Origin: Saccharopolyspora soli
GTDB lineage: Bacteria > Actinomycetota > Actinomycetes > Mycobacteriales > Pseudonocardiaceae
DNA: 64,000 bases
Assembly: GCF_022678645.1 (NCBI RefSeq)
Contig: NZ_JALBWV010000040.1
Location: 1 to 64,000 of the forward strand
Direction of reading: 5' to 3'
Below the pieces are notes generated by a model, which worked only from the letters and a program-made list of their open reading frames with translations, did no database searches and was not told where the DNA came from. Positions 1 to 64,000 of this stretch are shown piece after piece (position 1 is the stretch's first letter; each line of letters starts with the position of its first letter). Both the position numbers and the translations under genes were made by a program.

Positions 1-148
1 CTCGGTCGTTGAACACGTAACAGGAGAAGGCGAGGTGCAGTGGCGTGTCCTGGTGGTGCACGGCCGCCTTGTCCTCGAATCCGATCGGCTGACCGGATTC
101 GTCGAGCAGAACCACCTGTTCCACGCGGTACCTCCGTGTCATGTTCAT
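1..148 (-). CDS. idi: Isopentenyl-diphosphate delta-isomerase, type 1 (N-terminus only, cut by window edge)
   Basis: The 49 visible codons read [17 protein letters not shown]..., followed by a G-x-P-x-G stretch, H-H[10 protein letters not shown] and C-Y-V-F-N-D. This is the characteristic N-terminus of type 1 (Nudix-fold) isopentenyl-diphosphate isomerase, which converts IPP to DMAPP. The start ATG (146-148) directly follows the TAG of the upstream tryptophanase-family gene (149-151); a second in-frame ATG lies at 140-142. The gene is therefore the third member of the minus-strand operon and probably supplies DMAPP, the prenyl donor for the DMATS enzyme encoded first. The rest of the protein, including the Nudix box, lies outside the window. 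Confidence 0.85.
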
Positions 149-1534
149 CTACGCTCCGTGCTGGTCAAGGGGCGCGGTGACGCACTTGAAGTGACGCAAG
201 ATTCGCGGCGCCTCCACAATTTGATATCCCGTAACCCTCTCCGGGTTTTTCGCGATATCGACAAGAATCTCGCCTATATATTCCAAGTGACTGTGGTCGT
301 ACACCCGGCGGGGCAACGCTAACCGAACCAGTTCAAATGGTGCCGGCGTCACCAGGTTGTTGTGTTCATCGAGGCCCCCGAGGTACAGCGAGCCCATTTC
401 AGCGGCGCGGATTCCGCCTTCTCGATATAGCGCGCATGCCAAGGCGTGCGCGGGGAAATGATGGGGCTGCAGGTGCGGCAGCACGCGGCTGGCGTTGAGG
501 TAGACGGCGTGCATTCCCGCCGGGCGCACGGTATCCACTCCCGCAGCGTGGATCTGCTCGGCGAGATACGCGGCGTCGGTTTCCCGGTCGGCGAGATAGT
601 GCGGGTCGAACGCTTCCCGCAGTCCCTGAGCGACGACCTCCAAACTGTGCCCCGCCATCCCACCGTAGGTGCGGTGCCCCTCGGTCGCGGTGATGGTGGC
701 CTCGCACTGCTGTGCAAGCGACTCGTCGCGGACCGCGAGAAAACCGCCCGCATGCCCTAAGCCGTCTTTTTTCAGGCTAGCGACACAGCCATCGGCGAAT
801 TCGAAGGCTCGACGGGCAATGTCGCGGGGTGTCCAGTCCTCATAGCCCGCTTCGCGTCGTCGCACCAACCATGCGTTCTCCGCCATCCGCGCGGCATCCA
901 AGATCAGTGGGATGCCGTGATCACGAGCGATTTGACTCACCGCGTCCAAATTGGACATAGATACCGGTTGTCCACCCATGCCGTTATTCGTCATGGTGAT
1001 CAGAATCTGGCCCACGCGGGGCCCGTCGGGCCCGCGGAGAAGAGTGTTCAGCCCGTCGAGGTCGATGTTGCCTTTGAACGGGTGGTCGCTATCGAGATCG
1101 ACAGCTTCCGGGCACGGTAGATCCACCGAGTAGCAGCCAAGCAACGCGATGTTGGCAGAGGTCGTGTCGAAATGCGTGTTGGATACCGAGATTTGTCCGC
1201 GGGACAGCAGCGAACCACACAGTACTCGTTCAGCGGCCCGCCCTTGATGCACGGGAAACACATACGGATAGGGAACAATCTCGCGCACCGCGTGATCGAA
1301 ACGCGTAAACGATTCGGCGAACGCGTAGCGTTCGTCGGCCAGCGCCGCCCATGCCTGCTGCTGTTGAGACAGCGCTCCGGTTCCCGAATCGCTGAGCAGG
1401 TCGATCGAGACCATGGTCGCCGGGATGTAGAACGGGTTGTGTCCGGCGTCATCGAGTGCAGCGATCCGCTCGTCGCGGGTCGTGACAGGGATGGGACGGA
1501 CCACGGCGGCGACGTAGGGCCGAAGTTGCGGCAT
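149..1534 (-). CDS. Tryptophanase / tyrosine phenol-lyase family beta-eliminating lyase
   Basis: The 461-residue protein has the length and motifs of PLP-dependent beta-eliminating lyases: N-P-F-Y-I-P near residue 33, the T-M-T-N-N loop near 180, D-A-A-R-M-A-E-N near 213, and S-L-K-K-D-G (253-258), whose second lysine (K256) is the expected PLP Schiff-base lysine. Such enzymes release pyruvate and ammonia from tryptophan (giving indole) or tyrosine (giving phenol). The neighbouring DMATS-type tryptophan prenyltransferase makes a tryptophanase acting on tryptophan or prenyl-tryptophan the better guess, yielding dimethylallyl-indole. Streptomyces DMATS genes are known to pair with tryptophanase-like genes. 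The start lies 4 bp after the DMATS stop codon, which suggests translational coupling. Substrate choice cannot be read from the sequence with certainty. Confidence 0.88.
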   Translation of the reverse strand: MPQLRPYVAAVVRPIPVTTRDERIAALDDAGHNPFYIPATMVSIDLLSDSGTGALSQQQQAWAALADERYAFAESFTRFDHAVREIVPYPYVFPVHQGRAAERVLCGSLLSRGQISVSNTHFDTTSANIALLGCYSVDLPCPEAVDLDSDHPFKGNIDLDGLNTLLRGPDGPRVGQILITMTNNGMGGQPVSMSNLDAVSQIARDHGIPLILDAARMAENAWLVRRREAGYEDWTPRDIARRAFEFADGCVASLKKDGLGHAGGFLAVRDESLAQQCEATITATEGHRTYGGMAGHSLEVVAQGLREAFDPHYLADRETDAAYLAEQIHAAGVDTVRPAGMHAVYLNASRVLPHLQPHHFPAHALACALYREGGIRAAEMGSLYLGGLDEHNNLVTPAPFELVRLALPRRVYDHSHLEYIGEILVDIAKNPERVTGYQIVEAPRILRHFKCVTAPLDQHGA

Positions 1535-1538
1535 GGGC

Positions 1539-2663
1539 CTACTCCTGGCCGATGACGGCTCGCCCGACTGGGCGTGGCGACGTCCAGCCGGTTCGGTGAC
1601 CTACGGCATCGACGTCGCGCAGGGGTGTGCCGCCATGCGCCTCGGACGAGAGGTACACCGTGGTCCCGGTCTTGTAGTGACTCAGCCGCAGCGAGACGTG
1701 CGCTAGCAGGCCCGCGTGAGCGGACAGCGGCCGGTCCGTGACCGCAGTGATCACCTTGTCCAGCACCGCCGGATCGAGGCCGCGTTGGCGGAAAAGCCTA
1801 CGCACCCGGTCGCGGGCGACGGCATCGTCGCGCACATAATCGCGGACCGGTAAATAGCAGCTGTAGTTACTGGGTTCCGGTCCGTCGCCGCTAACCCAGG
1901 AGTAGCTGGAGACCAGCGGGCGGCCGCGGAACACGGCCACGTCTCCGGCGAGGACCGAGCAGAAGGCACGCACCTGCCCGACTTCGATGCCAGGCACCGC
2001 CGAGGCGACGGCCTCGGCGTCGGTAGGCCGTGCATCGTGCTGGGAGAAGTAGACCTTCACCCTGGCCTGAGAGCTCTGGTCCAGGTCGAGCGCGACGAAG
2101 GACAGCCGATCGAGACCACCTCGGCGCAACGCATTGCGGACCGTGGCGTAGGCGTCGGGCATGTCGAGGCGGTCGAACGCCTCGGCCACCAGCTGCGGCG
2201 CCGATGCGGCACCGCGCATGTTGGGGTTGAGATAAATCTTGATCTGCGGCCCGCCGTCGGCGGTGAAGATGAGCGAGAACCACCAAGCCCAGTCCTGCGG
2301 TTCGGCGCAGGAAAATAGATCCTGCACCGCACGCAGTCGGTCCAGGGCGAGGTCGTAGCGCGAGGCCAGCGAGTCGACGAGATCCTGGGCTGCTCGCAGG
2401 TTAGCGGCCGGGCCGGGATGCTCCGGGAGGGTCTCAGCCAGGATCCGGAGGCGCCGTCCCCCGTCGTCGTCAAACTGGACGGAGTACTCGACCGGGGCCC
2501 CGTCGTCGGCCACATCCGATGACCACAAAGGCGGTTCGGACAACGCCCGCGCACCAGCCGCCCCGAGGACATCACCGAGCAATCGGACCGGCTCTTCGGC
2601 GTCGAGGCCAACACCGGCGCATAGATTGCGGGTCTGCGTTTCGATGTGTCCGCCCAGCGTCAT
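1539..2663 (-). CDS. Bacterial dimethylallyltryptophan synthase-type indole prenyltransferase (ABBA fold)
   Basis: The C-terminal 374 residues carry hallmarks of bacterial DMATS enzymes: K-I-Y-L-N-P-N-M-R-G, R-V-K-V-Y-F, S-N-Y-S-C-Y-L-P-V-R-D-Y and Y-K-T-G-T-T-V-Y-L, the repeated basic and tyrosine beta-strand residues that bind DMAPP diphosphate in the ABBA barrel. The reaction is transfer of a dimethylallyl group to the indole ring of tryptophan; ring position cannot be told. The ATG at 2661-2663 gives a protein of usual family length. The reading frame stays open upstream to 3167, which would add 168 low-complexity residues unlike the family, and a TTG at 2706-2708 would add 15 residues, so the exact start is uncertain. 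It is the first gene of the operon with the tryptophanase-family lyase and IPP isomerase. Confidence 0.85.
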   Translation of the reverse strand: MTLGGHIETQTRNLCAGVGLDAEEPVRLLGDVLGAAGARALSEPPLWSSDVADDGAPVEYSVQFDDDGGRRLRILAETLPEHPGPAANLRAAQDLVDSLASRYDLALDRLRAVQDLFSCAEPQDWAWWFSLIFTADGGPQIKIYLNPNMRGAASAPQLVAEAFDRLDMPDAYATVRNALRRGGLDRLSFVALDLDQSSQARVKVYFSQHDARPTDAEAVASAVPGIEVGQVRAFCSVLAGDVAVFRGRPLVSSYSWVSGDGPEPSNYSCYLPVRDYVRDDAVARDRVRRLFRQRGLDPAVLDKVITAVTDRPLSAHAGLLAHVSLRLSHYKTGTTVYLSSEAHGGTPLRDVDAVGHRTGWTSPRPVGRAVIGQE

Positions 2664-3876
2664 GTGTGCTGGCCAGCGCTGCAATGTTTGCTCCCAATTT
2701 CTCGTCAATTGCTCCGGCCTGCGAAGCGAAGGCGGCAGTTCACCTCTGCGTCGCACGGCGGAGTGAGCGGTGGAGTGAGCGGTGGAGTTTTGCGCAGCCG
2801 CGCCACTGTCACTGCTGCATCCGTTTCGCGACAGAAAGGCGGATATCGGCCAGTCAGATACCAAGACTTTCAACGAATTCTTCGTTGCCCAAGGCCCATC
2901 TAGGACTTGACGGCCATGTCCTGCTACCAATAAATCCCTGATATGAGGACGGCTGCGGCGGTCATCGAGACCTCCAGGGGGAGTACGAAGTCGACGTGGA
3001 CAACCGCCAGCATCGTGGACTGAGCACCCGGGCAGAAGATCCCGCCGCTGGACAGCACTGGACACAACCGTCCAGCGGTGGGCGCCCCATCGCATTCCCC
3101 GCGAAAGTGACGGCGCCGCCGAGCTCGTACAGTGCAACGTGCGCACGTCTGGCGAACCCGCGGTCAAACCTACAAATAGCGCTCGTGTGGAGAGTCAAGC
3201 GCGCGTAGATCAGCCGACGAGGTTCTTCGGCCGATTCGTGGTAGGTGGTATGGGTTTCCGGGCGGAATGCGTGGCGGAAGAAACCGTAAGAACAGCGCGT
3301 GAGGTTCCAGCCAGATGGTGACCGGCTGGCTTATCAGGGTTCTGCGCGAAGTTCAGCACGACCTGCAGAGGGGATTCCACCGCGGTTTCGGTATGCCGGC
3401 GTGGACTGGTCGGAGGACTACTACGCCGGGAACAGCCCCGGCGTGCCGAGCGTATCGCGCTAATCATCACCGAACGGCCCGCGCCCGGCGAGGTCCATAC
3501 CTGTTCTCTGACTGCCGCTACGCCGCTGTGCTCGAACGCCTGAACTGGGCCGAACCCGCACTTGCTGGAACCGACGCCCGACGCCTCTGTTCGCACTGTG
3601 TCCAGCCTCAAGTTGACCACCGAGGCGGCGGCCCGCCCGCCTGATCTGACTGAACCCATCGCAGAACGGGCGAGGTCCACCACGAACTCGAAGGCGCGAT
3701 GCGCATGTCCGAAGAACCCGACGAGGCGAAGGCGACCGGCTTGGCCGTACCATCCCGCCAGCCAGTTTCCCGTCTGAAGTCCGCCGTCGTAGCCTGCGAC
3801 CAACCGCTACTCGATGGCGCAACGTCGTCGACCCTTCGGCTGGTTCTCGACAACGTCCGGTCCCATAATCGAACAC
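2664..3876. other. Non-coding or decayed stretch upstream of the DMATS operon
   Basis: No convincing gene is seen. A 12-bp unit (GGAGTGAGCGGT) is tandemly repeated twice with a third partial copy at about 2760-2787. The minus-strand open frame at 3210-3803 and plus-strand frames here have composition like antisense shadows and match no family I recognise. The DMATS promoter should lie in this stretch, but no clear -35/-10 pair was found. Confidence 0.4.
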
Positions 3877-4224
3877 GTGGGCGACAGTAGTGACGTTGAT
3901 GGATGGTGGCAGACACGCGAGGAGCGCACTCCACCGACGCCGGTATGGGTGGATCTACGACACGTGTTTCCGCCGCAACAGGTTGGGGTCCGACGAGGTA
4001 CCCCGCTGAGGGTCCGAGCTGCCGGTATCGATAACGCCGCCGTCGTGCCCGCTGCACTGGTGGCGTGGCATCTCACAGCCACGGGCGACCGCTGGGCCCA
4101 TCTCCACGACGTCGAGCTGAGCAACCGCAACGGCCGGGGCCGCCTGGTTGCCGAGCTGTGGGCGCCGGAAAGCGCCGTGCGCCTCCGTGGAGCCACGCGA
4201 TCCGCGACCCCGTTCAGCGGATAG
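3877..4224 (+). CDS. Hypothetical protein
   Basis: A plausible but unrecognised gene of 115 residues from the GTG at 3877 (an ATG at 3814 is an alternative in the same frame). The product has a hydrophobic middle segment (V-V-P-A-A-L-V-A-W-H-L) followed by a conserved-looking stretch (W-A-H-L-H-D-V-E-L-S-N-R-N-G-R-G-R-L), which reads like real protein rather than antisense noise. No motif gives a function. It sits alone in a decayed region and may be a leftover. Confidence 0.4.
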   Translation: MGDSSDVDGWWQTREERTPPTPVWVDLRHVFPPQQVGVRRGTPLRVRAAGIDNAAVVPAALVAWHLTATGDRWAHLHDVELSNRNGRGRLVAELWAPESAVRLRGATRSATPFSG

Positions 4225-4322
4225 GACACGCGCCGGTTTCCCGGCGCGGGCAAGGGCAGCCCTTCAGCCTTGGCCACCAGATTCCGAGACTTCGTAACGC
4301 CTGTAGACGACGGACAAAAGGC

Positions 4323-4346
4323 GGGGCCCTTCATTGAAGGAACCCC
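4323..4346 (+). terminator. Small hairpin, possible terminator
   Basis: GGGG / CCCC outer pairing around CCTTCA-T-TGAAGG; it lies about 100 bp after the hypothetical gene ending at 4224. The T-tract is weak. Confidence 0.35.
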
Positions 4347-4773
4347 GTGGTTTCGGACTCCACTGTAGACGGTGACTGCGTGGGCGCCGCTAGACCGGGC
4401 CCCGATCAGGAGTCCGACGCCAACGCCGAGCAGCCCACTGCGTACCCCGCAGTCGAGACCGGGGCGATCGACGAGTACGGCGCCCTGCCCGCCTCCGCCA
4501 GATTCCCGCCGCCTGGAGGAGACCTCGCCGGACTGTATAAGAACGCTCTACCGCTACACCGGCCGCCGTCGCGGAGATCAGATGCGGGCCTTTACCCAGT
4601 ACCAACTGCACCAGGACCTGCGCACCGACATCGTCGACCTGAGCCTCCCGCGCAGCCTAGATCGGGGCCAGCGGGACGCGTTGCACGCGCTCCGCGCGGC
4701 CGTGCGCTCCTGGGCCACGGCCGCCGACGAGACCGACGCGCCTGGTGAAGACGAGCACGCCGAGCCGAGCTGA
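4347..4773 (+). pseudogene. Frameshifted remnant of an unknown gene
   Basis: Two overlapping plus-strand frames look coding in sequence. One runs from the GTG at 4347 through about 4545 (M-V-S-D-S-T-V-D-G-D...). The other covers about 4545-4773 and contains M-R-A-F-T-Q-Y-Q-L-H-Q-D-L-R and an acidic tail ending at TGA 4771-4773. The switch between frames near 4540 suggests a frameshift in one original gene. The C-terminal part is helical and charged. Family unknown. Confidence 0.3.
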
Positions 4774-4844
4774 AGGAGACCGCGCTGCGCCGCCGACCGC
4801 TCGCTAATCCTGACCTCGAATCGCTCACCGGTCGCCGACTGGTC

Positions 4845-4921
4845 CCTTGTTCCCCAACCGCGTCGTGGCCGAGTCCCTGCTGGACCGGTTCATCTACACC
4901 AGCCATCAGGTGTTCATGATC
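4845..4921 (+). pseudogene. Possible fragment of an IS21-type IstB ATPase C-terminus
   Basis: The plus-strand translation reads P-N-R-V-V-A-E-S-L-L-D-R-F-I-Y-T-S-H-Q-V-F-M, which resembles the C-terminal helix of IS21-family IstB helper ATPases (a D-R followed a few residues later by S-H-Q or H-H-A). Only about 25 codons remain, with no flanking IstB sequence, so this is a tentative call of an insertion-sequence scar. Confidence 0.3.
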
Positions 4922-5312
4922 GTGCTGTGCTTGATCGGGGATGGCCGCGCTTCCCATTCAGTCCGTCGCGGTGACGAGGACAGGTGGCCGCCGCAGGGCT
5001 TACGTGCGTGTTTAGGATCAGCTGGATGCGACGGTGAAGTGCCCGAGGGTCCTTGGAGAGCTTCCCGCCGGTGGAGTCGGGCCAGAGGGCAGAACATGCT
5101 GATCGGCCGCTTAGACCGGCGGGATACCGTGCGGCCGGGGCGGGCGCGAGCAGGTGGGCCTGCCACGCTCCGCCCCAGTCCGCGCCGTCGATGGAGACCG
5201 AGCAGGTCGCCTGCCCCGAGGTATTGACCGCGAGGACCGGCGGTAGCCGCGTCGGCGATGTGGTGGCGGCGGTGACTATTCGGCGCAGTGCCTGCCAGTA
5301 ACCTCTGCGTTC

Positions 5313-6020
5313 GTGCTGCTGTGCTACCTCGACGAAAGCTTTACGCGGGATCATTACTACATCGCGGCCATGATCTGCCCAGAAGACCAAGCGCTCAGTC
5401 TGGAAGCGGCGCTGGATGCCGTTGTGCTGCGCGCCGCGGAGAGTTTCGCCGGAGTCAGCACGTCGGCGGAACTCCATGGCTACGACATCCTGCAGGGTCG
5501 ACGGGACTGGCTGCCACTGGCGAAGATGCCTCGCGCGCGCATCAACGTCTATGACCAGGCACTCGTCGCGATCTCCCAGCACCAGGTCCAGGTCGTGATC
5601 GAAGGCATTCATCCGACCAGTCGACTGCGATCACGGGATCCTCATTCGATGTTGATGTCGTGGATTCTGGAACGCATCGACGAGTACGCCAGCCGCCGTG
5701 GACTACTCGCATTGGTGATCGCCGACGAACCGGGCCAGCGCGATCAGCAGGGCGAATACCGCGCTGATCTCGGCTCCTACCGCGCCACGGGAACTGGCGG
5801 ATGGAAGGCCCGCAAAATTACACGGATCGTTGATACTTTGCACTTCGCGCCGTCGCGATCCAGCCGTCTCGTCCAGGCCGCTGATCTTCTAGCTTTCTTG
5901 TATCACCGCCGCGCAACGAAACGAGCCGACGTCGCCGACCCACGAGAGATTCGAGTGAATGACCTGCTGTGGGGGCATCTGGACGGGGTCGTGCACAACG
6001 TCCACGTCTGGCAGCCCTGA
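5313..6020 (+). CDS. DUF3800 domain protein
   Basis: The 235-residue protein begins M-L-L-C-Y-L-D-E-S, the signature start of DUF3800 proteins, and has the later V-I-A-D-E-P acidic motif (about residue 145) and a C-terminal Q-A-A-D-L-L-A-F motif. The family looks like an RNase H-like nuclease fold with acidic residues and is often found on phages, plasmids and defence loci; its biochemical role is unproven. The start is a GTG. The gene stands alone and is followed by a hairpin at 6041-6063. Confidence 0.8.
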   Translation: MLLCYLDESFTRDHYYIAAMICPEDQALSLEAALDAVVLRAAESFAGVSTSAELHGYDILQGRRDWLPLAKMPRARINVYDQALVAISQHQVQVVIEGIHPTSRLRSRDPHSMLMSWILERIDEYASRRGLLALVIADEPGQRDQQGEYRADLGSYRATGTGGWKARKITRIVDTLHFAPSRSSRLVQAADLLAFLYHRRATKRADVADPREIRVNDLLWGHLDGVVHNVHVWQP

Positions 6021-6040
6021 TACCAGGGCCAGACGCACGA

Positions 6041-6063
6041 AGACCCCGCACTCGGCGGGGTCT
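6041..6063 (+). terminator. Terminator hairpin after the DUF3800 gene
   Basis: Perfect 9-bp inverted repeat, AGACCCCGC / GCGGGGTCT, with a 5-nt loop, 20 bp after the stop codon. It has no U-tract, as is common in actinomycetes. Confidence 0.7.
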
Positions 6064-6631
6064 AAGGCGGGTCAGTGGTTGCCCACTGGCATCAGGCTAG
6101 CAAAGGCGCCCGATATCTGCCAGCAAACCACCACGGCTCAACGTCGGTGGCTTCGCTCACACGTTACGTTCTGGCCAGAGCCGGGGGTGATGGTCCCGCG
6201 ACCGAAGAGTGCTGACAACCTGGTCAGATAGCTGACGATCTACGAACAGCTCACCCATACAACACCCCATGTTCACTTTAAGTAATCAGTCCTGCTACTG
6301 GATCAACGAGCTCATCGACACCACACCAGCAGCTCATCGACACCGACACGACTCTGCGGAACACCACGAAGGTCGTCGAACACCGCCTCGCCGAGCTCGA
6401 AGGCGACCTCGCATCCGAACACGTTTCACCCGCATGATCAGCTGTCAGAAAGCCGATCGCTGGATCACGTGGGCGGCGGACACAACGGTGGGCGGATCGC
6501 CGTGGACCGGTTGGGTGGCGCCGAACGTGAGACTCGGACCGTGCAGCAGTCCGTCGACGAACGTCGCGAGAAAGATCAACGGGCCATCCGCTGGTGATTG
6601 ACCTGCATGAACTCTCTGCTGATGGGCACGT
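6064..6631. other. Gene-free stretch between convergent genes
   Basis: No full gene is seen. AGCTCATCGACACC is repeated, once exactly and once nearly so, around 6309-6345. A short open frame ending at about 6437 reads T-T-L-R-N-T-T-K-V-V-E-H-R-L-A-E-L-E-G-D-L and may be the C-terminal coiled-coil scrap of a lost gene. Confidence 0.4.
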
Positions 6632-7876
6632 TTACGACGCGATGCGCAAAGTCGAATCGCCTGCCTCGGACGTGGCGTTCAGCGACCGCGCGACGCTTCG
6701 AACCAGCCGCGGGCAGTGGCAGCCATCGGGCCGCGCGAGCACCAAGTTCTCACCCAACAGACCCACGAGCGCTTCCTCCGCATCGCTGGTACTGATACCG
6801 AGCTGGTCGGCAACGTCATCAGCAGTGACGACGTCGATGTCACGGGCACCGAGGACCTGGAGCACACGGGCGGCCAGCGGATTCAGCCGACGCACGGATG
6901 TCTCCACCATCCGAAAGATCCCGCTGTCCTGGTCGCGGGCGGTGGCGGTATTGAGCACGTGCAGGTGACGCGGACCGCTGAGGTGCGCGGCCAACTCCAT
7001 GAGCGCGCGCCCGGGGTGATCACGGATGACCTCGACGGCCGCACGCAGGGCCACCGGCAAGCCCGAGCAGCCCTCGGCGATCGCACCGAGCGTGGCATGG
7101 TCGTCAGGTCCGGCGTGGATGAGGTCCGCGAGCATGCGTGCTGCCGTGTCCCTGGACAGCGGCGGCACCGGAATACGAGAGGCGGCGGCGCGAATCGTCC
7201 GTTCGCTCAACCGTCGACGACTGGTGATCAGCACCACGCTTCCAGAGCCTCCGCATAACAGCGGCGCCACCTGCTCGGTGCTGTCGGCATCGTCGAGGAT
7301 CAGCAGAATCCGCGCGGAGTGGGTGAGACTGCGCCACAGCCGTGCGCGGCCATCGACGGTGGCGGGAATCTCCTTTGCACCGAGGTCACTGAGCAAGCCT
7401 GCGAGGACATCGCCAGGTTCGGCAGGAGCACGGCCAGTGTGGCCGTGCAACGGTGCGTAGAACACGCCGTCGGGATACGACGCGGCGTGCTGGTGGGCCC
7501 AGTGCACACCCAGAGCCGTTTTCCCCGCGCCTGCCATGCCTTCGAGGACGACCACCGGCGACCGCTTCGCCGCGGAAAACTCGGTGAGCTGATGCAGTTC
7601 CCGAGCTCGGCCATACAGATCCGGAGGCGGAGGCGGCAGCTGCGCCGGAATGACGGGCGTGCTGGCGCGGCCGGCGGCGATCGTTCGGGCGATGACTCCG
7701 CCGGTCTCCAGGACCTCGTCCAATGCCTTCGCCAAGGCCAGGTCTGGAGTGCGTGTGCCCTTCTCGACTTTGCAGATCATCGACTCGCTGTAGGACACAC
7801 GAGTTGCAAGCTGCGCCAACGTCCATCCCCGCAGGCGACGGTGTCGGTGTACGACTTCCCCCAATGAGACGTTCAT
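6632..7876 (-). CDS. XRE-family HTH / NB-ARC (STAND) ATPase regulator
   Basis: A 414-residue signalling ATPase. Residues 4-60 form a Cro/C1-type helix-turn-helix (R-L-R-G-W-T-L-A-Q-L-A ... S-Y-S-E-S-M-I-C-K-V-E-K-G). The NB-ARC domain has Walker A G-M-A-G-A-G-K-T (113-120), Walker B R-I-L-L-I-L-D-D (189-196) and the sensor strand V-V-L-I-T-S-R, then a winged-helix region. Unlike AfsR-type regulators it has no TPR or WD sensor tail, so it is a short STAND protein. The ATG at 7876 is chosen because GGGAGGAG lies just upstream; the frame is open a further 45 codons. It is divergent from the gene at 8244 and probably controls the shared region 7877-8243, possibly together with its own promoter. 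Confidence 0.85.
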   Translation of the reverse strand: MNVSLGEVVHRHRRLRGWTLAQLATRVSYSESMICKVEKGTRTPDLALAKALDEVLETGGVIARTIAAGRASTPVIPAQLPPPPPDLYGRARELHQLTEFSAAKRSPVVVLEGMAGAGKTALGVHWAHQHAASYPDGVFYAPLHGHTGRAPAEPGDVLAGLLSDLGAKEIPATVDGRARLWRSLTHSARILLILDDADSTEQVAPLLCGGSGSVVLITSRRRLSERTIRAAASRIPVPPLSRDTAARMLADLIHAGPDDHATLGAIAEGCSGLPVALRAAVEVIRDHPGRALMELAAHLSGPRHLHVLNTATARDQDSGIFRMVETSVRRLNPLAARVLQVLGARDIDVVTADDVADQLGISTSDAEEALVGLLGENLVLARPDGCHCPRLVRSVARSLNATSEAGDSTLRIAS

Positions 7877-8243
7877 TGTTCTCCTCCCCCTGCTCCGCGC
7901 ACTGCGCGGAGCCCGCTTGACCAGTTTTGACAATGCCCCACCGCTGGCCAGCGGGGTAGCCCGTGAGGAGTTGACTGTTTCAGTCAACTCCGAGTGGCAC
8001 CCGTACATCATGCTCGGTCACCGCAGGATTGACGGGATAACGTCTGAAACAAACACCCGTTCTTTTGTGCGCGGGCCACGCTCTGTGCTTTCTTGACAAA
8101 CAGCGTCAATGTGAGTCAAGTTCCGTCAATTCGGAATCCCTTCCACAGGCGGCCCGGGTCGCGCAGTGTTGGTGCCGCAACACAGTCAGACCGATCACAG
8201 GAACGGTCGAATCGTGAAAGCCCGAAATGGGGAGGGGGACCGG
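7877..8243. promoter_or_regulatory. Divergent control region with repeated TTGAC/GTCAA sites
   Basis: TTGAC or its complement GTCAA occurs eight times in about 200 bp (7926, 7971, 7983, 8029, 8093, 8105, 8115, 8124). One pair forms a perfect 10-bp inverted repeat with a 3-nt loop at 7968-7990. A 14-bp palindrome of the form CCGCTGG-CCAGCGG lies near 7940. TTGACA at 8093-8098 could also act as a -35 box for the rightward gene. These are good candidate operators for the adjacent XRE-STAND regulator. Confidence 0.55.
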
Positions 8244-8516
8244 GTGAGCTGGCTGAGGCGACGCGAAAGCACTCCGTTTACGGACTGTCTCGTGTATGTC
8301 GAGAAGTCTTCCTCGGGAGATCTCATTACCGAGAACCGAGACGAGAAGGAATGGGTGTGCGCCTATTCCACGCAGCCGGATGAGACAGAGGAGTACGTCG
8401 CCGTTACCGGCGCCGAGCTTCTGGCGGCGGTGCCCGCGCACATGGGGGTTCGGTGGCGTTCCAACGGCACTGACGAGGTGGTCCTCTGGCCCAGCACGGG
8501 ACGTCATTCCAAGTGA
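8244..8516 (+). CDS. Hypothetical small protein
   Basis: Ninety residues from the GTG at 8244, chosen because GGAGGGGG sits 4-5 nt upstream. The sequence (V-S-W-L-R-R-R-E-S-T-P..., then an acidic middle and W-R-S-N-G-T-D-E-V-V-L-W) is soluble with no signal peptide or membrane segment. It is divergent from the XRE-STAND regulator, in the position where actinomycete HTH genes often have a small partner (DUF397 and others). It does not clearly match DUF397. Function unknown. Confidence 0.6.
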   Translation: MSWLRRRESTPFTDCLVYVEKSSSGDLITENRDEKEWVCAYSTQPDETEEYVAVTGAELLAAVPAHMGVRWRSNGTDEVVLWPSTGRHSK

Positions 8517-8661
8517 TCACACAGCAGCAGAGCTGCGTTCCCGGCGTTAGAGCCGGTCGGGGGGCAGGTCACCTTCGGGTGTACTGCGCACTCTATTCGC
8601 ACGCCATGAGGGGCCAGTTACGGCCCCGACACTTCTGGCATTCAGAAAAGGCAGGCGGCAA

Positions 8662-8979
8662 TTGATTAAGAAGAGCATCGTGACCGCTATTGTGGGTGCC
8701 GCGCTCGTGGTGGGGTTGCCTGGTGCGGCCACCGCTGAAAGCGTCTCTCCCGCGGCTATCGGTGGCGACTACAACGGAACGAGCATCAACATCCGGTTGA
8801 CGCCGATCAATGGAGCCATTGCAGGCCAGGGAAACCGCGGCGATGGAGTGACGGCACTCTGCTCGACCTGGACCAGCAACGGGTACTGGATTCTCCACTC
8901 CAACAACCGCACGAAAATCACGGGATGGACCGCCGGCGGACTGCTCCGGCTCCAGTACATGCCGACAGCGTGCCCGTGA
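8662..8979 (+). CDS. Small secreted protein (SH3-like candidate)
   Basis: A 105-residue protein from a TTG start. The N-terminus I-K-K-S-I-V-T-A-I-V-G-A-A-L-V-V is a Sec signal peptide, with likely cleavage after A-T-A (residues 22-24). The mature part of about 80 residues has two cysteines (C-S-T-W and near the C-terminus T-A-C-P), enough for one disulfide, and alternating beta-strand-like segments ending in L-L-R-L-Q-Y-M-P, reminiscent of bacterial SH3-like secreted peptides. First of three consecutive small exported proteins. Confidence 0.65.
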   Translation: MIKKSIVTAIVGAALVVGLPGAATAESVSPAAIGGDYNGTSINIRLTPINGAIAGQGNRGDGVTALCSTWTSNGYWILHSNNRTKITGWTAGGLLRLQYMPTACP

Positions 8980-9065
8980 GACCTCGGCGGGCCACCTTTC
9001 GCCACAACTTCGCACTTTGTTCGCACGTCAATGACGGATTTCCGTCCTGGTTGAAACGAGTTGTC

Positions 9066-9470
9066 ATGGAGAAATCGCACACGTTGGTTCGCCTCGCCTC
9101 GATTGGGGCACTGACGGCGGCAACGGCGGGATCGCTTCTGATGGGCGCCGGTGCAGCCTCGGCTTCTGACGGCACCGTCCGCACGCAGGGCGGCGACATC
9201 AGCTGCTCCGTCAAGTACACGAACGTGAAGACCGGCCCGGACGAATACCGGATGACCGCGAAGCTGAGCAACTGCAACAAGCCCTTGCGAGACGGGATGC
9301 GCCTGAAGATCGGTGACGACCGGTGGTACTCCAACTTCTACCTCGACCCGTCCGCACGCATCAGCGGTGGCACCGCGGTGTTCGAGGACCGCGCGTACGG
9401 CTACCTCGGCGCGCCCGAGTACTTCTACATCGACGACATGAACGTCGACATCAACCTGCCCTTCCTCTGA
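9066..9470 (+). CDS. Small secreted protein
   Basis: A 134-residue protein with signal peptide M-E-K-S-H-T-L-V-R-L-A-S-I-G-A-L-T-A and an A-S-A cleavage site near residue 33. The mature part contains two cysteines (I-S-C-S and L-S-N-C-N), suggesting one disulfide, then aromatic/acidic beta-strand segments (W-Y-S-N-F-Y, Y-F-Y-I-D-D). An in-frame TTG at 9048 is an alternative start. Family unknown; it sits between two other small exported proteins on the same strand. Confidence 0.65.
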   Translation: MEKSHTLVRLASIGALTAATAGSLLMGAGAASASDGTVRTQGGDISCSVKYTNVKTGPDEYRMTAKLSNCNKPLRDGMRLKIGDDRWYSNFYLDPSARISGGTAVFEDRAYGYLGAPEYFYIDDMNVDINLPFL

Positions 9471-9659
9471 GAAAACCGGCGCTGTTCGACACGGCGGAGT
9501 CGCTCATCCTCTCGGGAGAAAACGAAACTCCACTTCATTTCACCGGAATAGCGGGGAAATAACCGCTCGGGAGTTCATTCCGATGCGGACCGCATCATCA
9601 GTAATTCGTGTATTCGAAACGCAGGACCTGTGTGTCCATTGTCGGAAGGAAGGCAGAAG

Positions 9660-10037
9660 GTGAAGGCGAAGAACATCGGCGCGGTGGTGGGTTTCGCAGC
9701 CGTGGCCCTGGTCGCCGCTGGCGGGGTTGCTTCGGCAGCCACCTACGACGAGGTGGAAACCAGCCGGGGCTGGGTGTCGGTCTCCTACGACGACGCCCGC
9801 AACGCTGTCGTCGCGTCGTCCTCGCAGGACGAGGTGCCGTGGATCGAACACCAGGTGGACTTCCTCGGCTGGGCTGACCTGTTCACCGCCAAGGCCGACG
9901 CGGAGTCCTGGTTCGGGCACGCGGAGAGCTACCACGCCTACGACGGCCCGTACCGGGCCTGCATCAACGTCGGCGTGGACGCCGGGGGCGGCTCATCGAA
10001 TCACGTCATCTGCACCGACTGGGTCAACGGCCGCTGA
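9660..10037 (+). CDS. Small secreted protein
   Basis: A 125-residue protein from the GTG at 9660, placed 9 nt after GGAAGGA. The signal peptide is K-A-K-N-I-G-A-V-V-G-F-A-A-V-A-L-V with an A-S-A-A cleavage region near residue 28. The mature part has two cysteines (R-A-C-I and V-I-C-T-D-W) and several aromatic residues (S-W-F-G-H, Y-H-A-Y). It ends upstream of a 15-bp stem terminator that separates this secreted-protein group from the conjugation operon. Confidence 0.7.
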   Translation: MKAKNIGAVVGFAAVALVAAGGVASAATYDEVETSRGWVSVSYDDARNAVVASSSQDEVPWIEHQVDFLGWADLFTAKADAESWFGHAESYHAYDGPYRACINVGVDAGGGSSNHVICTDWVNGR

Positions 10038-10125
10038 TGGCCGCCGAGTGAGCAGTCCATTGGGTTTTCCCGGCCCTCCACACGGCGATGCGTTGCGCCG
10101 AAAGGCGCGGGCCGCCGTTGCAGGG

Positions 10126-10168
10126 AGGCGTGGGGAGAGGTGTGCCCCCTCCTCCTCTCCCCACGCCT
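10126..10168 (+). terminator. Strong terminator before the conjugation operon
   Basis: Perfect 15-bp inverted repeat, AGGCGTGGGGAGAGG / CCTCTCCCCACGCCT, with a 13-nt loop, about 90 bp after the third secreted-protein gene and about 30 bp before the next start codon. It has no clear U-tract. Confidence 0.75.
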
Positions 10169-10196
10169 GGCCGGGGATTTCCGGGAAGGAGTCCCG

Positions 10197-10424
10197 ATGT
10201 ACATCGACAACGCCGACGAGGTCGTCGTGCGCTGGAACGACGAGGGCCATTGGGCGCACGTCGGCCTCGATCACGGCGATGGGCGCAAGCCTGCCTTCGT
10301 CGGGTTCGCGCCTCTGACCGACGGCCTGCAGCGCATGCTCCTCGGCCGCGGTGTTCTCCAGGACGACACCGGCATGTGGGAGGCGCGGCTGCCCGCTCGC
10401 GCGACGCGGGGTGACACGGCATGA
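10197..10424 (+). CDS. Hypothetical small protein, first gene of conjugation operon
   Basis: Seventy-five residues from the ATG at 10197, preceded by GGAAGGAG with good spacing. The sequence (M-Y-I-D-N-A-D-E-V-V-V-R-W-N-D-E-G-H-W-A-H-V) is acidic and beta-rich with no membrane segment. Its stop overlaps the next start (ATGA at 10421-10424), so it is translated as the first member of the long operon 10197-21893. No family recognised. Confidence 0.7.
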   Translation: MYIDNADEVVVRWNDEGHWAHVGLDHGDGRKPAFVGFAPLTDGLQRMLLGRGVLQDDTGMWEARLPARATRGDTA

Positions 10425-10867
10425 GACCGGGTCTTCCTCTTGGACAACCGCACTCCTACCGCTACGAAGTGCCGCAGGAGCTGACGGTGCCGTGGATCCT
10501 GCATGGCAGCCAACTGGAACAGCACGGAGAACCGGTTCTGGCGTCCGGGCTCCTGCTGGCGATGTGCGAGGACGCTTCCTGGCGAGTTCTTGCTCCGTTC
10601 CGCGATGAGGACGACACCACGGTCGGCTGGCATTTCGAGTTCCGCCACCTCGCGCCCTCGGTGGAGGGCGACTCCCTCGACATCACCACGATCGCGACCG
10701 ATCTCGTCGCCCGTGACGAACAGACCTGGGATGTGCGGTGGCGCACCGAGGTCGCCATGCCCCGTCTGAGCAGACCCGCGGCGGTCATCCAGCACCGGCT
10801 TCGGGTGCAGCCACGAAGCAGGTTTCTGCGGCGGTTGCCGACCGCGGTCCTGGCCCCGACACGGTGA
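10421..10867 (+). CDS. FlK-like hotdog-fold thioesterase domain protein
   Basis: The 148-residue protein follows the fluoroacetyl-CoA thioesterase (FlK) pattern closely: an early beta-strand (Y-R-Y-E-V-P-Q-E-L-T-V), then V-L-A-S-G-L-L-L-A-M-C-E-D-A-S, V-L-A-P-F, T-T-V-G-W, and F-R-H-L-A-P-S. From memory, FlK uses T42, E50 and H76; here the aligned residues are S42, E50 and H76, so the catalytic glutamate and histidine are kept and threonine becomes serine. The known family hydrolyses small acyl-CoA thioesters. Its place as second gene of a type IV secretion operon, with ATGA and GTGA overlaps on both sides, is unexpected; it may serve structurally rather than as an enzyme. Cytosolic: no signal or membrane segment. 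Confidence 0.65.
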   Translation: MRPGLPLGQPHSYRYEVPQELTVPWILHGSQLEQHGEPVLASGLLLAMCEDASWRVLAPFRDEDDTTVGWHFEFRHLAPSVEGDSLDITTIATDLVARDEQTWDVRWRTEVAMPRLSRPAAVIQHRLRVQPRSRFLRRLPTAVLAPTR

Positions 10868-11970
10868 GGGCGCTGGTCACGATGGGACAGACCACCATGT
10901 CGGGCGCGGTGATGCGCCAGGACCTCGGCGGGTACGAGCGCCGGTTGGCGGTGCAGGCGCGCCGGGCCTGGCATCACCTTCCCGCTGCGGATGTAGCCGC
11001 CGCGGTCGACGCGGGCATGCTCACCCACGCCGTCCACACCACCCACCTCCGCCGTCAACCGGAGGAAACGCCGCTGGAGTCGGGAGAACGCGTCGCCGCC
11101 GCCGTCGGCCACAGCGCCGCACAGGTGCAGCGCCAGGGCCTTCCCCCCGACAGCACCTCCCCCGTTGCCTGGCACGACGACTTCGGCAGCCTCATCCCGG
11201 TAGTAGCCGCCTCGTCCGGCGCGGGTGCGTCGGTGGTCGCGGCGGTGGTCGCCGATGCGGTGGCGCAGGCGGGATGGCGCACCATGCTGGCCGACACCGC
11301 CGATCCCGTCCGATCGGGACTGGCCATGGCCACCAGCACCGAGGGACCGGTGACCGCTGGGCCAGATCCTGCCGTGCGACTGCGGTTCTCGTGGCGAGGC
11401 CCGGTGGTGGTGGCGCGGGTCGAGACCTCGTTGCCCGTGCTGGCCCCCGGCATGGTGCCTCCGCCACCGTGCTGGCAATCGCCGTTTGGGCCCTCGCAGG
11501 TCACCGTGATCGACCTCGCCCATGACTCGTGGCGGCTGGCCGCCCATCCGCTGACCGGCGCGGGGCAGTGGTTGCGGCACGGCACACCGTCGCCCCGGCC
11601 GCTGCTGGTGTGCCGCGCGACCCGCCCGTCGGTGACGGCCGCCGAACAGGTCCTCGCGCGGCTGGAGCACTGGGTCGCCGCAGGGGTCGCCGTAGCACCC
11701 GCGCAGCTGGTGGTCACCGGAGACCGCAGGTGGCCAGCGGGCGTCGCGGGGGTAGCCGGGCGCCGCCTGGCCGCACTGGTCGAGGACGCGGTGTTCCTGC
11801 CGTGGGACCGCGACCTCGCCCGGAGCGGGATCACCGACACCCCCACACCGGCCGGGCTGCGGGCAGCAGTGACGCCGCTCCTGCGCCGCTGGGGCGTGCT
11901 CAACACCGCCACCCGGTCGCCCCGGCGCGCTGACGCGCCACGACCGACAAGCGCTGGGGGGACTGCATGA
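10864..11970 (+). CDS. MinD/ParA-like protein with degenerate P-loop, conjugation operon
   Basis: A 368-residue protein started at the GTG 10864, which overlaps the previous stop (GTGA). The central region I-P-V-V-A-A-S-S-G-A-G-A-S-V-V-A-A resembles the deviant Walker A of MinD/ParA ATPases, but the lysine is lost; a later I-D-L-A-H-D-S-W could correspond to the switch or Walker B strand. It is probably a non-hydrolysing relative that helps place the conjugation apparatus, but this is inference. The C-terminus is Arg/Pro-rich. Its stop overlaps the next start. Confidence 0.55.
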   Translation: MRALVTMGQTTMSGAVMRQDLGGYERRLAVQARRAWHHLPAADVAAAVDAGMLTHAVHTTHLRRQPEETPLESGERVAAAVGHSAAQVQRQGLPPDSTSPVAWHDDFGSLIPVVAASSGAGASVVAAVVADAVAQAGWRTMLADTADPVRSGLAMATSTEGPVTAGPDPAVRLRFSWRGPVVVARVETSLPVLAPGMVPPPPCWQSPFGPSQVTVIDLAHDSWRLAAHPLTGAGQWLRHGTPSPRPLLVCRATRPSVTAAEQVLARLEHWVAAGVAVAPAQLVVTGDRRWPAGVAGVAGRRLAALVEDAVFLPWDRDLARSGITDTPTPAGLRAAVTPLLRRWGVLNTATRSPRRADAPRPTSAGGTA

Positions 11971-12293
11971 TGCACACCCTCGCCGAGTGGGCGTCCATTG
12001 TGCTCGCGCAAACACCAACGCCGACGATTCCGCCGGGAATTCCGGACAACGTGGATTCCCATGTGCCTCCCGGCGCCGAGAAGCTGCTCGACACCGTCGG
12101 TATCGCCAAGTTTATCTCTGGGATCGCGCTGCTGATGGGGTTTTTCGCCGGTCTCGCGGTCTGGGCAGGTGGACGTTGGGTTGATCATCACCGCGCCGGA
12201 AGGGTCGGAACGATCATGATGCTCGTTTCGGTAGCGGGTGGGATCGCCTACGCCGTCGGCCCCCAGGTCATCAACTGGTTCGCGGAGGGCTGA
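11967..12293 (+). CDS. Small two-pass membrane protein (VirB2-like candidate)
   Basis: A 108-residue protein with a short N-terminal hydrophobic stretch, a Pro-rich linker (P-T-P-T-I-P-P-G-I-P), and two strong membrane segments at about residues 48-68 and 82-100 joined by a basic loop (R-W-V-D-H-H-R-A-G-R). Size and topology match the small pilin-like or VirB2/TrbC components of type IV systems and the small membrane proteins found at this position in actinomycete conjugation clusters. It overlaps the upstream gene by 4 bp. Confidence 0.55.
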   Translation: MMHTLAEWASIVLAQTPTPTIPPGIPDNVDSHVPPGAEKLLDTVGIAKFISGIALLMGFFAGLAVWAGGRWVDHHRAGRVGTIMMLVSVAGGIAYAVGPQVINWFAEG

Positions 12294-12296
12294 GCC

Positions 12297-13121
12297 GTGC
12301 CACTTTCCGATCGCACCCCGTCACGCCGACGCGCCGTGGTCCATCTGATCGCATTCGCTCTGGGCGCACTGCTGACCGCCGCGGCCGCGATCGCGCTGAT
12401 GCCCTCCGGCACCCCACCGCCGCCCCCTCCGCAGCCACCCACCCATCCCCCGGCGAGTGCACCGCCACGGCCCTCGTCCCCGCCAACGCAGGAACTGTGG
12501 GACCTCGCCGGACAGGCGCGTGTGGCCACCGAACCGATGCTGGCGTTGCCCCCGGAAGCGGCGCAGCCACAGCCGCTGAGCACCCGGGAACAGCTGCGAA
12601 TGACCATTCCCGCTCCCCAGCGGGACAATCCGGCCTTGCCGGATGGGTATCCGGGCACAACCCAGGCAGCGGTCGCGAAACTGGCTGAACTGTCCACTGC
12701 GGGCATGGACGATGCGGACCCGGCGACCTACGCCCGCGTCTACCGCGGAGTGTCGCTGCCCGGCGCGCCTGCACCTGAGCAGACCAGGCTGCACCGGCTC
12801 CTGACGGCATTCCGCTCCGCGGCAGCGTTCCCCAGCGCGGGACCGGTGCCCGAGATGACCTCCTCGTACGACATCACGCACGGCCAGGTCAAGGGCGCCA
12901 CGGACTCCGGGCGCTACGTGGTGGCCTGTGTGCTCGGGCAGTGGACCGTCGAGGTCAAGGGGCAGACGATCCAGCGCGGGGTGGGCGACTGCCAGGCGCT
13001 GCGCTGGGACGGGACGACCTGGCGCATCAGCCCCGGGCCGTTGCCCGCGGACGCGCCCTCGGCGTGGCCGGGCAGCGACGCGGCCGTGGACGCCGGGTAT
13101 CGGGAGCTGGTGCGGCGATGA
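12297..13121 (+). CDS. VirB8/TcpC-like conjugation protein
   Basis: A 274-residue protein from the GTG at 12297. It has one N-terminal membrane helix (A-V-V-H-L-I-A-F-A-L-G-A-L-L-T, about residues 13-35), a long Pro-rich periplasmic-type linker, and a C-terminal globular region (from about residue 185) with the Y-V-V-A-C-V-L-G-Q-W-T-V strand expected of NTF2-like VirB8/TcpC domains. Such bitopic proteins scaffold the secretion channel. It sits before the polytopic VirB6-like gene, overlapping its start (ATGA). Confidence 0.65.
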   Translation: MPLSDRTPSRRRAVVHLIAFALGALLTAAAAIALMPSGTPPPPPPQPPTHPPASAPPRPSSPPTQELWDLAGQARVATEPMLALPPEAAQPQPLSTREQLRMTIPAPQRDNPALPDGYPGTTQAAVAKLAELSTAGMDDADPATYARVYRGVSLPGAPAPEQTRLHRLLTAFRSAAAFPSAGPVPEMTSSYDITHGQVKGATDSGRYVVACVLGQWTVEVKGQTIQRGVGDCQALRWDGTTWRISPGPLPADAPSAWPGSDAAVDAGYRELVRR

Positions 13122-14491
13122 GTCGGCTGGGCACGCAGGTTCCGCCGTCGAACGACCCCCTCCCGCCGGGGATACGGCCCCTCCCGCCAGGGGTGGAGAT
13201 CCCCTGGCAGCCCTTACCGCCGCTGGAGCCGCCGGGCCCGTCCCTGGACGAGCAGATCGGCCGTGAGGTCGGCACCACCGTGGGGGACTGGGCGGCCTCG
13301 GCGTTCGACTCCGCGATGCAGAGCCTGTGGTCGGCCGCGCTGGCGGTCCTGCGGGAAGCGTTCCTGTTCGCCGACCGTTTCTCCATCTTCACCGTGAGCA
13401 CAGATTCGGGCCCGGTCGGTGCCTTGTGGCCGATGATGGTGTGGATCTCCGGTGCGCTCGCGTTGGGCCTGTTTTTCTGGCAGTTGGCGTTGACGGCCGT
13501 GCGCGGCGGGAAAGGCTTCCTGCGCTTGGTCATCGGGCCCGTGCAATACGGCATCGCTCTGGCGATCACCGTCGGCATGGTGGCCGCGTTGTTGGTGGCC
13601 GCCGACGGACTCAGCTACGCCATCCTCACCACCGGACTACAGGCCCCAACCTTCACCGACGCAGTCACCAACGACGGCGGCCAATTCTTCTTCGACTGGG
13701 CCGACAGCACCTCCGACGTCACCAAGGTCCTGCTCGGCCTGTTGGGACTGTTTCTTCTGCTCCCAGCAGGAATCTGCCTGTTCCTGGAGATGGTGTTTCG
13801 TGAGGCCGCGATTTATGTGCTCGTCGCCACGATCCCGATCAGCGCAGCCGGGCTCCTCGCCGGCGCGACCGCACGCTGGTACTGGACATCCCTGAGATGG
13901 GGAATCGCGCTGATCACCGTGAAACCTGGGGTGTCGCTCGTGGTGGTCATCGGTGTCTCGACCGTCGCCGAGGCCCAGGGACTGTCCGGGCTGCTGGCGG
14001 GCGTGATCGTGCTGCCGATCTCCGTGCTGTGCCCGTTGGTGCTGTTCAAGTTGCTGGTCTTCGTCGACCCCAACACCGACAGCGGCGCCGGTCTGCGCCA
14101 CGCGGTGTCCTCGCTCGGGGTGCCCACCTTCGGCGACGGCATGCCGCTGCCCGGCGGTGACTCGGCCGGAGGAGGTGGCGGCGGCGCTCAGGAAACGGCG
14201 ACAGGCCAGCGCTTCGACGACGTCGCCGAGTCCGCGGGTGGTGACAACGACCGCGGCTTCAGCGCCGACGACGTCGACGACGACCCGTACGGCAGTTCCG
14301 GCGGCGATGACGACTCCGGCGGAGACCACGGCGGGATAGATCCCCCGCCTCCTCCGCCATCCCCGGATGACGACGGGCCCGGTGGAGGGGGCGGCCCAGG
14401 GTCCGGCGGGAGCGGACCTGGGCCAGGAGGTGGTGGTAGCGGCGGGGCCGCTGTCGAAGCCGAGGAAGCGGCGGCGGCGGTAGCGCTATGA
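13118..14491 (+). CDS. VirB6/TrbL-like polytopic membrane protein
   Basis: A 457-residue protein with a Pro-rich N-terminus, about six membrane helices between residues 95 and 330 (for example W-I-S-G-A-L-A-L-G-L-F-F-W and L-L-G-L-F-L-L-L-P-A-G-I), and a disordered C-terminal tail rich in Gly, Asp and Pro (from about residue 350). This is the typical build of the TrbL/VirB6 channel component in actinomycete conjugation systems. It overlaps the genes on both sides by 4 bp. Confidence 0.75.
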   Translation: MSRLGTQVPPSNDPLPPGIRPLPPGVEIPWQPLPPLEPPGPSLDEQIGREVGTTVGDWAASAFDSAMQSLWSAALAVLREAFLFADRFSIFTVSTDSGPVGALWPMMVWISGALALGLFFWQLALTAVRGGKGFLRLVIGPVQYGIALAITVGMVAALLVAADGLSYAILTTGLQAPTFTDAVTNDGGQFFFDWADSTSDVTKVLLGLLGLFLLLPAGICLFLEMVFREAAIYVLVATIPISAAGLLAGATARWYWTSLRWGIALITVKPGVSLVVVIGVSTVAEAQGLSGLLAGVIVLPISVLCPLVLFKLLVFVDPNTDSGAGLRHAVSSLGVPTFGDGMPLPGGDSAGGGGGGAQETATGQRFDDVAESAGGDNDRGFSADDVDDDPYGSSGGDDDSGGDHGGIDPPPPPPSPDDDGPGGGGGPGSGGSGPGPGGGGSGGAAVEAEEAAAAVAL

Positions 14492-15996
14492 CGGCCACGA
14501 CACGACGGGTGTATCGGGGACTGGGCCAGGCCGAACGGACCGGCTGGGTCCTGGGGCTGCGGCCGGGTCAGGCGATGGGCGTGCTGGCGCTGGCGGTGCC
14601 GGTGTTGGTCACGCTGTCGGCAGGCCAGTTCCGGCACGCGGCTGTGCTGGCAGTGCTGTGGATCGTGGTGACCTGCCTCATCGTGGTGCCCGTGCGCGGA
14701 CGGCCCGCGCTGCGTTGGTTGGGGCACTGGCTGCGCTACCAGTTCGGGGTGGCCACCGGTTGGTCACGGTGGCAATCCCGGGCCGCCGCCGGGCAGCCCG
14801 TCGATCCTCACGAGCCGGATCTCCCCGGGGTGCTGCAGCGCCTGGCGCTGCCGGACGGCCCGCCCATGCGGGATCGCGGGCGGGTGTGCTTGATCCACGA
14901 CACCGTGGACGCACGGTGGGGAGCCACGGCACGGCTGACGCATACCGGCGTCGGGATGCTCTCCACCGAAGAGTGCGCACGGTTGGCATCCCGGCTGGGG
15001 AACCTGCTGGTGTCACTGGGCCATCGAGAGGCCGTCGACCGTCTGACCCTGATGGTGCGCACCGTCCCGGACGACGGCAGCGACCACCAGGTATGGCGCT
15101 GCCAGCACGAGTCGCCCACCGCACCGCCGCTCGCGCGGCAGGCCACCGCCGAACTCGACCGCGTCCTGGCCAACTCCGCGGTGCGCCACGACGTGTTCGT
15201 GACCGTCTCCGGCCCGGAGGACAAGCTGCGCAAGCCCGCGGCGGCCGCCGGAGGTGGCGTGGCCGGACGCGGCTACGTGCTCTACCGGGTCCTCGAAGGA
15301 CTGGAAGAGCCGCTGAAGGCGCTCGGCGCACCGACGGTGCAGTGGCTGGGCGGCTCGCAGCTCGCCGAAGCTCTGCGTACCGGGTTCGCCCCGCACGACA
15401 GCGGGGTGCTGCGCACCACGCGGCTGACGCAGCCCGGCACGCACGGACTGCCGATGGCGGCGGCCGGGCCCACGCAAACGCCATCACCGTCGATGACCCG
15501 CTATACCCACGACGCGTACAGCAGCGTCGCCTACACCGTGCTCATGCCCGACACGATCGGCTTCGGCGCGCTCTCACCGCTGCTGGCGGTCAGAACCGCG
15601 GGCGAACGCCGCAGCCTCGCGGTGCACTACGAAGTCCTCGATGCCGCGCGCGCCGCGCGGGTGGTGCAGAGCAACCGGTACCGCGCCAACGTGCTCCGCG
15701 ATGTCAAACGCGGTCGAGGGTTCGCCTCCACAGCTGCGGATGAGCGCCAAGCCGCGGGTGCGCACACCGCCGAACGCGCGGTCGCCGCCGGACATGCGAT
15801 CGTGCGCTACACCGTCGCCGCAGCGGTGACCGTGCCCAGTCACTGGCCCGTCGACGATCACGCCGCCCGTCTGGAAAACGACGCGGCCGGACAGTTCCGC
15901 CTGCTGCGGCTGGATCTGGCGCACGACAGCGGTTTCGTCGCCGCGTGCCTGCCGGTCGGGCTGGGCCTGCCGCGCCAGCGGGGAGGCATGCTGTGA
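14488..15996 (+). CDS. SCO6880-family conjugation protein (PrgI-like membrane part)
   Basis: A 502-residue protein beginning R-R-V-Y-R-G-L-G-Q-A-E-R-T-G-W, then two adjacent membrane helices at about residues 30-70, a basic segment (R-Y-Q-F-G-V-A-T-G-W-S-R-W), and a large soluble domain. This architecture matches the SCO6880 family, which always sits between VirB6-like and VirB4-like genes in actinomycete type IV systems and is thought to pair with the VirB4 ATPase. It overlaps both neighbours by 4 bp. Confidence 0.8.
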   Translation: MTATTRRVYRGLGQAERTGWVLGLRPGQAMGVLALAVPVLVTLSAGQFRHAAVLAVLWIVVTCLIVVPVRGRPALRWLGHWLRYQFGVATGWSRWQSRAAAGQPVDPHEPDLPGVLQRLALPDGPPMRDRGRVCLIHDTVDARWGATARLTHTGVGMLSTEECARLASRLGNLLVSLGHREAVDRLTLMVRTVPDDGSDHQVWRCQHESPTAPPLARQATAELDRVLANSAVRHDVFVTVSGPEDKLRKPAAAAGGGVAGRGYVLYRVLEGLEEPLKALGAPTVQWLGGSQLAEALRTGFAPHDSGVLRTTRLTQPGTHGLPMAAAGPTQTPSPSMTRYTHDAYSSVAYTVLMPDTIGFGALSPLLAVRTAGERRSLAVHYEVLDAARAARVVQSNRYRANVLRDVKRGRGFASTAADERQAAGAHTAERAVAAGHAIVRYTVAAAVTVPSHWPVDDHAARLENDAAGQFRLLRLDLAHDSGFVAACLPVGLGLPRQRGGML

Positions 15997-17516
15997 GCAC
16001 CCGTCATCAGCGCAGCACCCAGGACCTGCTCGCAACCTTCGGCGCCTCCCCCACGTCTCCACCATCGTCACCGCAGCCGCAGCAGCGCGCCCGGCAGGAA
16101 CGACGGGAGCGGCTGAACCAGCCCCGCGCTCCCCGGTGCGGCCGCGCCGAGCGCGGCGCGGGGTGGGCACCGGTCGAGGCACCGCTGGCGGTGTATCAGG
16201 CCAGCACCGCCGACATCGGCGGGCTGTTTCCCCTGCTGGCCAGCGAGCCCATGCCCGCCGTCGGCGCCCGCATGGGATACGACCCGCTCTCCGGCGGCGC
16301 GTTCCACTTCCACCCCATCGAACTCGTGCTGCGCAACTGGTGCACCAACCCGAATCTGATCGTCTTCGGCGAGCCGGGAACCGGCAAAAGTAGCACTGTG
16401 GCGGCGTTTTTGCTGCGCATGATGGTTTTCGGTGTGCGCACACTGATTTCTGGTGACGTCAAAGGCGAATACTCGCCGCTGGTACGGGCTTTAGGGTACG
16501 AGCCCATCGAGCTCGGCCGCAGCCGACAGACGCGCATCAACGCCTTGGATCTGGGACCGCTGTCCTCGCACTGGGAATCCTGGACGGTGACCCGCCAACG
16601 CGAGGAACTCGACGGGCTGCTCGGCCGGTGGGTCACGCTCCTGAGCGCGTTGGCCGAAGCCCAAGGCCACCGCTGCACGGTGACCGACGAGGCCGTGCTC
16701 TCGCAGGTGCTGCGGCAGCTGGTCGGCGCCACCGACGGCACCACCCGGCTGCGCCCCACCACCATCGTGGACGTCCACGCCGAACTGGCCGATCCCGCCC
16801 CCACTCTGGTGCGGGAGATGCGGTTTGGCAGCCGTGGCCAGTTCCTCGATCACTTCCGGTCGATCACCGACGCTCTGGGCAACCTGATCGTCGGCCCCCT
16901 GGCCGGGCTCTTCGACGGGCCCACCACCGTCGCGGTCGACTGGAACGCCCCGATCCAGAGCATGGACCTGTCCCGGATCCGCGAATCCCGGGGCGATCAA
17001 GCCATCGCCGTCGCCTTGACCTGTCTGGGGTCGTGGGCGGCGGCCGCCACCGACCTCCGCCCCGCCGGTGAAATCCGCATCGTCGTGCGCGATGAGGTAT
17101 GGCGCCCGCTGCGGCTGGGCCCGCGCGCGGTCGCGGCCATCGACGCCGAGCTGCGACTGTCCCGCGCCGAGCAGAAAATCCCGATCCTCGTCGCCCACAA
17201 GCCCTCGGACTTTCTCGCCTCCGGTGCTGCCGGGTCGCAGGAAGTGGCGATCACCAAGGACCTGCTGGCGCTGTGCAGCACGCGGGTGCTTCTGGGGCAG
17301 TCAACCCGTATCGCCTCCGAGCTCGCCGACGAGCTCGCGCTCACCGACGCCGAAGAGGACGTCACGCTCGGCTGGGCCAACGAACGCAAAGGCCGCGCGC
17401 TGTGGAAGATCGAGAACCACCGCGGCATCAAGGTGCAGACCGTGCTGTCACCGACCGAGCGGCGGGTATTCGACACCAACGCCCAACTGCGGTCGGGGAC
17501 GCCGGGGCGCGGGTGA
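15993..17516 (+). CDS. VirB4-like conjugation ATPase
   Basis: A 507-residue ATPase from the GTG at 15993 (overlaps the previous stop). Walker A is G-E-P-G-T-G-K-S (126-133); Walker B is the I-V-V-R-D-E-V-W strand near residue 360. Motifs such as S-G-D-V-K-G-E-Y following the P-loop and a late L-L-G-Q-S-T-R strand are usual in VirB4/TraC motor ATPases, which energise assembly of the secretion channel and DNA transfer. A disordered Gln/Pro/Arg N-terminus precedes the core. The downstream gene starts 3 bp after its stop. Confidence 0.82.
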   Translation: MSTRHQRSTQDLLATFGASPTSPPSSPQPQQRARQERRERLNQPRAPRCGRAERGAGWAPVEAPLAVYQASTADIGGLFPLLASEPMPAVGARMGYDPLSGGAFHFHPIELVLRNWCTNPNLIVFGEPGTGKSSTVAAFLLRMMVFGVRTLISGDVKGEYSPLVRALGYEPIELGRSRQTRINALDLGPLSSHWESWTVTRQREELDGLLGRWVTLLSALAEAQGHRCTVTDEAVLSQVLRQLVGATDGTTRLRPTTIVDVHAELADPAPTLVREMRFGSRGQFLDHFRSITDALGNLIVGPLAGLFDGPTTVAVDWNAPIQSMDLSRIRESRGDQAIAVALTCLGSWAAAATDLRPAGEIRIVVRDEVWRPLRLGPRAVAAIDAELRLSRAEQKIPILVAHKPSDFLASGAAGSQEVAITKDLLALCSTRVLLGQSTRIASELADELALTDAEEDVTLGWANERKGRALWKIENHRGIKVQTVLSPTERRVFDTNAQLRSGTPGRG

Positions 17517-17519
17517 GCG

Positions 17520-18614
17520 ATGCCTACCAAAGGACTGGCGGCCGCGATTGCGGTGGCCGTGGCGGTGTGCGTGCTCGCGCCCTGCGCGCTGCTGTTCCTG
17601 TTGCTCATGGCGACGACCGGGTCCGGGTCGGTGTGCCAGACGATGTCCCACGGCGGGCAACAGGACATCGAGGGTCGCAGCTGGGACGCCGAGCAGCTGA
17701 CCAACGCCCGCATCATTACCGAGGTCGTCCTTCAGCGCCGTCTGCCCCACCGAGCGGCGGTGCTGGCGGTCTCCACCGCCATCGTCGAATCCCGGCTGAT
17801 CAACGTGCACTACGGCGACCGCGATTCGCTCGGCTTGTTTCAGCAGCGCCCGAGTCAAGGCTGGGGCTCGGCCGAGCAGGTCACCAACCCCGTCTACGCC
17901 ACCGGCACGTTCCTCGACCACCTCATGGCGTTGCCAGGCTGGTCCACGATGGACCCGGGCGGCGCGCAGCAACGGGTGCAGCGATCAGCGTTCCCCGAGC
18001 GCTACGCCCCGCAAGAACCGGCGGCGGCCGCGCTGGTCGACCAGTTCTGGACCGGCCCCCGCAACCCGCCGCTGCCCGCCGACGGCCCCCCAGCACAGCA
18101 GGTCAGCGCCACCGGGTGTCCTGATCTCGGCGGTGGCGGTGTGATCGCGGCCGCGCAACCCGGCCTGCCGCCCGGCTTCACGCTGCCCGCCGACCCACGC
18201 CAGCGCGCATCCGTGGAATTCGCAGTGGCCCAACTCGGCAAGCCCTACGTCTACGGCGCCAAGGGCCCCAACGAGTTTGACTGCTCCGGGCTGGTGCAAG
18301 CCGCGTGGGCGCACGCCGGAGTGCCGATCTCCACCGGCACACGAACCCAGCGCCACGACGGGTCGGCCGTGCCCGGCCCGGGCCAACTGCAACCCGGCGA
18401 CCTGGTGTTCATCCCCGGCTCGCTCGGCTCGCCCAGCGACCCCAGGCACGTCGGCCTCTACGCCGGTCACGGCCTGATCATCAACGCCTACGACGACACC
18501 ACCGGCGTCGTCGCGCACACCGTCGCCGACTGGTCCCCGCACATCGTCGCGATCCGCCGCGTCGCCCCACCCGCCGTACCCGCACCACCGCCGTGGGGAG
18601 GGCCACCCGCATGA
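17520..18614 (+). CDS. VirB1-like lytic transglycosylase / NlpC-P60 peptidase
   Basis: A 364-residue wall hydrolase with an N-terminal membrane helix (residues 5-32). Residues 60-180 form a transglycosylase-like domain (S-T-A-I-V-E-S-R-L, then D-S-L-G-L-F-Q-Q-R-P-S-Q-G-W-G). From residue 228 follows an NlpC/P60 domain with catalytic Cys255 (F-D-C-S-G) and His310 (R-H-V-G-L-Y). In conjugation systems such enzymes locally open peptidoglycan for the channel. It is anchored and acts outside the membrane. The last codons overlap the VirD4-like gene (ATGA). Confidence 0.87.
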   Translation: MPTKGLAAAIAVAVAVCVLAPCALLFLLLMATTGSGSVCQTMSHGGQQDIEGRSWDAEQLTNARIITEVVLQRRLPHRAAVLAVSTAIVESRLINVHYGDRDSLGLFQQRPSQGWGSAEQVTNPVYATGTFLDHLMALPGWSTMDPGGAQQRVQRSAFPERYAPQEPAAAALVDQFWTGPRNPPLPADGPPAQQVSATGCPDLGGGGVIAAAQPGLPPGFTLPADPRQRASVEFAVAQLGKPYVYGAKGPNEFDCSGLVQAAWAHAGVPISTGTRTQRHDGSAVPGPGQLQPGDLVFIPGSLGSPSDPRHVGLYAGHGLIINAYDDTTGVVAHTVADWSPHIVAIRRVAPPAVPAPPPWGGPPA

Positions 18615-20443
18615 GACCTGGCCTCGATCGCGATGTGAAACTATTCGCGTTGGCGGCGGCCGTCATGCTCGCCCTCACCGCCGTAGCGGGCGTGGGCATG
18701 CTCGGCGCGGCCGCCACCACCGCCCTCGACGGCGGGCCGTGGCAGATACCGCCCCCCGATGTGTGGGTGGAAGGGGTGCTGGGGGCGCTGTCGCATCCCG
18801 ACCGGCCCGGCGTGACGCTCGGACCACCCTGGGAGGCGGCACTGGCCGCCCACCCCGGCTGGTACTGGACGATCACCGTGGTCCTGCTAGTCGCGGTCGC
18901 CACGGCCGTCGGGGCACTCGCGGTGCCAGGATGGCGCCGATTCGGGCCGACTCCTCTCGGACACGCCACCCGCACCGATCTCCGCCGGGAACTCTCGGCG
19001 CGCGCGGCGCGACGCACCGCCGAATGGACCCGCCCGAGCCTGACCCCCGAGCAACGCAAACGCGCACCGTTGACGGATTTGGCGACCCCGCTGCACCGCG
19101 GGCCGACCGGGCAACTGTGGAGCCCACTGCACGACCCGACCGGGGTTCTCGCACCCACCCAGAGCGGCAAATCCCGCATGGACCTCGTCCACAAGGTGAT
19201 CGCCGCACCCGGAGCCCTGCTGTGCAGCAGCACGAAGCCCGACCTCCTGGAGTTCGCCGCGCTCGCGCGCACCCGCCGACCGAAGGCTGGCCCGGTCCTG
19301 GTCCTCGACGCCACAGGCGAGGTGCGCTGGCCCGCACAGATCCGACCCTCCCCGATCCGGGGCTGCACCTCCACCACCGTCGCACGGCGCCGCGCCGAAA
19401 CGCTCGTCGACGCCGCCTCCGTCGGCCTGGAACGCATCGGCGGCAACGACAAAGTATTCCGCGAACGCGCGAAAACAGTTGTGCAAGCGTATTTGCTGGC
19501 CGCCGCACTGGACGGGCGCACCGTCGAGGCCCTGGTGCGGTGGTCGATCACCAAACCCCCCGACCACGAGCCCGTGACCCTGCTCCGATCCCACGGCTAC
19601 CCCGAGCTCGCCGACAACCTCCGCGCCGAAATCGGCATGGTCGCCGAAACCAGCGACGCCGTCTGGCTGTCGGTGCGGCGGGTGATCGAGCCGTGGATGG
19701 ACCCACGGATCCGGGACCTGTGCACGCCCGAGCCGGGGCAGGAGTTCGACGCACGCGCGTTCGTGCGCAGCCGAGGATCGCTGTTCGTGGTCGCCGGTGA
19801 GCACCAGGCCGCTCAGGTGCGTCCGGTGCTGACCGCGCTGGTCGAGGACTTGCTCACCACCGAGCAGGACATGGCACTCTCACAGCCCTCCCGACGACTG
19901 GATCCGCCAGCCAGCAACGTACTCGACGAGCTCTACGACGCCACCCCGATTCCCCGGCTACCGGAGATCCTGGCCGATTCCGCTGGACGCGGCGTGCTCA
20001 TCCACTGGGCCGCGCAATCGATGGCCCACCTCGACGAGCTCTACGAGGAGACCGGGCGCCGCCAACTGCTCGACAACACCACCACCTTGACCATCTGGAG
20101 CGGCATCAAGGACTCCAAAACCCTGGAATGGATCTCCACGATCGCCGATCACCACGACAAGCTCCGGCATCAGATCCATTCCGACGGACTGTTCGGAGTC
20201 GGTCGCACCGCCGTAGGCACCGAATCCGTCCCGACCTACCGACCCGGCGCGGTGCGCACCCTGCGGCGCGGCCGCGTACTGCTGGTCCACCGCAACCTCA
20301 AACCGATCCTGGCGCGAGTACTCGACGTACGGAAACGTCCGGACTGGTCCGAGCTGGCCGCCGACCAGGAAGCCGTGCGCGCCGGAACCGCTGCGGTCGA
20401 TGACCGCGGCTACGCCCTCCCACCAACGGGAGCGCCCCGGTGA
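18611..20443 (+). CDS. VirD4/TraG-like conjugative coupling ATPase
   Basis: A 610-residue protein with two N-terminal membrane helices (about 9-36 and 85-106), the typical anchor of coupling proteins. The P-loop is A-P-T-Q-S-G-K-S (181-188) and the Walker B strand is N-V-L-D-E-L-Y (about 440). The C-terminal V-L-L-V-H-R-N-L-K-P segment is common at the end of this family in actinomycetes. It should bring the DNA-protein substrate to the VirB4-type channel. Start chosen at the ATGA overlap with the NlpC gene; the frame is open further upstream. Confidence 0.83.
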   Translation: MRPGLDRDVKLFALAAAVMLALTAVAGVGMLGAAATTALDGGPWQIPPPDVWVEGVLGALSHPDRPGVTLGPPWEAALAAHPGWYWTITVVLLVAVATAVGALAVPGWRRFGPTPLGHATRTDLRRELSARAARRTAEWTRPSLTPEQRKRAPLTDLATPLHRGPTGQLWSPLHDPTGVLAPTQSGKSRMDLVHKVIAAPGALLCSSTKPDLLEFAALARTRRPKAGPVLVLDATGEVRWPAQIRPSPIRGCTSTTVARRRAETLVDAASVGLERIGGNDKVFRERAKTVVQAYLLAAALDGRTVEALVRWSITKPPDHEPVTLLRSHGYPELADNLRAEIGMVAETSDAVWLSVRRVIEPWMDPRIRDLCTPEPGQEFDARAFVRSRGSLFVVAGEHQAAQVRPVLTALVEDLLTTEQDMALSQPSRRLDPPASNVLDELYDATPIPRLPEILADSAGRGVLIHWAAQSMAHLDELYEETGRRQLLDNTTTLTIWSGIKDSKTLEWISTIADHHDKLRHQIHSDGLFGVGRTAVGTESVPTYRPGAVRTLRRGRVLLVHRNLKPILARVLDVRKRPDWSELAADQEAVRAGTAAVDDRGYALPPTGAPR

Positions 20444-21045
20444 CCGACGAAGAGGTGATCCCCCAAACACAGGCCGCCCCACCGCCCGACCCCGCCGCGG
20501 AGGATCCCGCTACGCGGCACGTCCGGGAACTGACCCGCCTGGTCAGCAACCTCTCCGACGAGATCGAAACGCTGACCGCACGAGTCACCGAACTCGAAGG
20601 CGACGAGACGAAACCAGCCAAGCCCACACCGGCGCCGTGGGTGTGGTTCTCCCCGCCTGCCGCGGCCGAAGACCCTCAGCACCGCGGCGAAGGACTCGAT
20701 CCACGGTTCACTGTGGACAACTTCGTCGCCTGGTACAACACGATCTACGTCGGCGCACCCGGCACCACCGCACGGCCCATCCCCGCCTGCTGGCGTGACC
20801 ACCCCGCTCTGCCGATGGAGATCGCGACGCTGGCCTACAGCTGGCGCCAGGCCAACCTCGGACGCACCGCCGACGCCCGCGACGCCCAGTACTGGCACCA
20901 CGCATGGAGACCCGGGTTCGCCCACCGCATGGTCACCGAATGGACGCACCCTCGGTGCCTAGACGGAGACCACCAACCGTCCGGCGCTCCGCCTCGCCCT
21001 GACCGCTTCACCACCCAGGAAAGGAACACGGAGGAGAGCTCGTGA
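20440..21045 (+). CDS. DUF4913 protein
   Basis: A 201-residue protein with a predicted coiled coil (L-T-R-L-V-S-N-L-S-D-E-I-E-T-L-T-A-R-V, about 30-55) followed by the DUF4913 core: I-P-A-C-W-R-D-H-P-A-L-P-M-E-I-A-T-L, A-Y-S-W, A-Q-Y-W-H-H and W-R-P-G-F. The family is frequent in actinomycete conjugative elements; function unknown. ATGA overlap with the VirD4-like gene and GTGA overlap with the next gene place it in the same operon. Confidence 0.85.
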   Translation: MTDEEVIPQTQAAPPPDPAAEDPATRHVRELTRLVSNLSDEIETLTARVTELEGDETKPAKPTPAPWVWFSPPAAAEDPQHRGEGLDPRFTVDNFVAWYNTIYVGAPGTTARPIPACWRDHPALPMEIATLAYSWRQANLGRTADARDAQYWHHAWRPGFAHRMVTEWTHPRCLDGDHQPSGAPPRPDRFTTQERNTEESS

Positions 21046-21893
21046 CCGCGTACAAACCTCTGCCGCTCACCGAAGTCCCGCCGCTGGAAGAGGTACTGGC
21101 CTACGAAGCCGAACTGCACAACCGTGCCGACGACCTCCGATGGGAACTCCGGCAAGCACAGCACCGGGTCGCCGACAACGCCAAGCGCCTCGAAGTCGCG
21201 GAGGACCAACTACGTTGGTGCAAGCAATCCCAGGCACAAGTCCGCGGCCCGGGCCTGCTCGCCACGGTGACCGGCTGGTGGTACTCGCGGTGGCTGCGCA
21301 GCAGATCCCGCAATTCCCGCGACACCGCAGACCACATGCTGCACACCGCCCGCCAACACCTAGAACAGCTCCACGAGCGCCACGACCAGATCACCGCCGA
21401 ACAGACCAGGATCGCCGCACACCTCGACGCCCGCGTCAACCCGGACAGCCCCGAAGGCATTCAACGCGCGCACCTGACCGAAGCGGCACACCGTGGATCG
21501 GACCCGCCCAGCTGGGTCCAGATCTACGACCTACAGGACTACGTCGCCGCATTCCCGCAACGGCTCCTGCGGCACACCCCCAACGGCGTGCCAGTGCTCG
21601 ACGGTGTCGACTTCGGACTGCGCTGGCGCCACGAGCCCACCGACAACCGCACCTGGCCACTTCGCCCAGTGGGACAATGGCGAATCAGCTACATCCCCGC
21701 CGACAGCGAACTCTACGCGGTTCCCGCCGGCCCCGGACCCCACCGACCAGTGTGGTCCATCGGCCCACGGATGCCGTCCGAAGAAGCAGCAGCGGAAGTA
21801 CTGGAACCACTGTTTGCGCGCATGGACGAACGCAACAGCCTGCTGCTCGCGATCGAAACGCTCCGCTGCCCTGGGGGTAACTGCTCGCGCTGA
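21042..21893 (+). CDS. Coiled-coil protein of the conjugation operon
   Basis: A 283-residue protein from a GTG overlapping the DUF4913 stop. Residues 13-135 are strongly helical and charged with heptad-like spacing, interrupted near residue 75 by W-W-Y-S-R-W-L-R-S-R. The C-terminal half (from about 165) is globular, ending with a hydrophobic stretch and C-P-G-G-N-C-S-R. It is the last gene of the operon. No family recognised; a structural or DNA-processing accessory role is a guess. Confidence 0.7.
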   Translation: MTAYKPLPLTEVPPLEEVLAYEAELHNRADDLRWELRQAQHRVADNAKRLEVAEDQLRWCKQSQAQVRGPGLLATVTGWWYSRWLRSRSRNSRDTADHMLHTARQHLEQLHERHDQITAEQTRIAAHLDARVNPDSPEGIQRAHLTEAAHRGSDPPSWVQIYDLQDYVAAFPQRLLRHTPNGVPVLDGVDFGLRWRHEPTDNRTWPLRPVGQWRISYIPADSELYAVPAGPGPHRPVWSIGPRMPSEEAAAEVLEPLFARMDERNSLLLAIETLRCPGGNCSR

Positions 21894-22093
21894 GAAAGGG
21901 ACCGGGAGGTCGAGAGAGGACAAACACGCGGAAGTGCTGGCCTGGATCCGCGCCCGCATTCGAGGTACGCCACATGACATGGATCGCAGACCACGACCCT
22001 ACTGTGGTCGGTCTTTGACACCGATCCCGTAAGAGGTTGCGGAGAGCTGAGACAGGGAGACGGCGGCTCGGCAGGTAAGGGGTACGCAGGCCG
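21894..22093. other. Intergenic region between the conjugation operon and repA (convergent)
   Basis: About 200 bp between converging genes. It contains a short inverted repeat, GACCAC / GTGGTC, near 21990-22010 followed by CGGTCTTT, which may act as a terminator. Nothing else is seen. Confidence 0.35.
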
Positions 22094-23035
22094 TCAGTTG
22101 CCGCGTAGCTCGCGGGAACCCTTCAGTGGCACCGAGGTGAGACTGGGACGCAGTAGCAACCCCGCCGGGGTGACCTCGACGTTGGCCTCGGGGTAAACCA
22201 GTAGCACGTTGCGTAGTGCCGCGGTGATGTTTTCCTTGAGCTTGTATCGACCCTTCGGAGTCTTCGAGAACTGGTAGCCGAACTGCTCCCCGATGTCCTC
22301 CCACTTGTGTGTGAAGGGCCGCTGGAGGTTGAACATCTTGTAGGTCAGCCAGGCGTAGAGGTCGATCTCGGCGGCCGATCCCAGCAGCCGCACGACTTCG
22401 AGATTCAGCGGCACCGGGCTCTTGACGATCTCTTCGTAGAAGTCGCTGCTGAGCTGCACGTACGAGGGGAACAGCGACTCCTGCCCCATCTCGCCATCGC
22501 CGAGATCCAAGGCCCACGCCTTGGCGATCTTCAGGTTGACGCCAGCCTGGCGCTGATCGTTGTTACCCATCCATTGGTACGTGATCTCGGCGTTGAACAG
22601 CCGGGTCGCCTGTTCCTTGACCCGCGTGCGGGTGCCGTTGCGGCCACCGGTGGCTCGCTGCCCTAGCAACTTCACGACGAAGTCGGACAGCGACGAGCCC
22701 AGTTCGATTTTCGGGCTCTGGGTACGCAGGGCCTCGGCGGTGACCCACATGAGCAGAGCTCGCGGGATGACGCCGAACGGGTAGCCGTAGCTACTGGTTT
22801 CCCCGCTGGGGCCAAGGCGTACGCCCGGACGAACGGTGAGCCAGAACGCCCCGTTGCGCCGGACCCAGACCTCGGTGCCGGCCTTGGGCTGCCGGTACGG
22901 CAGGAACGCCATCGTCAGCGGGGCAGGGTTGAAGGCCAGGGAGTCGCCGCTGTCGTCGTCACGTTCCCGCAGCTGCATCATCCGGTTCACGCGGTCGAGA
23001 GCGGTGGTCTTGGGACGACCTTTGGTCGGCGGCAT
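22094..23035 (-). CDS. repA: Plasmid replication initiator, RepA family
   Basis: A 313-residue protein with the layout of plasmid-encoded RepA (RepA_C family): basic N-terminus, G-Y-P-F-G-V-I-P-R-A-L-L-M-W-V-T-A-E-A, then L-G-x-S-L-S-D-F and G-G-R-N-G-T-R-T-R, and a second winged-helix-like domain with I-D-L-Y-A-W-L-T-Y-K and W-E-D-I-G-E-Q-F-G-Y-Q-F. These initiators bind iterons and open the origin. The gene points away from the array of eight 16-bp iterons starting about 95 bp upstream of its ATG, as expected for an iteron-controlled replicon where the initiator also represses itself. Basic segments and lack of signal peptide fit a DNA-binding cytosolic protein. Confidence 0.82.
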   Translation of the reverse strand: MPPTKGRPKTTALDRVNRMMQLRERDDDSGDSLAFNPAPLTMAFLPYRQPKAGTEVWVRRNGAFWLTVRPGVRLGPSGETSSYGYPFGVIPRALLMWVTAEALRTQSPKIELGSSLSDFVVKLLGQRATGGRNGTRTRVKEQATRLFNAEITYQWMGNNDQRQAGVNLKIAKAWALDLGDGEMGQESLFPSYVQLSSDFYEEIVKSPVPLNLEVVRLLGSAAEIDLYAWLTYKMFNLQRPFTHKWEDIGEQFGYQFSKTPKGRYKLKENITAALRNVLLVYPEANVEVTPAGLLLRPSLTSVPLKGSRELRGN

Positions 23036-23128
23036 CGTCCTAGGCTAGTTCTCTCACGCCGACAACTTGGCGCGGCTCGCCGACAACATCGCGAGCCAGG
23101 TTGGCGTGCGGAGACTACAACCCGTTAC

Positions 23129-23609
23129 GCATAAGACGGGGACGATCACGGTATCCGGCCACGACCTGGAGAGATCGAAACATGTTCGAGTGACGCCCGG
23201 CGACAGTCTCGACGGGGTGGTCGCGCTGTCCACGCATAAGAGGGGGACACGCGAACAAGGGTGGAGTGGTACGCATAAGAGGGGGATAGGTCGAGGCGCC
23301 CACAGATCCACTTTACGCACACTTTTGATCACTATTAGTGACACTTGTGAGCTCCCGCCCGCTCGGCGGAAGCGGTGTACTTGGTTGTCCACGCATAAGA
23401 GGGGGATGCAGTGTGCTCAACGAGGCAGCTGGCGACGCCGATGTGTCACGGCGGTCGACTTGTCCACGCATAAGAGGGGGAATCGAGGCAGGGATGTGGA
23501 CAACTTGCGGCCGGTCTAGTTGATCCACACATATGAGGGGGACCGCCGGGGTCGAAACCGCCGAGAGCGACGCGCATAAGAGGGGGACAGCTGCGCATAA
23601 GAGGGGGAC
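23129..23609 (+). repeat. Iteron array, probable replication origin
   Basis: Eight copies of CGCATAAGAGGGGGAC, all in the same orientation, begin at 23129 (one change), 23233, 23272, 23392, 23467, 23528 (degenerate), 23573 and 23594. Spacing is 104, 39, 120, 75, 61, 45 and 21 bp. Copies at 23392 and 23467 are fused to TTGTCCACG, an 8/9 match to the actinomycete DnaA box. AT-rich DNA follows at about 23625-23700. The array lies directly upstream of repA, the classic layout of an iteron origin. Confidence 0.85.
23495..23503 (-). promoter_or_regulatory. DnaA box inside the origin
   Basis: TGTGGACAA on the plus strand equals TTGTCCACA on the minus strand, a perfect match to the high-GC actinomycete DnaA box. 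Two 8/9 matches lie at 23385-23393 and 23460-23468 on the other strand. Confidence 0.6.
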
Positions 23610-23718
23610 GAGCATCAGAGTTATCGCAGTTCAGAGCCCATATTTAGCAGTCCCTAGTTGTTTCTCTCTTGTAGGGTTTCTTTTCTTGTAGTAGGGGCCT
23701 GCCAACTGTTGTTGTCCC

Positions 23719-23789
23719 GTCCGGACGAACCTTGCGAAGTCCGGACTTACCTTGCGAGGCCGCTGCGAGCGTCCGGACTTAGGTTGCGA
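23719..23789 (+). repeat. Three repeats at the end of a Tn7-like transposon (putative TnsB sites)
   Basis: Three 19-bp direct repeats, GTCCGGACttACCTTGCGA with small changes, at 23719-23737, 23739-23757 and 23771-23789. They lie just before tnsA and just after TGTTGTTGTCCC, which could be the transposon tip (Tn7-like ends start TGT). Tn7-like elements carry several ~20-bp TnsB-binding sites at each end. No matching opposite end was found in the window. Confidence 0.6.
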
Positions 23790-23817
23790 ACCTCGTTGAT
23801 CATCGCTGTGGCGGGTA

Positions 23818-24579
23818 GTGGACACTTCGCCGGTGACGAGTGACGGGGTCTCGCCGCCTGTCGACGTGGTCGAGGTCGGCTTCGCGCTGGACGGCGAGGA
23901 ACACCGGCTGCCGTTGACCGAGGTGTGGTCGGTTCCGTTCGAGACATGTTCTCCAGCCCGGAGCTTTCCCTCCTACCGTGGTCAGCGGCACTTTCCAGGT
24001 TTGTGGTGGTCGGCGACGACGGGCCGGCACGTCGGGTTCGAGTCGTGGCTGGAGCGCGACCGGTTGATGCTGCTCGACTTCGATCCGGACGTCGTAGGCA
24101 TCTCGTCGCAGCCGTTCTGGCTGCTGTGGACCGCGGACAACGGCCGAACCCGTTCGCACGCCCCGGACTACTTCGCCCGGCTCGCGGACGGCCGCGGGCT
24201 CGTGGTCGACGTCCGTCCGCCGGACCGGATCAAGCCAAGCGACGCGGTCGCGTTCGACCTGACCAGGTGCTGTTGTGACGCGCTGGGCTGGGACTACACC
24301 GTGCTCGGCGCCGACGACGAGGTGCTCGTGGCGAACGTGCGCTGGTTGGCCGGCTACCGCCACCCCCGCCACCAGGTGCCCGAGCTGGCCGGGCAGCTGC
24401 GCACGGTGTTCGCGTCCGGGCTCGGGCTGCACGACGGAGCCGAGCGGGTCGGCGATCCGATCGCGGTGCTGCCGGTGCTGTTCCACCTGCTCTGGCAGCA
24501 CGAGCTCCACGCCAGCCTGTCCCGACCGCTGCACCCGGACACCCTCGTGACCACGGTCGACGCCGGAGTCCGGGCATGA
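23818..24579 (+). CDS. TnsA-like transposase endonuclease subunit
   Basis: A 253-residue protein from a GTG. It contains the N-terminal TnsA endonuclease pattern: S-F-P-S-Y-R-G-Q-R-H-F-P-G, G-F-E-S-W-L-E-R-D (catalytic Glu, about 78), P-D-Y-F-A-R (catalytic Asp, about 120) and V-V-D-V-R-P (Lys replaced by Arg, about 135). TnsA cuts the 5' ends during Tn7-like cut-and-paste transposition together with TnsB. The three upstream repeats and the truncated TnsB gene that follows show this is one end of such an element. The gene looks intact, but its partner does not, so the element is probably immobile. Confidence 0.78.
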   Translation: MDTSPVTSDGVSPPVDVVEVGFALDGEEHRLPLTEVWSVPFETCSPARSFPSYRGQRHFPGLWWSATTGRHVGFESWLERDRLMLLDFDPDVVGISSQPFWLLWTADNGRTRSHAPDYFARLADGRGLVVDVRPPDRIKPSDAVAFDLTRCCCDALGWDYTVLGADDEVLVANVRWLAGYRHPRHQVPELAGQLRTVFASGLGLHDGAERVGDPIAVLPVLFHLLWQHELHASLSRPLHPDTLVTTVDAGVRA

Positions 24580-24588
24580 CGCCGACCG

Positions 24589-25131
24589 GTGCTCGCGCCC
24601 GGCGACCAGGTCCACTTCGACGGCGGGCAGCACCAAGTCCTCGGCTTGAGCGGAACTCCGGTGCGCCTGCGCTCCACCGACGGCGCCGAGCAGGTCGTGC
24701 TCGCCGGCTACCTGATGAGCGCGCCGGACTTCGCGGTCCTGGGCGCCGCGGCGCTGCCCGCGGTCGAGCCGATCGGACTGCCCGCCGACGTCTTGGCGGC
24801 CGCGCGGGACTGGGAGCGCCACGTCGTCGAGGTCGAGACCGGCCTGCCTCCCAGCGCCGCCGAGGGCACGGTCCCGCGTCCCGGTTTCGACCCGGCCGCC
24901 CACACCCTCGCTGAACGCGACCGGGCCAAGGCCGCCGAGCTCGGCGTCGGCGTCCGCACGGTCCAGGGCCGCCGGGCCCGCTACGCCGCGCAGGCTCGAC
25001 GCCATCATGCACGACTGGATCGCTGAATCGCTGCGGTGGACCGAGCGGTACACCCGCGCCGCGGCGTCGAGCTGGTCCCCACCGCCCAAGCCGCGCCGCT
25101 GCCAGCGCTGGACGAGGAGCCACGGCGGTGA
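24589..25131 (+). pseudogene. TnsB-like transposase, N-terminal part with large internal deletion
   Basis: The frame from GTG 24589 reads V-L-A-P-G-D-Q-V-H-F-D-G-G-Q-H-Q-V and ends in a helix-turn-helix (K-A-A-E-L-G-V-G-V-R-T-V-Q-G-R-R-A-R-Y-A), as in the N-terminal DNA-binding domain of TnsB-like transposases; it stops at 25026 before any DDE catalytic core. The same frame reopens and ends naturally at the TGA 25129-25131, where it overlaps the next gene, so the middle seems deleted. An ATG at 24576 overlapping the tnsA stop (ATGA) is one nucleotide out of frame, suggesting an early frameshift as well. Confidence 0.65.
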
Positions 25132-25346
25132 ACGATGTCGACCAGCTGTTGGCCGTCGCCGACCCGATCAGTGAGGAACAGGTGATCCGGCACGTCGCGC
25201 GACGTGCCGGATTGCTGTGGACCTGCGCCAACCCGAGCTGTGCACGGGACAACACCGGGCCCGCACGAGCGTGCGCGCACTGCTCATGGCCCGACCCGTT
25301 CCCTCCCGAAGCAGGCACAACCAATTCAGCAGTTCACGCCCCGTAA
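25128..25346 (+). CDS. Small zinc-ribbon protein
   Basis: Seventy-two residues from the GTG at 25128, overlapping the stop of the TnsB remnant (GTGA). The centre reads W-T-C-A-N-P-S-C-A-R-D then R-A-C-A-H-C-S-W, two cysteine pairs (C-x4-C and C-x2-C) that can bind one zinc. It may be the truncated start of another transposition gene or an independent small DNA-binding protein. No further match. Confidence 0.5.
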   Translation: MNDVDQLLAVADPISEEQVIRHVARRAGLLWTCANPSCARDNTGPARACAHCSWPDPFPPEAGTTNSAVHAP

Positions 25347-25445
25347 CTCACGGGCTATCAACGCCACCCGCGCCGCTCGCGGCCGAGCACCCCACAAGGA
25401 GCAGCGGGGCGGCCGACTATCCCCAAAAGAGAAGGAGGATCCACC

Positions 25446-26738
25446 GTGTCCGCAAACGGCACGGGGGTGCTGGAGCCTGCCCAGATGCAGGCCCTGGCCA
25501 TCCCTACCCGCAAGCCCACCGGCCGACCGTCATGGCCGCTCATTTTGATCGAAGGAGGTGAGAAGACTGGAAAAACCTGGGCCGCAGCTGAACTGACGTC
25601 CTCTCGCCGTTTCACAGCGAAGTACTGGATCGACATCGGTGAGGGATCGGCAGATGAATACGCGGCGATTCCCGGCGCCGACTACGAGATCGTGCTGCAC
25701 GACGGGACATTCGACTCGCTCTACCAACGGGTCGAGCAGATCCACACATTCGCCCGGCATGTGCACGAGGCAGGAGACAAGCCCGTACTGCTGGTCATCG
25801 ACCAGATGACGGCTGAGTGGGACGTGCTCAAGCAGGAAGCGCACAGCCGCGCAGTGCAGTCTCCAACCGCCCAACGCAAGCTCGCTCGCGACCCGGGCGC
25901 CGAGATCAGCATCCCCATGAACCTCTGGAACGACGCGACAGAGCGCCACTACCGGCTCATGCGGCTGCTGCAGACCTTCCGAGGCATAGTCGTGATGATT
26001 GCGCGCGGCAAGGAGATCGCTGGCCTCGACGACAACGGCCGCCCCACAGGCGAGCGGACGTACCGAGTCGAGGGACACAAGAACCTCGCCTTCGACGCCT
26101 CATGCTGGATTCGTTTGTCCCGGCAGCACCCGCCGATGGTGATCGGAGCGCGCAGCGTGCACCACGGCCTGCGCCCCGGCGTTGATGAACCACGGAAACT
26201 GCCCGGTATGAACCTCGAACACGTTGCGTTCGAGGTGCTGCTCGGCGGCACCGTCGCGAACCAGGTGCGTGACATCGGCCAGGAACCGGCTTGGGAGAAC
26301 GAACTCAAGGCAGCTCAGGGCAACTTCGACGAGCTCAGCAAGCTGTGGGCCAAGGCGTCCAACTACAGCGACGATGATCTGCCCCGCGGATTCCGCCAAC
26401 GGCTCAAGGCCGCAGGTACGCGCGCCAAGCACGCCCAAACCCGGCAGGCACCCGAGGCCCAGAGCACCGAGATCGCCCAGGACGAGTCCGAGGTCGACCC
26501 CGACAGCGACGACGAGCTGTGCCCCGGCTCCGGAATCGACGCAGGCAGGTGGGGCTACACCACTGTCGCCAAGGACGACGGGAGCGAGCTCGTCCTGTGC
26601 CAGAACTGCGACCAGCTTCGCAGGCTGCGCGCTGGCAAAGTCGAAGACCACGGCGCGAACGCCCCCCGCATCCCGGGAACCGAGGCCGTGCGGACTGCCC
26701 TGCGTCACGCGAGCCAGATGGCTCCCACCGCGTCGTGA
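25446..26738 (+). CDS. Sak4/AAA_24-like phage-type ATPase
   Basis: A 430-residue protein from the GTG at 25446 with an excellent ribosome site (AGAAGGAGG). Walker A is G-G-E-K-T-G-K-T (37-44); Walker B is V-L-L-V-I-D-Q-M (about 115-122). The RecA-like core resembles phage Sak4/AAA_24 nucleotide-binding proteins involved in single-strand annealing and recombination, but it is longer, with a C-terminal extension containing C-P-G-S-G and C-Q-N-C (possible zinc site, about 358-390). It lies upstream of a UvrD-like helicase, suggesting a phage-derived replication/recombination module. Confidence 0.68.
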   Translation: MSANGTGVLEPAQMQALAIPTRKPTGRPSWPLILIEGGEKTGKTWAAAELTSSRRFTAKYWIDIGEGSADEYAAIPGADYEIVLHDGTFDSLYQRVEQIHTFARHVHEAGDKPVLLVIDQMTAEWDVLKQEAHSRAVQSPTAQRKLARDPGAEISIPMNLWNDATERHYRLMRLLQTFRGIVVMIARGKEIAGLDDNGRPTGERTYRVEGHKNLAFDASCWIRLSRQHPPMVIGARSVHHGLRPGVDEPRKLPGMNLEHVAFEVLLGGTVANQVRDIGQEPAWENELKAAQGNFDELSKLWAKASNYSDDDLPRGFRQRLKAAGTRAKHAQTRQAPEAQSTEIAQDESEVDPDSDDELCPGSGIDAGRWGYTTVAKDDGSELVLCQNCDQLRRLRAGKVEDHGANAPRIPGTEAVRTALRHASQMAPTAS

Positions 26739-26747
26739 GAACGATCT

Positions 26748-26774
26748 GGGCCGGGCGGAATACCCGCCTGGCCC
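26748..26774 (+). terminator. Hairpin between genes
   Basis: GGGCCGGGCGG paired imperfectly with CCCGCCTGGCCC, short AATA loop, followed by TTCTAT, directly after the ATPase gene. Confidence 0.6.
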
Positions 26775-26801
26775 TTCTATTTCGCGATGAGGAGAAGCAC
26801 A

Positions 26802-27288
26802 GTGCGATGGGATGGAGACCTGGACACGATGCTGCGGATCGTGGCCCGGCCGACCCAAGACGAGGTTCCGGCTGTACTGCGCCGCGAAGCGCACGGCATC
26901 GGCCCGGCACGGGCTGCCGCGCAAGGCTTGGTGCGGGCCGCACGCAGGCAGGGCAACACGCGCGGCGTGACCGTCAACGGCGGAAGGACCGGTGTGTACC
27001 TGCTGTGGGCGCTGGCCCAGCGGTGCGCATCGCCGAGGGACGATCGAGCCCACACCGGCGCCGGAGACCCTCGTCGACGGGCTCCGCGCAGCCCGCGCCC
27101 ACGCGCTATCCGACGCGCTGTTCGTGCACACCTGCTTCTCCGACCACCAGAGCGACACCGTGCGGGCAGCAGCGGCGCAGGCAGTGCTGGAAGCGCGCGA
27201 GCGGCTGGAGATCGACGGGGAGTTCTCCAGGATCACGCAGCGGATCATCGCGCTGATCGCAGCGCACGATCGGTGGGCCGCCCGGTAA
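26802..27288 (+). pseudogene. Hypothetical gene with a frameshift
   Basis: From the GTG at 26802 (GAGGAG upstream) the frame codes about 75 plausible residues (M-R-W-D-G-D-L-D-T-M-L-R-I-V, L-V-R-A-A-R-R-Q-G, G-V-Y-L-L-W-A-L-A-Q-R). The protein-like sequence then continues in another frame from about 27030 to the TAA at 27286-27288 (T-L-V-D-G-L-R-A-A-R-A-H-A-L-S-D-A, ending A-L-I-A-A-H-D-R-W-A-A-R). No start codon opens the second part, so one gene with a frameshift near 27015-27040 (real or a sequencing error) is the best reading. The product would be a helical protein of about 160 residues, family unknown. Confidence 0.5.
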
Positions 27289-27333
27289 CGGGCCGCTGAC
27301 CACCGCAAGAAAGCAGTCCACACAGCAGCGACC

Positions 27334-27360
27334 AGGGCCGGGCGGTTGCCGCCCGGCCCT
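27334..27360 (+). terminator. Strong hairpin terminator
   Basis: Perfect 11-bp stem, GGGCCGGGCGG / CCGCCCGGCCC, loop TTG, with A/T closing pair, about 45 bp after the frameshifted gene. Confidence 0.75.
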
Positions 27361-27396
27361 TGTCATGCGAATCCCGGATGAAGCGAGGAGGAAACG

Positions 27397-27474
27397 ATGC
27401 GGATCGATCTGCACTGGTTGCAGCGAGAACGCAGCAGGGCGCCCAGCGACGGCGTTTCGTCACCGAGTGCCTGA
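27397..27474 (+). CDS. Possible 25-residue peptide
   Basis: ATG at 27397 after GAGGAGG with good spacing, then M-R-I-D-L-H-W-L-Q-R-E-R-S-R and stop at 27472-27474. It may be a short leader, or the broken start of a lost gene; the following 290 bp contain no clear gene. Confidence 0.25.
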   Translation: MRIDLHWLQRERSRAPSDGVSSPSA

Positions 27475-27770
27475 CCGGAAAGCATCGGACCACGGCGAGA
27501 ACGCCGCAGCTTCGGCCTGACCACAGCTCAGTCGATGCCTGAGCCCGACGAGAAAGAACCCCGCTGCGGACCTCCTGATGCAGCTCGCAGCCACCTCGTT
27601 CACAGAAGAACACCTGGTGTACAGCGATGAGAAGCACCCGGCACGACGCCGTTGAAGGTCAAGCAGTGCGTGATCTGGGGCTGACACAACGCTTTTCGCT
27701 GACGCTGCCCACATATCTGCTGGTCATCTCCGTAACAAGCACAAATTCGACCGATGAAGGGAGGGAGTAG
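27475..27770. other. Stretch without a clear gene
   Basis: Only short open frames (for example 25-30 codons from ATG 27535) with no ribosome site worth trusting. The ribosome site GAAGGGAGGGAG for the helicase lies at its end. Confidence 0.4.
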
Positions 27771-29264
27771 ATGAGCGCGTTCACCCCGACCGAAGAACAG
27801 CAGGTGGTGATCGACATCCTGCTCAACAGCCAGCGGCTCAAGGTTGTGGCTGGGGCAGGAGCAGGCAAGACGGAAACCCTCAAACAGTGCGCCACGCGCC
27901 TGGCTAGCAAGAAGGTGCTCTACACGGCGTTCAACCGGGACATCGTCAAGGCCGGAAGCGGCAAGTTCCCGAAGAACACGAACTGCTTCACCAGCCACAA
28001 GCTCGCCTACGACGCAGTGGCGAAACCGTACGTGAACAGGCTGAATGAGTCCGGACGGATGCCGTGGCGGGTGAAGGCGGAGGTTCTCGGCATCACCGAG
28101 GGCGTGAAGATCACCCGCAGCCAGTTTCTCGGTGCGGGAACGCTGGCGGGTCTGGTCTCCGAAGGCGTGGAGAACTTCTGCCGCGGTTCCGAAGCCGAGA
28201 TCGACTGGCACCACCTGCCGAAGATCGACGGCCTACACAAGTCGCAGAACTACCAACTGCGGACGATGCTGCTTCCCTACGCCAAGCGGTACTGGGAAGA
28301 CCTGCGCCGTACCGACGCGCAAGGCGGCGGCCGCATGCCGTTCACCCCGAACCACTTCCGTAAGATCTGGCAGCTCGGCGAACCGATCCTGCCCTATGAC
28401 GTGGTTTTGCTTGATGAAGCCCAGGACACCGCTGAGGTGTTCATGGACGTAGTCCGCCGCCAGAGTGCGCAGACCGTACTCATCGGCGACACTGCCCAGT
28501 CGGTCAACGAGTGGGCGGGCGCGACGAACGCGATCGAGCACTTCAACGCACCCGAGCTCCGGCTCACCCGGTCGTTTCGGTTCGGCGTCGAAGTCGCAGA
28601 AGAAGGCAACAAGTGGCTATCTCTGCTTCGAACGGACATGCGGATCACCGGCACCGGCCACTCGCGCGTCGGGGACGTGCCCAACCCGACCGCCGTGCTC
28701 ACCCGCACCAACGGTGAAGCAGTGCGGCAGCTCATGCTCGCCCAAGACGCCGGCCTGCGCGTCGGCCTGGCCGGCGGGAAGGCACGCACCGAGATCACGC
28801 AGCTGTGCAGGGCAGCCGACGACCTGAAACGGGGCAAAGGCACATGGGTCAAAGCCCTCATGGCCTTCACCTACTGGGACGAGCTGCAGCAGTACGCCGA
28901 GGACGAAGCTCGGGACCTGCTGCCATTCGTACGAATGGTGGACACCTGTGGCACCGACACGATCCGGTCAGCGCTCAAGAACCTGGTCACCGTCGACAGA
29001 GCGGACCGGGTGATCTCGACCGCGCACGTGTCCAAGGGCTTGGAGTTCAGGCGGGTGAAGATCGGCGAGGACTTCACCGAGCCAGTGGACGAGCACGGCT
29101 CCCCTATCGATCCCACCACACAGGACATCAAACTCGCCTACGTCGCGGTGACCCGAGCCATGCAGGAACTAGAGCTCGGCGGCCTGGCATGGATCAACGA
29201 CCGCCTGCCTGGCCGAGCCCGGGGAAACCCCGTGCTGCCCACCAGCGATTCTGCTGGTCGCTGA
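27771..29264 (+). CDS. UvrD/Rep-like superfamily 1 DNA helicase
   Basis: A 497-residue helicase with every SF1A motif in order: Q-motif P-T-E-E-Q-Q (6-11), Walker A G-A-G-A-G-K-T (28-34), Walker B L-L-D-E-A-Q-D (213-219), motif III I-G-D-T-A-Q-S, motif IV L-T-R-S-F-R-F, motif V T-A-H-V-S-K-G-L-E-F and motif VI Y-V-A-V-T-R-A. It is shorter than cellular UvrD (about 700) and looks like a phage/plasmid-type helicase for replication or recombination. Clear ribosome site GGGAGGGAG. Neighbours are the Sak4-like ATPase and the winged-helix replication-like protein. Confidence 0.88.
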   Translation: MSAFTPTEEQQVVIDILLNSQRLKVVAGAGAGKTETLKQCATRLASKKVLYTAFNRDIVKAGSGKFPKNTNCFTSHKLAYDAVAKPYVNRLNESGRMPWRVKAEVLGITEGVKITRSQFLGAGTLAGLVSEGVENFCRGSEAEIDWHHLPKIDGLHKSQNYQLRTMLLPYAKRYWEDLRRTDAQGGGRMPFTPNHFRKIWQLGEPILPYDVVLLDEAQDTAEVFMDVVRRQSAQTVLIGDTAQSVNEWAGATNAIEHFNAPELRLTRSFRFGVEVAEEGNKWLSLLRTDMRITGTGHSRVGDVPNPTAVLTRTNGEAVRQLMLAQDAGLRVGLAGGKARTEITQLCRAADDLKRGKGTWVKALMAFTYWDELQQYAEDEARDLLPFVRMVDTCGTDTIRSALKNLVTVDRADRVISTAHVSKGLEFRRVKIGEDFTEPVDEHGSPIDPTTQDIKLAYVAVTRAMQELELGGLAWINDRLPGRARGNPVLPTSDSAGR

Positions 29265-29762
29265 CCTGATCGCCGCCGGAGTCGCGACGTTCGTGATCAA
29301 GGGCCTTGCCGAGCGGTCCGATCGGCCAGACGGGCGCCTTCGTCAAGTGAGCGCTCGTTCCTGTGTCAATACAACAACCAGCGGCACGCTAGGGACCCGG
29401 TAAGAACCGCATGATCAATGGCTGGTTACCCCGCCTACTGAAATCGGGCTCTGGACAAATGATCAAGAAGCACGGGATCAGCGCCGATCATCGGATAGCA
29501 TCACCGCAGATCCGCAGGGATCCGGACAGGAAAACGCCCCCTCGGCTGCAACCGAGAGGGCGTTCGGACGGCAAAGTCGCGTCCGGCTCCTTGCGCCACA
29601 CACCGCACGAGAACCAGGCCAGGCTCGTTCGTGTGGCGCATACGACGCGCAGGGCTCACCCCCGGCGCGCCTTCGGGCAGTGTAGCGGGAACCGCTCGCC
29701 GGGCCGCAACACATCGCCGACCTCGCGCTGCACGTCACGTGCTTGGGGGAAGGCCCCAACCA
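29265..29762. other. Gene-free stretch with a terminator-like hairpin
   Basis: No convincing gene. Just after the helicase a short hydrophobic frame reads I-L-L-V-A-D-L-I-A-A-G-V-A-T-F-V-I-K-G but lacks a start. A 13-bp stem with one mismatch (AACGCCCCCTCGG / CCGAGAGGGCGTT) lies at 29533-29564 and could be a terminator or attenuator ahead of the next gene. Confidence 0.45.
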
Positions 29763-31025
29763 GTGACCACCGATCGCCTTCGCACCGCAGCGGACATCCC
29801 AGACGACGCCGAGATCGGCCTGCCGGACCCGGAGAAGGGCTACAAGTTCGCCCAGGTCCGAGACTGGATCTCGATACTGTCGAAACTGGACCATACCCCG
29901 TTCCGGGTGTACACGATCATGCTCGCCGTCGCCACGAAGCAATCGCAGTACAAGCGGCGGCTGACCAAAGACGCGCTCCGCTGGCTGATGCCCGGCGTCA
30001 GCGGCAAACCGATGGCCATGAGGACGTTCAACGGCGCGCTCAACGAGCTCATCGCCCAGGGCCTGGTGAAGCTGAAGGACAAGCGCACCGAGGAGGTGCG
30101 CACGGTCGACGGGCAATTCCACAAGGAGGAGTCGTTCCGGTTCGAACTGCAGCTGTGGCCGTCCGACCCCGACGGCTTCAAGGGCTACCGCAACGTGATG
30201 GACAAGCTCGACGACTACCCCGGCCCTGGCTGGGACGACGCCATAACCGAAGCCAACAAAGCGGCCCGCCGAAGCCGTGGGCAGAATTCTGCCGACGGTC
30301 CCGACGGTCCCGACCAGGGGATTGTGGACAACTCCCGTGAGCAGAATTCTGCTCACGGGCAAAACGGACACGCCGAGGACGCGATGCAGAATTCTGCCGA
30401 CCCGATGCAGAATTCTGCCGCCACCGAGTCCCCTACCAGCCAAAACCAGACCCACCCATACAGCTCTTCCCAGACAACTCCTCTAGGTACCTACTCCCCT
30501 CCCCTTACGAAAGACGACGCGAGCGCGGACGCGGGCGAGCCGAGCCCTGCGGATAGCACTGCTCGCCAGGGCAAGGGGGAAGAACCCCAAGGGGTTGATG
30601 AGCTGGCTCCATTGGCACGGCGAGTCCTGAACGACTGCGCTACCGGGCTGCCGCAAGACCTCATCGACGCGATGACCGACGACGAAAAGTCCAAGCTCGT
30701 GCGCCTGGTCATCGCTGCCTGGCAACACGACATTGGCACCGCGACAATCAAACACGCACTCAAGACCCGCAACGACACTGTGAGGCGGCTCGCGATGGTG
30801 TGGGAGCACCGGTTGACGAAGCTGATCGATGCGCACGTGGAGCGCACCAGCAACCGGATCTTCCTGCCCCCCTGCTCCAGCTGCCGCGCTGCAGAAGGAG
30901 ACCCGCCGAGCGTGCGATTCGTCCTTGCTGACCGGCTGGACGCGACCAAGGGCGAGATCCCATGCCCGGCCTGCCACCCGAACGGGCAGGCCGAGAACGT
31001 CACACGCATCCAGCGGGCATCATGA
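29763..31025 (+). CDS. Winged-helix replication-type protein with in-gene palindromes
   Basis: A 420-residue protein from the GTG at 29763. The N-terminal 130 residues form a winged-helix-like domain (V-R-D-W-I-S-I-L-S-K-L-D-H-T-P-F-R-V-Y, then L-T-K-D-A-L-R-W-L-M-P-G and F-N-G-A-L-N-E-L-I-A-Q-G-L-V), as in phage and plasmid replication proteins. The middle (about 173-260) is disordered and contains four Q-N-S-A repeats encoded by a 12-bp palindrome. The C-terminus has a helical domain and two Cys pairs (C-S-S-C and C-P-A-C). Initiators such as lambda O carry their origin repeats inside their own gene, so this may be a second replication protein; that is inference. Confidence 0.6.
   Translation: MTTDRLRTAADIPDDAEIGLPDPEKGYKFAQVRDWISILSKLDHTPFRVYTIMLAVATKQSQYKRRLTKDALRWLMPGVSGKPMAMRTFNGALNELIAQGLVKLKDKRTEEVRTVDGQFHKEESFRFELQLWPSDPDGFKGYRNVMDKLDDYPGPGWDDAITEANKAARRSRGQNSADGPDGPDQGIVDNSREQNSAHGQNGHAEDAMQNSADPMQNSAATESPTSQNQTHPYSSSQTTPLGTYSPPLTKDDASADAGEPSPADSTARQGKGEEPQGVDELAPLARRVLNDCATGLPQDLIDAMTDDEKSKLVRLVIAAWQHDIGTATIKHALKTRNDTVRRLAMVWEHRLTKLIDAHVERTSNRIFLPPCSSCRAAEGDPPSVRFVLADRLDATKGEIPCPACHPNGQAENVTRIQRAS
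30281..30418. repeat. Four copies of palindrome GCAGAATTCTGC inside a gene
   Basis: Exact copies at 30281-30292, 30341-30352, 30386-30397 and 30407-30418 (spacing 60, 45, 21 bp). The second is the centre of a perfect 26-bp palindrome (30334-30359). All lie within the linker-coding part of the winged-helix replication-like gene and encode Q-N-S-A. Confidence 0.8.
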
Positions 31026-31273
31026 TCGCTCATGCTCACGAAGGCCCCGAAACGGCACCTGATTCCGCTCTGGGCGGCCTCGTCGCCCCAAAGCTGGCTT
31101 GCCCCGGCCGCGAATAGGCCGGGAACGCGAGAGGCAATCTCAAGCCGATTCGGGATCACCAGCCAAGACCGGAACCGCTGAACGCGCTTGCTCCAACCAC
31201 CGCAGGTCCAAGACCGAACAGACCAGGCCCCCTTTCGAGCGGGACCGGCCCGTCCGTTCCGCGGTTCTTGGGT
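31026..31273. other. Intergenic, start of the long non-coding region before parA
   Basis: No gene seen; open frames here are short and inconsistent. The site array begins at 31274. Confidence 0.4.
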
Positions 31274-31837
31274 TGTCCGGACATGTGGGCAACTCGACCG
31301 GACAGCGAGCCGTTCCAGCCAGCCTAGCCGCGGGCCATGCCACGAAGTGCATCTCTGGATGACCGGACATTGCCGCGGCCACGGACACCCGTCCGGACAA
31401 TCGGCTGCTATCCGGAACACACCGTCCGGACCTCAACGACTGGTGCCGGGGAGAGCGGGCAGCGCCGGTCCGCCCAGACGCGCGGTCCGGTCAAGTCCAG
31501 GACAGATCCGGACACCGGACAGGACCCCCGTACAGAGGCCACTGTGTACTCAACTAATCGAGCTACCTGCACGTATTTGCGGTACGTGCGCCTCGCCTAC
31601 ACAGGGCGATCCGAGGTGGACCAGCCTCTGGCCACTCGTAGCAGCGGGATACCTTTATGTCCGGTCAACGATGTGGCCCACCGCGTCGGGTGACCGGACA
31701 GCCGCGTCCGGCACGAAATGCGTTGCGGCACACCTGACCGCGGCCAGATGACGGTCAACCTGTCCGGGCTGTCCGGATGGTCGGTCACAGGAACGGACGA
31801 TTCGACACCTGTCCGGTCAGGTGGATCTGTCCGGACA
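31274..31837. repeat. Array of TGWCCGGWCA sites upstream of parA (candidate centromere)
   Basis: Six exact matches to TGWCCGGWCA (W = A or T) at 31274, 31360, 31658, 31691, 31810 and 31828, three with one mismatch (31295, 31390, 31484) and several weaker ones (31409, 31423, 31505, 31761, 31770). The core is itself palindromic. Such a dense cluster in about 560 bp of non-coding DNA before a ParA operon suggests binding sites for the ParB-like partner, a partition centromere, or a second set of iterons. Confidence 0.7.
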
Positions 31838-32057
31838 CGTCTGATCAGGCCGAGACAGCTTGAACTTCCTCGCTCGGCTGGAGCTGGAATGGTGCTCTCG
31901 GTCAGGTCTTCTCGGCGTGTGTCAACCCCGGCGTCGCTCACTATTCCTTCGACTTCCTCCCGCTTTCGAGGCACGCGTGGCGCATCGATGCTGTTAACAC
32001 CACGTGTTAACGTTCTCCCGCCTGCGGTCTTGTCTAGCTGCCAAGCTTGCTGGCTTG
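31838..32057. other. Non-coding region before parA
   Basis: No gene seen. Contains an AACACG-TGTT-like palindrome near 31998-32012 and the approach to the inverted GTGTCAC repeats. Confidence 0.35.
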
Positions 32058-32101
32058 AGTGACACGTCTGCGTGTCACTGTGTCACGCACGTGTGTCACG
32101 C
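32058..32101. promoter_or_regulatory. Inverted GTGTCAC repeats before parA
   Basis: A perfect 9-bp inverted repeat, AGTGACACG / CGTGTCACT with TCTG loop (32058-32079), followed by two more GTGTCAC copies (32080-32086, 32093-32099). It lies 30 bp before the parA start codon and the same heptamer recurs after parB, so it is a likely operator or partition site. Confidence 0.65.
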
Positions 32102-32131
32102 CTGCTCAGAGCACCAAAGGAAGGAGGAGGG

Positions 32132-33169
32132 ATGATCGATAGCAAAGTCTCAGCCGTAGTCGATACGGAGCTAATCAAGGCCATCGAGGAGATCTTCGTG
32201 CATCGCCAACGTCGCGCCGCCCGCAAGGTGTGGACGTTGGTGAACAACAAAGGTGGCGTAGGTAAGACCTTCGACACCCTCGCGCTCGCCTATGCCCTTG
32301 CCGTGTACTTCGGACTGAACGTCCTTGTCGTGGACATGGACCCGCAAGGAAACAGCACCAGGCGAGCGGGCTACGGACTCTACGAGATCGAGAACCGAGC
32401 CACGCTGACCGAAGCCCTCAAGATGAACCAGGAAGGCATCGCGAGTCAGATCGTGCTGCCATGCCTCTGGGAAGACATCCACAACGGCGGGATCGACATC
32501 CTGCCTTCCCGTCTCGACCTAGAGGCCAGGGTCAGCGAAGCGGCGATCGCCGATGCCGTCAGCAAGATCACCGAAGCAGTCACAGATCATGACCCTGACC
32601 TGCTCAGGCGCCTGGACCCCATCTTCCAGAAGGTCATCGGCAGCCTCACACACCCGCGCGAGCGCCTTCGCAACATCCTCGGGAATGACTTCCTCGACGA
32701 GTACGACATCGTGCTCATCGACTGCCAACCCAGCCTCGGACACCTCACCCAAATGTCGTATGTGGCCTCCGATGGTGTGCTGCTGGCGACGAAACCCGAC
32801 TATGACTCAGTCAACGGCGCCGCCCGCACCAGATCCGTCTTGCACGAGATCCGCAGCGCCCTCGGCGTGCCGACCTTGGACGTCCACGGCGTCCTGGTCA
32901 CTGACCTCCAGATCATCAACAGAACGATCACTAAGGAACGGCAGCACGGCAGCACCCGGCCAGCTGAGATCAGCCTCAGCCAGCTGAAGCGCACCTTCGG
33001 CGACCTGGTCTGGGAACCGTTCTGCGAGCGGAAGTCCAGCCTGGCCGACAACACAAACATCGGGTTGAGCCCAGTGGACGGCCTCAACCCGCAGGACCGT
33101 CGATACATGAACGAACTGCTCATCAACTGGGGCGCCAAGCTACTGGAGGTCTCCTGTGCCGCCGCGTAA
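32132..33169 (+). CDS. parA: ParA-family partition ATPase
   Basis: A 345-residue protein from the ATG at 32132, chosen for the ribosome site AAGGAGGAGG. It has the deviant Walker A K-G-G-V-G-K-T (40-46), switch I D-M-D-P-Q-G-N (68-74) and Walker B I-V-L-I-D-C-Q-P-S-L-G, the full ParA/MinD set. A short basic N-terminal helix region (R-Q-R-R-A-A-R-K) precedes the ATPase. ParA proteins move plasmid copies over the nucleoid using a ParB bound at a centromere. The overlapping next gene is the likely ParB, and the GTGTCAC and TGWCCGGWCA repeats nearby are candidate ParB sites. It is longer than typical ParA by an insertion near 140-180. Confidence 0.88.
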   Translation: MIDSKVSAVVDTELIKAIEEIFVHRQRRAARKVWTLVNNKGGVGKTFDTLALAYALAVYFGLNVLVVDMDPQGNSTRRAGYGLYEIENRATLTEALKMNQEGIASQIVLPCLWEDIHNGGIDILPSRLDLEARVSEAAIADAVSKITEAVTDHDPDLLRRLDPIFQKVIGSLTHPRERLRNILGNDFLDEYDIVLIDCQPSLGHLTQMSYVASDGVLLATKPDYDSVNGAARTRSVLHEIRSALGVPTLDVHGVLVTDLQIINRTITKERQHGSTRPAEISLSQLKRTFGDLVWEPFCERKSSLADNTNIGLSPVDGLNPQDRRYMNELLINWGAKLLEVSCAAA

Positions 33170-33869
33170 ACAACGGACGTATCCCGACATCGAGCTCAAG
33201 CCGGAACGCGAGAGCATCGTCGGCGCAACCTCCACCACGACCGAACCCCCAGCTACAGCCGAAAAGCCGAAAGAAGACGCACCAAGCTCGGCCCCCACCA
33301 AGGAGACCAGCCACAACGGTAACGGCCGGAGCGTCTCGGACCCCTCAGCAGCTTCCAAGCCAGCGCCAGTACAGGAGCCCGCCGCCGCGAGGAGAGAGTC
33401 GACCGCTGCGCCGGAAGCAGACTCCGGCGCAGGATCGCTGGCCGGGGAGAAGGCGCCCCATGAACCGGCCGCCGATCCCTCGACGGCCGACGGCACCGGC
33501 AGCTCGATCGCTGTCCGCCAGGACCGTCAGATCGACATCAACGAGGACACGCAGTCCTCCTCGTATCAGCAACGGCCCAACAACGCCGCGAACGCGGGGT
33601 TCGCCGGCCTCCGCTTCGACTCGGTGCCGCAGAACGCAGGGCCGCTGATCGCGCCACCGACAAAAAAAGAAACCAAGTCCACGGCCATCACGATCCGGTG
33701 CACCGAAGCAGTCCGAGAGGACTTTCGTGCCAACGTGAACGCCCTCGCAGCGGTGCACCGCATCCCTGTCGAAGAAGTGAACGTCTTTGTTCTCATGGAG
33801 ATCATGGAGATCTTCCAACGAGTCAACAACCGGATCATCGCGTGGAAAAACGGCGATGACCAGCCGTGA
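33156..33869 (+). CDS. ParB-like partition partner (small, disordered N-terminus)
   Basis: A 237-residue protein from a GTG overlapping the parA gene by 14 bp. The first ~165 residues are low-complexity, rich in Pro, Ala, Ser and Glu. The C-terminal 65 residues (T-A-I-T-I-R-C-T-E-A-V-R-E-D-F-R-A-N-V, then I-P-V-E-E-V-N-V-F-V-L-M-E-I) look like a beta-strand plus two helices of a ribbon-helix-helix or similar DNA-binding fold. This matches the idea of a ParG/ParR-type centromere-binding partner rather than a classical ParB. Assignment rests mostly on context. Confidence 0.6.
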   Translation: MPPRKQRTYPDIELKPERESIVGATSTTTEPPATAEKPKEDAPSSAPTKETSHNGNGRSVSDPSAASKPAPVQEPAAARRESTAAPEADSGAGSLAGEKAPHEPAADPSTADGTGSSIAVRQDRQIDINEDTQSSSYQQRPNNAANAGFAGLRFDSVPQNAGPLIAPPTKKETKSTAITIRCTEAVREDFRANVNALAAVHRIPVEEVNVFVLMEIMEIFQRVNNRIIAWKNGDDQP

Positions 33870-33906
33870 CACGCGCATGTGTCACGCACGCGTGACACAG
33901 TGACAC
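33865..33906. promoter_or_regulatory. Inverted GTGTCAC/GTGACAC repeats after the par operon
   Basis: GTGACAC at 33866-33872, GTGTCAC at 33879-33885, GTGACAC at 33892-33898 and 33900-33906, forming two overlapping inverted repeats. They match the heptamer before parA and lie 17 bp before the next start codon. Confidence 0.65.
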
Positions 33907-33922
33907 AGTTGATGGGAGTTGG

Positions 33923-34189
33923 ATGAACGGGACTAGCGTCGGGGCTGACGACCCCGCGAGGTGGGGCATTGTAGTCAAGCAGCCTCGTGAGTCTGATTCG
34001 ACGTCCATGGGTGCCCGTGTTCCGTCCGCGGTCGCTGAGAACTGGAAAAAGGTCGTCGAGCGCATCGCAGAGCAGTACAACATCGGCAAAGGTCAAGCCG
34101 CTGCTATTGGCCTCGTCGTTGCCAGTCAACACCTCGACGAGTGGGGCGCGATGGCCGCAAAACTCGGGCTCGTCGAAGAAGTCTCCTGA
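33923..34189 (+). CDS. Small helical protein of the partition locus
   Basis: Eighty-eight residues from the ATG at 33923 (GGGAGTTGG upstream). After a polar N-terminus it has S-M-G-A-R-V-P-S-A-V-A-E-N-W-K-K-V-V-E-R-I, then I-G-K-G-Q-A-A-A-I-G-L-V-V-A-S-Q-H-L, a strand-helix-helix pattern like ribbon-helix-helix DNA-binding proteins. Its promoter region contains the second GTGTCAC repeat set, so it may be regulated with parA-parB and could be a third centromere- or operator-binding protein. A perfect 18-bp terminator follows. Confidence 0.62.
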   Translation: MNGTSVGADDPARWGIVVKQPRESDSTSMGARVPSAVAENWKKVVERIAEQYNIGKGQAAAIGLVVASQHLDEWGAMAAKLGLVEEVS

Positions 34190-34211
34190 CTAGCACGGAT
34201 GAAATTCTAAG

Positions 34212-34252
34212 GTGCCGGTGTTCCTCGCGCACTCCGCGAGGAACACCGGCAC
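34212..34252 (+). terminator. Strong terminator after the par locus
   Basis: Perfect 18-bp stem (arms 34212-34229 and 34235-34252, GTGCCGGTGTTCCTCGCG and its complement) with a 5-nt loop. Confidence 0.85.
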
Positions 34253-34297
34253 TGACAATCTTTACTGGCGAGAGTTAGGGACGCGCTGTCGACGCAC

Positions 34298-34404
34298 TTC
34301 GGCCCCGCCGACCGTGCGGCTCTCACCGCCTCGTGCGTCGACTTCCTCAACTCGGCGAACTCTCACCGTAGGCGGTGCGGCCGCTCCAGATGGGGCACGC
34401 CGGC
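34298..34404 (-). pseudogene. Remnant paralogue of the neighbouring minus-strand gene
   Basis: Reverse-strand translation gives E-F-A-E-L-R-K-S-T-H-E-A-V-R-A-A-R-S-A-G-P-K, near-identical in layout to the C-terminal D-F-A-G-L-G-K-S-T-H-D-A-V-K-A-A-R-A-A-G-P-K of the gene at 34533-35375. A TGA replaces the Cys codon just upstream (R-L-R-stop). DNA identity to 34570-34660 is high and ungapped, so a second copy of that gene once stood here and was deleted down to its 3' end. Confidence 0.7.
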
Positions 34405-34532
34405 CTCGGGTGCCGCAAGATGTTTAAGATACTCTGTTATTTCAGTGTTGACAGAAATTAAACTCCGACGAGCTAGAGCCAGGTCCAAGAACGACCTGGC
34501 CTGCATGCCAGCTCATGATTCCGGGGCCCGTA

Positions 34533-35375
34533 TTACGCGCGGGCTTTGCGGGTGCGTCGGTGACGTCGCTTCGGTCCCGCCGCCCGCGCTGCTTTCACCG
34601 CGTCGTGCGTGGACTTGCCTAGCCCGGCGAAGTCGCACCGTAGGTGGTGTGCTCGCTGTAGTACCCGGTGGACGTTGTAGGGCTGTGGTTGGTCGGCTAG
34701 CGCGGCGACCGGTTCCGCGGTCGACAGCTCAAGTACGGCGAGGTTGAGCAGGGTCATCGAGCCTGGGGTCAGTCCGTCCTCGGCGTGTTCGTCGTGGTCG
34801 TCGGCGGCGTCGATGACCAGTTCGTCGAGCATCGCCCGGTCGTCGCCTTCCAGGCCCCACCGCGTCGCCTCGCGTTCCAAGTCGCTGATCAGCGTGTGCA
34901 GCGTGTCGCGGTGTTGCTCGATCCAGGCGGTCTCGATGTGTTCGTACCAGGTCTTCCTGCGGGCCTCGCGTGCGAGTTTCTCGTCCGGCCGGTCGAACCG
35001 GAGCAGTGCTTCCCGCCGGTCGATGAGGTTGAGGACGCCGCGTTTGCCGATGCCCAGTGGCTCGCCGAGCTGGCTGAGGAACATCCCTGCGGCGCGGCCG
35101 GCTTTCAGCCAGCGCAGTTCCTCGCGCCGCTCGTCCCACCACAGCCACACCCTGAGATGCAGCGCTGTCGTGATGTCGGCGTGCCGGTAGCCGAGCGTGC
35201 GTGCCGGGTGCCGACGGAGGTATTCGAGCACGTCACGCACGGTGCGCGAGTCGATCAGGTTGTCCACGGCGGGCAGCTCATCGAGGTGTGGATCGTCGAC
35301 TTTGACCCGTCGTTTGGTGACCATCTCCAAACATGAAATGACTTCGTCTTTGGTGATTTTCGGGGGGGTGGCCAT
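34533..35375 (-). CDS. Unknown HTH-like protein divergent from integrase
   Basis: A 280-residue soluble protein starting at the ATG 35375. Its central part (L-G-E-P-L-G-I-G-K-R-G-V-L-N-L-I-D-R-R-E) looks like a helix-turn-helix; the surrounding segments are helical and rich in Arg, Asp and Leu, and the tail (K-R-R-H-R-R-T-R-K-A-R-A) is very basic, consistent with DNA or RNA binding. It is divergent from a tyrosine integrase with a shared inverted repeat in between, so it may regulate or assist that integrase. A decayed paralogous fragment lies next to it. No ribosome site is obvious at this ATG. Confidence 0.6.
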   Translation of the reverse strand: MATPPKITKDEVISCLEMVTKRRVKVDDPHLDELPAVDNLIDSRTVRDVLEYLRRHPARTLGYRHADITTALHLRVWLWWDERREELRWLKAGRAAGMFLSQLGEPLGIGKRGVLNLIDRREALLRFDRPDEKLAREARRKTWYEHIETAWIEQHRDTLHTLISDLEREATRWGLEGDDRAMLDELVIDAADDHDEHAEDGLTPGSMTLLNLAVLELSTAEPVAALADQPQPYNVHRVLQRAHHLRCDFAGLGKSTHDAVKAARAAGPKRRHRRTRKARA

Positions 35376-35416
35376 GCCGTGAGTATTTCACGGACACCTA
35401 CGGCCTGTGTTCGGAA

Positions 35417-35442
35417 TGGCACACAATTAATGTTATGTGCCA
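35417..35442. promoter_or_regulatory. Inverted repeat in the divergent promoter region
   Basis: TGGCACA / TGTGCCA with a 12-nt AT-rich spacer, located between the divergent HTH-like gene and the integrase; overlaps the first ATG of the integrase. Confidence 0.45.
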
Positions 35443-36544
35443 TGATGGGATCATGGCCGACCTCGAACCCGCTCCCTGGACACAGTCCACCGCCGCTGAC
35501 CTGTCGGTCACGCCGGTCGACGAGGCGATCCGCGCCCAGCTCATCATCGACATCGGCCACGACCGCCTGGAGAACCTTCACCGCAACGTCGACCGGGCCA
35601 CGTTCAACGAGGTGCTGCACTGGCTGTCCAGCCACAAGCGCGGCTCGCTGGAGACCAAGCGCGGCTACACCGAGGACATCACCCGCATCGCCCGCTGGTA
35701 CACCATGACCACCCGCCAGTACCCGGCATCCCTGCTCACTGGGCTGGATTTCGACACCATGACGAAATGGTCGCTGTACGCCAAGAGCCAGGGATGGGCC
35801 GTCCGCACCCAACGCCGCTACCTCTCGGCGCTGTCCTCGCTGTTCAAGTTCGCACGCCGCGTGCACCGGCTGCCCGTGGTCAACCCGGTCTCAATGGAGG
35901 CACACGCCCCGCCGGTCGGCACGTCCACCAACGGCCGACCACCCGGTGCGGTCCGCGTGCTGGACGTCGACCAGGTGGCCGCGATCCAAGCCGCGTGCCA
36001 GACCGATGAAGAACACCTCGTGTTCGAGCTGCTGTACGTCCACGGCCTCCGCGAGTCCGAGATCTGCGCTCTGGACGTGGACAACATCGACCGCTCCCGC
36101 ATCCCGCCGATCGTCAAGTTCCAGCGCAAGGGCAGCCGGTGGGTCGAACGGCAGCTCACCGAGCCAGGCGTCCGCCGCCTCGACGCCTACCTCGACGGCC
36201 GGGACACCGGCCCCCTGCTCATCGACCCCGACACCGGTCAGCGACGGCACCGACACCAGATCATCCCGATCACCCGCCGGCTCGCCCGCCACGCCGAGGT
36301 GTCCAACCCGGCCAAGGTCACCCCACACGTGCTTCGCGGTAGCGCCATCACCGCTTTGCTCGACCAGGGCAAGCCCCTCCAAGAGGTTCAGGAGTGGGCC
36401 GACCATCGGCACGCCACCACCACCCGCGGCTACTGGGAACGACGCAACAACCTGCGCCGCGACGCCGCACTGTCCGCCGCGCTCCTCGCAGAACTGGCCG
36501 AAACGAACGCGGGAATTACCCGACCCCAGGAGGATCAGGAATGA
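35435..36544 (+). CDS. Tyrosine-type site-specific integrase
   Basis: A 369-residue recombinase with complete catalytic residues: R206 (H-G-L-R-E-S-E-I), K232 (F-Q-R-K-G-S-R), H298 and R301 (P-H-V-L-R-G-S), H324 (W-A-D-H-R-H) and Y333 (R-G-Y-W-E-R-R). The N-terminal 160 residues form the SAM-like core-binding domain. Starts at 35435 or 35453 (M-A-D-L-E-P) are both possible. It probably integrates or excises a mobile element, or resolves plasmid dimers. The next gene begins within its last codons (ATGA). Confidence 0.88.
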   Translation: MCHDGIMADLEPAPWTQSTAADLSVTPVDEAIRAQLIIDIGHDRLENLHRNVDRATFNEVLHWLSSHKRGSLETKRGYTEDITRIARWYTMTTRQYPASLLTGLDFDTMTKWSLYAKSQGWAVRTQRRYLSALSSLFKFARRVHRLPVVNPVSMEAHAPPVGTSTNGRPPGAVRVLDVDQVAAIQAACQTDEEHLVFELLYVHGLRESEICALDVDNIDRSRIPPIVKFQRKGSRWVERQLTEPGVRRLDAYLDGRDTGPLLIDPDTGQRRHRHQIIPITRRLARHAEVSNPAKVTPHVLRGSAITALLDQGKPLQEVQEWADHRHATTTRGYWERRNNLRRDAALSAALLAELAETNAGITRPQEDQE

Positions 36545-37212
36545 CAATCCATGAGCAAGCGGCGGAAGCGCTTCTGGAGACGATTCTCAACGATCCGGAG
36601 ATGGCGGCAGTGCTGCACGACACCGAACGTCGGTTCCGAGCCGGCGAGATCGACGAGGACGACATCGCGTCCATCGGGCAAACACACATCGCTGTTCACC
36701 GGTGGCCGACGAGCCAGATCGCGGCCTGGCTTGACGTGCACAGCAAGATCGGCAGCGGTGAATACGCCGAAAGCGTTGTCAGAATCGGCAAGACCCCGGC
36801 CCCTGACCGAAACCGGCAGGCAAACGGGGAAGCCCTCGCGTCAATACCCGATGGCGCCGAAGCGACGTTGTTCACGAGCAAGGTCACTGATGATCGCGGT
36901 GACGGCGACCTCTCGTGGAAACGGCCGATCAAGTTCCTGAAGTCCACCGGTACAGCGTTCTACGAGCCTGGCGAAGAACGCCCTACTGCACTGCGACTCG
37001 TCCACACCATCGAGCCGCACACCGTGCCACTGGAAGTCGGGTACACCTGGCCGAGCAACACATCCTGGCACCTTTCGAGCCGCTGCCGGGTCAGGTCACC
37101 GCGCCGATTGACGTGTACCTGTGGCGCAGCGCTGAATACGTGGGCGAGCCTACAGATACCGAAGAAGCTGGCCGGGTCGAGTGGGTTCCCTTGTCTCGCG
37201 TCTTGGAACTGA
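36541..37212 (+). CDS. Hypothetical protein with a foreign C-terminus
   Basis: A 223-residue frame from the ATG overlapping the integrase stop, with GGAGGA upstream. Residues 1-170 look genuine: a helical start (A-A-E-A-L-L-E-T-I-L-N-D-P-E-M-A-A-V-L) and later K-V-T-D-D-R-G-D-G. From about residue 168 the DNA is a Nudix-hydrolase fragment read out of frame (37044 on), so the last 55 residues are artificial. The original gene was probably interrupted there. Family of the N-terminal part unknown. Confidence 0.5.
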   Translation: MTIHEQAAEALLETILNDPEMAAVLHDTERRFRAGEIDEDDIASIGQTHIAVHRWPTSQIAAWLDVHSKIGSGEYAESVVRIGKTPAPDRNRQANGEALASIPDGAEATLFTSKVTDDRGDGDLSWKRPIKFLKSTGTAFYEPGEERPTALRLVHTIEPHTVPLEVGYTWPSNTSWHLSSRCRVRSPRRLTCTCGAALNTWASLQIPKKLAGSSGFPCLASWN

Positions 37213-37295
37213 CCCATCGTAAGGAGCTTCTCGGCTCTGGGGTTTTGGTCCCATTGCTGTATTACTTGGCATCACACGGCACGACTTCCGATTGA
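37044..37295 (+). pseudogene. C-terminal fragment of a Nudix hydrolase
   Basis: In the second frame the DNA reads E-Q-H-I-L-A-P-F-E-P-L-P-G-Q-V-T-A-P-I-D-V-Y-L, then G-E-P-T-D-T-E-E-A-G-R-V-E-W-V-P-L and ends S-H-G-T-T-S-D with a stop at 37295. This is the C-terminal half of actinomycete Nudix proteins; the Nudix box with catalytic glutamates is missing. It overlaps the preceding hypothetical frame and has no start codon of its own. Confidence 0.65.
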
Positions 37296-37338
37296 GTCGA
37301 CCACAGGGGCCATGTCAAGTTAGTTCAGAGAAGCGGGG

Positions 37339-37731
37339 GTGGACCGGTCGTTCCTCTACCGCAAGCAGCACAAGGACCTGCTCGCCCAGATCCACGCGGC
37401 CGAAGCCGAGCCGCCCGCCAGGCCGGGCGCCGGACCGGCGGTGAGCCGCACCTCGCTGAAGACGGACCTGGCCAACTGCCAAGAACGCTGCGCCCGCCTG
37501 GCCACCCAGGTCCAGCAGTTGAAGAAGCGGCTGTCCCGCTCGCTGGGCGAGCAGGTCTGGCGCGAGTCGGGCCTGGGTGGACCCGACGACATCGAAGAGG
37601 ACAAAGCAGCCCTCACGCTGCAACTGAAGGAACGCGACGACGACCTCGACGCGGCCCGAGCGGCCAACCGCGAGCTGCTGGCCCAGCTCAACCGGCACCC
37701 CGACCAGCCCGCCGGTTCAAGACCGACATGA
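37339..37731 (+). pseudogene. Truncated DUF6262/TnpC-like recombinase accessory gene
   Basis: The frame starts abruptly at V-D-R-S-F-L-Y-R, the middle of a DUF6262 (Tn554 TnpC-like) protein whose N-terminus is missing, and continues as a coiled coil (L-K-T-D-L-A-N-C-Q-E-R-C-A-R-L-A-T-Q-V) to residue 130. TnpC proteins assist tandem tyrosine recombinases of Tn554-like elements; intact recombinases of related type occur at 51.5-54.2 kb. It appears to be a scar of a former insertion. Confidence 0.65.
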
Positions 37732-37750
37732 CGGCTGTCCGCAGGCGGCG

Positions 37751-38719
37751 TTGACTGGAGGGGTGGGTTACGGCGCAAGCTCCGTAAAGCGTCCTCGACG
37801 CACAAAAGCGCAGGTCGAGGCGTTGCGGTTGGCGCTGTACGCACTGGTGGAAGCTGCGCGTCCGTGCTCGGTGCGTCACGTGTACTACCTCGGGGTCGGG
37901 CGGCTGTGGGACAAGGACCGCAGCGCCTCCCGCCGGAACTACTCGCTGGTCGTCCGCGAGCTCGGCGTCATGCGCGAGACGGGGCAACTGCCGTGGGAGT
38001 GGATCACCGACGGTACGCGGCTGGTGCGCCAGGAAATCGCCTACGACTCGATCGAGGACGTGCTGGAACGCACGGCTGAGGCATACCGGCGCAACCTCTG
38101 GGCGTCGCAGGCCCGGCGAGTCGAGGTGTGGTGCGAGAGCGACTCGGTCGCCGGTGTGCTCGACCCCGTGACCTCAAGCTGGGGTGTGGGATTGTTCAGC
38201 TGCCGCGGCCAGTCCAGCAAGACGTTCGTGCACGAAGCGGTCCAGGAATACGCCCGGCAGGGCAAGCCCGTGAGCGTGCTTTTCGCCGGTGACTACGACC
38301 CGACCGGACGCGTGGTACCCCGGTCGGTCAAAGACCGCATCACCCGCTACAGCAACGGTAGCGGGCTCGACCTGGACTTTCGGCAGGTCGCTGTGACCGC
38401 CGACGATGTTCGCTCCGGCGAATTCATCGCCCACGCCGCCAATGTCCGCGACGTCAACTACCCCCGCTACCGGCAGGAGTGCCTACGCGAAGGCATCGAC
38501 CCGCACATCGCGGTCGAGGTCGAAGCCCTCAGTCCCGGCCTGCTACGCGGCAGGCTCGGCGACGCCATCGCGGAGTTGGTCGACGATGTCCGGCAGTGGA
38601 ACATCCAGACCCGCATCGAAGAATCTGAGCGGGAGCTGCTGCACACACTGCAAGGCCACATGGGCGAGATCATGCAGCGCACCCCAGACGAGCGCGACGG
38701 AAACGGCGATGGCGAGTAA
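37751..38719 (+). CDS. TOPRIM-domain protein
   Basis: A 322-residue protein (TTG 37751; GTG 37763 also in frame). Near residue 44 it has H-V-Y-Y-L-G-V-G-R-L-W. The TOPRIM-like core has V-W-C-E-S-D-S-V-A (Glu129) and L-F-A-G-D-Y-D-P-T-G (Asp181, Asp183), the E and D-x-D pattern used by topoisomerase VI A, primase and OLD nucleases to bind Mg2+. A long helical C-terminus follows. It may be a small nuclease or topoisomerase-like enzyme from a phage. The start is not certain because GGAGG lies too close to the GTG. Confidence 0.6.
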   Translation: MTGGVGYGASSVKRPRRTKAQVEALRLALYALVEAARPCSVRHVYYLGVGRLWDKDRSASRRNYSLVVRELGVMRETGQLPWEWITDGTRLVRQEIAYDSIEDVLERTAEAYRRNLWASQARRVEVWCESDSVAGVLDPVTSSWGVGLFSCRGQSSKTFVHEAVQEYARQGKPVSVLFAGDYDPTGRVVPRSVKDRITRYSNGSGLDLDFRQVAVTADDVRSGEFIAHAANVRDVNYPRYRQECLREGIDPHIAVEVEALSPGLLRGRLGDAIAELVDDVRQWNIQTRIEESERELLHTLQGHMGEIMQRTPDERDGNGDGE

Positions 38720-38793
38720 CCCGCCGGGGTCGCGTGCCTTACCGCTACGGTCGCCACCATCTGCCAGCAGCCGAGCACAGAGAGGCACCAACG

Positions 38794-39543
38794 ATGTACC
38801 AGATCACCATGTCCGATGCCGTGGCCCGGGAGCTGGGACAGGAGCAGGCCGACCTGGTGCGTTCCGGGGAGCTGGTCAACCCGGAATACGAGTGCATGGT
38901 GTGCCGCCAGCTCGGCGACCTGCGCACCGAGCAGTCCGCGGCCGTGCTGCTCGTCAGCGACGAAGCCAACATGCTGTCCTGGGTCCACGCCCGGTGCGGA
39001 GACTCCGAAGTCGTGCCCCTGAGCGAACTCGAAGCACGGTTCGGGCAGGAATCCGATCATGCGCCAGGACAAACCCGCTCGAACGTTCCCGACGAGACCT
39101 ACACGACCGTCGTGCAGCTGGCCGGCCGCATCTACCCGGCGCTGGTAATCCGCCCAGGCGACACCATTTGCGCGGTGATCCCGGGAACGCCAACTGTCAC
39201 GGACTCCGCCGTCTACGCCATGCGGGAGCTGGGGTTCGGCGACGTGGATCTGTCAGGCGGCGAGTTCCCCGTGCAGCTGCCGGAATGGGCTGTGCGAGTA
39301 GACAAGGGACGGCTGGACCGCATCACCAAGCCGGGCGGCACCTGGTGGGCCTCCGGCGAGAAACCCGCGCTAGACGCCCAGTGGCGGCAGGCCGCGCGCG
39401 AGCAACGCCAGGCACTGGTGATGGTCGTCGGCGTGACGCTGCCGGAAGGCGATCTTGCGTCGTTGCGAGCTGGGATGGCGGCCGCGGCCGACGAGGGCCG
39501 GTTGGTGGGCGCGCTGATCAGCGTACGCGGCACCATGAGCTGA
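38794..39543 (+). CDS. Hypothetical protein with Cys/His pair
   Basis: A 249-residue protein from the ATG at 38794, preceded by AGAGAGG. The N-terminal 75 residues have E-C-M-V-C-R-Q-L-G-D-L then S-W-V-H-A-R-C-G-D, a Cys-Cys-His-Cys set able to bind zinc. A middle domain (about 95-180) has strand-rich segments (V-V-Q-L-A-G-R-I-Y-P-A-L-V-I-R-P-G-D), and the end is helical. Family unknown. It follows the TOPRIM gene by about 75 bp on the same strand. Confidence 0.62.
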   Translation: MYQITMSDAVARELGQEQADLVRSGELVNPEYECMVCRQLGDLRTEQSAAVLLVSDEANMLSWVHARCGDSEVVPLSELEARFGQESDHAPGQTRSNVPDETYTTVVQLAGRIYPALVIRPGDTICAVIPGTPTVTDSAVYAMRELGFGDVDLSGGEFPVQLPEWAVRVDKGRLDRITKPGGTWWASGEKPALDAQWRQAAREQRQALVMVVGVTLPEGDLASLRAGMAAAADEGRLVGALISVRGTMS

Positions 39544-39582
39544 TCACCGCCGACGCTTGCCGAGACGGTCGCCCGTGTCCTG

Positions 39583-39861
39583 ATGCGGGAGCAGTACAAC
39601 GGGGCACTGGTGTGGGAGGAGGAATCCGTCGAGCTGCGCCAGTACCTTTTGAGCCACGCTCGCGCCGTCCTTGCCGCACTAGCAAAGGACGCAGTCGCGG
39701 AGCGCAACGCCGAGATCCGCGACGAAAGCATCGTGCCGTTGGCCAACCAGTGGGGATGGGGCGACACGGAAGTACGAGACAGGGTCGCGCTCGCGCTCGA
39801 AGCTGTGCATCAATCCCGTTGGCAAGGGCTGACCCTGCTGCACGCGCGCGGCCTGGCCTGA
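39583..39861 (+). CDS. Hypothetical helical protein
   Basis: Ninety-two residues from the ATG at 39583; the sequence is mostly helical (E-S-V-E-L-R-Q-Y-L-L-S-H-A-R-A-V-L-A-A-L-A, then T-E-V-R-D-R-V-A-L-A-L-E-A-V). It starts 40 bp after the upstream gene, with no clear ribosome site, and ends before a terminator hairpin at 39893-39937. No family recognised. Confidence 0.5.
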   Translation: MREQYNGALVWEEESVELRQYLLSHARAVLAALAKDAVAERNAEIRDESIVPLANQWGWGDTEVRDRVALALEAVHQSRWQGLTLLHARGLA

Positions 39862-39892
39862 TTGTCATGGACGGGGCGCAGTTATCCCCCTC

Positions 39893-39937
39893 AATGCCTC
39901 GTCTTTCGTCGGTCGGAACCGACAAGGGCGAGGCATT
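39893..39937 (+). terminator. Hairpin terminator
   Basis: Outer stem AATGCCTCG / CGAGGCATT with an inner GTCGGT / ACCGAC stem, followed by TCTG; it separates the upstream gene from the DUF6884 gene. Confidence 0.65.
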
Positions 39938-39971
39938 TCTGTTGACCAGCCCGGCTTGAACAGGAGCGCTG

Positions 39972-40490
39972 ATGACCACCACTCCGCCACCGCCCGACAT
40001 CTCGGAAGTCGTAACCACGAGGAACGTGTTGTTCGTCGTGCCGTGCGGCCGGAACAAGCTCGACCGCCCGGCACCTGCTCGCGAGCTGTACGCCAGTCCG
40101 CACTTCCGGTTCGCACTGCGGCAGGTCGAGACCCAGGCCGCCGACGTGCCAGGCAGCCAGGTGCGCATCCTCTCCGCACTGCACGGCCTGGTCGAACCCG
40201 ACACCGAGCTGGAGCCCTACGACGTGTCGATGATCTGCGAGAACAGCATCAGCGCTACGGCGTTGGCGGTGCAGCTCCGCGATCTTTGCCCGGCCACCCT
40301 GACAATCGAGGTCGCCGCGTTCCTTCCGGCCGTCTACCTCGCCGCGCTCCGGGCCGCCGCGCGCGTGGCTGCGCAGGAGGGCCTGGCTGCCGTCACCGTG
40401 CACGACGCCTACATCAGCGCCCCGGGCATCGGCTATCAACGCCGCGTCCTCGCCCGGCTCACCGCCGGCGTTGCCGCCCGATCGAGGTGA
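39972..40490 (+). CDS. DUF6884-like protein
   Basis: A 172-residue protein from the ATG at 39972 (AGGAGC upstream). It has the pattern V-L-F-V-V-P-C-G-R-N-K-L-D, P-A-R-E-L-Y-A-S-P-H-F, I-L-S-A-L-H-G-L-V-E-P-D-T-E-L and E-P-Y-D, matching DUF6884, a family with distant resemblance to DpdA/tRNA-guanine transglycosylase-like proteins. A nucleobase-modification role is possible but unproven. Strong hairpins lie on both sides, so it is a single-gene unit. Confidence 0.65.
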   Translation: MTTTPPPPDISEVVTTRNVLFVVPCGRNKLDRPAPARELYASPHFRFALRQVETQAADVPGSQVRILSALHGLVEPDTELEPYDVSMICENSISATALAVQLRDLCPATLTIEVAAFLPAVYLAALRAAARVAAQEGLAAVTVHDAYISAPGIGYQRRVLARLTAGVAARSR

Positions 40491-40620
40491 AAACCGGGAT
40501 CAGCGAAATCGAGCTGGCCGTGGTGATCTCCCAGAGCAACCCGGCGCTGAGCTGTGGGTCAGGACTTCGGTCGGGCCCCCGTCATCCTGGCTCACGAATG
40601 CCACCCGGCATGATCAGTCA

Positions 40621-40661
40621 CCCCGGAAACGCCAGAAAAGGAATCAGTCCCGATTCCGGGG
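40621..40661 (+). terminator. Hairpin between single-gene units
   Basis: CCCCGGAA / TTCCGGGG outer arms with an inner GGAATC / GATTCC stem; located between the DUF6884 gene and the next start codon. Confidence 0.55.
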
Positions 40662-40688
40662 CTCCCCTGATGAATGGAGCATCACACG

Positions 40689-41219
40689 ATGACGACGATG
40701 GTGGTCCGGCTCGGACCCGCAGCGACCTACCTGATCGGCGCTCAGGCCCACGCCGCTGGGCTGGAACCAGTCGAGTGGATAGAACAGCTGGCGGTGCGGT
40801 TCCAGGAGCAGGAGGATGGTCTGCTACTCGCCAACGATGACGTCGCCGGATGGGAGTCCGCTCCGGTCGAGGCCATCGACGAGCGCCAGGAACACGACCA
40901 GGCGGCCGAACTCGGCGAAATGATCCCGGCAAGCGCCGGCGCCTCGACGGGCGGCGCTCCGCAGTGGCTGTCCGAACTCGTCGCCTGGCTCCGCAGCGAG
41001 GGCTACGGCGAGGACGACATGGTGCGCGTCGGCAAGTGCGCCGAGGCACTCGGCATGGTCGACGAATCGGCTGGCAACCGGCGCGAAGCCGCGATGCGGA
41101 TGTCGCGCCAGGCGCGCGACGAGCCGGTGCTGATCAAGGCGAGCCGGACCAACAATGGATCGGTCTATCGAGCCGGTGACCTGTTCGACCGGCACCACGA
41201 ACTCGAACACGGCGAGTAA
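40689..41219 (+). CDS. Hypothetical protein
   Basis: A 176-residue protein from the ATG at 40689 (an ATG at 40674 is also in frame). It starts V-V-R-L-G-P-A-A-T-Y-L-I-G-A-Q-A-H-A-A-G-L, which looks like a short ribbon-helix-helix-like segment, then an acidic linker and a helical C-terminal part (W-L-S-E-L-V-A-W-L-R-S-E-G-Y-G-E-D-D-M-V) that could be a small helix-turn-helix. Function unknown. It lies downstream of a hairpin and is followed by 130 bp of non-coding DNA and a convergent gene. Confidence 0.58.
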   Translation: MTTMVVRLGPAATYLIGAQAHAAGLEPVEWIEQLAVRFQEQEDGLLLANDDVAGWESAPVEAIDERQEHDQAAELGEMIPASAGASTGGAPQWLSELVAWLRSEGYGEDDMVRVGKCAEALGMVDESAGNRREAAMRMSRQARDEPVLIKASRTNNGSVYRAGDLFDRHHELEHGE

Positions 41220-41346
41220 GCAACCGGCTGGCGCTCCATTCTGGCCGCATTCGGTTCCCACCCCTCGCATGCGTTTCTGCCACGCGGTCCGGTGCTCAGT
41301 GATCACCAACGGTGCGGGCACACGCCGCTCGCGCTGCCTTCTTCTG

Positions 41347-41775
41347 TTAGCTCATGACGGAGAGCAGTCCCATGTAGAGGCCCTTGGCGGTGGCGAGGTA
41401 GCAGTCTAGGGCGGCTTGGGTGTTTTTCGGGGCGGGCTGGGTACCGCAGGTAAGCATGACCATGCGCAGGCCGAGGGCGGCTGAGGCCCACTCGGGGGTG
41501 ATCGGCCGTACGAGTTCGCCACCGGTTCCGTAGAGGACCCGTACTGTGGACTGACCTTCGAGAGCCACGTGCGCGATAGCGGGGTCGACCTGTGCCGGGG
41601 CACCGGCGATGGGCTGTAGACCGAGTGCGTCGGCGAGCAACGGCATCAGTTCGGTGATCGCACCAGTAGCGGGTGCGAGGAGCAGGTGCGCGACGTCCTG
41701 GCCTGTGACTGGATGTTCGCCGATCCACCCGGAGAGGAGGATCTCGCGGGGGTCAATGTCGTTGCGGCTGTTCAC
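41347..41775 (-). CDS. Hypothetical protein
   Basis: A 142-residue minus-strand protein from the GTG at 41775. It begins R-E-I-L-L-S-G-W-I-G-E-H-P-V-T-G, followed by a helical segment (T-E-L-M-P-L-L-A-D-A-L-G-L) and a region of strands with V-R-V-L-Y-G-T-G-G-E-L. The mixed alpha/beta pattern and lack of signal peptide suggest a soluble protein. Not recognised. It is convergent with the gene ending at 41219. Confidence 0.5.
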   Translation of the reverse strand: MNSRNDIDPREILLSGWIGEHPVTGQDVAHLLLAPATGAITELMPLLADALGLQPIAGAPAQVDPAIAHVALEGQSTVRVLYGTGGELVRPITPEWASAALGLRMVMLTCGTQPAPKNTQAALDCYLATAKGLYMGLLSVMS

Positions 41776-42072
41776 TAGTTACTCACTGTTCTACTCGTTG
41801 GTCACCGTCCTCTCTGGACGGATCGCGATGATGTTGGCCGGCCCGCGGCCCTATGTGGCGATGTGTTCGTATCCGACTGGTGCGAATATGCGCGGCGAGG
41901 GTAGCGAAATGGTCGGCGAATGGGTGTTGTGAGGCGCTGACAAGCGACTCAGTCCAGTCGGAGCCGTCGCCTTGGCCACCGCGCGACTAACGCCAGACGT
42001 GCGAGGATGACGCGGCCGGTCCGGCAGCGGTGGACGCCTCGACAGCTCTGGTCTGTCCGGACCGGCTTTTCT
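41776..42072. other. Intergenic region
   Basis: About 300 bp upstream of the DUF5710 gene without a convincing gene; a small ATG-started frame at 41830-41932 has no ribosome site. Confidence 0.35.
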
Positions 42073-42100
42073 CCGATAATTTGCAATTGCAAATTATCGG
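42073..42100. promoter_or_regulatory. Perfect 28-bp AT-rich palindrome
   Basis: Half-site CCGATAATTTGCAA is followed directly by its reverse complement. It lies 73 bp before the DUF5710 gene's ATG and is strikingly AT-rich in a GC-rich window, as expected for an operator bound by a dimeric repressor. Confidence 0.75.
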
Positions 42101-42173
42101 GGTGATGCGCGAAACTGATCACGTCGAGGTAAATCCCTGCAAGGGGTCCACCGCACCCGAAAGCGAGACCGCG

Positions 42174-44024
42174 ATGAGCAAGAGCGACACGAACGAGCCG
42201 AAGCCGAAAGCCAAGCCGATCGGCGAGACGATCTCTACCGACCGGGCTTGGCAAATCGGCCGCCGGATCTATGTGCACTGCGCCTACGAAAGCAAGCTGG
42301 GCGCCCAGCTTCGTGAGATCGGCGCGAACTGGGACCGAGAGCAGCGCCGACTCTGGGTCGGTAGCGGCAAGCGGGACAAGGTAATCCCGCTCGTGCAGGC
42401 CGCCGACGCCCGCGTGCAAGCCGTCGAAGACATCAAGAAGCAAGGCCGGTGGGTGCGCGTTCCCTACGAGGCCACCGAGATCCGCGCCGAGGTGAAAAAA
42501 CTTGACGGGGTTTTCGACGGCGATCGGAAGGCGTGGGCGATGCCGGACGAGGCATCGTTCACCGCTATCAAGGACCTGCTGACCCAGCGTCAGGAACGCA
42601 TCGACGCCGAGCAACGGGCCGCTGAGGAAAAGCGACAGAAGCAGCGCCAGGCCGAACGGGAAGCCGAGCGCGCCCACGCTGAGGCGCAGCGCGCGGACCG
42701 GCGGGAGCGGTTGCTGGCCGAATCCAGTCGCATCCCGACCGGGGAGAGCGCCGAGCACCGGGTGATCTCTACCCGTGTGATGAACAAAGCGATCGCGTGG
42801 AGCGAAGCCCTGCCGCTGGGGAAGCTCGTCGAGCTCGACGACGGCCGTCGTGGCATCGTTGTCGACCGCAAGGTCTGGTTCACTGGCTCCGAGTTCGCCT
42901 CGTCGGTGTGTTGGCACGCTGAGACCCACGACGAAGCGCACTGGGACTTCGCCTACACCCTCGCCCTCGTCGAACCGACCGAGCAGGAGAACGCCGATGA
43001 CGCCGAGCGGGCCACCACGCTCGCCGACGCAGCGGCGCTGCATCAGCTCGTCGATGAAGTCGCCCGCAGCGACCAAGGACAGCTCAGCGGCGAATTCAGC
43101 ACGATCCCCGACCAGCAGCGTGCCGGGGAGATCCGCTGCACCTACGGCACCGTGGGCCGCCACAACGGCGGGCGGCTGATCCTCACCACCGCTGGGGACC
43201 TGGTCTATCAGCACCCCGGCTACTACGACGACTACCAGCGCACCCAACGCACGCTCAACGGCGGCGATCTCGTCGACCGTGCGCGGGCCCTGATCGAGCG
43301 CGGCCCACGCACGCGCGTGCACATCGACCAGATGTACTACGACTACGAGGTGATCGTGACCACCCCTGGCGCCGAACCTGAAACCAGCCGCGACACCGCG
43401 GCCACCGATGATTCTGTCGGGCCGGCCGACACAAGCGGCGCCGATCAGGTGCCCGAAGCCGCATCGGCCGCCGGACGGGCAGCGCTGGAGTTGGTCGCGA
43501 ACGCGCTGGGCGCGGAGAAGGGCCTGGTCGCTCGCCTGGCCACGGCCGTCGACCATAACAAGGACACGATCGAGGAATTCTCCGACGAGGACCGGTTCCT
43601 CAGTGCCCGGCGCGGCGTCGAGGTCACGCTCGTTCGCCACGACTTCATGCTGCCCGATGGCCAGGTGATTACCCTGTGGGCGGTCGACGACGCCGAGTGG
43701 GAGGTCTACGAGGACGCCGACGCGGACAGCACGACCACCGTGTATCTCGACGAAGACGAGGGGCGCGCCCGGTGGCGGGGTCAGGTCGCCGAGCACCAGG
43801 ACAACCCGCCCCGCGCTCATCACCCCGAATTCGATGAAGACGACGAGTTCAGCGAGGATGACGACTGTCCAGGGCTCGACGTGCCGCACTGCGATCAGTG
43901 CGGCACCACCACAGCCGCCGGTGGCTGGATGGCCGCCTCGCTCGGGCGGGCGTGCGACATCGACTGCTACGACGCGATGGCCGACGCCCCCGGCGACCAC
44001 GCCATCCAGCACCATCGCCGGTAG
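42174..44024 (+). CDS. DUF5710-domain protein
   Basis: A 616-residue protein from the ATG at 42174. Near the N-terminus are two copies of a DUF5710-like motif: R-I-Y-V-H-C-A-Y-E-S-K-L-G-A-Q-L-R ... W-D-R-E-Q-R-R-L-W-V, and G-R-W-V-R-V-P-Y-E-A-T-E ... W-A-M-P. A long charged coiled coil follows (about 155-230), then acidic mixed domains and a C-terminal zinc-like C-D-Q-C-G-T-T. DUF5710 occurs in plasmid primases and defence proteins where it may bind DNA. This protein has no helicase or primase motif I can see. It is the largest accessory gene and is preceded by the 28-bp palindrome. Confidence 0.62.
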   Translation: MSKSDTNEPKPKAKPIGETISTDRAWQIGRRIYVHCAYESKLGAQLREIGANWDREQRRLWVGSGKRDKVIPLVQAADARVQAVEDIKKQGRWVRVPYEATEIRAEVKKLDGVFDGDRKAWAMPDEASFTAIKDLLTQRQERIDAEQRAAEEKRQKQRQAEREAERAHAEAQRADRRERLLAESSRIPTGESAEHRVISTRVMNKAIAWSEALPLGKLVELDDGRRGIVVDRKVWFTGSEFASSVCWHAETHDEAHWDFAYTLALVEPTEQENADDAERATTLADAAALHQLVDEVARSDQGQLSGEFSTIPDQQRAGEIRCTYGTVGRHNGGRLILTTAGDLVYQHPGYYDDYQRTQRTLNGGDLVDRARALIERGPRTRVHIDQMYYDYEVIVTTPGAEPETSRDTAATDDSVGPADTSGADQVPEAASAAGRAALELVANALGAEKGLVARLATAVDHNKDTIEEFSDEDRFLSARRGVEVTLVRHDFMLPDGQVITLWAVDDAEWEVYEDADADSTTTVYLDEDEGRARWRGQVAEHQDNPPRAHHPEFDEDDEFSEDDDCPGLDVPHCDQCGTTTAAGGWMAASLGRACDIDCYDAMADAPGDHAIQHHRR

Positions 44025-44104
44025 ACAGCAAGTCGGCAACCATGGTGAGGATGGCGACGATCCCGCCGTCCTCACCACACCCTCGGACAAGCAAAGGCCC
44101 CACG

Positions 44105-44740
44105 TTGGAAGTGTCCGTGGCCCGAACGGAACTGGCGCGATGGCACGAGGTCAGCCGCTCCACAGTCACCCGCGCACTGCAGACCGCCGACCAACGCGCC
44201 CGCGTCGACCCGCACACTCCGCCCCCGCCGGACATCCGATATGGACAGTGCACACGCGACGCGCGATCACCTGGGCTACGTGGGAACTCCTCATCGCGAT
44301 CCCCGCAACCCGCGACAACGGTCTGCGCCTCGGCGAACTCGTGCGCGCCCGACTGCTCACCAACAACGGCGACCTCCGCGCCGCGATCTTGCCGGTAACG
44401 GTCGACGACATCGACGATCCAGATGCAGCTGGGCACTGTGGAAGTCACCATCCGTGCCGGAAAGCTCCGGCAGGTCGAGTGCGTGCGAGGCAAGGACTTC
44501 CAGGCCGACCGGCGCAGTGACGATACGATACGGCGACCTCACCGAGTCGGCCACGCCTCGGACGCGGTCCGCGTCGAAGGACCCGTACGAGGCCTGCGGA
44601 GAGCGGGCCGACGTCATCGACTGCCTGGACTCTTTGTGCTGCCGTCGGTGCGCGGACATGCCCGCCCTGCATGCGGTCATTTGCCTGCACCTGCGAGGCT
44701 CCTCGCGGGCGAAGCCGCAGTCCAACTGTGCTCCCGACCT
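44105..44740 (+). pseudogene. Degraded coding stretch with several frameshifts
   Basis: Protein-like sequence is spread over three frames: E-V-S-V-A-R-T-E-L-A-R-W-H-E-V-S-R-S-T-V-T-R (about 44106-44230), W-A-T-W-E-L-L-I-A-I-P-A-T-R-D-N-G-L-R-L-G (about 44260-44430), and G-A-V-T-I-R-Y-G-D-L-T-E-S-A-T-P plus a Cys-rich C-L-D-S-L-C-C-R-R-C (about 44510-44720). No single frame is complete, so one or two broken genes seem likely. The first piece resembles a small HTH segment. Confidence 0.4.
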
Positions 44741-44754
44741 GATTGGAGATCACC

Positions 44755-45279
44755 ATGACCATCCGGTACCTCACCTTCGTCTTCATGACCAGGACGCAGG
44801 GATCAGACTTCGATATCCCAGTTCTGGCGATCCACACCGATACAGAACAGGAGGTCGCACACCTACCGTTCGTAGAGCAGCTGCTGCATCACGCTGAACC
44901 TTCCGAAATCACTCCGATCGCCCGGGGATACTCCGAGATCGCAAACCACCGAGATAATTCTGAGCCGCGTGACCACCGCCTGGCCCCCGTTGCGGTATCC
45001 GATGAGTGGCTTCGGGTGATGCGAAAGGAGTACGACCAACAGGCGAAGATCGTCATGATCCTGGAGCCGATAACCAGCACGGAAGCCATGTCCAGCGAAA
45101 TACCCGCAACGGGCGCCCCGGCCGGTGTCCACCTGCCGGACTGGCTGGGGGCTCTGTTTACCGGGCAGCTGCACATGGCCACCCAGGACGTTCCGGTTGT
45201 CGACGACCTCCTCATGACCATCGCAGCCTTTCCCCACGTGTACCGCAGCGTCGACGAGTGGGCCAGCACCATCATCTGA
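44755..45279 (+). CDS. Hypothetical protein
   Basis: A 174-residue protein from the ATG at 44755, with GGAG upstream. It begins T-I-R-Y-L-T-F-V-F-M-T-R and has acidic helices (P-F-V-E-Q-L-L-H-H-A-E), a middle region with E-W-L-R-V-M-R-K-E-Y-D, and ends H-V-Y-R-S-V-D-E-W-A-S-T-I-I. No motif recognised; soluble. Confidence 0.55.
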   Translation: MTIRYLTFVFMTRTQGSDFDIPVLAIHTDTEQEVAHLPFVEQLLHHAEPSEITPIARGYSEIANHRDNSEPRDHRLAPVAVSDEWLRVMRKEYDQQAKIVMILEPITSTEAMSSEIPATGAPAGVHLPDWLGALFTGQLHMATQDVPVVDDLLMTIAAFPHVYRSVDEWASTII

Positions 45280-45808
45280 GGCCCCTCTTCGCCCGCCCCA
45301 CGTCGCTATAGAAGGCCAGCCAGTCCGCGCCTGATCTGGCGGGTTCTCGGTAGAAGTGGCGGTGGAGGCCCCCGGTCTCGGCTCGTCAGCGCGCGGTGTT
45401 TGGGGGCCTGGTGCTGGACCTGCGCGCGGTAGGTGGCGGGTTCTCAGTGAACGTGGTGGTGACGGGAGGATGGGCACTCAAAGGTGGAACCGGCAGGTTA
45501 CTGGGCGACGCGCCCTGGCAGCTCGGAGGCTTTCCTTGATCAGTTACGACGAACGAGCGTGGCGCGAGCACAGCGTCGAGGCAGGCTGCCGCGCGGCCGA
45601 GGACTTGGTGGCGGACAAGCGCGCCCCGACCGCCGCGAACGCCCACGCTCGGCAACGGCGGATACCAGCGGCGACGCAAATGGCAGCTGACATGCTGGAC
45701 CAAGAGTGCCCTGCGGGTCGGCCGCGGCAGCCGTTTGCCGTGGTCGCTTTTCCTACCGTATCCACGCCCTGCCAACGAACACGATAAAGCGAAAGGACCA
45801 CCGACACC
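45280..45808. other. Stretch without a clear gene
   Basis: A frame from a possible TTG at 45535 (L-I-S-Y-D-E-R-A-W-R-E-H-S-V-E-A-G-C-R-A-A-E) to the TAA at 45785-45787 is the only protein-like piece and may be a real short gene or remnant of about 83 residues. No ribosome site. Nothing else is seen. Confidence 0.35.
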
Positions 45809-46720
45809 GTGACCGCCCCCAAACCTCGCGAGATCATCGCGCGCACCATGGCCGGGAAAGTCGTTCCCGACCGCCCGTACCCGACATCACTGCCGGACGA
45901 ACTGGCCCCATGGCACTGCTATCTCTCCGACTGCGGCCATAGCATCGCCGTCGCAGTCGCCAAGCGCATCGGCCCGCACCCCACAGAGGATGACCTTGTC
46001 CCGGCACCGGTGAAGACCGTGCTGCGTGTCGGATGGACCATGATCGACGGCTACGTGGTGTGTGACCTTCCCTACCACGACGAGCTAGGACTACTGGTCG
46101 ACGAGCACGACGAAGAGCTCGATAGCGAACCCCCTACGGCGCACGCGCCGTTGTTCGTCCGAGCAGTCGGCCGCCCCTACAACCCGCAGGTTACCCAATG
46201 GCCTGACGGACGGGCAGAACTCGTGATGGCCCTACAAGGCGCTGAATTCCTGCTATTCTTTGGTGACCCCAAACCACACGAGATCAAAGCTTTCCGGGGA
46301 AATGCAGAGTTCGGACTGTTGCCGTCGGACCGGTGGCTGATGTGGCTCTACCGATTCACCGACCCGCACGATTCCAACCCCAAGCACGGAATTTCGTGGT
46401 CAGACTCCGTCTGGCAATACCATCGGGCCACACCGGCTGGCACTCCTGGCGTGCCCGGCCAGCGAGGAACCACCTTCCTGCTGAACCTGATCCTGATCGA
46501 CTCCAACAGCGGCATTATCAAGGCCATGCGGCAAGTTTCCCCTCCAACGGCATTCTGCGATGCACTCCGCGACGCAGTACAGAGGCAAAAAGCCGTACCG
46601 GATAATCAACAACAAGCATTCGCAGAAATCCAGACCCTGTATGCACAATATGATTCCCTGGATCTTCTCACTCTGGCACAGGCACGGTTCGAGGCATTGC
46701 GCGACGACACCGCGCGCTGA
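45809..46720 (+). CDS. Hypothetical protein
   Basis: A 303-residue protein from the GTG at 45809 (AAAGGA upstream, somewhat distant). It has a Cys-His pair (W-H-C-Y-L-S-D-C-G-H-S) near residue 36, a beta-rich middle (W-L-M-W-L-Y-R-F-T-D-P) and a helical C-terminus. Toward its end the codon use becomes richer in A and T than its neighbours, continuing into the next two genes, which may indicate a separate origin. Family unknown. Confidence 0.6.
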   Translation: MTAPKPREIIARTMAGKVVPDRPYPTSLPDELAPWHCYLSDCGHSIAVAVAKRIGPHPTEDDLVPAPVKTVLRVGWTMIDGYVVCDLPYHDELGLLVDEHDEELDSEPPTAHAPLFVRAVGRPYNPQVTQWPDGRAELVMALQGAEFLLFFGDPKPHEIKAFRGNAEFGLLPSDRWLMWLYRFTDPHDSNPKHGISWSDSVWQYHRATPAGTPGVPGQRGTTFLLNLILIDSNSGIIKAMRQVSPPTAFCDALRDAVQRQKAVPDNQQQAFAEIQTLYAQYDSLDLLTLAQARFEALRDDTAR

Positions 46721-46793
46721 TCGCCGAACAAGACCCTGGCCTTTAAGCTGCAATAATTGACACAACAACCGCCGCGTTAAGGGGCAGGATTCC

Positions 46794-47099
46794 ATGACGA
46801 CAAACAGCGAGAAACCTCCAGACCTCGATGACGACCGCTGCTTCTGCAGAGACCCCTTCTTCGGTACGCCCGCCAATTACATCGCCGGGCGAGTTGGCTC
46901 CGCGGCACCTGCACTGATCAGGTACCATGACACCGACGCGCCCGGTGAGAGCCAGGCCCCCCAACACCCCTACTTGGTTCTCGTCGAGAGATTGAACGCA
47001 GATGACCAGCACCAGCGAACAGGTATTCCAGGTCACGCTAACGATGACCGAAACAGATTTTCGGGCGTTCATTATTCAAACAAGACTCTGGGCCCATGA
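46794..47099 (+). CDS. Hypothetical small protein overlapping its neighbour
   Basis: A 101-residue frame from the ATG at 46794 (GGGGCAGGATTCC upstream). N-terminal residues include C-F-C and D-P-F-F-G-T-P-A-N-Y; the C-terminal 33 residues overlap the next gene by 98 bp in another frame. The long overlap is unusual; the real gene may end near 47000 if there is a sequence error, or this may be a decayed gene. Confidence 0.42.
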   Translation: MTTNSEKPPDLDDDRCFCRDPFFGTPANYIAGRVGSAAPALIRYHDTDAPGESQAPQHPYLVLVERLNADDQHQRTGIPGHANDDRNRFSGVHYSNKTLGP

Positions 47100-47445
47100 C
47101 TCCAACTGGGCCGATGAAATCGCCGACCATCGTTTTCAGTTACTGTCATGCGGACCAGGACAACCTTTCCCCCGGGGCGGCGATCCGCAGCGAACGGTTG
47201 AAGAAATCGATCGCGAAATCGACGAGGAAAACGAACTCATCGACCTTGCATGGAATTTTGCGCACTGGCTTGACGGAGAGTCATGGGCCACTGTTGTCCT
47301 CGCCCGCAGCTTCCTCGAAGCCCAAGAAGAGAGTTATCAAGTACTATTTGACCATGACGGGCCAGAAGGCGATTCGCAGAAGGAGTTCCCGAATTGCTAC
47401 GTATTATTGACCAACTACACGCCAGGGAAACGGCTCGTCGAGTAA
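47002..47445 (+). CDS. Hypothetical protein
   Basis: A 147-residue protein from the ATG at 47002. It begins T-S-T-S-E-Q-V-F-Q-V-T-L-T-M-T-E-T-D-F, then has aromatic and acidic segments (W-N-F-A-H-W-L-D-G-E-S-W-A-T-V-V-L-A) and ends N-Y-T-P-G-K-R-L-V-E. Composition is less GC-rich than most genes in the window. It overlaps the preceding frame by 98 bp. No family match. Confidence 0.55.
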   Translation: MTSTSEQVFQVTLTMTETDFRAFIIQTRLWAHDSNWADEIADHRFQLLSCGPGQPFPRGGDPQRTVEEIDREIDEENELIDLAWNFAHWLDGESWATVVLARSFLEAQEESYQVLFDHDGPEGDSQKEFPNCYVLLTNYTPGKRLVE

Positions 47446-47479
47446 GAATTCACGCGGTCCCGGCAACAGTCCGCTGTTG

Positions 47480-47563
47480 GGCCCCACGATCCCGGACCAG
47501 GAGGTCGAGGCTGTCGTCGGTGAGTAGCTTTCGAAGCAGTTGCAGCCGGTCGTGTTGAGTAAT
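47480..47563 (-). pseudogene. Recombinase fragment on the minus strand
   Basis: The minus-strand reading I-T-Q-H-D-R-L-Q-L-L-R-K-L-L-T-D-D-S-L-D matches, in layout, L-S-Q-H-H-R-L-A-L-I-R-R-L-V-T-D-E-D-I-P of the recombinase gene at 52921-54198. Only about 28 codons remain, flanked by unrelated DNA. Confidence 0.42.
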
Positions 47564-47849
47564 GGCCGGGCGCCGGTGAGCCGGGCCGGAATGTGAAACC
47601 TGGGCATGCGGCGGGTTTGCATGACCCAGGTCAGAAAGCTCTTGGTGCTGGCTCGGCGCTCGCATATGGCGTGCGAGACGATGCGTGCATGGAGATCGTG
47701 ATCGCGACCGGTGAGGCTGCCGGGCGCCGTATCAGTGACGGAACCCCCTGGACACCTACGCCTCCCGCCGTGGCGCGGGTGATGCCCCAGAAGACGGCGC
47801 TCGCTATCTCTTCCAGCTCATACTGATCAAGGTCGCGAAAGGACAGCTC
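47564..47849. other. Stretch without a clear gene
   Basis: Only short inconsistent frames; the ribosome site GAAAGGA for the next gene lies at about 47836-47842. Confidence 0.35.
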
Positions 47850-48077
47850 ATGGAACGCGAACCGATGACCATCGGCGTCAACGGAATCCAATGCGGAAGC
47901 ATCCGACACATGGCCAGCGATGGGGTGGAGACCTGCTCCGTCCTCCGCGCCGAAGGCCAGCCGACGGCGGTGCAACTCGCCGTTCAGCAGGCAAATCTCC
48001 CGCAATTCCTCCAGACCATCGTGACCGTGGCCCGAGAGCAGTTCCCCGAGGTGATGAGCGACGTTCCACCACTTTGA
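47850..48077 (+). CDS. Hypothetical small protein
   Basis: Seventy-five residues from the ATG at 47850, preceded by GAAAGGACAGCTC. An initial strand (M-T-I-G-V-N-G-I-Q-C-G), then a helical C-terminus with Q-F-L-Q-T-I-V-T-V-A-R-E-Q-F. No function can be assigned. Confidence 0.5.
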   Translation: MEREPMTIGVNGIQCGSIRHMASDGVETCSVLRAEGQPTAVQLAVQQANLPQFLQTIVTVAREQFPEVMSDVPPL

Positions 48078-48274
48078 CCCGCCCAGGCTTTGCAGAGCTG
48101 GCTTCAGGCCAAAACCCGGTGCGTACCCCTTGATGCTTTCGGGGTCTCCGGCAGGGCATGAGCGCATGGTTCGCCGCATCGTGCACGTGTATAACGCATC
48201 GCCCTAACGTCAGACACTCGCGTGCACGTAGTCCGCATGATTATCACGTTTGACGACCGTCCTATGCTGGAAAC

Positions 48275-48583
48275 ATGAACGAGGTACCGGTGACCATCCG
48301 TCAGCTGACGCACGACACACGGAGTGTGTTCGCGCGGCTGCGCGCCGAAGGCCGGCTAGCGATCACCAACGCCGGCCAGGTCGTCGCGTACCTGGAGGCG
48401 CCCGACCCTGATGAGCAGCAGCTGTCCGAATGGGCGGCCTCCGGGGAGGCGCCGGCCGACTGGCGCGACCGGCAGCAGGGCCTGCGCTCGTTCCTGGCGA
48501 CCGCCCCCGTGCGCACCGCGGCCGTCGGTGAACCGACCGGTTCTGCGGCGATCCTGGCCGACCGGGAAGACACCGACCGGTGA
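48275..48583 (+). CDS. Phd/YefM-type antitoxin
   Basis: A 102-residue protein whose N-terminal half follows the Phd/YefM pattern: V-T-I-R-Q-L-T-H-D-T-R-S-V-F-A-R-L, then G-R-L-A-I-T-N-A-G-Q-V-V-A-Y-L-E. The N-terminal domain should bind DNA and the C-terminal tail should neutralise the downstream PIN toxin. The stop overlaps the toxin start (GTGA), the usual TA layout. GTGCACGT occurs at 48181 and 48222 upstream and may be its operator. Confidence 0.82.
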   Translation: MNEVPVTIRQLTHDTRSVFARLRAEGRLAITNAGQVVAYLEAPDPDEQQLSEWAASGEAPADWRDRQQGLRSFLATAPVRTAAVGEPTGSAAILADREDTDR

Positions 48584-49002
48584 TCTACCTGGACTCGTGC
48601 GCGGCGATCAAACTGCTGGTCGCAGAGCCGGAATCGGCAGCGCTGGTGGACTGGCTGAGCGGCCGTGAATCCGAGGTGGTCATGTCCTCCGGGCTGCTCC
48701 GGGTGGAGCTACACCGGGCGCTGCATCGGATCGGCGCGGCCGCCGACGTCGTCAAACAGGCCGACCAGCTGCTCGATGGCCTGCACCTGCGGCCCATCGA
48801 CGCCGTGCTGCGCGACGCTGCCCGGCTCGACGGGCAGCACCTGCGCAGCCTCGACGCGATCCACCTCGCGACCGCGCTCAGCAGCGCCAGTGCGCCAACG
48901 TTCGTCACCTACGACACCAAGCTGGCCAGGCACGCGCACCAGGCCGGGCTCCGGGTCGCCGCGCCCGGCGCACCGACTGCTGCGCTGCCTTCGGAGGGCT
49001 GA
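48580..49002 (+). CDS. PIN-domain (VapC-like) toxin
   Basis: A 140-residue PIN ribonuclease from a GTG overlapping the antitoxin stop. The four acidic metal-binding residues are in place: D5 (Y-L-D-S-C), E43 (R-V-E-L-H), D92 (S-L-D-A-I-H) and D112 (T-Y-D-T-K-L). Such toxins cut tRNA or rRNA when free of antitoxin; here the pair likely stabilises the plasmid or element. Confidence 0.88.
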   Translation: MIYLDSCAAIKLLVAEPESAALVDWLSGRESEVVMSSGLLRVELHRALHRIGAAADVVKQADQLLDGLHLRPIDAVLRDAARLDGQHLRSLDAIHLATALSSASAPTFVTYDTKLARHAHQAGLRVAAPGAPTAALPSEG

Positions 49003-49121
49003 CCGGCAACGCCGGGCTCGCGGCGGTGGTCGGTATGCCCGGCCCGTCTGCCATCTACTGCAGCGGCAGCGCAACTACAGCACGATGTGCGCACCGCGCT
49101 ACGGAATTCGGAAATGGTTTG

Positions 49122-49233
49122 CGCAGGTCAGAAGCACCGCCATCGCTTATGTGATGGACATCACTTGTCAGGGGTTGGCGGCGAAATCGCAGGTCAAAAA
49201 GTTTTGTACGCTAATCATATGCTCTGACCTGCG
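49122..49233. repeat. CGCAGGTCA direct and inverted repeats
   Basis: CGCAGGTCA at 49122-49130 and 49188-49196 and, inverted, TGACCTGCG at 49225-49233; the first and third with flanks form a 13-bp-class inverted repeat (TCTGACCTGCG...). The non-coding stretch between toxin and next gene holds no gene. Possible recombinase or regulator sites. Confidence 0.5.
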
Positions 49234-49282
49234 AAAACAGTTGTCGGGGTCGGCTGATCTCCTTGACGGCGAGAAAGAAGAA

Positions 49283-49313
49283 GCCGCCCACCCGCTGGCA
49301 CCGGGTGGGCGGC
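49283..49313 (+). terminator. 12-bp hairpin before the membrane-protein gene
   Basis: Perfect stem GCCGCCCACCCG / CGGGTGGGCGGC with a 7-nt loop; 27 bp before the next ATG, so it could be a terminator for upstream reads or an attenuator. Confidence 0.55.
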
Positions 49314-49340
49314 GTGATCGCCTCGGTTCAAGGAGACACC

Positions 49341-49739
49341 ATGACCGTACCTGGAGAACATCCCCAGGCGACCCCGTCCCCGCACCCGCGCGGGGGTGGC
49401 GGCCGCGTGTTCGGCGCGCTGGCGCTGGGTGGCGGGGGCGGCGGGCTGGTCCTTCTCGCGCCGGTGCTGCCCGGCTGGGGCCTGGCGCTCATCGTGGTCG
49501 CCGCGCTCGGTCTGGGCGTCGTGCACGCCCTGGTGCCCCAGCTCTCCGCCGACCGCGTGACCTGGTGGCGTGAGCTGCTGCGATACCGGGAACGTCGGCG
49601 CCGCGACCGGTCGCAGCGCCGACGCCTAGCCGCGGCGCGGCTGGCGAACCGCCGCGCGGCGCCACCGGGAGCAGTGATCACGGTCTCCGACCGGGGGCCC
49701 GGCGACCCGGTCGCCCCGTCTGCGCACCATCCCCGGTGA
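49341..49739 (+). CDS. Small membrane protein
   Basis: A 132-residue protein from the ATG at 49341 (AAGGAGA upstream). A Gly-rich N-terminus leads into two adjacent membrane helices (V-F-G-A-L-A-L-G-G-G-G-G-G-L-V-L-L and G-L-A-L-I-V-V-A-A-L-G-L-G), then a very basic C-terminal half (R-Y-R-E-R-R-R-R-D-R-S-Q-R-R-R). The design resembles small actinomycete membrane proteins with cytoplasmic basic tails; function unknown. Confidence 0.58.
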   Translation: MTVPGEHPQATPSPHPRGGGGRVFGALALGGGGGGLVLLAPVLPGWGLALIVVAALGLGVVHALVPQLSADRVTWWRELLRYRERRRRDRSQRRRLAAARLANRRAAPPGAVITVSDRGPGDPVAPSAHHPR

Positions 49740-49858
49740 CGCCGCTCCGCCGGACCTGCTGCGGCGACGGCTACAGCGACCCACCGGCGGGGCCGGTGGG
49801 GTGTGCGGTGGTGACCCCGGGGCGGCGCGACCGCAACCGTTGGGTGAGGATCGAGTCC

Positions 49859-50044
49859 ATGAGCGACGCACCAGACATCACCGGCTGCCGGGAGTACACA
49901 CCGGAGGAAGTGGAGGCGGTCTTCGCCGCGCCGATGGAGGACGTGCGCGCTTGGGTCGAGCGGACGGCCTCGGCGCGGCGCCCGGCCGTCGACCACGCCA
50001 TCGCCCGGTTGACCGGTGCGGACGACACCGCGACCGACGGCTGA
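49859..50044 (+). CDS. Hypothetical small acidic protein
   Basis: Sixty-one residues from the ATG at 49859 with GAGGA upstream. Reads [18 protein letters not shown], then a helical stretch ending in D-D-T-A-T-D-G. No family recognised; the minus-strand recombinase remnant converges on it. Confidence 0.5.
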
Positions 50045-50784
50045 GGCGCGCCGAATTGTCGCGGGGGCCGAGGACCTTGCCGGGGCCGGGGCGGCGGTGG
50101 GTGAGGAACACCGGGCCGCGGGTGCGGCCCTTGAGTAGCCGGGGCAGCAGGCAGGCGGTAGCAGGCGGTGCCGGCATCCCAGTAGACGAGCTCCAGCACG
50201 ACGTCCTCGCGGGCCTGCCCGCGGGGGCGGTTCTTCGCCCGCGCGCCCTTGGCCTTCACCGGGGCGCGGCGCCCGGCGAGGTCGAGGTCCTCGATGTTGA
50301 GCCCGAGGATTTCCTCGGTGCGGGCGGCGGTTTCGTAGAGCATCCGGTACAGGTAAAGAGCGTCTTCTCCTGGAGCGCGACCTCGCGGCGCGCCACCAGC
50401 CGGTCGATCGCCAGCCGGGACCGCACCGGGGTCTCGGAGTCCGGCGTGGCCAGGCGCTTGGTCCAGCCCGGCACGGTCGGGGCGTCCTGGCCGCGGTCGC
50501 GGCACCAGGACAGCCAGGCCAGCACCGCGGCGCGGCGGGCGTTCCAGGTGTTGACCGCCGCCCGGCCCCACAGCGACTCCAGGGCTTCGCCGACGTCGTC
50601 GTCGGCCACCGCGGCCAAGCGGCCGGTGCTCGCCGAGCTTGTCGGCGGTCTTGCCGACCGCCGTGGTGTAGCCGCGGATCGTGTTCGGGTTCGCCAACGA
50701 ACCGAGGAACAGCTCGGCCGAGGCGGCGACGGTCAACGCCAAAGGACTCGTCGGCAGCGCGACAACGGACGCCCGGCGGGTCAT
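50045..50784 (-). pseudogene. Frameshifted tyrosine recombinase
   Basis: Starting at the ATG 50784 (overlapping the upstream gene, ATGA), recombinase-like sequence is split over frames: [18 protein letters not shown] (50.7 kb), then [19 protein letters not shown] (another frame, about 50.55-50.36 kb), then [23 protein letters not shown] (first frame, catalytic Arg retained) and [11 protein letters not shown] (third frame). The H-x-x-R and tyrosine motifs are missing. At least three frameshifts and a 3' truncation make it inactive. Confidence 0.75.
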
Positions 50785-51044
50785 TCTTCGTCCGGGAGCG
50801 TTCCGGCCCTGCCCGGGCTTTCCTCCCGCCCCTCGTTGTAGCTCTTCTCGATGGCGATCTCGACGAGTGAGGCTGGGTCGGTCATCTGTGCCTCTGCCAG
50901 TCGGCTGGCGAGCCACCAGATCATCCCGTACATGTGCTCGACGGTTTCGTAGGCGTCGCCGAGGTTCTCGACCATCTCTACGAAGTTCTCGTTGACGAGC
51001 AGCTGTCCATCGTCGGCGACGACGTGCCCGTACGAACCAGCCAA
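50781..51044 (-). CDS. Hypothetical small protein upstream of the recombinase remnant
   Basis: Eighty-seven residues from a TTG at 51044, accepted because AAGGAG lies 8-9 nt upstream. The sequence is helical ([32 protein letters not shown]). The stop overlaps the recombinase ATG, so the two were co-translated; small helical partners of this kind are common before such recombinases. Function unknown. Confidence 0.6.
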
Positions 51045-51126
51045 CTCCGGATCTCCTTCGCTACAGATAACAGGGCCGCTTCACGTGCCGACGCGAGGAC
51101 GTTCCCGCAGGACGCGATCAACGGTG

Positions 51127-51153
51127 CCGCAGATAATAGAGCGTTATCTGCGG
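51127..51153. repeat. Inverted repeat in the gap before the recombinase module
   Basis: CCGCAGATAA / TTATCTGCGG with a 7-nt spacer. It lies in the 430-bp gene-free stretch between divergent genes; might be a regulatory or crossover site. Confidence 0.5.
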
Positions 51154-51423
51154 GAAAACTTCAAGAACCTGCCGAAGCCAGCAGCCCGGCGGCCAACGAC
51201 CAGCGACGACGAGGGCTTAGCGCCAGTTTCCGTTCCGATGTTCCGACCGCCGCATATCGCAACGGATGCGTATTGGCGACGGTGTGAGACCCGCTTCGCG
51301 GCAGGCGGGAAACCATGTCCGAGCTGCGCACCGCGCTGACGGGAAGCCTATCGCGCGCGTGCTTCCGCTGGTCAGCGGATGACTGCGGTAGGCGTGTTGA
51401 CCAGCCACTATGGACAAGACTTT

Positions 51424-51454
51424 GCGTTGGATGCGAAGATTTCGCATCCAACGC
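51424..51454. repeat. 14-bp perfect inverted repeat before the recombinase
   Basis: GCGTTGGATGCGAA / TTCGCATCCAACGC with 3-nt loop GAT, 20 bp before the recombinase start codon. It may be the operator, or part of the end or crossover site of the three-gene recombinase module. Confidence 0.65.
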
Positions 51455-51473
51455 GAAGGACGGAGAGTGATCA

Positions 51474-52601
51474 GTGGCGGGTCGAGAGGACCAGATTCCG
51501 GGGGCGGCTCGGCTGCACTTGGCCGACGGGGTGGCGTTACTGCGCCCGGAGGAGCAGGTGTTCGAGGCGATGCTGGACGGCTGGCGCAATCAGCAGTTGG
51601 CCCGCAACCTGGCGCTGTCGACGATCGAGAAGCGGGCGGGCCGACTGCGGGCGTTCTTCGAGCACGTCGGGGCGTTCCCGTGGCAGTGGACACCGCAGCA
51701 CGCCGACGAATGGTTCGGCGACCTGCGGGCGGTACGCGGCTGCGCGCACTCGACGATGCGCTCGTACCAGGATGCGCTGCGCTCGTTCTGCCAGTACGTC
51801 TGCGACCCGGCCTACGACTGGTCCTCGATCTGCGAGCAGCGCTTCGGCACTCACCCGATCCAGGTGGTGCACGAGTGGAATGTCGCGACGCACCTGCAAG
51901 AGGTCGAGTCCCGGCCGGAGAAGCGCGCGTTCACCATCGACGAGTTGCAGGACTTCTTCGACTACGCCGACGAGCAGGTCACCAGAGCCCGCGATCGGGG
52001 CCGCAAGGGCTGGTTGCCAGCATTCCGGGACGCGACTCTTTTCAAGATCGCATACAGTTTTGGCTTGCGGCGCAACGAATCCAGAATGCTCGACCTCACC
52101 GATATCGGCCGCAACCCGCATGGGCCCGAGTTCGGCGACTACGGCTTGGTCCATGTCCGGCACGGCAAGGCGAAAAAGGGCTCGCCGCCCAAGCGGCGCA
52201 GCGTGGCCACCGTGTGGACGTGGTCGGCGGAGATCCTGGAGGAGTGGGTCACCGAGTTCCGGCCCAAGCTGGCCCTGACCGGCTCGTCGGCGTTATGGCC
52301 GTCCGAGCGCGGGGAGCGGATCGGGTTGCAGAGGATCAACTCCCGGTTCGCCGCTTACCGCGACGCACTGGGTCTCGATCCTGGCTTGGACTTCCACGGG
52401 CTAAGACGCTCCTACGTCACGCATCTCATCGAGGCAGGCCGGGACCCGCTCTTTGTTCAATTCCAATGTGGACATGAACATGCGAGTACAACTTCCTTGT
52501 ATACCTGCGTTTCCTCGGACTTCCGGACCCGCACGCTGCGCCAGGCCCTGGACCAGACCATGGCCACCGCCCTCGACGAACCCACCCGGAGGAGCCAATG
52601 A
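51474..52601 (+). CDS. Tyrosine recombinase (first of a three-gene module)
   Basis: A 375-residue recombinase from the GTG at 51474. Catalytic residues are complete: R199 (F-G-L-R-R-N-E), K235 (K-A-K-K-G-S), H308 and R311 (F-H-G-L-R-R-S-Y), H334 (C-G-H-E-H-A) and Y343 (S-L-Y-T-C). N-terminal 150 residues form the core-binding domain. Its stop overlaps the next gene (ATGA), which encodes an HTH protein, followed by a second recombinase; this three-gene arrangement, as in Tn554-like and similar actinomycete units, suggests a self-moving element. Confidence 0.9.
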   Translation: MAGREDQIPGAARLHLADGVALLRPEEQVFEAMLDGWRNQQLARNLALSTIEKRAGRLRAFFEHVGAFPWQWTPQHADEWFGDLRAVRGCAHSTMRSYQDALRSFCQYVCDPAYDWSSICEQRFGTHPIQVVHEWNVATHLQEVESRPEKRAFTIDELQDFFDYADEQVTRARDRGRKGWLPAFRDATLFKIAYSFGLRRNESRMLDLTDIGRNPHGPEFGDYGLVHVRHGKAKKGSPPKRRSVATVWTWSAEILEEWVTEFRPKLALTGSSALWPSERGERIGLQRINSRFAAYRDALGLDPGLDFHGLRRSYVTHLIEAGRDPLFVQFQCGHEHASTTSLYTCVSSDFRTRTLRQALDQTMATALDEPTRRSQ

Positions 52602-52924
52602 AACGCGAGGTCAGCTACCAATGGCGGCTGCGTGAGGTCATGGCCGCCCACGGCATGTTCACCATCTCCGACCTCGTGCCGTTGCTGGTCGACCGCGACA
52701 TCAACCTGTCGGTGTCCCAAGTCCACAGACTGGCCACCGGAACCCCCGAGCGGTTGTCGCTGCCGGTTCTCGCTGCGTTGTGCGACATCTTCAACTGCAC
52801 CCCGGCCGACCTGATTGCGACCAAGGCCCAGAACGCCGCGGCTCGCAAGACCGCCACCGATGACGGCGTGGTCAACCTCAACGCGCGTCGGCCCAAGCGC
52901 GCCCGGCTCCGCCCGGAGTCATGA
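52598..52924 (+). CDS. XRE-type HTH protein of the recombinase module
   Basis: A 108-residue protein with a Cro/C1-type helix-turn-helix: L-R-E-V-M-A-A-H-G-M-F-T-I-S-D-L, then L-S-V-S-Q-V-H-R-L-A-T-G and L-A-A-L-C-D-I-F-N-C-T-P-A-D-L. It is translationally coupled to both flanking recombinase genes by ATGA overlaps. It probably regulates or directs recombination. Confidence 0.82.
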   Translation: MKREVSYQWRLREVMAAHGMFTISDLVPLLVDRDINLSVSQVHRLATGTPERLSLPVLAALCDIFNCTPADLIATKAQNAAARKTATDDGVVNLNARRPKRARLRPES

Positions 52925-54198
52925 GCGCCGCGCCCCTGGTCTGCTCGGACTGCGGGACGCAAGGACGCCGCTATCGACGGGGATTATGCGGGCACTGCGC
53001 CCTGACTGAGGACCTGCGAGCCGTCCTGGACGACGGCCAGGGCGGCATCAGGCCCGAGCTGACGCCGTTCTTCGAGGGAGTCCGCCGGATGCGCAACCCC
53101 CGTGCCGGGGTGAACTGGATCAGCCGCCCGCACGTCCACGCGATGCTGCGCACCCTGGCCGACCCGAGTTTCCCGGTCACGCACGAGACCCTGGACAGCA
53201 TGAGGCCCTGGCGATCAGTGGCCTACCTGCGGGATCTGCTGATGCTGCACGGCGTCCTCCCACACGCTGACCGGCACCTGATGCTGTTCCAGCGGTGGCT
53301 GCGGGACACCCTGGACGGCATCGGCGAGCGCGAGTCCCGCCAGCTCGTCGAGCGGTTCGCCACCTGGCACGTCCTCCACCGGCTCCGCCGGTTCGCCGAC
53401 CGCGGCCCGGTCACCGAGAAGCAGACCCAGCAGGCCCGGGACGAGATCCGTCAGGCCATCGCATTCCTGGCCTGGCTGCGCGAACGCGGCCTACTACTCG
53501 CAGCTTGCCGGCAAGCCGAGGTCGACGCCTGGTACGCCAGCGCCTACACCGCCCGGCGGCTCACCCACGCGTTCCTGCGCTGGGCGATGCGCAACAAGCT
53601 GCTGGCCCGCGTGACAATCCCGCACCAGGACACCCGCAACCCGGCCCCGCTCAGCCAACACCACCGCCTCGCCCTGATCCGGCGGTTGGTCACCGACGAG
53701 GACATCCCGCTGCTCACCCGCGTCGTCGCCATTCTGATGCTGCTCTATGCGCAACCGCTGACCCGCGTCCTGCGTTTGACTGTCGACGACGTCCTCCACG
53801 AAAACGGTGAGGTCAGCATCCGGCTCGGCGAGCCACCCACGCCGGTCCCGGAGCCCTTCGCCGGGCTGCTTCAACAGCACATCCAGCAGCGGCTCAACCT
53901 CACCACCGCCACCAATCCCGACGCGCGCTGGCTGTTCCCCGGCCGACGCGGCGGCCAACCCATGACCACCGACGCGGTCGAACACCGCCTCCGCCAACAC
54001 GGCATCCGCACGCTCACCGGCCGCACGGCGGCGCTCCGGCAGCTCGTCCTCCAAGCACCCGCGCCGGTGGTCGCCAAGATGCTCGGCTACACCCTCGACC
54101 ACGCCGCCCGGCTCGCCACCGAGGCCGGTGGCGCCTGGGCCCGCTACGCCCCGATGACCACTCCCGGTGACACAGGACAGAGAACACGCGACAGTTGA
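52921..54198 (+). CDS. Zinc-ribbon tyrosine recombinase-like protein (degenerate active site)
   Basis: A 425-residue protein starting with a zinc ribbon (C-S-D-C ... C-G-H-C, residues 8-25). The C-terminal part resembles a tyrosine recombinase domain: Q-P-L-T-R-V-L-R-L-T-V-D-D, T-A-A-L-R-Q-L-V (where H-x-x-R would be), and L-G-Y-T-L-D-H-A-A-R ... A-W-A-R-Y. The first histidine is replaced, so it may be a partner rather than an active enzyme. Remnants of a similar gene lie at 47.5 kb. Confidence 0.72.
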   Translation: MSAAPLVCSDCGTQGRRYRRGLCGHCALTEDLRAVLDDGQGGIRPELTPFFEGVRRMRNPRAGVNWISRPHVHAMLRTLADPSFPVTHETLDSMRPWRSVAYLRDLLMLHGVLPHADRHLMLFQRWLRDTLDGIGERESRQLVERFATWHVLHRLRRFADRGPVTEKQTQQARDEIRQAIAFLAWLRERGLLLAACRQAEVDAWYASAYTARRLTHAFLRWAMRNKLLARVTIPHQDTRNPAPLSQHHRLALIRRLVTDEDIPLLTRVVAILMLLYAQPLTRVLRLTVDDVLHENGEVSIRLGEPPTPVPEPFAGLLQQHIQQRLNLTTATNPDARWLFPGRRGGQPMTTDAVEHRLRQHGIRTLTGRTAALRQLVLQAPAPVVAKMLGYTLDHAARLATEAGGAWARYAPMTTPGDTGQRTRDS

Positions 54199-54208
54199 AT
54201 CCGCGAGG

Positions 54209-54370
54209 TCACCAATTTCCCACCCCTAGGTGACCTGCCGCCACTCTGCGGCAGGCGCGGTCTTTCTCCCACCGTGCCCGCGCGGCCTTGATGTCCCGCT
54301 CGGCGGCCTGGTCGACGTCGTAGATCGTGGACAGGTACAACCGCCGCCGTTCGTTGAGCCAACCGTTCAC
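54209..54370 (-). CDS. Small hypothetical protein (53 residues)
   Basis: From GTG 54370, overlapping the upstream stop (GTGA). It reads V-N-G-W-L-N-E-R-R-R-L-Y-L-S-T-I-Y-D-V-D, then helical A-A-E-R-D-I-K-A-A-R-A-R-W-E-K-D-R. The charged amphipathic helix and precise overlap support a real gene. Its product may form a complex with the preceding small protein. It converges on the recombinase module. Confidence 0.5.
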   Translation of the reverse strand: MNGWLNERRRLYLSTIYDVDQAAERDIKAARARWEKDRACRRVAAGHLGVGNW

Positions 54371-54606
54371 GCTTTCTCTGCCTTCGACGAACTCACCGCC
54401 CGGCCTCCGCCGTCTTTTCCGGGGCGACCCCGTCGGCCACGCGGTCGAGGCGACGTGCGCGAACGAGTCCAGCCCGTTCCGCCATCCCCACTCGTAGTCG
54501 ACTGCAGGCCCGCGGCGCGCAGTCTTTCGATCAGTTCGTCATCAGTGAGCACGTCGTCGGAGAGCAATCCCTCGATCTCGTTCAAACTCGCCGCATTCGG
54601 CGCCAT
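54367..54606 (-). CDS. Small hypothetical protein
   Basis: Seventy-nine residues from the ATG at 54606, with GGGAG upstream. The start M-A-P-N-A-A-S-L-N-E-I-E-G-L-L-S-D-D-V-L-T-D-D-E-L-I-E is acidic and helical; the C-terminal half is basic and Gly/Arg-rich. The stop overlaps the GTG of the next gene, so they form a two-gene unit. Function unknown. Confidence 0.5.
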   Translation of the reverse strand: MAPNAASLNEIEGLLSDDVLTDDELIERLRAAGLQSTTSGDGGTGWTRSRTSPRPRGRRGRPGKDGGGRAVSSSKAEKA

Positions 54607-54764
54607 CGTTGGCTCCCATCCTCGTAGGCGGTAGTACCCCGGCAAGTTGCCCTCGACCCGGGCCGCACCGTTCAACGCTCTGCGAGCAACCACAGATCGG
54701 ACATGAGGGTGGCCTCCCGATGACGACGACACGCCCCTTCACATCCATCACAAAGGAGTTCGGT

Positions 54765-55178
54765 ATGAGACGACGGGAGACGCTGACTGGAATCAGCTCA
54801 TGGTTCAGCTTGGACGAGATCGAGTGCCTTGTACGCACGGCTGGCGACGCGGTATGCGGCGACATCGATGACATCAACTCGCATCAGCGGGCGTTGGCCG
54901 AGCGAGTCTACGACCTCATACACGAGGAGCGTAATCCCGATGCCGAGGCAGCAGCTGCGCGACCGGACCAGCGTCTACTCGCCCTTGCTGAAAAACTCGA
55001 ACTCGACACGCTCGACCTCTACGACGTGGTGCACGACTTGCACACCAAACCGGCCAGCACGATCAACAACGACGGCCTGGAAACCCAGATCCGCTACCTG
55101 CTCGATCAGCTTGGCGAGGCCGAAACCGAGCAGGTGATCCGCGATGCCGCCACGCTGCAGCATGTCGATCAGCACTGA
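54765..55178 (+). CDS. Hypothetical helical protein
   Basis: A 137-residue protein from the ATG at 54765, chosen because AAGGAG lies about 8 nt upstream; earlier in-frame ATG at 54720 has none. It reads W-F-S-L-D-E-I-E-C-L-V-R-T-A-G-D-A-V, then predominantly helix (L-A-L-A-E-K-L-E-L-D-T-L-D-L-Y-D). No motif recognised. The gene is followed by a non-coding 190-bp stretch and a strong terminator. Confidence 0.58.
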   Translation: MRRRETLTGISSWFSLDEIECLVRTAGDAVCGDIDDINSHQRALAERVYDLIHEERNPDAEAAAARPDQRLLALAEKLELDTLDLYDVVHDLHTKPASTINNDGLETQIRYLLDQLGEAETEQVIRDAATLQHVDQH

Positions 55179-55369
55179 TCTCACTTCGGTGGTGGGGGCA
55201 ACGCGCCGGAGGTTCGTGGCCACGCCACCAGCGGGCTCCGGGGCTTGGAAGAAGTGCTGTCGAAGCGCCTACCGGCTCCTGTTGAAGCTGCACCTGGTGC
55301 CGCGGCGAGCAGCTGCAAACCCGCTCCCTGATCATCTGCGGACGTCCGCTCCGCCATTCCCCGTCAAGA

Positions 55370-55411
55370 GCCCGGCCCGGTCAGTCACTCACGACTGACC
55401 GGCCGGGCCTT
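55370..55411 (+). terminator. Strong hairpin terminator
   Basis: Long stem, GCCCGGCCCGGTCAGTC against GACTGACCGGCCGGGC with one bulged base, loop ACTCAC, followed by CTTTTG. Rho-independent type. Confidence 0.82.
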
Positions 55412-55530
55412 TTGCTGCTCAAGGCCCCGACAGAGCTCGCCCGCCCCGCGTGCGAAGCGATCAAAACTCCTGCACCGAAACGTAAATCCGAGTGAAACCC
55501 ACAGCGTCAACATCATCCACGAGGTATCCC

Positions 55531-55935
55531 ATGCGCCAAGCTCGCGTGATCGTCCGCCCCGACGGCGTCTATCGTCCTGCCCCCGACCTCCTCCGCTCGA
55601 TCATGTTCTGGATCGGCCATGATGACCGGCCGACCACCGCCGCGGACTGCCGCATTTACGAACCGCCGATCCGGATCTGGTTCGAACGTACCTACCCCGC
55701 CGATCCCGTCTCCGAGATCTGGTTCTCCCGTCCAGAACTGCTGACCTGGCCTATCGATCAGCCGCGCAGCGGACAGGACACCGTCGTCGAAGGCGGCGTG
55801 ACCCTCGGCAGCGGCCGCGCCTTCAGACTCCTGCTGGAGCTGCACACCTCCTCCTGTAACTGCGCCTGGTGCGGCGCCGAGGACATCGTCGCTGGCGAGT
55901 GGGAATGGGTGACCGTGCCCGACCCCGATCACTGA
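55531..55935 (+). CDS. Hypothetical protein
   Basis: A 134-residue protein from the ATG at 55531 (GAGG upstream). Reads Q-A-R-V-I-V-R-P-D-G-V-Y-R-P-A-P, then strand-rich segments with many aromatics (I-R-I-W-F-E-R-T-Y, V-S-E-I-W-F-S) and a C-terminal C-N-C-A-W-C-G-A-E-D that could bind zinc. Soluble; function unknown. Preceded by a terminator and followed by another hairpin, so a single-gene unit. Confidence 0.58.
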   Translation: MRQARVIVRPDGVYRPAPDLLRSIMFWIGHDDRPTTAADCRIYEPPIRIWFERTYPADPVSEIWFSRPELLTWPIDQPRSGQDTVVEGGVTLGSGRAFRLLLELHTSSCNCAWCGAEDIVAGEWEWVTVPDPDH

Positions 55936-56156
55936 GGTCTCGCAGCGCCGAAATGGGGCGCCGCTGGAGCGCCGGTGCCCACCGAGCACGCCCGTACCGA
56001 GACGGGCCGGGCCATTCGGCGAAACGAGCTCCGCTTCGAGCCTCGGCATCGATTTCATGGCTCTTTCCCAAGCGTTACACGGAGTTTCGTCATGACCAGC
56101 GCTGCTGCTCGGTCGCCTCCGCTTGAGCACACCTCTGCGACCTACGTCCCCTGCGT

Positions 56157-56201
56157 GAAGGCCCGGCTCCGGTTCCTCTGCGAACCGGGTGCCGGGCCTT
56201 C
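56157..56201 (+). terminator. Hairpin terminator
   Basis: GAAGGCCCGGC / GCCGGGCCTTC (11 bp perfect) continued inward by CCGGTTC / GAACCGG; followed by GCATTG. Confidence 0.78.
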
Positions 56202-56273
56202 GCATTGTCCGGTCCTTCCCGGGCCCGTGACGCGCCGCCAACGATTTCCCAGACCAGAAGGAGGACAGCCCAC

Positions 56274-57158
56274 GTGAACACCACTCAACCTCAGACGCAC
56301 TGGGTGCACACCGGCATCGAGGGGCCGCACCAGTTCGGTATAAGAGGGTTCAACGAGCTAGAGACCGGCCGCGGCGTGGCCTACACCGCCGAACTCATCC
56401 ACCCGGAACTCGGTGTCGTCGGCCGCATCGCCAACGAAGGCCGCGGCGGCCCGACCACCTTCTCCCCGTACGACTACGCCAGGTTCAGCGACCGCGACCT
56501 GGAGGAATTCCTCGGCCAGAGCCGACAGGACGGCGAACCGATGGACACCGGTCCCGTGGGCAAGGAAACCCTGCTCGACGAGATCATCAACGAAGCCGAG
56601 ACCGCCAGCATCGTCGCCACGATGCGCCGCGACGGCCAGTTCGTCGTCCGCAGCTACCTGCCCCGCGAGGCGGCTAGCTACGGTCCGCATCGAGGCGCGC
56701 CCCTGGTCTACCCCCAGATCGTCTTGCGCCGCGCCGCCCGTGAGCACCTGGCCGACGAGCTGGCCCGGATGCCGCAACACCGGCTCGACGACGGCGCCTC
56801 TTGGCAGATGTTCGACGGCGCCGAGTGGAAGCCCCTGCTGGGAGAGGCCCCGCTGACCGCCGAGCAGACCGCGGCCAGGCTCCAGAGGGTCGCCGACCTG
56901 GTCGCGACCGCACACAGCAAGGGTGCGTTCGCGAACGGCGTCCCGTTTGACGACCAGTTCCACCTTTTCGGCACGCCCGTCGCCGGAGGATTCACCCTCG
57001 TCGGCGACGCTTCCCGGCTGCTCAAGACCCATTCCTGGTGTCGATGCGCCCGTCGGCAGGCCACCGTCCGATTTGAGCGATGGAACAGCACCCGGGTGCT
57101 CGAGTCCGGCACCGTCCACGCCGCGAAACGCTGCCGCCGCGTGGTGCGCATCGACTGA
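56274..57158 (+). CDS. Hypothetical protein
   Basis: A 294-residue protein from the GTG at 56274, preceded by AGAAGGAGGA. Contains W-V-H-T-G-I-E-G-P-H-Q-F-G-I-R-G-F-N-E-L, a long helical region (E-T-L-L-D-E-I-I-N-E-A-E-T-A-S-I-V-A-T-M) and a Cys/Arg-rich end (W-C-R-C-A-R-R-Q-A-T-V-R). The middle with Y-P-Q-I-V-L-R-R-A-A-R-E-H-L-A-D-E-L resembles plasmid-borne accessory proteins. No firm family. Confidence 0.6.
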   Translation: MNTTQPQTHWVHTGIEGPHQFGIRGFNELETGRGVAYTAELIHPELGVVGRIANEGRGGPTTFSPYDYARFSDRDLEEFLGQSRQDGEPMDTGPVGKETLLDEIINEAETASIVATMRRDGQFVVRSYLPREAASYGPHRGAPLVYPQIVLRRAAREHLADELARMPQHRLDDGASWQMFDGAEWKPLLGEAPLTAEQTAARLQRVADLVATAHSKGAFANGVPFDDQFHLFGTPVAGGFTLVGDASRLLKTHSWCRCARRQATVRFERWNSTRVLESGTVHAAKRCRRVVRID

Positions 57159-57315
57159 TCCGCGGGCGAAGTCGTCGACTGCATCTACGCACCAAGCGGA
57201 TCGTCATCGAGGTCTAATCCCCGTCGTCTCTCCCGCTGGGGCCTGGCTGTCCGCGCCCCGACGGGGCCTCGAGAACATCCGCTGAACAGCGACTTCCGAA
57301 AGGAAGGACTACGTC

Positions 57316-57624
57316 ATGTCCACCACCGAGGAGTTCTCCGTGTCAGACCTCGTCGTTCGCACCTTCGTGGATCTGTCCACCGCCCACCTCAGCAAGCAGG
57401 CATGCACTGACCTCAACACTTACGAAGGGGTTACCGCCCACAAGACGGAATACGGCTGGCTGATGTACGCCCCGGAGCAGGACGCTGACGAGCTCGCTGA
57501 AGAGGGCGACTGGCCTCCGGAACTGCTCCCGATCGTCAAGCTGGCTCGTGCCAACGGCTGCGCCTACATCCTCTTCGACGCAGGCGCGCAGTCGACCGAC
57601 CGTCTTCCCACCTTCGACTGGTAG
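57316..57624 (+). CDS. DUF5983-like protein
   Basis: A 102-residue protein with a good ribosome site (GAAAGGAAGGA). It follows the pattern F-V-D-L-S-T-A-H-L-S, G-W-L-M-Y-A-P, L-L-P-I-V-K-L-A-R-A-N-G-C-A-Y-I-L-F-D-A and L-P-T-F-D-W, which I recognise as DUF5983, a small family frequent on plasmids and prophages of unknown function. The protein is acidic and soluble. Confidence 0.68.
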   Translation: MSTTEEFSVSDLVVRTFVDLSTAHLSKQACTDLNTYEGVTAHKTEYGWLMYAPEQDADELAEEGDWPPELLPIVKLARANGCAYILFDAGAQSTDRLPTFDW

Positions 57625-57828
57625 TTCGGGACGAGCGGCGCCACGACCTACCAACTGGTCATTCCCGTTCGTTCAACGTGGGGAGATCGACACCAGGGGG
57701 TGATTCGCGACGCGAATGCCGCAGCACGTCGATCGGTAGTGATCTCACCACGGTGCAGCGGCCACGAGCCCCGCCCCGTGGCTGCTGCACCAGGTTTCCG
57801 CCACCACCAGCGCACGAAGGGATTTGAA

Positions 57829-58443
57829 GTGTCCGGTACCGACAAGCAACTGAATCCTGACCAGCCAGACAAGGACCGGGCGGCGGTGCTCGAACTCCGT
57901 GCTACCGCGGACCACTTGGCCATCCAGACCGAGCAACTGACCGTCGCCTGGGAAGCGGTCGATGTAGTTGACACGAACTACGGGGTTGAGGCTGAGGAGG
58001 CTGGCCATGCCGTGGTGTCTCTGGTAAATGCGTTGACAGGCATGACCGGGGAGAGAGATCCCCTGCGAACGTGGCAACTTCAGCGCTACGCGATGGAACT
58101 GCACGAAGCCATCGACCGCTACGCAGAGCTCGACGAGCACAACACCAAGGCAGGCATCGACATTCTTGACCGGCTCATGCCCGGGATCGCTCTGGCACGA
58201 CGCGCCATGGAATTTCTGGACAGCCCGACCGGTGCCCAACGAGTCACCGTCGGTGAGCTGATCGAGCAGCTACATCAGTTCCCATCTCACATGCAGGTGT
58301 GGTTCGCCGACCCCGTAAATCCAGAGGGGTACACGCCTCTCGACCGCACGGTCACTCTGGGAGTGGACGAGGATCCCGCCCCGGGAGAGCCGTCATCGTT
58401 CGTTGTCCTCGGACGAGGAGGCGGCTCACTTCCTGACGATTGA
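57829..58443 (+). CDS. Hypothetical protein
   Basis: A 204-residue protein from the GTG at 57829 (GAAGGGA upstream). It begins with an acidic disordered region, then two helices (V-L-E-L-R-A-T-A-D-H-L-A-I-Q-T-E-Q-L-T-V-A-W-E-A-V), further helices, and a C-terminal domain starting V-T-V-G-E-L-I-E-Q-L-H-Q-F-P-S-H-M-Q-V-W-F-A-D-P. The last part is known in small plasmid proteins as a short alpha/beta module but has no defined role. Followed by a U-rich terminator. Confidence 0.58.
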   Translation: MSGTDKQLNPDQPDKDRAAVLELRATADHLAIQTEQLTVAWEAVDVVDTNYGVEAEEAGHAVVSLVNALTGMTGERDPLRTWQLQRYAMELHEAIDRYAELDEHNTKAGIDILDRLMPGIALARRAMEFLDSPTGAQRVTVGELIEQLHQFPSHMQVWFADPVNPEGYTPLDRTVTLGVDEDPAPGEPSSFVVLGRGGGSLPDD

Positions 58444-58474
58444 TCCACTCGCCTCATCCGCATCTCACGGTCCA

Positions 58475-58505
58475 CCCCGGTCACCTCGTGACACGGGGCT
58501 TTTTG
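58475..58505 (+). terminator. Rho-independent terminator
   Basis: CCCCG-GTCAC / GTGAC-(A)-CGGGG with loop CTC, followed by CTTTTTG. Confidence 0.8.
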
Positions 58506-59058
58506 TTGCCCAGTAACGGGATGAGCGCACATGACCGGATCTCATGTGGATCGCCTCGGGCGCGCCCCAGGACCGAGCACCCCGCCGCGACCGTCGAAGT
58601 CGAGCGAACCGATCCACGACCTCGACCACCAAGCGCGGGTCATCACCCGTCGCCGGGTCGATGCGCCACGCCGACCCGGTCGGCGCGGCACGTCTGCTGA
58701 TCGCCGCGCCGGACAGCCCACGGGTAGTAAAGCGACACTGCCGAGTGGCTGCAGCGGCAGGACACGATCGCCGCCTCCGTGTCCCGACCGGCAGGTGCCC
58801 CTGATCCACCGCTGGGTTCGGCAGACCGCCGACCAGGAGGCCGTCAGTGCACCCCGACCTGGATTGCGGACGTAATGACGCCAATGGCTTCCGACAGTCC
58901 GCTCTGCTCGGCCGGGGGTCGAGCAGGCCGCGAAGGTTTACGCCCAACCAAAATCGAGAGCCCGGCTGTGCCCGGCTGCCCGGTGTCCACTGTGACTGAT
59001 CCCCGGCTGTGCGGTGAGCAGCCTTCATACCTCATTGCGGAGAGAGGAGGAGTACTTC
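58506..59058. other. Stretch without a clear gene
   Basis: About 550 bp. Plus-strand frames contain basic low-complexity translations, probably not real. A ribosome site GAGAGGAGGAG ends the stretch ahead of the PP-loop gene. Confidence 0.4.
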
Positions 59059-59790
59059 GTGCACGTGATTCAGTACTCCGGCGGGATTGGTAGTTGGGCC
59101 ACCGCTCAACGTGTCGCCGCCCGTCACGGCACCGGCGACATGATCTTGTTGTTCAGCGATACCTTGCTCGAAGAGGACAGCCTCTACGCCTTCCTCGCCG
59201 AGTCCGCTGCCCAGCTCGGCGCGCCCTTGGTGCGTGTAACTGATGGCCGCACGCCGTTTGAGGTCTACTGGGCCACCCGGTTTCTGGGTAACGCCCGGCT
59301 CGCGCCGTGTTCCAAGGTGCTCAAGCAGCAGCCTGCCCGGCAGTGGCTGCAAGCCCACGTCGATCCGGACGCGACCACCCTGTACGTCGGCATCGACGCT
59401 AGCGAGTCGCACCGCATCCCCGGCATCCGCGCCGGGTGGACGCCGTGGACCGTCGAGTTCCCGTTGACCGAGGAACCTGAGCTGACCAAGGACGCGATGC
59501 TGGCCGAGGCTCGCGCGCTCGGCCTGACCCCGCCGCGCGCCTACGAGGAGGGCTTCGCCCACGCCAACTGCGCGGGGATGTGCGTCCGTGGCGGCCAGAA
59601 GCATTGGCGCCGCTTGCTTGAGTGCCATCCCGATCGGTTCGTCGGTTACGAACGCCAAGAGCAGGAATTCCGCGCCGAGTTTGGCGACGTAGCGATCCTC
59701 AAGGAGCAGCGCAACGGCGTTGTGCGGCCGCTTCCCCTCACCGAGCTGCGGCACCGGCACGAAAACGCCCGGTCCGCGCGTGACGACTGA
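59059..59790 (+). CDS. PP-loop ATPase (PAPS-reductase-like)
   Basis: A 243-residue protein from the GTG at 59059, with AGAGAGGAGGAG just upstream. It starts with the PP-loop S-G-G-I-G-S-W (residues 7-13), the ATP pyrophosphate-binding signature of PAPS reductase, ATP sulfurylase and related adenine alpha hydrolases. Later features: L-F-S-D-T-L-L-E-E-D, a C-S-K-V-L-K-Q-Q-P segment (about 94) and a C-terminal N-C-A-G-M-C-V-R-G. It lacks the size of DndC. Proteins of this shape in phages and plasmids are linked to nucleic-acid modification, though their reactions are mostly unproven. The next small gene starts within its last 11 bp. Confidence 0.78.
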   Translation: MHVIQYSGGIGSWATAQRVAARHGTGDMILLFSDTLLEEDSLYAFLAESAAQLGAPLVRVTDGRTPFEVYWATRFLGNARLAPCSKVLKQQPARQWLQAHVDPDATTLYVGIDASESHRIPGIRAGWTPWTVEFPLTEEPELTKDAMLAEARALGLTPPRAYEEGFAHANCAGMCVRGGQKHWRRLLECHPDRFVGYERQEQEFRAEFGDVAILKEQRNGVVRPLPLTELRHRHENARSARDD

Positions 59791-59932
59791 TCCGCGACCA
59801 ACCTCGACCGTCGCCGACCGCGATCCGGACCGTGCGACTGAGGTGCATGTCCTCCTGGATGGCGTGCCGGTCCTCGCCGAGCTCACGGATGTCGATCCGG
59901 GACAGGGCTGGGTACTTCAGAGACCGGCGTGA
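59780..59932 (+). CDS. Small hypothetical protein (50 residues)
   Basis: GTG 59780 overlaps the end of the PP-loop gene by 11 bp. Reads T-T-D-P-R-P-T-S-T-V-A-D-R-D-P-D-R-A-T, then V-H-V-L-L-D-G-V-P-V-L-A-E-L-T-D-V-D-P-G. The second half resembles short acidic beta-hairpin modules. No ribosome site; translation by coupling is possible. Confidence 0.45.
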   Translation: MTTDPRPTSTVADRDPDRATEVHVLLDGVPVLAELTDVDPGQGWVLQRPA

Positions 59933-60035
59933 TTTCGCTGCCTCGGCTGCCGCGACTGCAAGCCCCGCCGCCGCGGAGTTGATCACGCAGCTATTCCGGG
60001 AGGGCGAGTCCAGCGAGTTCGTCATGACCGCCTAA
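59889..60035 (+). CDS. Small hypothetical protein (48 residues)
   Basis: ATG 59889 overlaps the previous small gene by 44 bp in another frame. Reads M-S-I-R-D-R-A-G-Y-F-R-D-R-R-D-F-A-A, then A-A-E-L-I-T-Q-L-F-R-E-G-E-S-S-E-F-V. Helical, with weak support. Ends 26 bp before the terminator. Confidence 0.38.
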   Translation: MSIRDRAGYFRDRRDFAASAAATASPAAAELITQLFREGESSEFVMTA

Positions 60036-60061
60036 CCCAGAGCCCGCCTTTCACCCCACCA

Positions 60062-60101
60062 GCCCGGCGCCCTGGCCCCTGACCAGGGCGCCGGGCGTTT
60101 T
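60062..60101 (+). terminator. Rho-independent terminator
   Basis: Perfect 14-bp stem, GCCCGGCGCCCTGG / CCAGGGCGCCGGGC, 7-nt loop, followed by GTTTT. Confidence 0.87.
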
Positions 60102-60154
60102 CATGCCCACCTTCCGGCGACGCGGGCTGCGGTGACGCACTCCGGAGATCAACT

Positions 60155-60634
60155 GTGAGCACACGACAGACGCATCACCTGCGGGTTCCGCTGCTGCGGG
60201 TGCTGATCGCCACCTACCGCACGCAGGGCCAACGCAGCACCGACTTCGCCTTCGTGCCCGAGGGCGAGCTGGTCACCCTCGCCTACGTCTGCGACCGAGA
60301 TCGCGGCAACCCCGACGGCGGCTGCGGCTGCACCCGCGGATTCGCTGACGTGAGCAGCCACAAGGTCACCACCACAGCTGTCGTCGTCGAACAGGTCATG
60401 ACCCGCGACGACTACCTCCGCCGACTGCGGGCCAGCGCCCTCGACACCGGACTCCTTAAGCCCGGCGAGGACCACACCGACGTCGACGACCAGGCCGATG
60501 AGCTGCTCGACCTCGCCGCTGGCTTGCCGATCGGCACGGTCGTCGAGCGTCGCGGCGATCTCCTCCAAGTCCGCCAGTGGCCACCGCGGCCGCGGGCATG
60601 CCCCGGCTTTCCTGTGAAGAGAGGACAGCGGTGA
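60155..60634 (+). CDS. Hypothetical protein
   Basis: A 159-residue protein from the GTG at 60155 (GGAGATCAACT upstream). The first half reads L-R-V-L-I-A-T-Y-R-T-Q-G-Q-R-S-T-D-F-A-F-V-P-E-G-E-L with a Cys-rich C-D-R-D-R-G-N-P-D-G-G-C-G-C-T-R-G patch; the second half is acidic and helical (D-D-Y-L-R-R-L-R-A-S-A-L, D-E-L-L-D-L-A-A-G-L). The cysteines may bind metal. Overlaps the next (broken) gene's GTG by 4 bp. Confidence 0.6.
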   Translation: MSTRQTHHLRVPLLRVLIATYRTQGQRSTDFAFVPEGELVTLAYVCDRDRGNPDGGCGCTRGFADVSSHKVTTTAVVVEQVMTRDDYLRRLRASALDTGLLKPGEDHTDVDDQADELLDLAAGLPIGTVVERRGDLLQVRQWPPRPRACPGFPVKRGQR

Positions 60635-61017
60635 AGGAGAAGATCAGCCTCAACCAAGTATGAGACGAGTTGCACGCCATCGCGGACGAGTGCCCGGAGT
60701 GGCGTCGACCCACATGTGGGCCGCGGTCTGGCGCCCCCGCTATGTCGAAAACGGTCAACCCGCATGTCTGGCCGCCAAGGTCCTGGCGAGGATGGGCTGG
60801 ACCATCGAGCAGCTCAAACAGCTCGACCGCGAAGGCCCGCGCGACTCTGGGGCGCAGCCAAGGCGGTGTCCGGCTGGCCAAGTCGCGGCACAAGGCCCTA
60901 CGTCGCATCGACCCGCAGGGCCTGATCTTGTTCGTGGCAGTTCAGGATCAGCAGGACCGCGGCAGGTGGTGGAGCTGGGGTCACGTCGTGGACTGGTGCC
61001 TCACCCGCGGCGCGTAG
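60631..61017 (+). pseudogene. Broken gene: nonsense codon plus frameshifts
   Basis: GTG 60631 starts V-K-E-K-I-S-L-N-Q-V and meets TGA at 60661-60663, then the same frame continues D-E-L-H-A-I-A-D-E-C-P-E-W-R, so TGA probably replaces a Trp codon. The sequence then becomes protein-like in another frame (N-G-Q-P-A-C-L-A-A-K-V-L-A-R-M-G-W-T-I-E-Q-L-K) and returns to the first (R-I-D-P-Q-G-L-I-L-F-V-A-V-Q-D-Q-Q-D-R-G). At least one nonsense and two frameshifts. The product would have been a helical protein of about 130 residues. Confidence 0.62.
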
Positions 61018-61595
61018 GACTGCCGAACGTACGGAACTCGCGCGCATGGACGAGGTACCGGGCGCCGCGCACGACCCGCGCCGCTCCAGTGGGACAACCT
61101 CCGCTTTGGGACCCGGGCCGACTGACCGCCCACGTCGACGTCTCGCGCTGCGCTCACGGCGACCGTGGGAGCCGCTGTGGTTCACCGCGGTGTTCACCGA
61201 AGACGGTGACCGGGTGGACATCGTCCCAGCCGAGCAAGCATGGCGCCTGGCCCCGCTTGCCGACGTCACGATCACGACGTCGAAATGCGAATGCGGTCAC
61301 GAGACCCCGCACGATGCCGAAAGCGGAACGTGCTCTCGGTCGTCCGAGTGACACAGCAAACGGGCCGCGACGGAGATCTCGCTCTGCTGCGGCCACCACC
61401 CCCCTGCCCCACCGCGGAAGCCGGAGGCCGATGAGCAACGACAACCGCAGCGCACGTTCTGCCACGTCCAACCGCAGCCCGAACTCGGGAATAGCGCAAG
61501 AGATCCGGACAGTGGTGAACGCCGGAAAGAACAGCAAGAACACCAAATAGCCACAGGCCGCAGCGACGCCGCGCAGCCAGGTGGCAACAGCCGAC
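61018..61595. other. Stretch with only a doubtful gene
   Basis: A plus-strand frame 61046-61351 contains W-F-T-A-V-F-T-E-D-G-D-R-V-D-I-V-P-A-E-Q and C-E-C-G-H-E-T-P-H, which may be the end of a lost gene; its N-terminal 45 residues are low-complexity. Nothing else is convincing. Confidence 0.35.
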
Positions 61596-61645
61596 CGGCT
61601 CGGCGGGTCTCACCAACAGGACCACTGGTGAGACCCGCCGAGCCG
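61596..61645 (+). terminator. Perfect 19-bp inverted repeat
   Basis: Arms 61596-61614 and 61627-61645 (CGGCTCGGCGGGTCTCACC and its complement) with a 12-nt loop. It could be a terminator or an attenuator, or a target for the serine recombinase that starts 160 bp later. Confidence 0.75.
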
Positions 61646-61806
61646 TGCTCCCTGTTTCCTCTCCGCCTCGCGGAGGCGTCCCCAACGCACCAGCCGCCGC
61701 ATATGCAGTCGGGCACGAGCATCCGCCTCCGCTCTCAGATCCTGCCCGGCTCGCGCGAGAGCGGACCACCTCATCACCCCTCGACGCAGTCCAAATCGCG
61801 AAGGCC

Positions 61807-63459
61807 ATGACCCGAAAAGAGACCACTTTGAGCCACGACATCACCGATAACCCCTGGGCGACGCTGGACGCGCTCATCGGGATCGAGGTCGTCGACCTTC
61901 CCGACAGCACGGGCATTGGACAGCTTGCCTTTTATGGGCGCTGTTCCACGGAAGACAACCAGGACCCCGAAACATCCCGCGGCTGGCAGTCCGGCAACGC
62001 GCGGAAGTTCATCGAACCGCTCGGCGGAACGATCGCCGCCGAGTACTTCGACGTAGGACAATCCCGATCCGTCCCCTGGCCACGACGTCCCCAAGCCAAC
62101 CAACTGCTCGCCGCCCTCAAAGACCCTGACCGGGGCTGGAACGCGATCGTCGTCGGGGAAGGAACCCGCTGCTGGTTCGGTAACCAGTTCTCGTTGATCG
62201 CGCCCAGAATCGCAGCGTACGGCGTGGGTCTGTGGATTCCCGAGCTCGGGGGCGAGTTCGACCCGCGCAACCCGTCGCACTCGATGCTGATGAGCGTGCT
62301 CGGCGGCATGAGCGAATCCGAACGCCAGCACGCGCAGGCCCGGGTCCGGGCAGCGATGGATGCGCAAGTGCTCAACGAAGGGCGTCATCAAGGCGGCCGC
62401 GCTCCCTACGGGTATGTCGTGGTCGACGGTGGCCCGCACCCCAACCCGCGGAAAGCAACCGAGGGATACCGGTTGCGGGTGCTCGCTATCGACGAACCGT
62501 CCGCCGAGGCGGTCCGCCGTATCTTCGCCGAGTATCTCGACGGCTGCGGCGACCGAGCCATCGCCAACGGCCTCAACCGCGACGCCATCCCCTGTCCCTC
62601 CGCTCGCCGCCCGGATCAAAACCGGCACCGCCGTGCCGACGGATGGCACCCCAGCACCGTCCGCTTCATCCTCGAAAACCCCCGCTACACGGGATACGCC
62701 TTCTTCGGGCGATGGATACGGTACGAGGCCCTTCTTGATCCCGATGACGTCGCGGCCGGATATGTCACCCGTTTCCGCCGAGCTGATCCCAGTCGAATCG
62801 TCCGCTCTCGACGGCCAGCGCACCCCGAGATCATCACCGTGGACGACTTCACCCAAGCCCAGCTCCTACGCAGGTCCAAAGGATCACGGGGCCTTCCCGC
62901 CATGAGCCGCTTGGAACGGACCGGGCGGAGCACGAAGCGGTCCTACCTGTTTCACGGCCGCATCCGCTGCGCGGTGTGCTCTAGGAAGATGCATGCCGAC
63001 ATCCGAGACCAGAGGGTGTACTACCGGTGCATGCAGCGCACCCTGCCTCCCCATTCACCGGTCGCGTCGGCACATCCGCGCTCCGTATACCTTCGCGAGG
63101 ATCGCGTTCGAGACGCGGTCACCACGTGGATCAGCACCCTGCGCCACCCTCACCACGCCCGCACGGCGCTCGCCGCCGGCGCGGGGGCTACGCACGAAGC
63201 TGTCCCAGACCTAGCAACGGCCAGCCCCACCACGACGGCACCGGCCGGGACCGACGAGGCGATCAACGCACTGATCACGTCGCTGAACCCGGATACTGCG
63301 GCGTCAGCTGCCAAGCCCACGACCGTGGCGGCCATCTACCGCAGCGCTGACCTTCGCCTCGTCTTCGACCCGACCACGGACGCCGCCACCGTGACGCTTC
63401 GCCTACCCAAGCAGGAAACCGTCTGCCTCTCGGGTCGCCTGACCGGCCTGCGCGATTAG
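61807..63459 (+). CDS. Large serine recombinase
   Basis: A 550-residue recombinase from the ATG at 61807 (frame open upstream). The resolvase/invertase domain has F-Y-G-R-C-S-T-E-D (Arg45, catalytic Ser47), E-G-T-R-C-W-F at about 119 and S-E-S-E-R-Q-H-A-Q-A-R-V before the E-helix. Then the recombinase domain (Y-G-Y-V-V ... G-D-R-A-I-A-N-G-L-N-R-D-A-I-P), and a zinc ribbon (I-R-C-A-V-C-S-R-K-M ... Y-Y-R-C-M). This layout is the phiC31-type integrase, common in actinomycete phages and integrative elements. No matching attachment site could be identified. Confidence 0.9.
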   Translation: MTRKETTLSHDITDNPWATLDALIGIEVVDLPDSTGIGQLAFYGRCSTEDNQDPETSRGWQSGNARKFIEPLGGTIAAEYFDVGQSRSVPWPRRPQANQLLAALKDPDRGWNAIVVGEGTRCWFGNQFSLIAPRIAAYGVGLWIPELGGEFDPRNPSHSMLMSVLGGMSESERQHAQARVRAAMDAQVLNEGRHQGGRAPYGYVVVDGGPHPNPRKATEGYRLRVLAIDEPSAEAVRRIFAEYLDGCGDRAIANGLNRDAIPCPSARRPDQNRHRRADGWHPSTVRFILENPRYTGYAFFGRWIRYEALLDPDDVAAGYVTRFRRADPSRIVRSRRPAHPEIITVDDFTQAQLLRRSKGSRGLPAMSRLERTGRSTKRSYLFHGRIRCAVCSRKMHADIRDQRVYYRCMQRTLPPHSPVASAHPRSVYLREDRVRDAVTTWISTLRHPHHARTALAAGAGATHEAVPDLATASPTTTAPAGTDEAINALITSLNPDTAASAAKPTTVAAIYRSADLRLVFDPTTDAATVTLRLPKQETVCLSGRLTGLRD

Positions 63460-63641
63460 CGCAGCGACAGCTCCGCCGTAGCACCGCGCCGCGGCCGTTG
63501 GCTCTCCTGCCCGGATGCCCCAGGCAGAGACCACCAGTATCGAGGCGGTCTCATGTGTACCGTTGCCGGAACCTCAGCTGTGGTTGCTCGACGTTATGAG
63601 CCGCACAACCCTCTCTGACCAGGAAACCCGAAGGTGAACTC

Positions 63642-63992
63642 ATGGATTCGATGTGGTACCAGGGAAACGCCAACGAAGACGGAAAACGGACACGAGGTTG
63701 GCTCGTCGGTCATTTCATAGAACCGCCGGAGGCAATCCGGTCCACCAACGACGTCGAAGTCAAATGGGGTATCCATCCTGCTGGCGAGAAGCGTCCAGAA
63801 TGGACAGTTAGCGATTTTCGGACAACTCTAGTCCTGCTAGTCCGGGGGCACTTTCGAATCGACCTCACTCACGGCAGCGCTACCCTCGCACAGGAAGGCG
63901 ACTACGTCATGTGGGCACCAGGAACAGACCACTCCTGGGAAGCCGTCTCAGACTCGGTCGTGATCACTGTACGCTGGCCGTCGTCGCCATGA
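63642..63992 (+). CDS. Small cupin-like protein
   Basis: A 116-residue protein from the ATG at 63642. The pattern K-W-G-I-H-P-A-G-E, L-L-V-R-G-H-F-R-I-D-L, G-D-Y-V-M-W-A-P-G-T-D-H-S-W and V-I-T-V-R-W-P looks like a single cupin barrel: strand-rich, with His residues in the two half-motifs (the first at G-H-F, the second at D-H-S-W). Substrate unknown. It stands alone at the right edge, 180 bp after the serine recombinase. Confidence 0.6.
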   Translation: MDSMWYQGNANEDGKRTRGWLVGHFIEPPEAIRSTNDVEVKWGIHPAGEKRPEWTVSDFRTTLVLLVRGHFRIDLTHGSATLAQEGDYVMWAPGTDHSWEAVSDSVVITVRWPSSP

Positions 63993-64000
63993 AGCGGCTT

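Follow-up and report, generated by a model that had tools for sequence, protein, structure and literature searches.

A local array of TGWCCGGWCA sites beside a type I-like partition locus on a Saccharopolyspora soli plasmid

The closest described counterparts of the locus reported here are plasmid partition and stability systems that act on short repeats. In pSM19035 these are heptads, which overlap the promoter regions of copS, parA and parB (excerpted account in PMC9499535). They follow one another directly as WATCACW, with 7-10 per site. The ParFG system of TP228 combines an RHH partner with repeats, both direct and inverted, that precede the operon, and the centromere of pCXC100 is described as consisting of direct repeats only (both from the excerpted part of PMC5016525). 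In pIJ101 the SpdA2/sps system uses a short palindrome, CGTCACGTGACG, that is bound by a plasmid protein and whose one to three copies lie inside spdA or ahead of it, with loss affecting segregational stability (PMC4170104, in excerpt). Among Streptomyces plasmids, the partition systems that were detected are reported in a 2026 paper to be almost exclusively of the HTH-ParB kind (PMC13245405, in excerpt).

Here we describe a locus that shares some features with each of the first four. The window, by which we mean the whole 64-kb stretch of DNA that was analysed, covers bases 1-64,000 of a contig of 81,722 bp (C119). Judged by its gene content this contig is a plasmid; no terminal overlap that would point to a circle was found. 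A Pfam scan identified a TraG/TrwB-type coupling protein (18602-20443) and an NlpC/P60 protein on it. The same contig (L001) also carries AdoMet-synthetase-like, F420-ligase-like and MoxR/vWA genes at 12584-13801, 15562-16500 and 7612-10742, respectively. The features that matter for the argument are collected in Table 1.

Table 1. Replication and partition features of the window, with the evidence for each.
Feature	Position	Strand	Evidence and remarks
RepA (RepA_C)	22094..23035	-	PF04796 9.9e-23; Prauserella marina plasmid RepA 91% identical (308 aa compared)
GCATAAGAGG iterons with DnaA boxes	23127..23610	no strand	Probable origin 1
Gene for a probable replication initiator of the lambda-O kind; start codon uncertain	29631..31025	+	Gene order in relatives; best Pfam match, a winged-helix domain, at 0.042 and so below cut-off
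Four GCAGAATTCTGC palindromes and exact DnaA box at 30323 (minus strand)	30281..30418	no strand	Inside gene 29631..31025; probable origin 2
TGWCCGGWCA / CCGGACA array	31274..31837	no strand	6 exact, 3 one-mismatch and 6 two-mismatch sites; shuffle controls
Four GTGWCAC heptads before parA	32059..32099	no strand	Start-to-start 13, 8, 13; end 32 bp before parA start codon
ParA ATPase, 345 aa	32132..33169	+	Pfam AAA_31 2.1e-27; Walker A KGGVGKT at residues 40-46
237-aa partner	33156..33869	+	14-bp overlap with parA; N-terminus long and of low complexity, helix pair at the C-terminus; RHH-like by model
Four GTGWCAC heptads before 88-aa gene	33866..33906	no strand	Start-to-start 13, 13, 8
88-aa protein	33923..34189	+	Own upstream region; helices after a flexible N-terminus; model looks RHH-like by eye
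Perfect hairpin, 16-bp arms	34214..34250	no strand	Inverted-repeat search, no terminator score; perhaps operon end

The array that gives this locus its interest had been noticed in a sequence-only reading, which reported six exact and at least three one-mismatch copies of the palindrome in about 560 bp. Our recount returned six and three: the exact sites start at 31274, 31360, 31658, 31691, 31810 and 31828, and the one-mismatch sites at 31295, 31390 and 31484. Six more sites with two mismatches fall in 31250-31850, in some cases overlapping others. The sites are split between a block at 31274-31521 and another at 31658-31837. When positions 31026-32131 underwent 2000 dinucleotide shuffles, exact copies averaged 0.0115 and never exceeded 1, against 6 observed, and copies with at most one mismatch averaged 0.24 with a maximum of 3, against 9 observed. 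The commonest 7-mer in 31026-31900 is CCGGACA, with 12 copies (shuffle maximum 5, n=300). The claim that the motif is too frequent for chance therefore holds locally. It fails for the window as a whole, where 13 matches with at most one mismatch compare with 10.4 expected, and where 13 were reached in 22 of 100 shuffles. Since nine of these 13 are packed into 564 bp, the unusual feature is the clustering and not the window-wide count. Nor is the motif equally dense elsewhere: every one of the six exact copies on the contig lies inside the array, and the entire genome holds 64 in 9,354,073 bp. The array also lies in non-coding DNA, as had been supposed, with no ORF picked by a codon-bias filter between 31026 and 32071. 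A search of 31026-34300 found no sigma-70 promoters, and the sites show no clear helical phasing. The array is real, local and positionally tied to a partition locus that resembles type I loci with RHH partners.

Two features of type I loci are found here, namely a Walker ATPase of the ParA family, recognised by its AAA_31 match, and repeats upstream of parA, in this case from two repeat families. The solved relatives of the ATPase are ParA/Soj proteins, including delta' and ParF, and no N-terminal HTH domain scored above the Pfam cut-off. Pfam found neither ParB_N nor HTH_ParB in the 237-aa partner, so that the signature of a classical HTH-ParB/parS system is missing from it and the earlier description, a ParA operon with a partner other than a classical ParB, is borne out. 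Neither partner matched ParG or CB_ParB_C in Pfam, or any family above cut-off in Pfam and NCBIfam. What kind of proteins might they be? A single-sequence model of residues 130-237 of the larger one has a mean pLDDT of 68.8 (83-95 in the helix blocks), with helices at 55-72 and 76-102 of the modelled fragment and no strand. For the 88-aa protein the mean is 63.4 (about 62-88 in the helix blocks), with helices at 35-52, 56-69 and 71-80, again with no strand. In both models the N-terminus is disordered and the helices pack together. Because the strand of an RHH protein arises on dimerisation, its absence from a monomer model is no test of this fold. Foldseek placed entries for RHH proteins or RHH antitoxin complexes at ranks 1-18 for the 237-aa model, each with an E-value of at least 1, followed by other folds. 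We take the top entries (Arc, AmrZ, CopG, AtaR, TacA and KacA) to be RHH by name, while the chains matched within complexes may differ. An RHH fold of the two partners is thus weakly supported by the models.

Our main reading, to which we assign a probability of roughly 0.4, is that the array has a partition role: in a centromere region belonging to a type I RHH locus (a class formerly called Ib), it would make up the distal part. It has a competitor close at hand. A second repeat family, absent from the sequence-only reading, lies nearer to the par genes than the array does. The contig holds 16 copies of GTGWCAC, eight of which make up the two four-heptad sets of Table 1. The set before parA, with 4 heptads against a shuffle maximum of 3 (n=300), is a candidate operator and/or centromere. 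The set before the 88-aa gene is weak alone: three of its four heptads lie in the tested interval 33870-33922, a count that one shuffle in 300 equalled at k=7, and 29 in 300 at k=6. By analogy with the heptads at the par promoters of pSM19035, these sets are the first candidates for the parS site and the operator, and as a candidate partition site they are as good as the array. It is possible, at what we judge to be clearly less than even odds, that the heptads alone are both operator and centromere, and that the array provides landing sites for a factor unrelated to ParA. Such a factor could be a regulator, a nucleoid-associated protein or a transfer protein, encoded by the host or by the plasmid. 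The placement of heptads before both parA and the 88-aa gene, which is the pSM19035 layout (PMC9499535, in excerpt), argues for this, whereas the position and density of the array beside parA argue against it.

More evidence on the same question comes from a second contig of the genome, C6 (L079). Its positions 17700-18452 hold nine CCGGWCA/TGWCCGG cores, against a shuffle mean of 0.50 and a maximum of 3 (n=1000), and this cluster adjoins genes for an HTH-ParB and a ParA. Four perfect TATTCCGTACGGAATA palindromes are found in 13591-18452 (at 14461, 15983, 16137 and 17874), one of them within the CCGGACA cluster. TATTCCGTACGGAATA is very probably the own parS of the C6 HTH-ParB, and a single factor acting on both the C119 array and the C6 cluster would not be the C6 ParB. 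That protein has no close relative: its one hit among 297 genomes is its own, and plasmid proteins are below 40% identity among the matches listed. A cluster beside a locus with its own four palindromes favours an unrelated factor, and so do TGWCCGGWCA pairs in 32 of 386 genomes of the family (read-backwards control: 0 among the matches listed), a frequency that suggests a common operator or regulator-type site. The C6 cluster is, however, the weaker one, with 7 merged cores, and C55, one of three further places checked in the same genome, has 6. An IS481-type transposase also lies among the C6 palindromes, and TGACCGGACA is part of one published Arthrobacter IS481 end (excerpt of PMC6305408). 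A Ku gene stands beside the C6 par genes. As a complication for the centromere reading, the C6 cluster is suggestive only.

For each of the 31 other genomes with a pair we examined the places concerned, in most cases together with 1.5-2.7 kb on the flanks, and none held a match to the window ParA, RepA, Rep or partner proteins. At least eight sites in 600 bp occur only at L042/L057, L048 and L049; the remaining pair places have at most four. The L048 and L049 sites follow a 42-bp period and are coding by appearance, and those of L042/L057 lie inside a rep-like gene. In L057 (8234-8460) this is a winged-helix gene with internal ACCGGACATC..GATGTCCG repeats, which contain the array core ACCGGACA and are placed like initiator iterons.

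The recurrence of ACCGGACA in the winged-helix gene of this family member bears on another explanation, in which the array would supply a replication initiator with iterons or with a copy-control (inc) region. The start of the array 248 bp behind the rep gene would suit such a function too. We nevertheless consider this decidedly unlikely, and the iteron set that the sequence-only reading had offered as an alternative loses its appeal once the initiators are inspected, since both have distinct iterons of their own (23127-23610 and 30281-30418) with DnaA boxes. The replication sites of both are thus accounted for without the array. The RepA iterons lie upstream of the gene, and the same GCATAAGAGG words stand upstream of the Prauserella RepA gene. 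The second Rep, with palindromes and a DnaA box inside its gene, is arranged as lambda O and ori-lambda are. Searching with tblastn, we found relatives of this Rep on 24 plasmid records, and compared stretches from 10 of them with the window, 11 copies in all, of which some, such as L058 and L059, come from similar plasmids and so are not independent. The next gene is annotated as dnaB or replicative helicase in five of the seven Streptomyces plasmid stretches. Repeats lie inside the rep gene in 10 of the 11 copies, the window included (the exception is L022). They are plasmid-specific and mostly palindromic, with GCAGAATTCTGC in the window, a GGAATTCC type in Amycolatopsis (L023, 25373-25523), AATTCCGC in Nocardiopsis (L025, 4934-5096) and others in Streptomyces (L058-L064), so that the motif differs between plasmids and the location is constant. 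By contrast, a repeat array behind the rep gene was found in the window only and in none of the 10 homologs, a weak control because the stretch examined is short (90-1,200 bp) and in five plasmids consists mostly of the helicase gene. Elsewhere on the Amycolatopsis sp. NBC_01286 plasmid (L023), a cluster of GGACGTCC-type repeats occupies 1174-1962, in a 3-kb stretch without annotated genes.

The array itself also looks unlike an iteron origin, in which an initiator lies next to iterons, DnaA boxes and AT-rich DNA. The spacing of its sites is irregular (9 to 153 bp), every DnaA-box match in it has at least one mismatch, and GC stays at 57% or more in all 80-bp stretches sampled. Reps of this kind carry their repeats within the rep gene, which suggests a simple rule for such plasmids: an array found between rep and parA is best considered first as a partition site.

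Could the array serve transfer instead, as an oriT or as a clt-like site of a transfer protein? The clt sites of Streptomyces are the comparison for the latter. The coupling protein encoded on the contig and the split form of the array, with small inverted repeats visible by eye in the gap between its blocks, would fit. The coupling-protein gene is, however, about 11 kb away, the gap (31515-31655) folds no better than shuffles (z -1.29), and no relaxase family was found among 29 contig proteins scanned with Pfam, a part of the contig's total. We therefore regard a conjugation site as very unlikely indeed. A transposon end was considered as well and rejected: the TnsA-like gene of the window has repeats of its own with a TTGCGA flank, and no flank common to the array sites was found. 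Those repeats are three copies of GTCCGGAC in 23719-23789, each followed by (C/G)TTGCGA, directly before the gene (23818-24579), and are perhaps the end of a Tn7-like element.

A useful comparison for the partition reading is offered by plasmid relatives of the window ParA, which are 29-41% identical to it (30 listed of 2957 records). We picked 11 of the 30 by hand, including two near copies, L027 and L028. In nine of the 11 the interval upstream of parA holds a short, replicon-specific repeat, whose count was equalled by no more than 3 shuffles in 300 at k=6 or k=7. No clear array is seen there in L030 and L033. Most of these arrays are close to parA. Those of L031 (AGCGACC x12, in tandem) and L032 (CGGGTAG x14) are about 310-540 bp upstream, as in the window, and the proximal part of the L032 interval is not above shuffles. 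The genes preceding the L031 and L032 arrays contain no internal repeats by the same shuffle test, and these arrays are candidate centromeres or iterons. When the products of nine next genes were compared with Pfam, the one match above cut-off was CB_ParB_C in L030. Below cut-off were RHH_10 and RHH_3 in L027, RHH_10 and ParG in L032, and CB_ParB_C at 0.1 in L036. No RHH match was obtained in six of the nine, L036 among them, the others giving nothing or sub-threshold matches to other families. Weak RHH partners may thus escape surveys of partition systems such as that of PMC13245405.

Close relatives of the par proteins are rare. At E 1e-25 the window ParA was found in its own genome only (1 of 390 genomes of the family and 1 of 298 of the order), and at E 1e-10 it had distant matches in 13 of 22 genomes of the genus, the best foreign one at 6.6e-21. 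The 88-aa protein was confined to its own genome at E 1e-4 (1 of 297). Peptide scans of genome-contig and viral-contig collections gave no close relatives of the par proteins, and a tblastn search of plasmids with the 88-aa and 237-aa proteins gave none either.

How might such a locus work? ParA would be a nucleoid-bound ATPase, and one or both of the RHH-like partners would bind DNA. The GTGWCAC heptads by parA and the 88-aa gene would act as operator and parS-like site. The TGWCCGGWCA array would form a second, larger class of site, most likely loaded by the 237-aa protein, and the loaded array would build a partition complex that is moved by ParA. Both the assignment of proteins to sites and a need for the array in plasmid stability are inferred. 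The best overall reading is a type I RHH locus that has two site classes, in which the CCGGACA array may act as distal centromere or may instead be bound by a third protein.

Several lines of evidence make the centromere identity of the array plausible. It occupies non-coding DNA between a replication gene and parA, with strong shuffle statistics; nine of 11 ParA relatives carry upstream repeats, two of them at a like distance; two RHH-like genes and two site classes coexist here; and the second Rep keeps its repeats in its own gene, as seen in 10 of the 11 copies, itself included, which leaves the array unexplained by Rep. The case is weakened because the pSM19035-like heptads could be the whole centromere, and because no second locus joins a like ParA to CCGGACA at the cut-offs used. 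CCGGACA also clusters on C6 by a different par locus with parS-like palindromes of its own, and the array core repeats inside the rep-like gene of L042/L057. Further, L030 and L033 are without a clear array, the proximal part of L032 is within shuffles, six of nine partners are without an RHH match, and the fold matches of the 237-aa protein are all weak. A bolder joint claim, which we hold to be rather unlikely, is that the locus has a two-tier centromere, with one ParA, two RHH proteins and separate site classes (GTGWCAC heptads as operator or short parS, and a long array made of TGWCCGGWCA palindromes), or that the array recruits one factor to the par loci of both C119 and C6.

Should the array prove to be a centromere, RHH-type partition would here use a site made of palindromes and not of heptads, with two candidate binders, and the locus would show the coupling of one ParA to two site classes. 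It would then also provide a compatible stability cassette for actinobacterial vectors.

Of the known systems, pCXC100 is a Leifsonia plasmid, and its ParAB (type Ib) is resembled by the ParA relative of Leifsonia sp. ZF2019 (L031, 41% identity) with its upstream tandem repeat. A CB_ParB_C partner is present in the L030 relative, whereas the window partners are without this domain, and the window array is palindromic and irregular, unlike the direct repeats of the pCXC100 centromere. TP228 resembles the window in having an RHH partner and repeats upstream of the operon, and its ParF is among the solved relatives of the window ParA, but the window partners are without a ParG match. The sps site of pIJ101 shares with the array the character of a short palindrome, and differs from it in sequence. 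The delta-omega system of pSM19035 is similar in its small RHH partner, in the heptads near promoters and in delta', which is related to the window ParA. Its heptads are consecutive, whereas those of the window are separated by gaps of 1 or 6 bp, and the window differs further from pSM19035 in having an additional, unrelated array of palindromes and two RHH-like genes.
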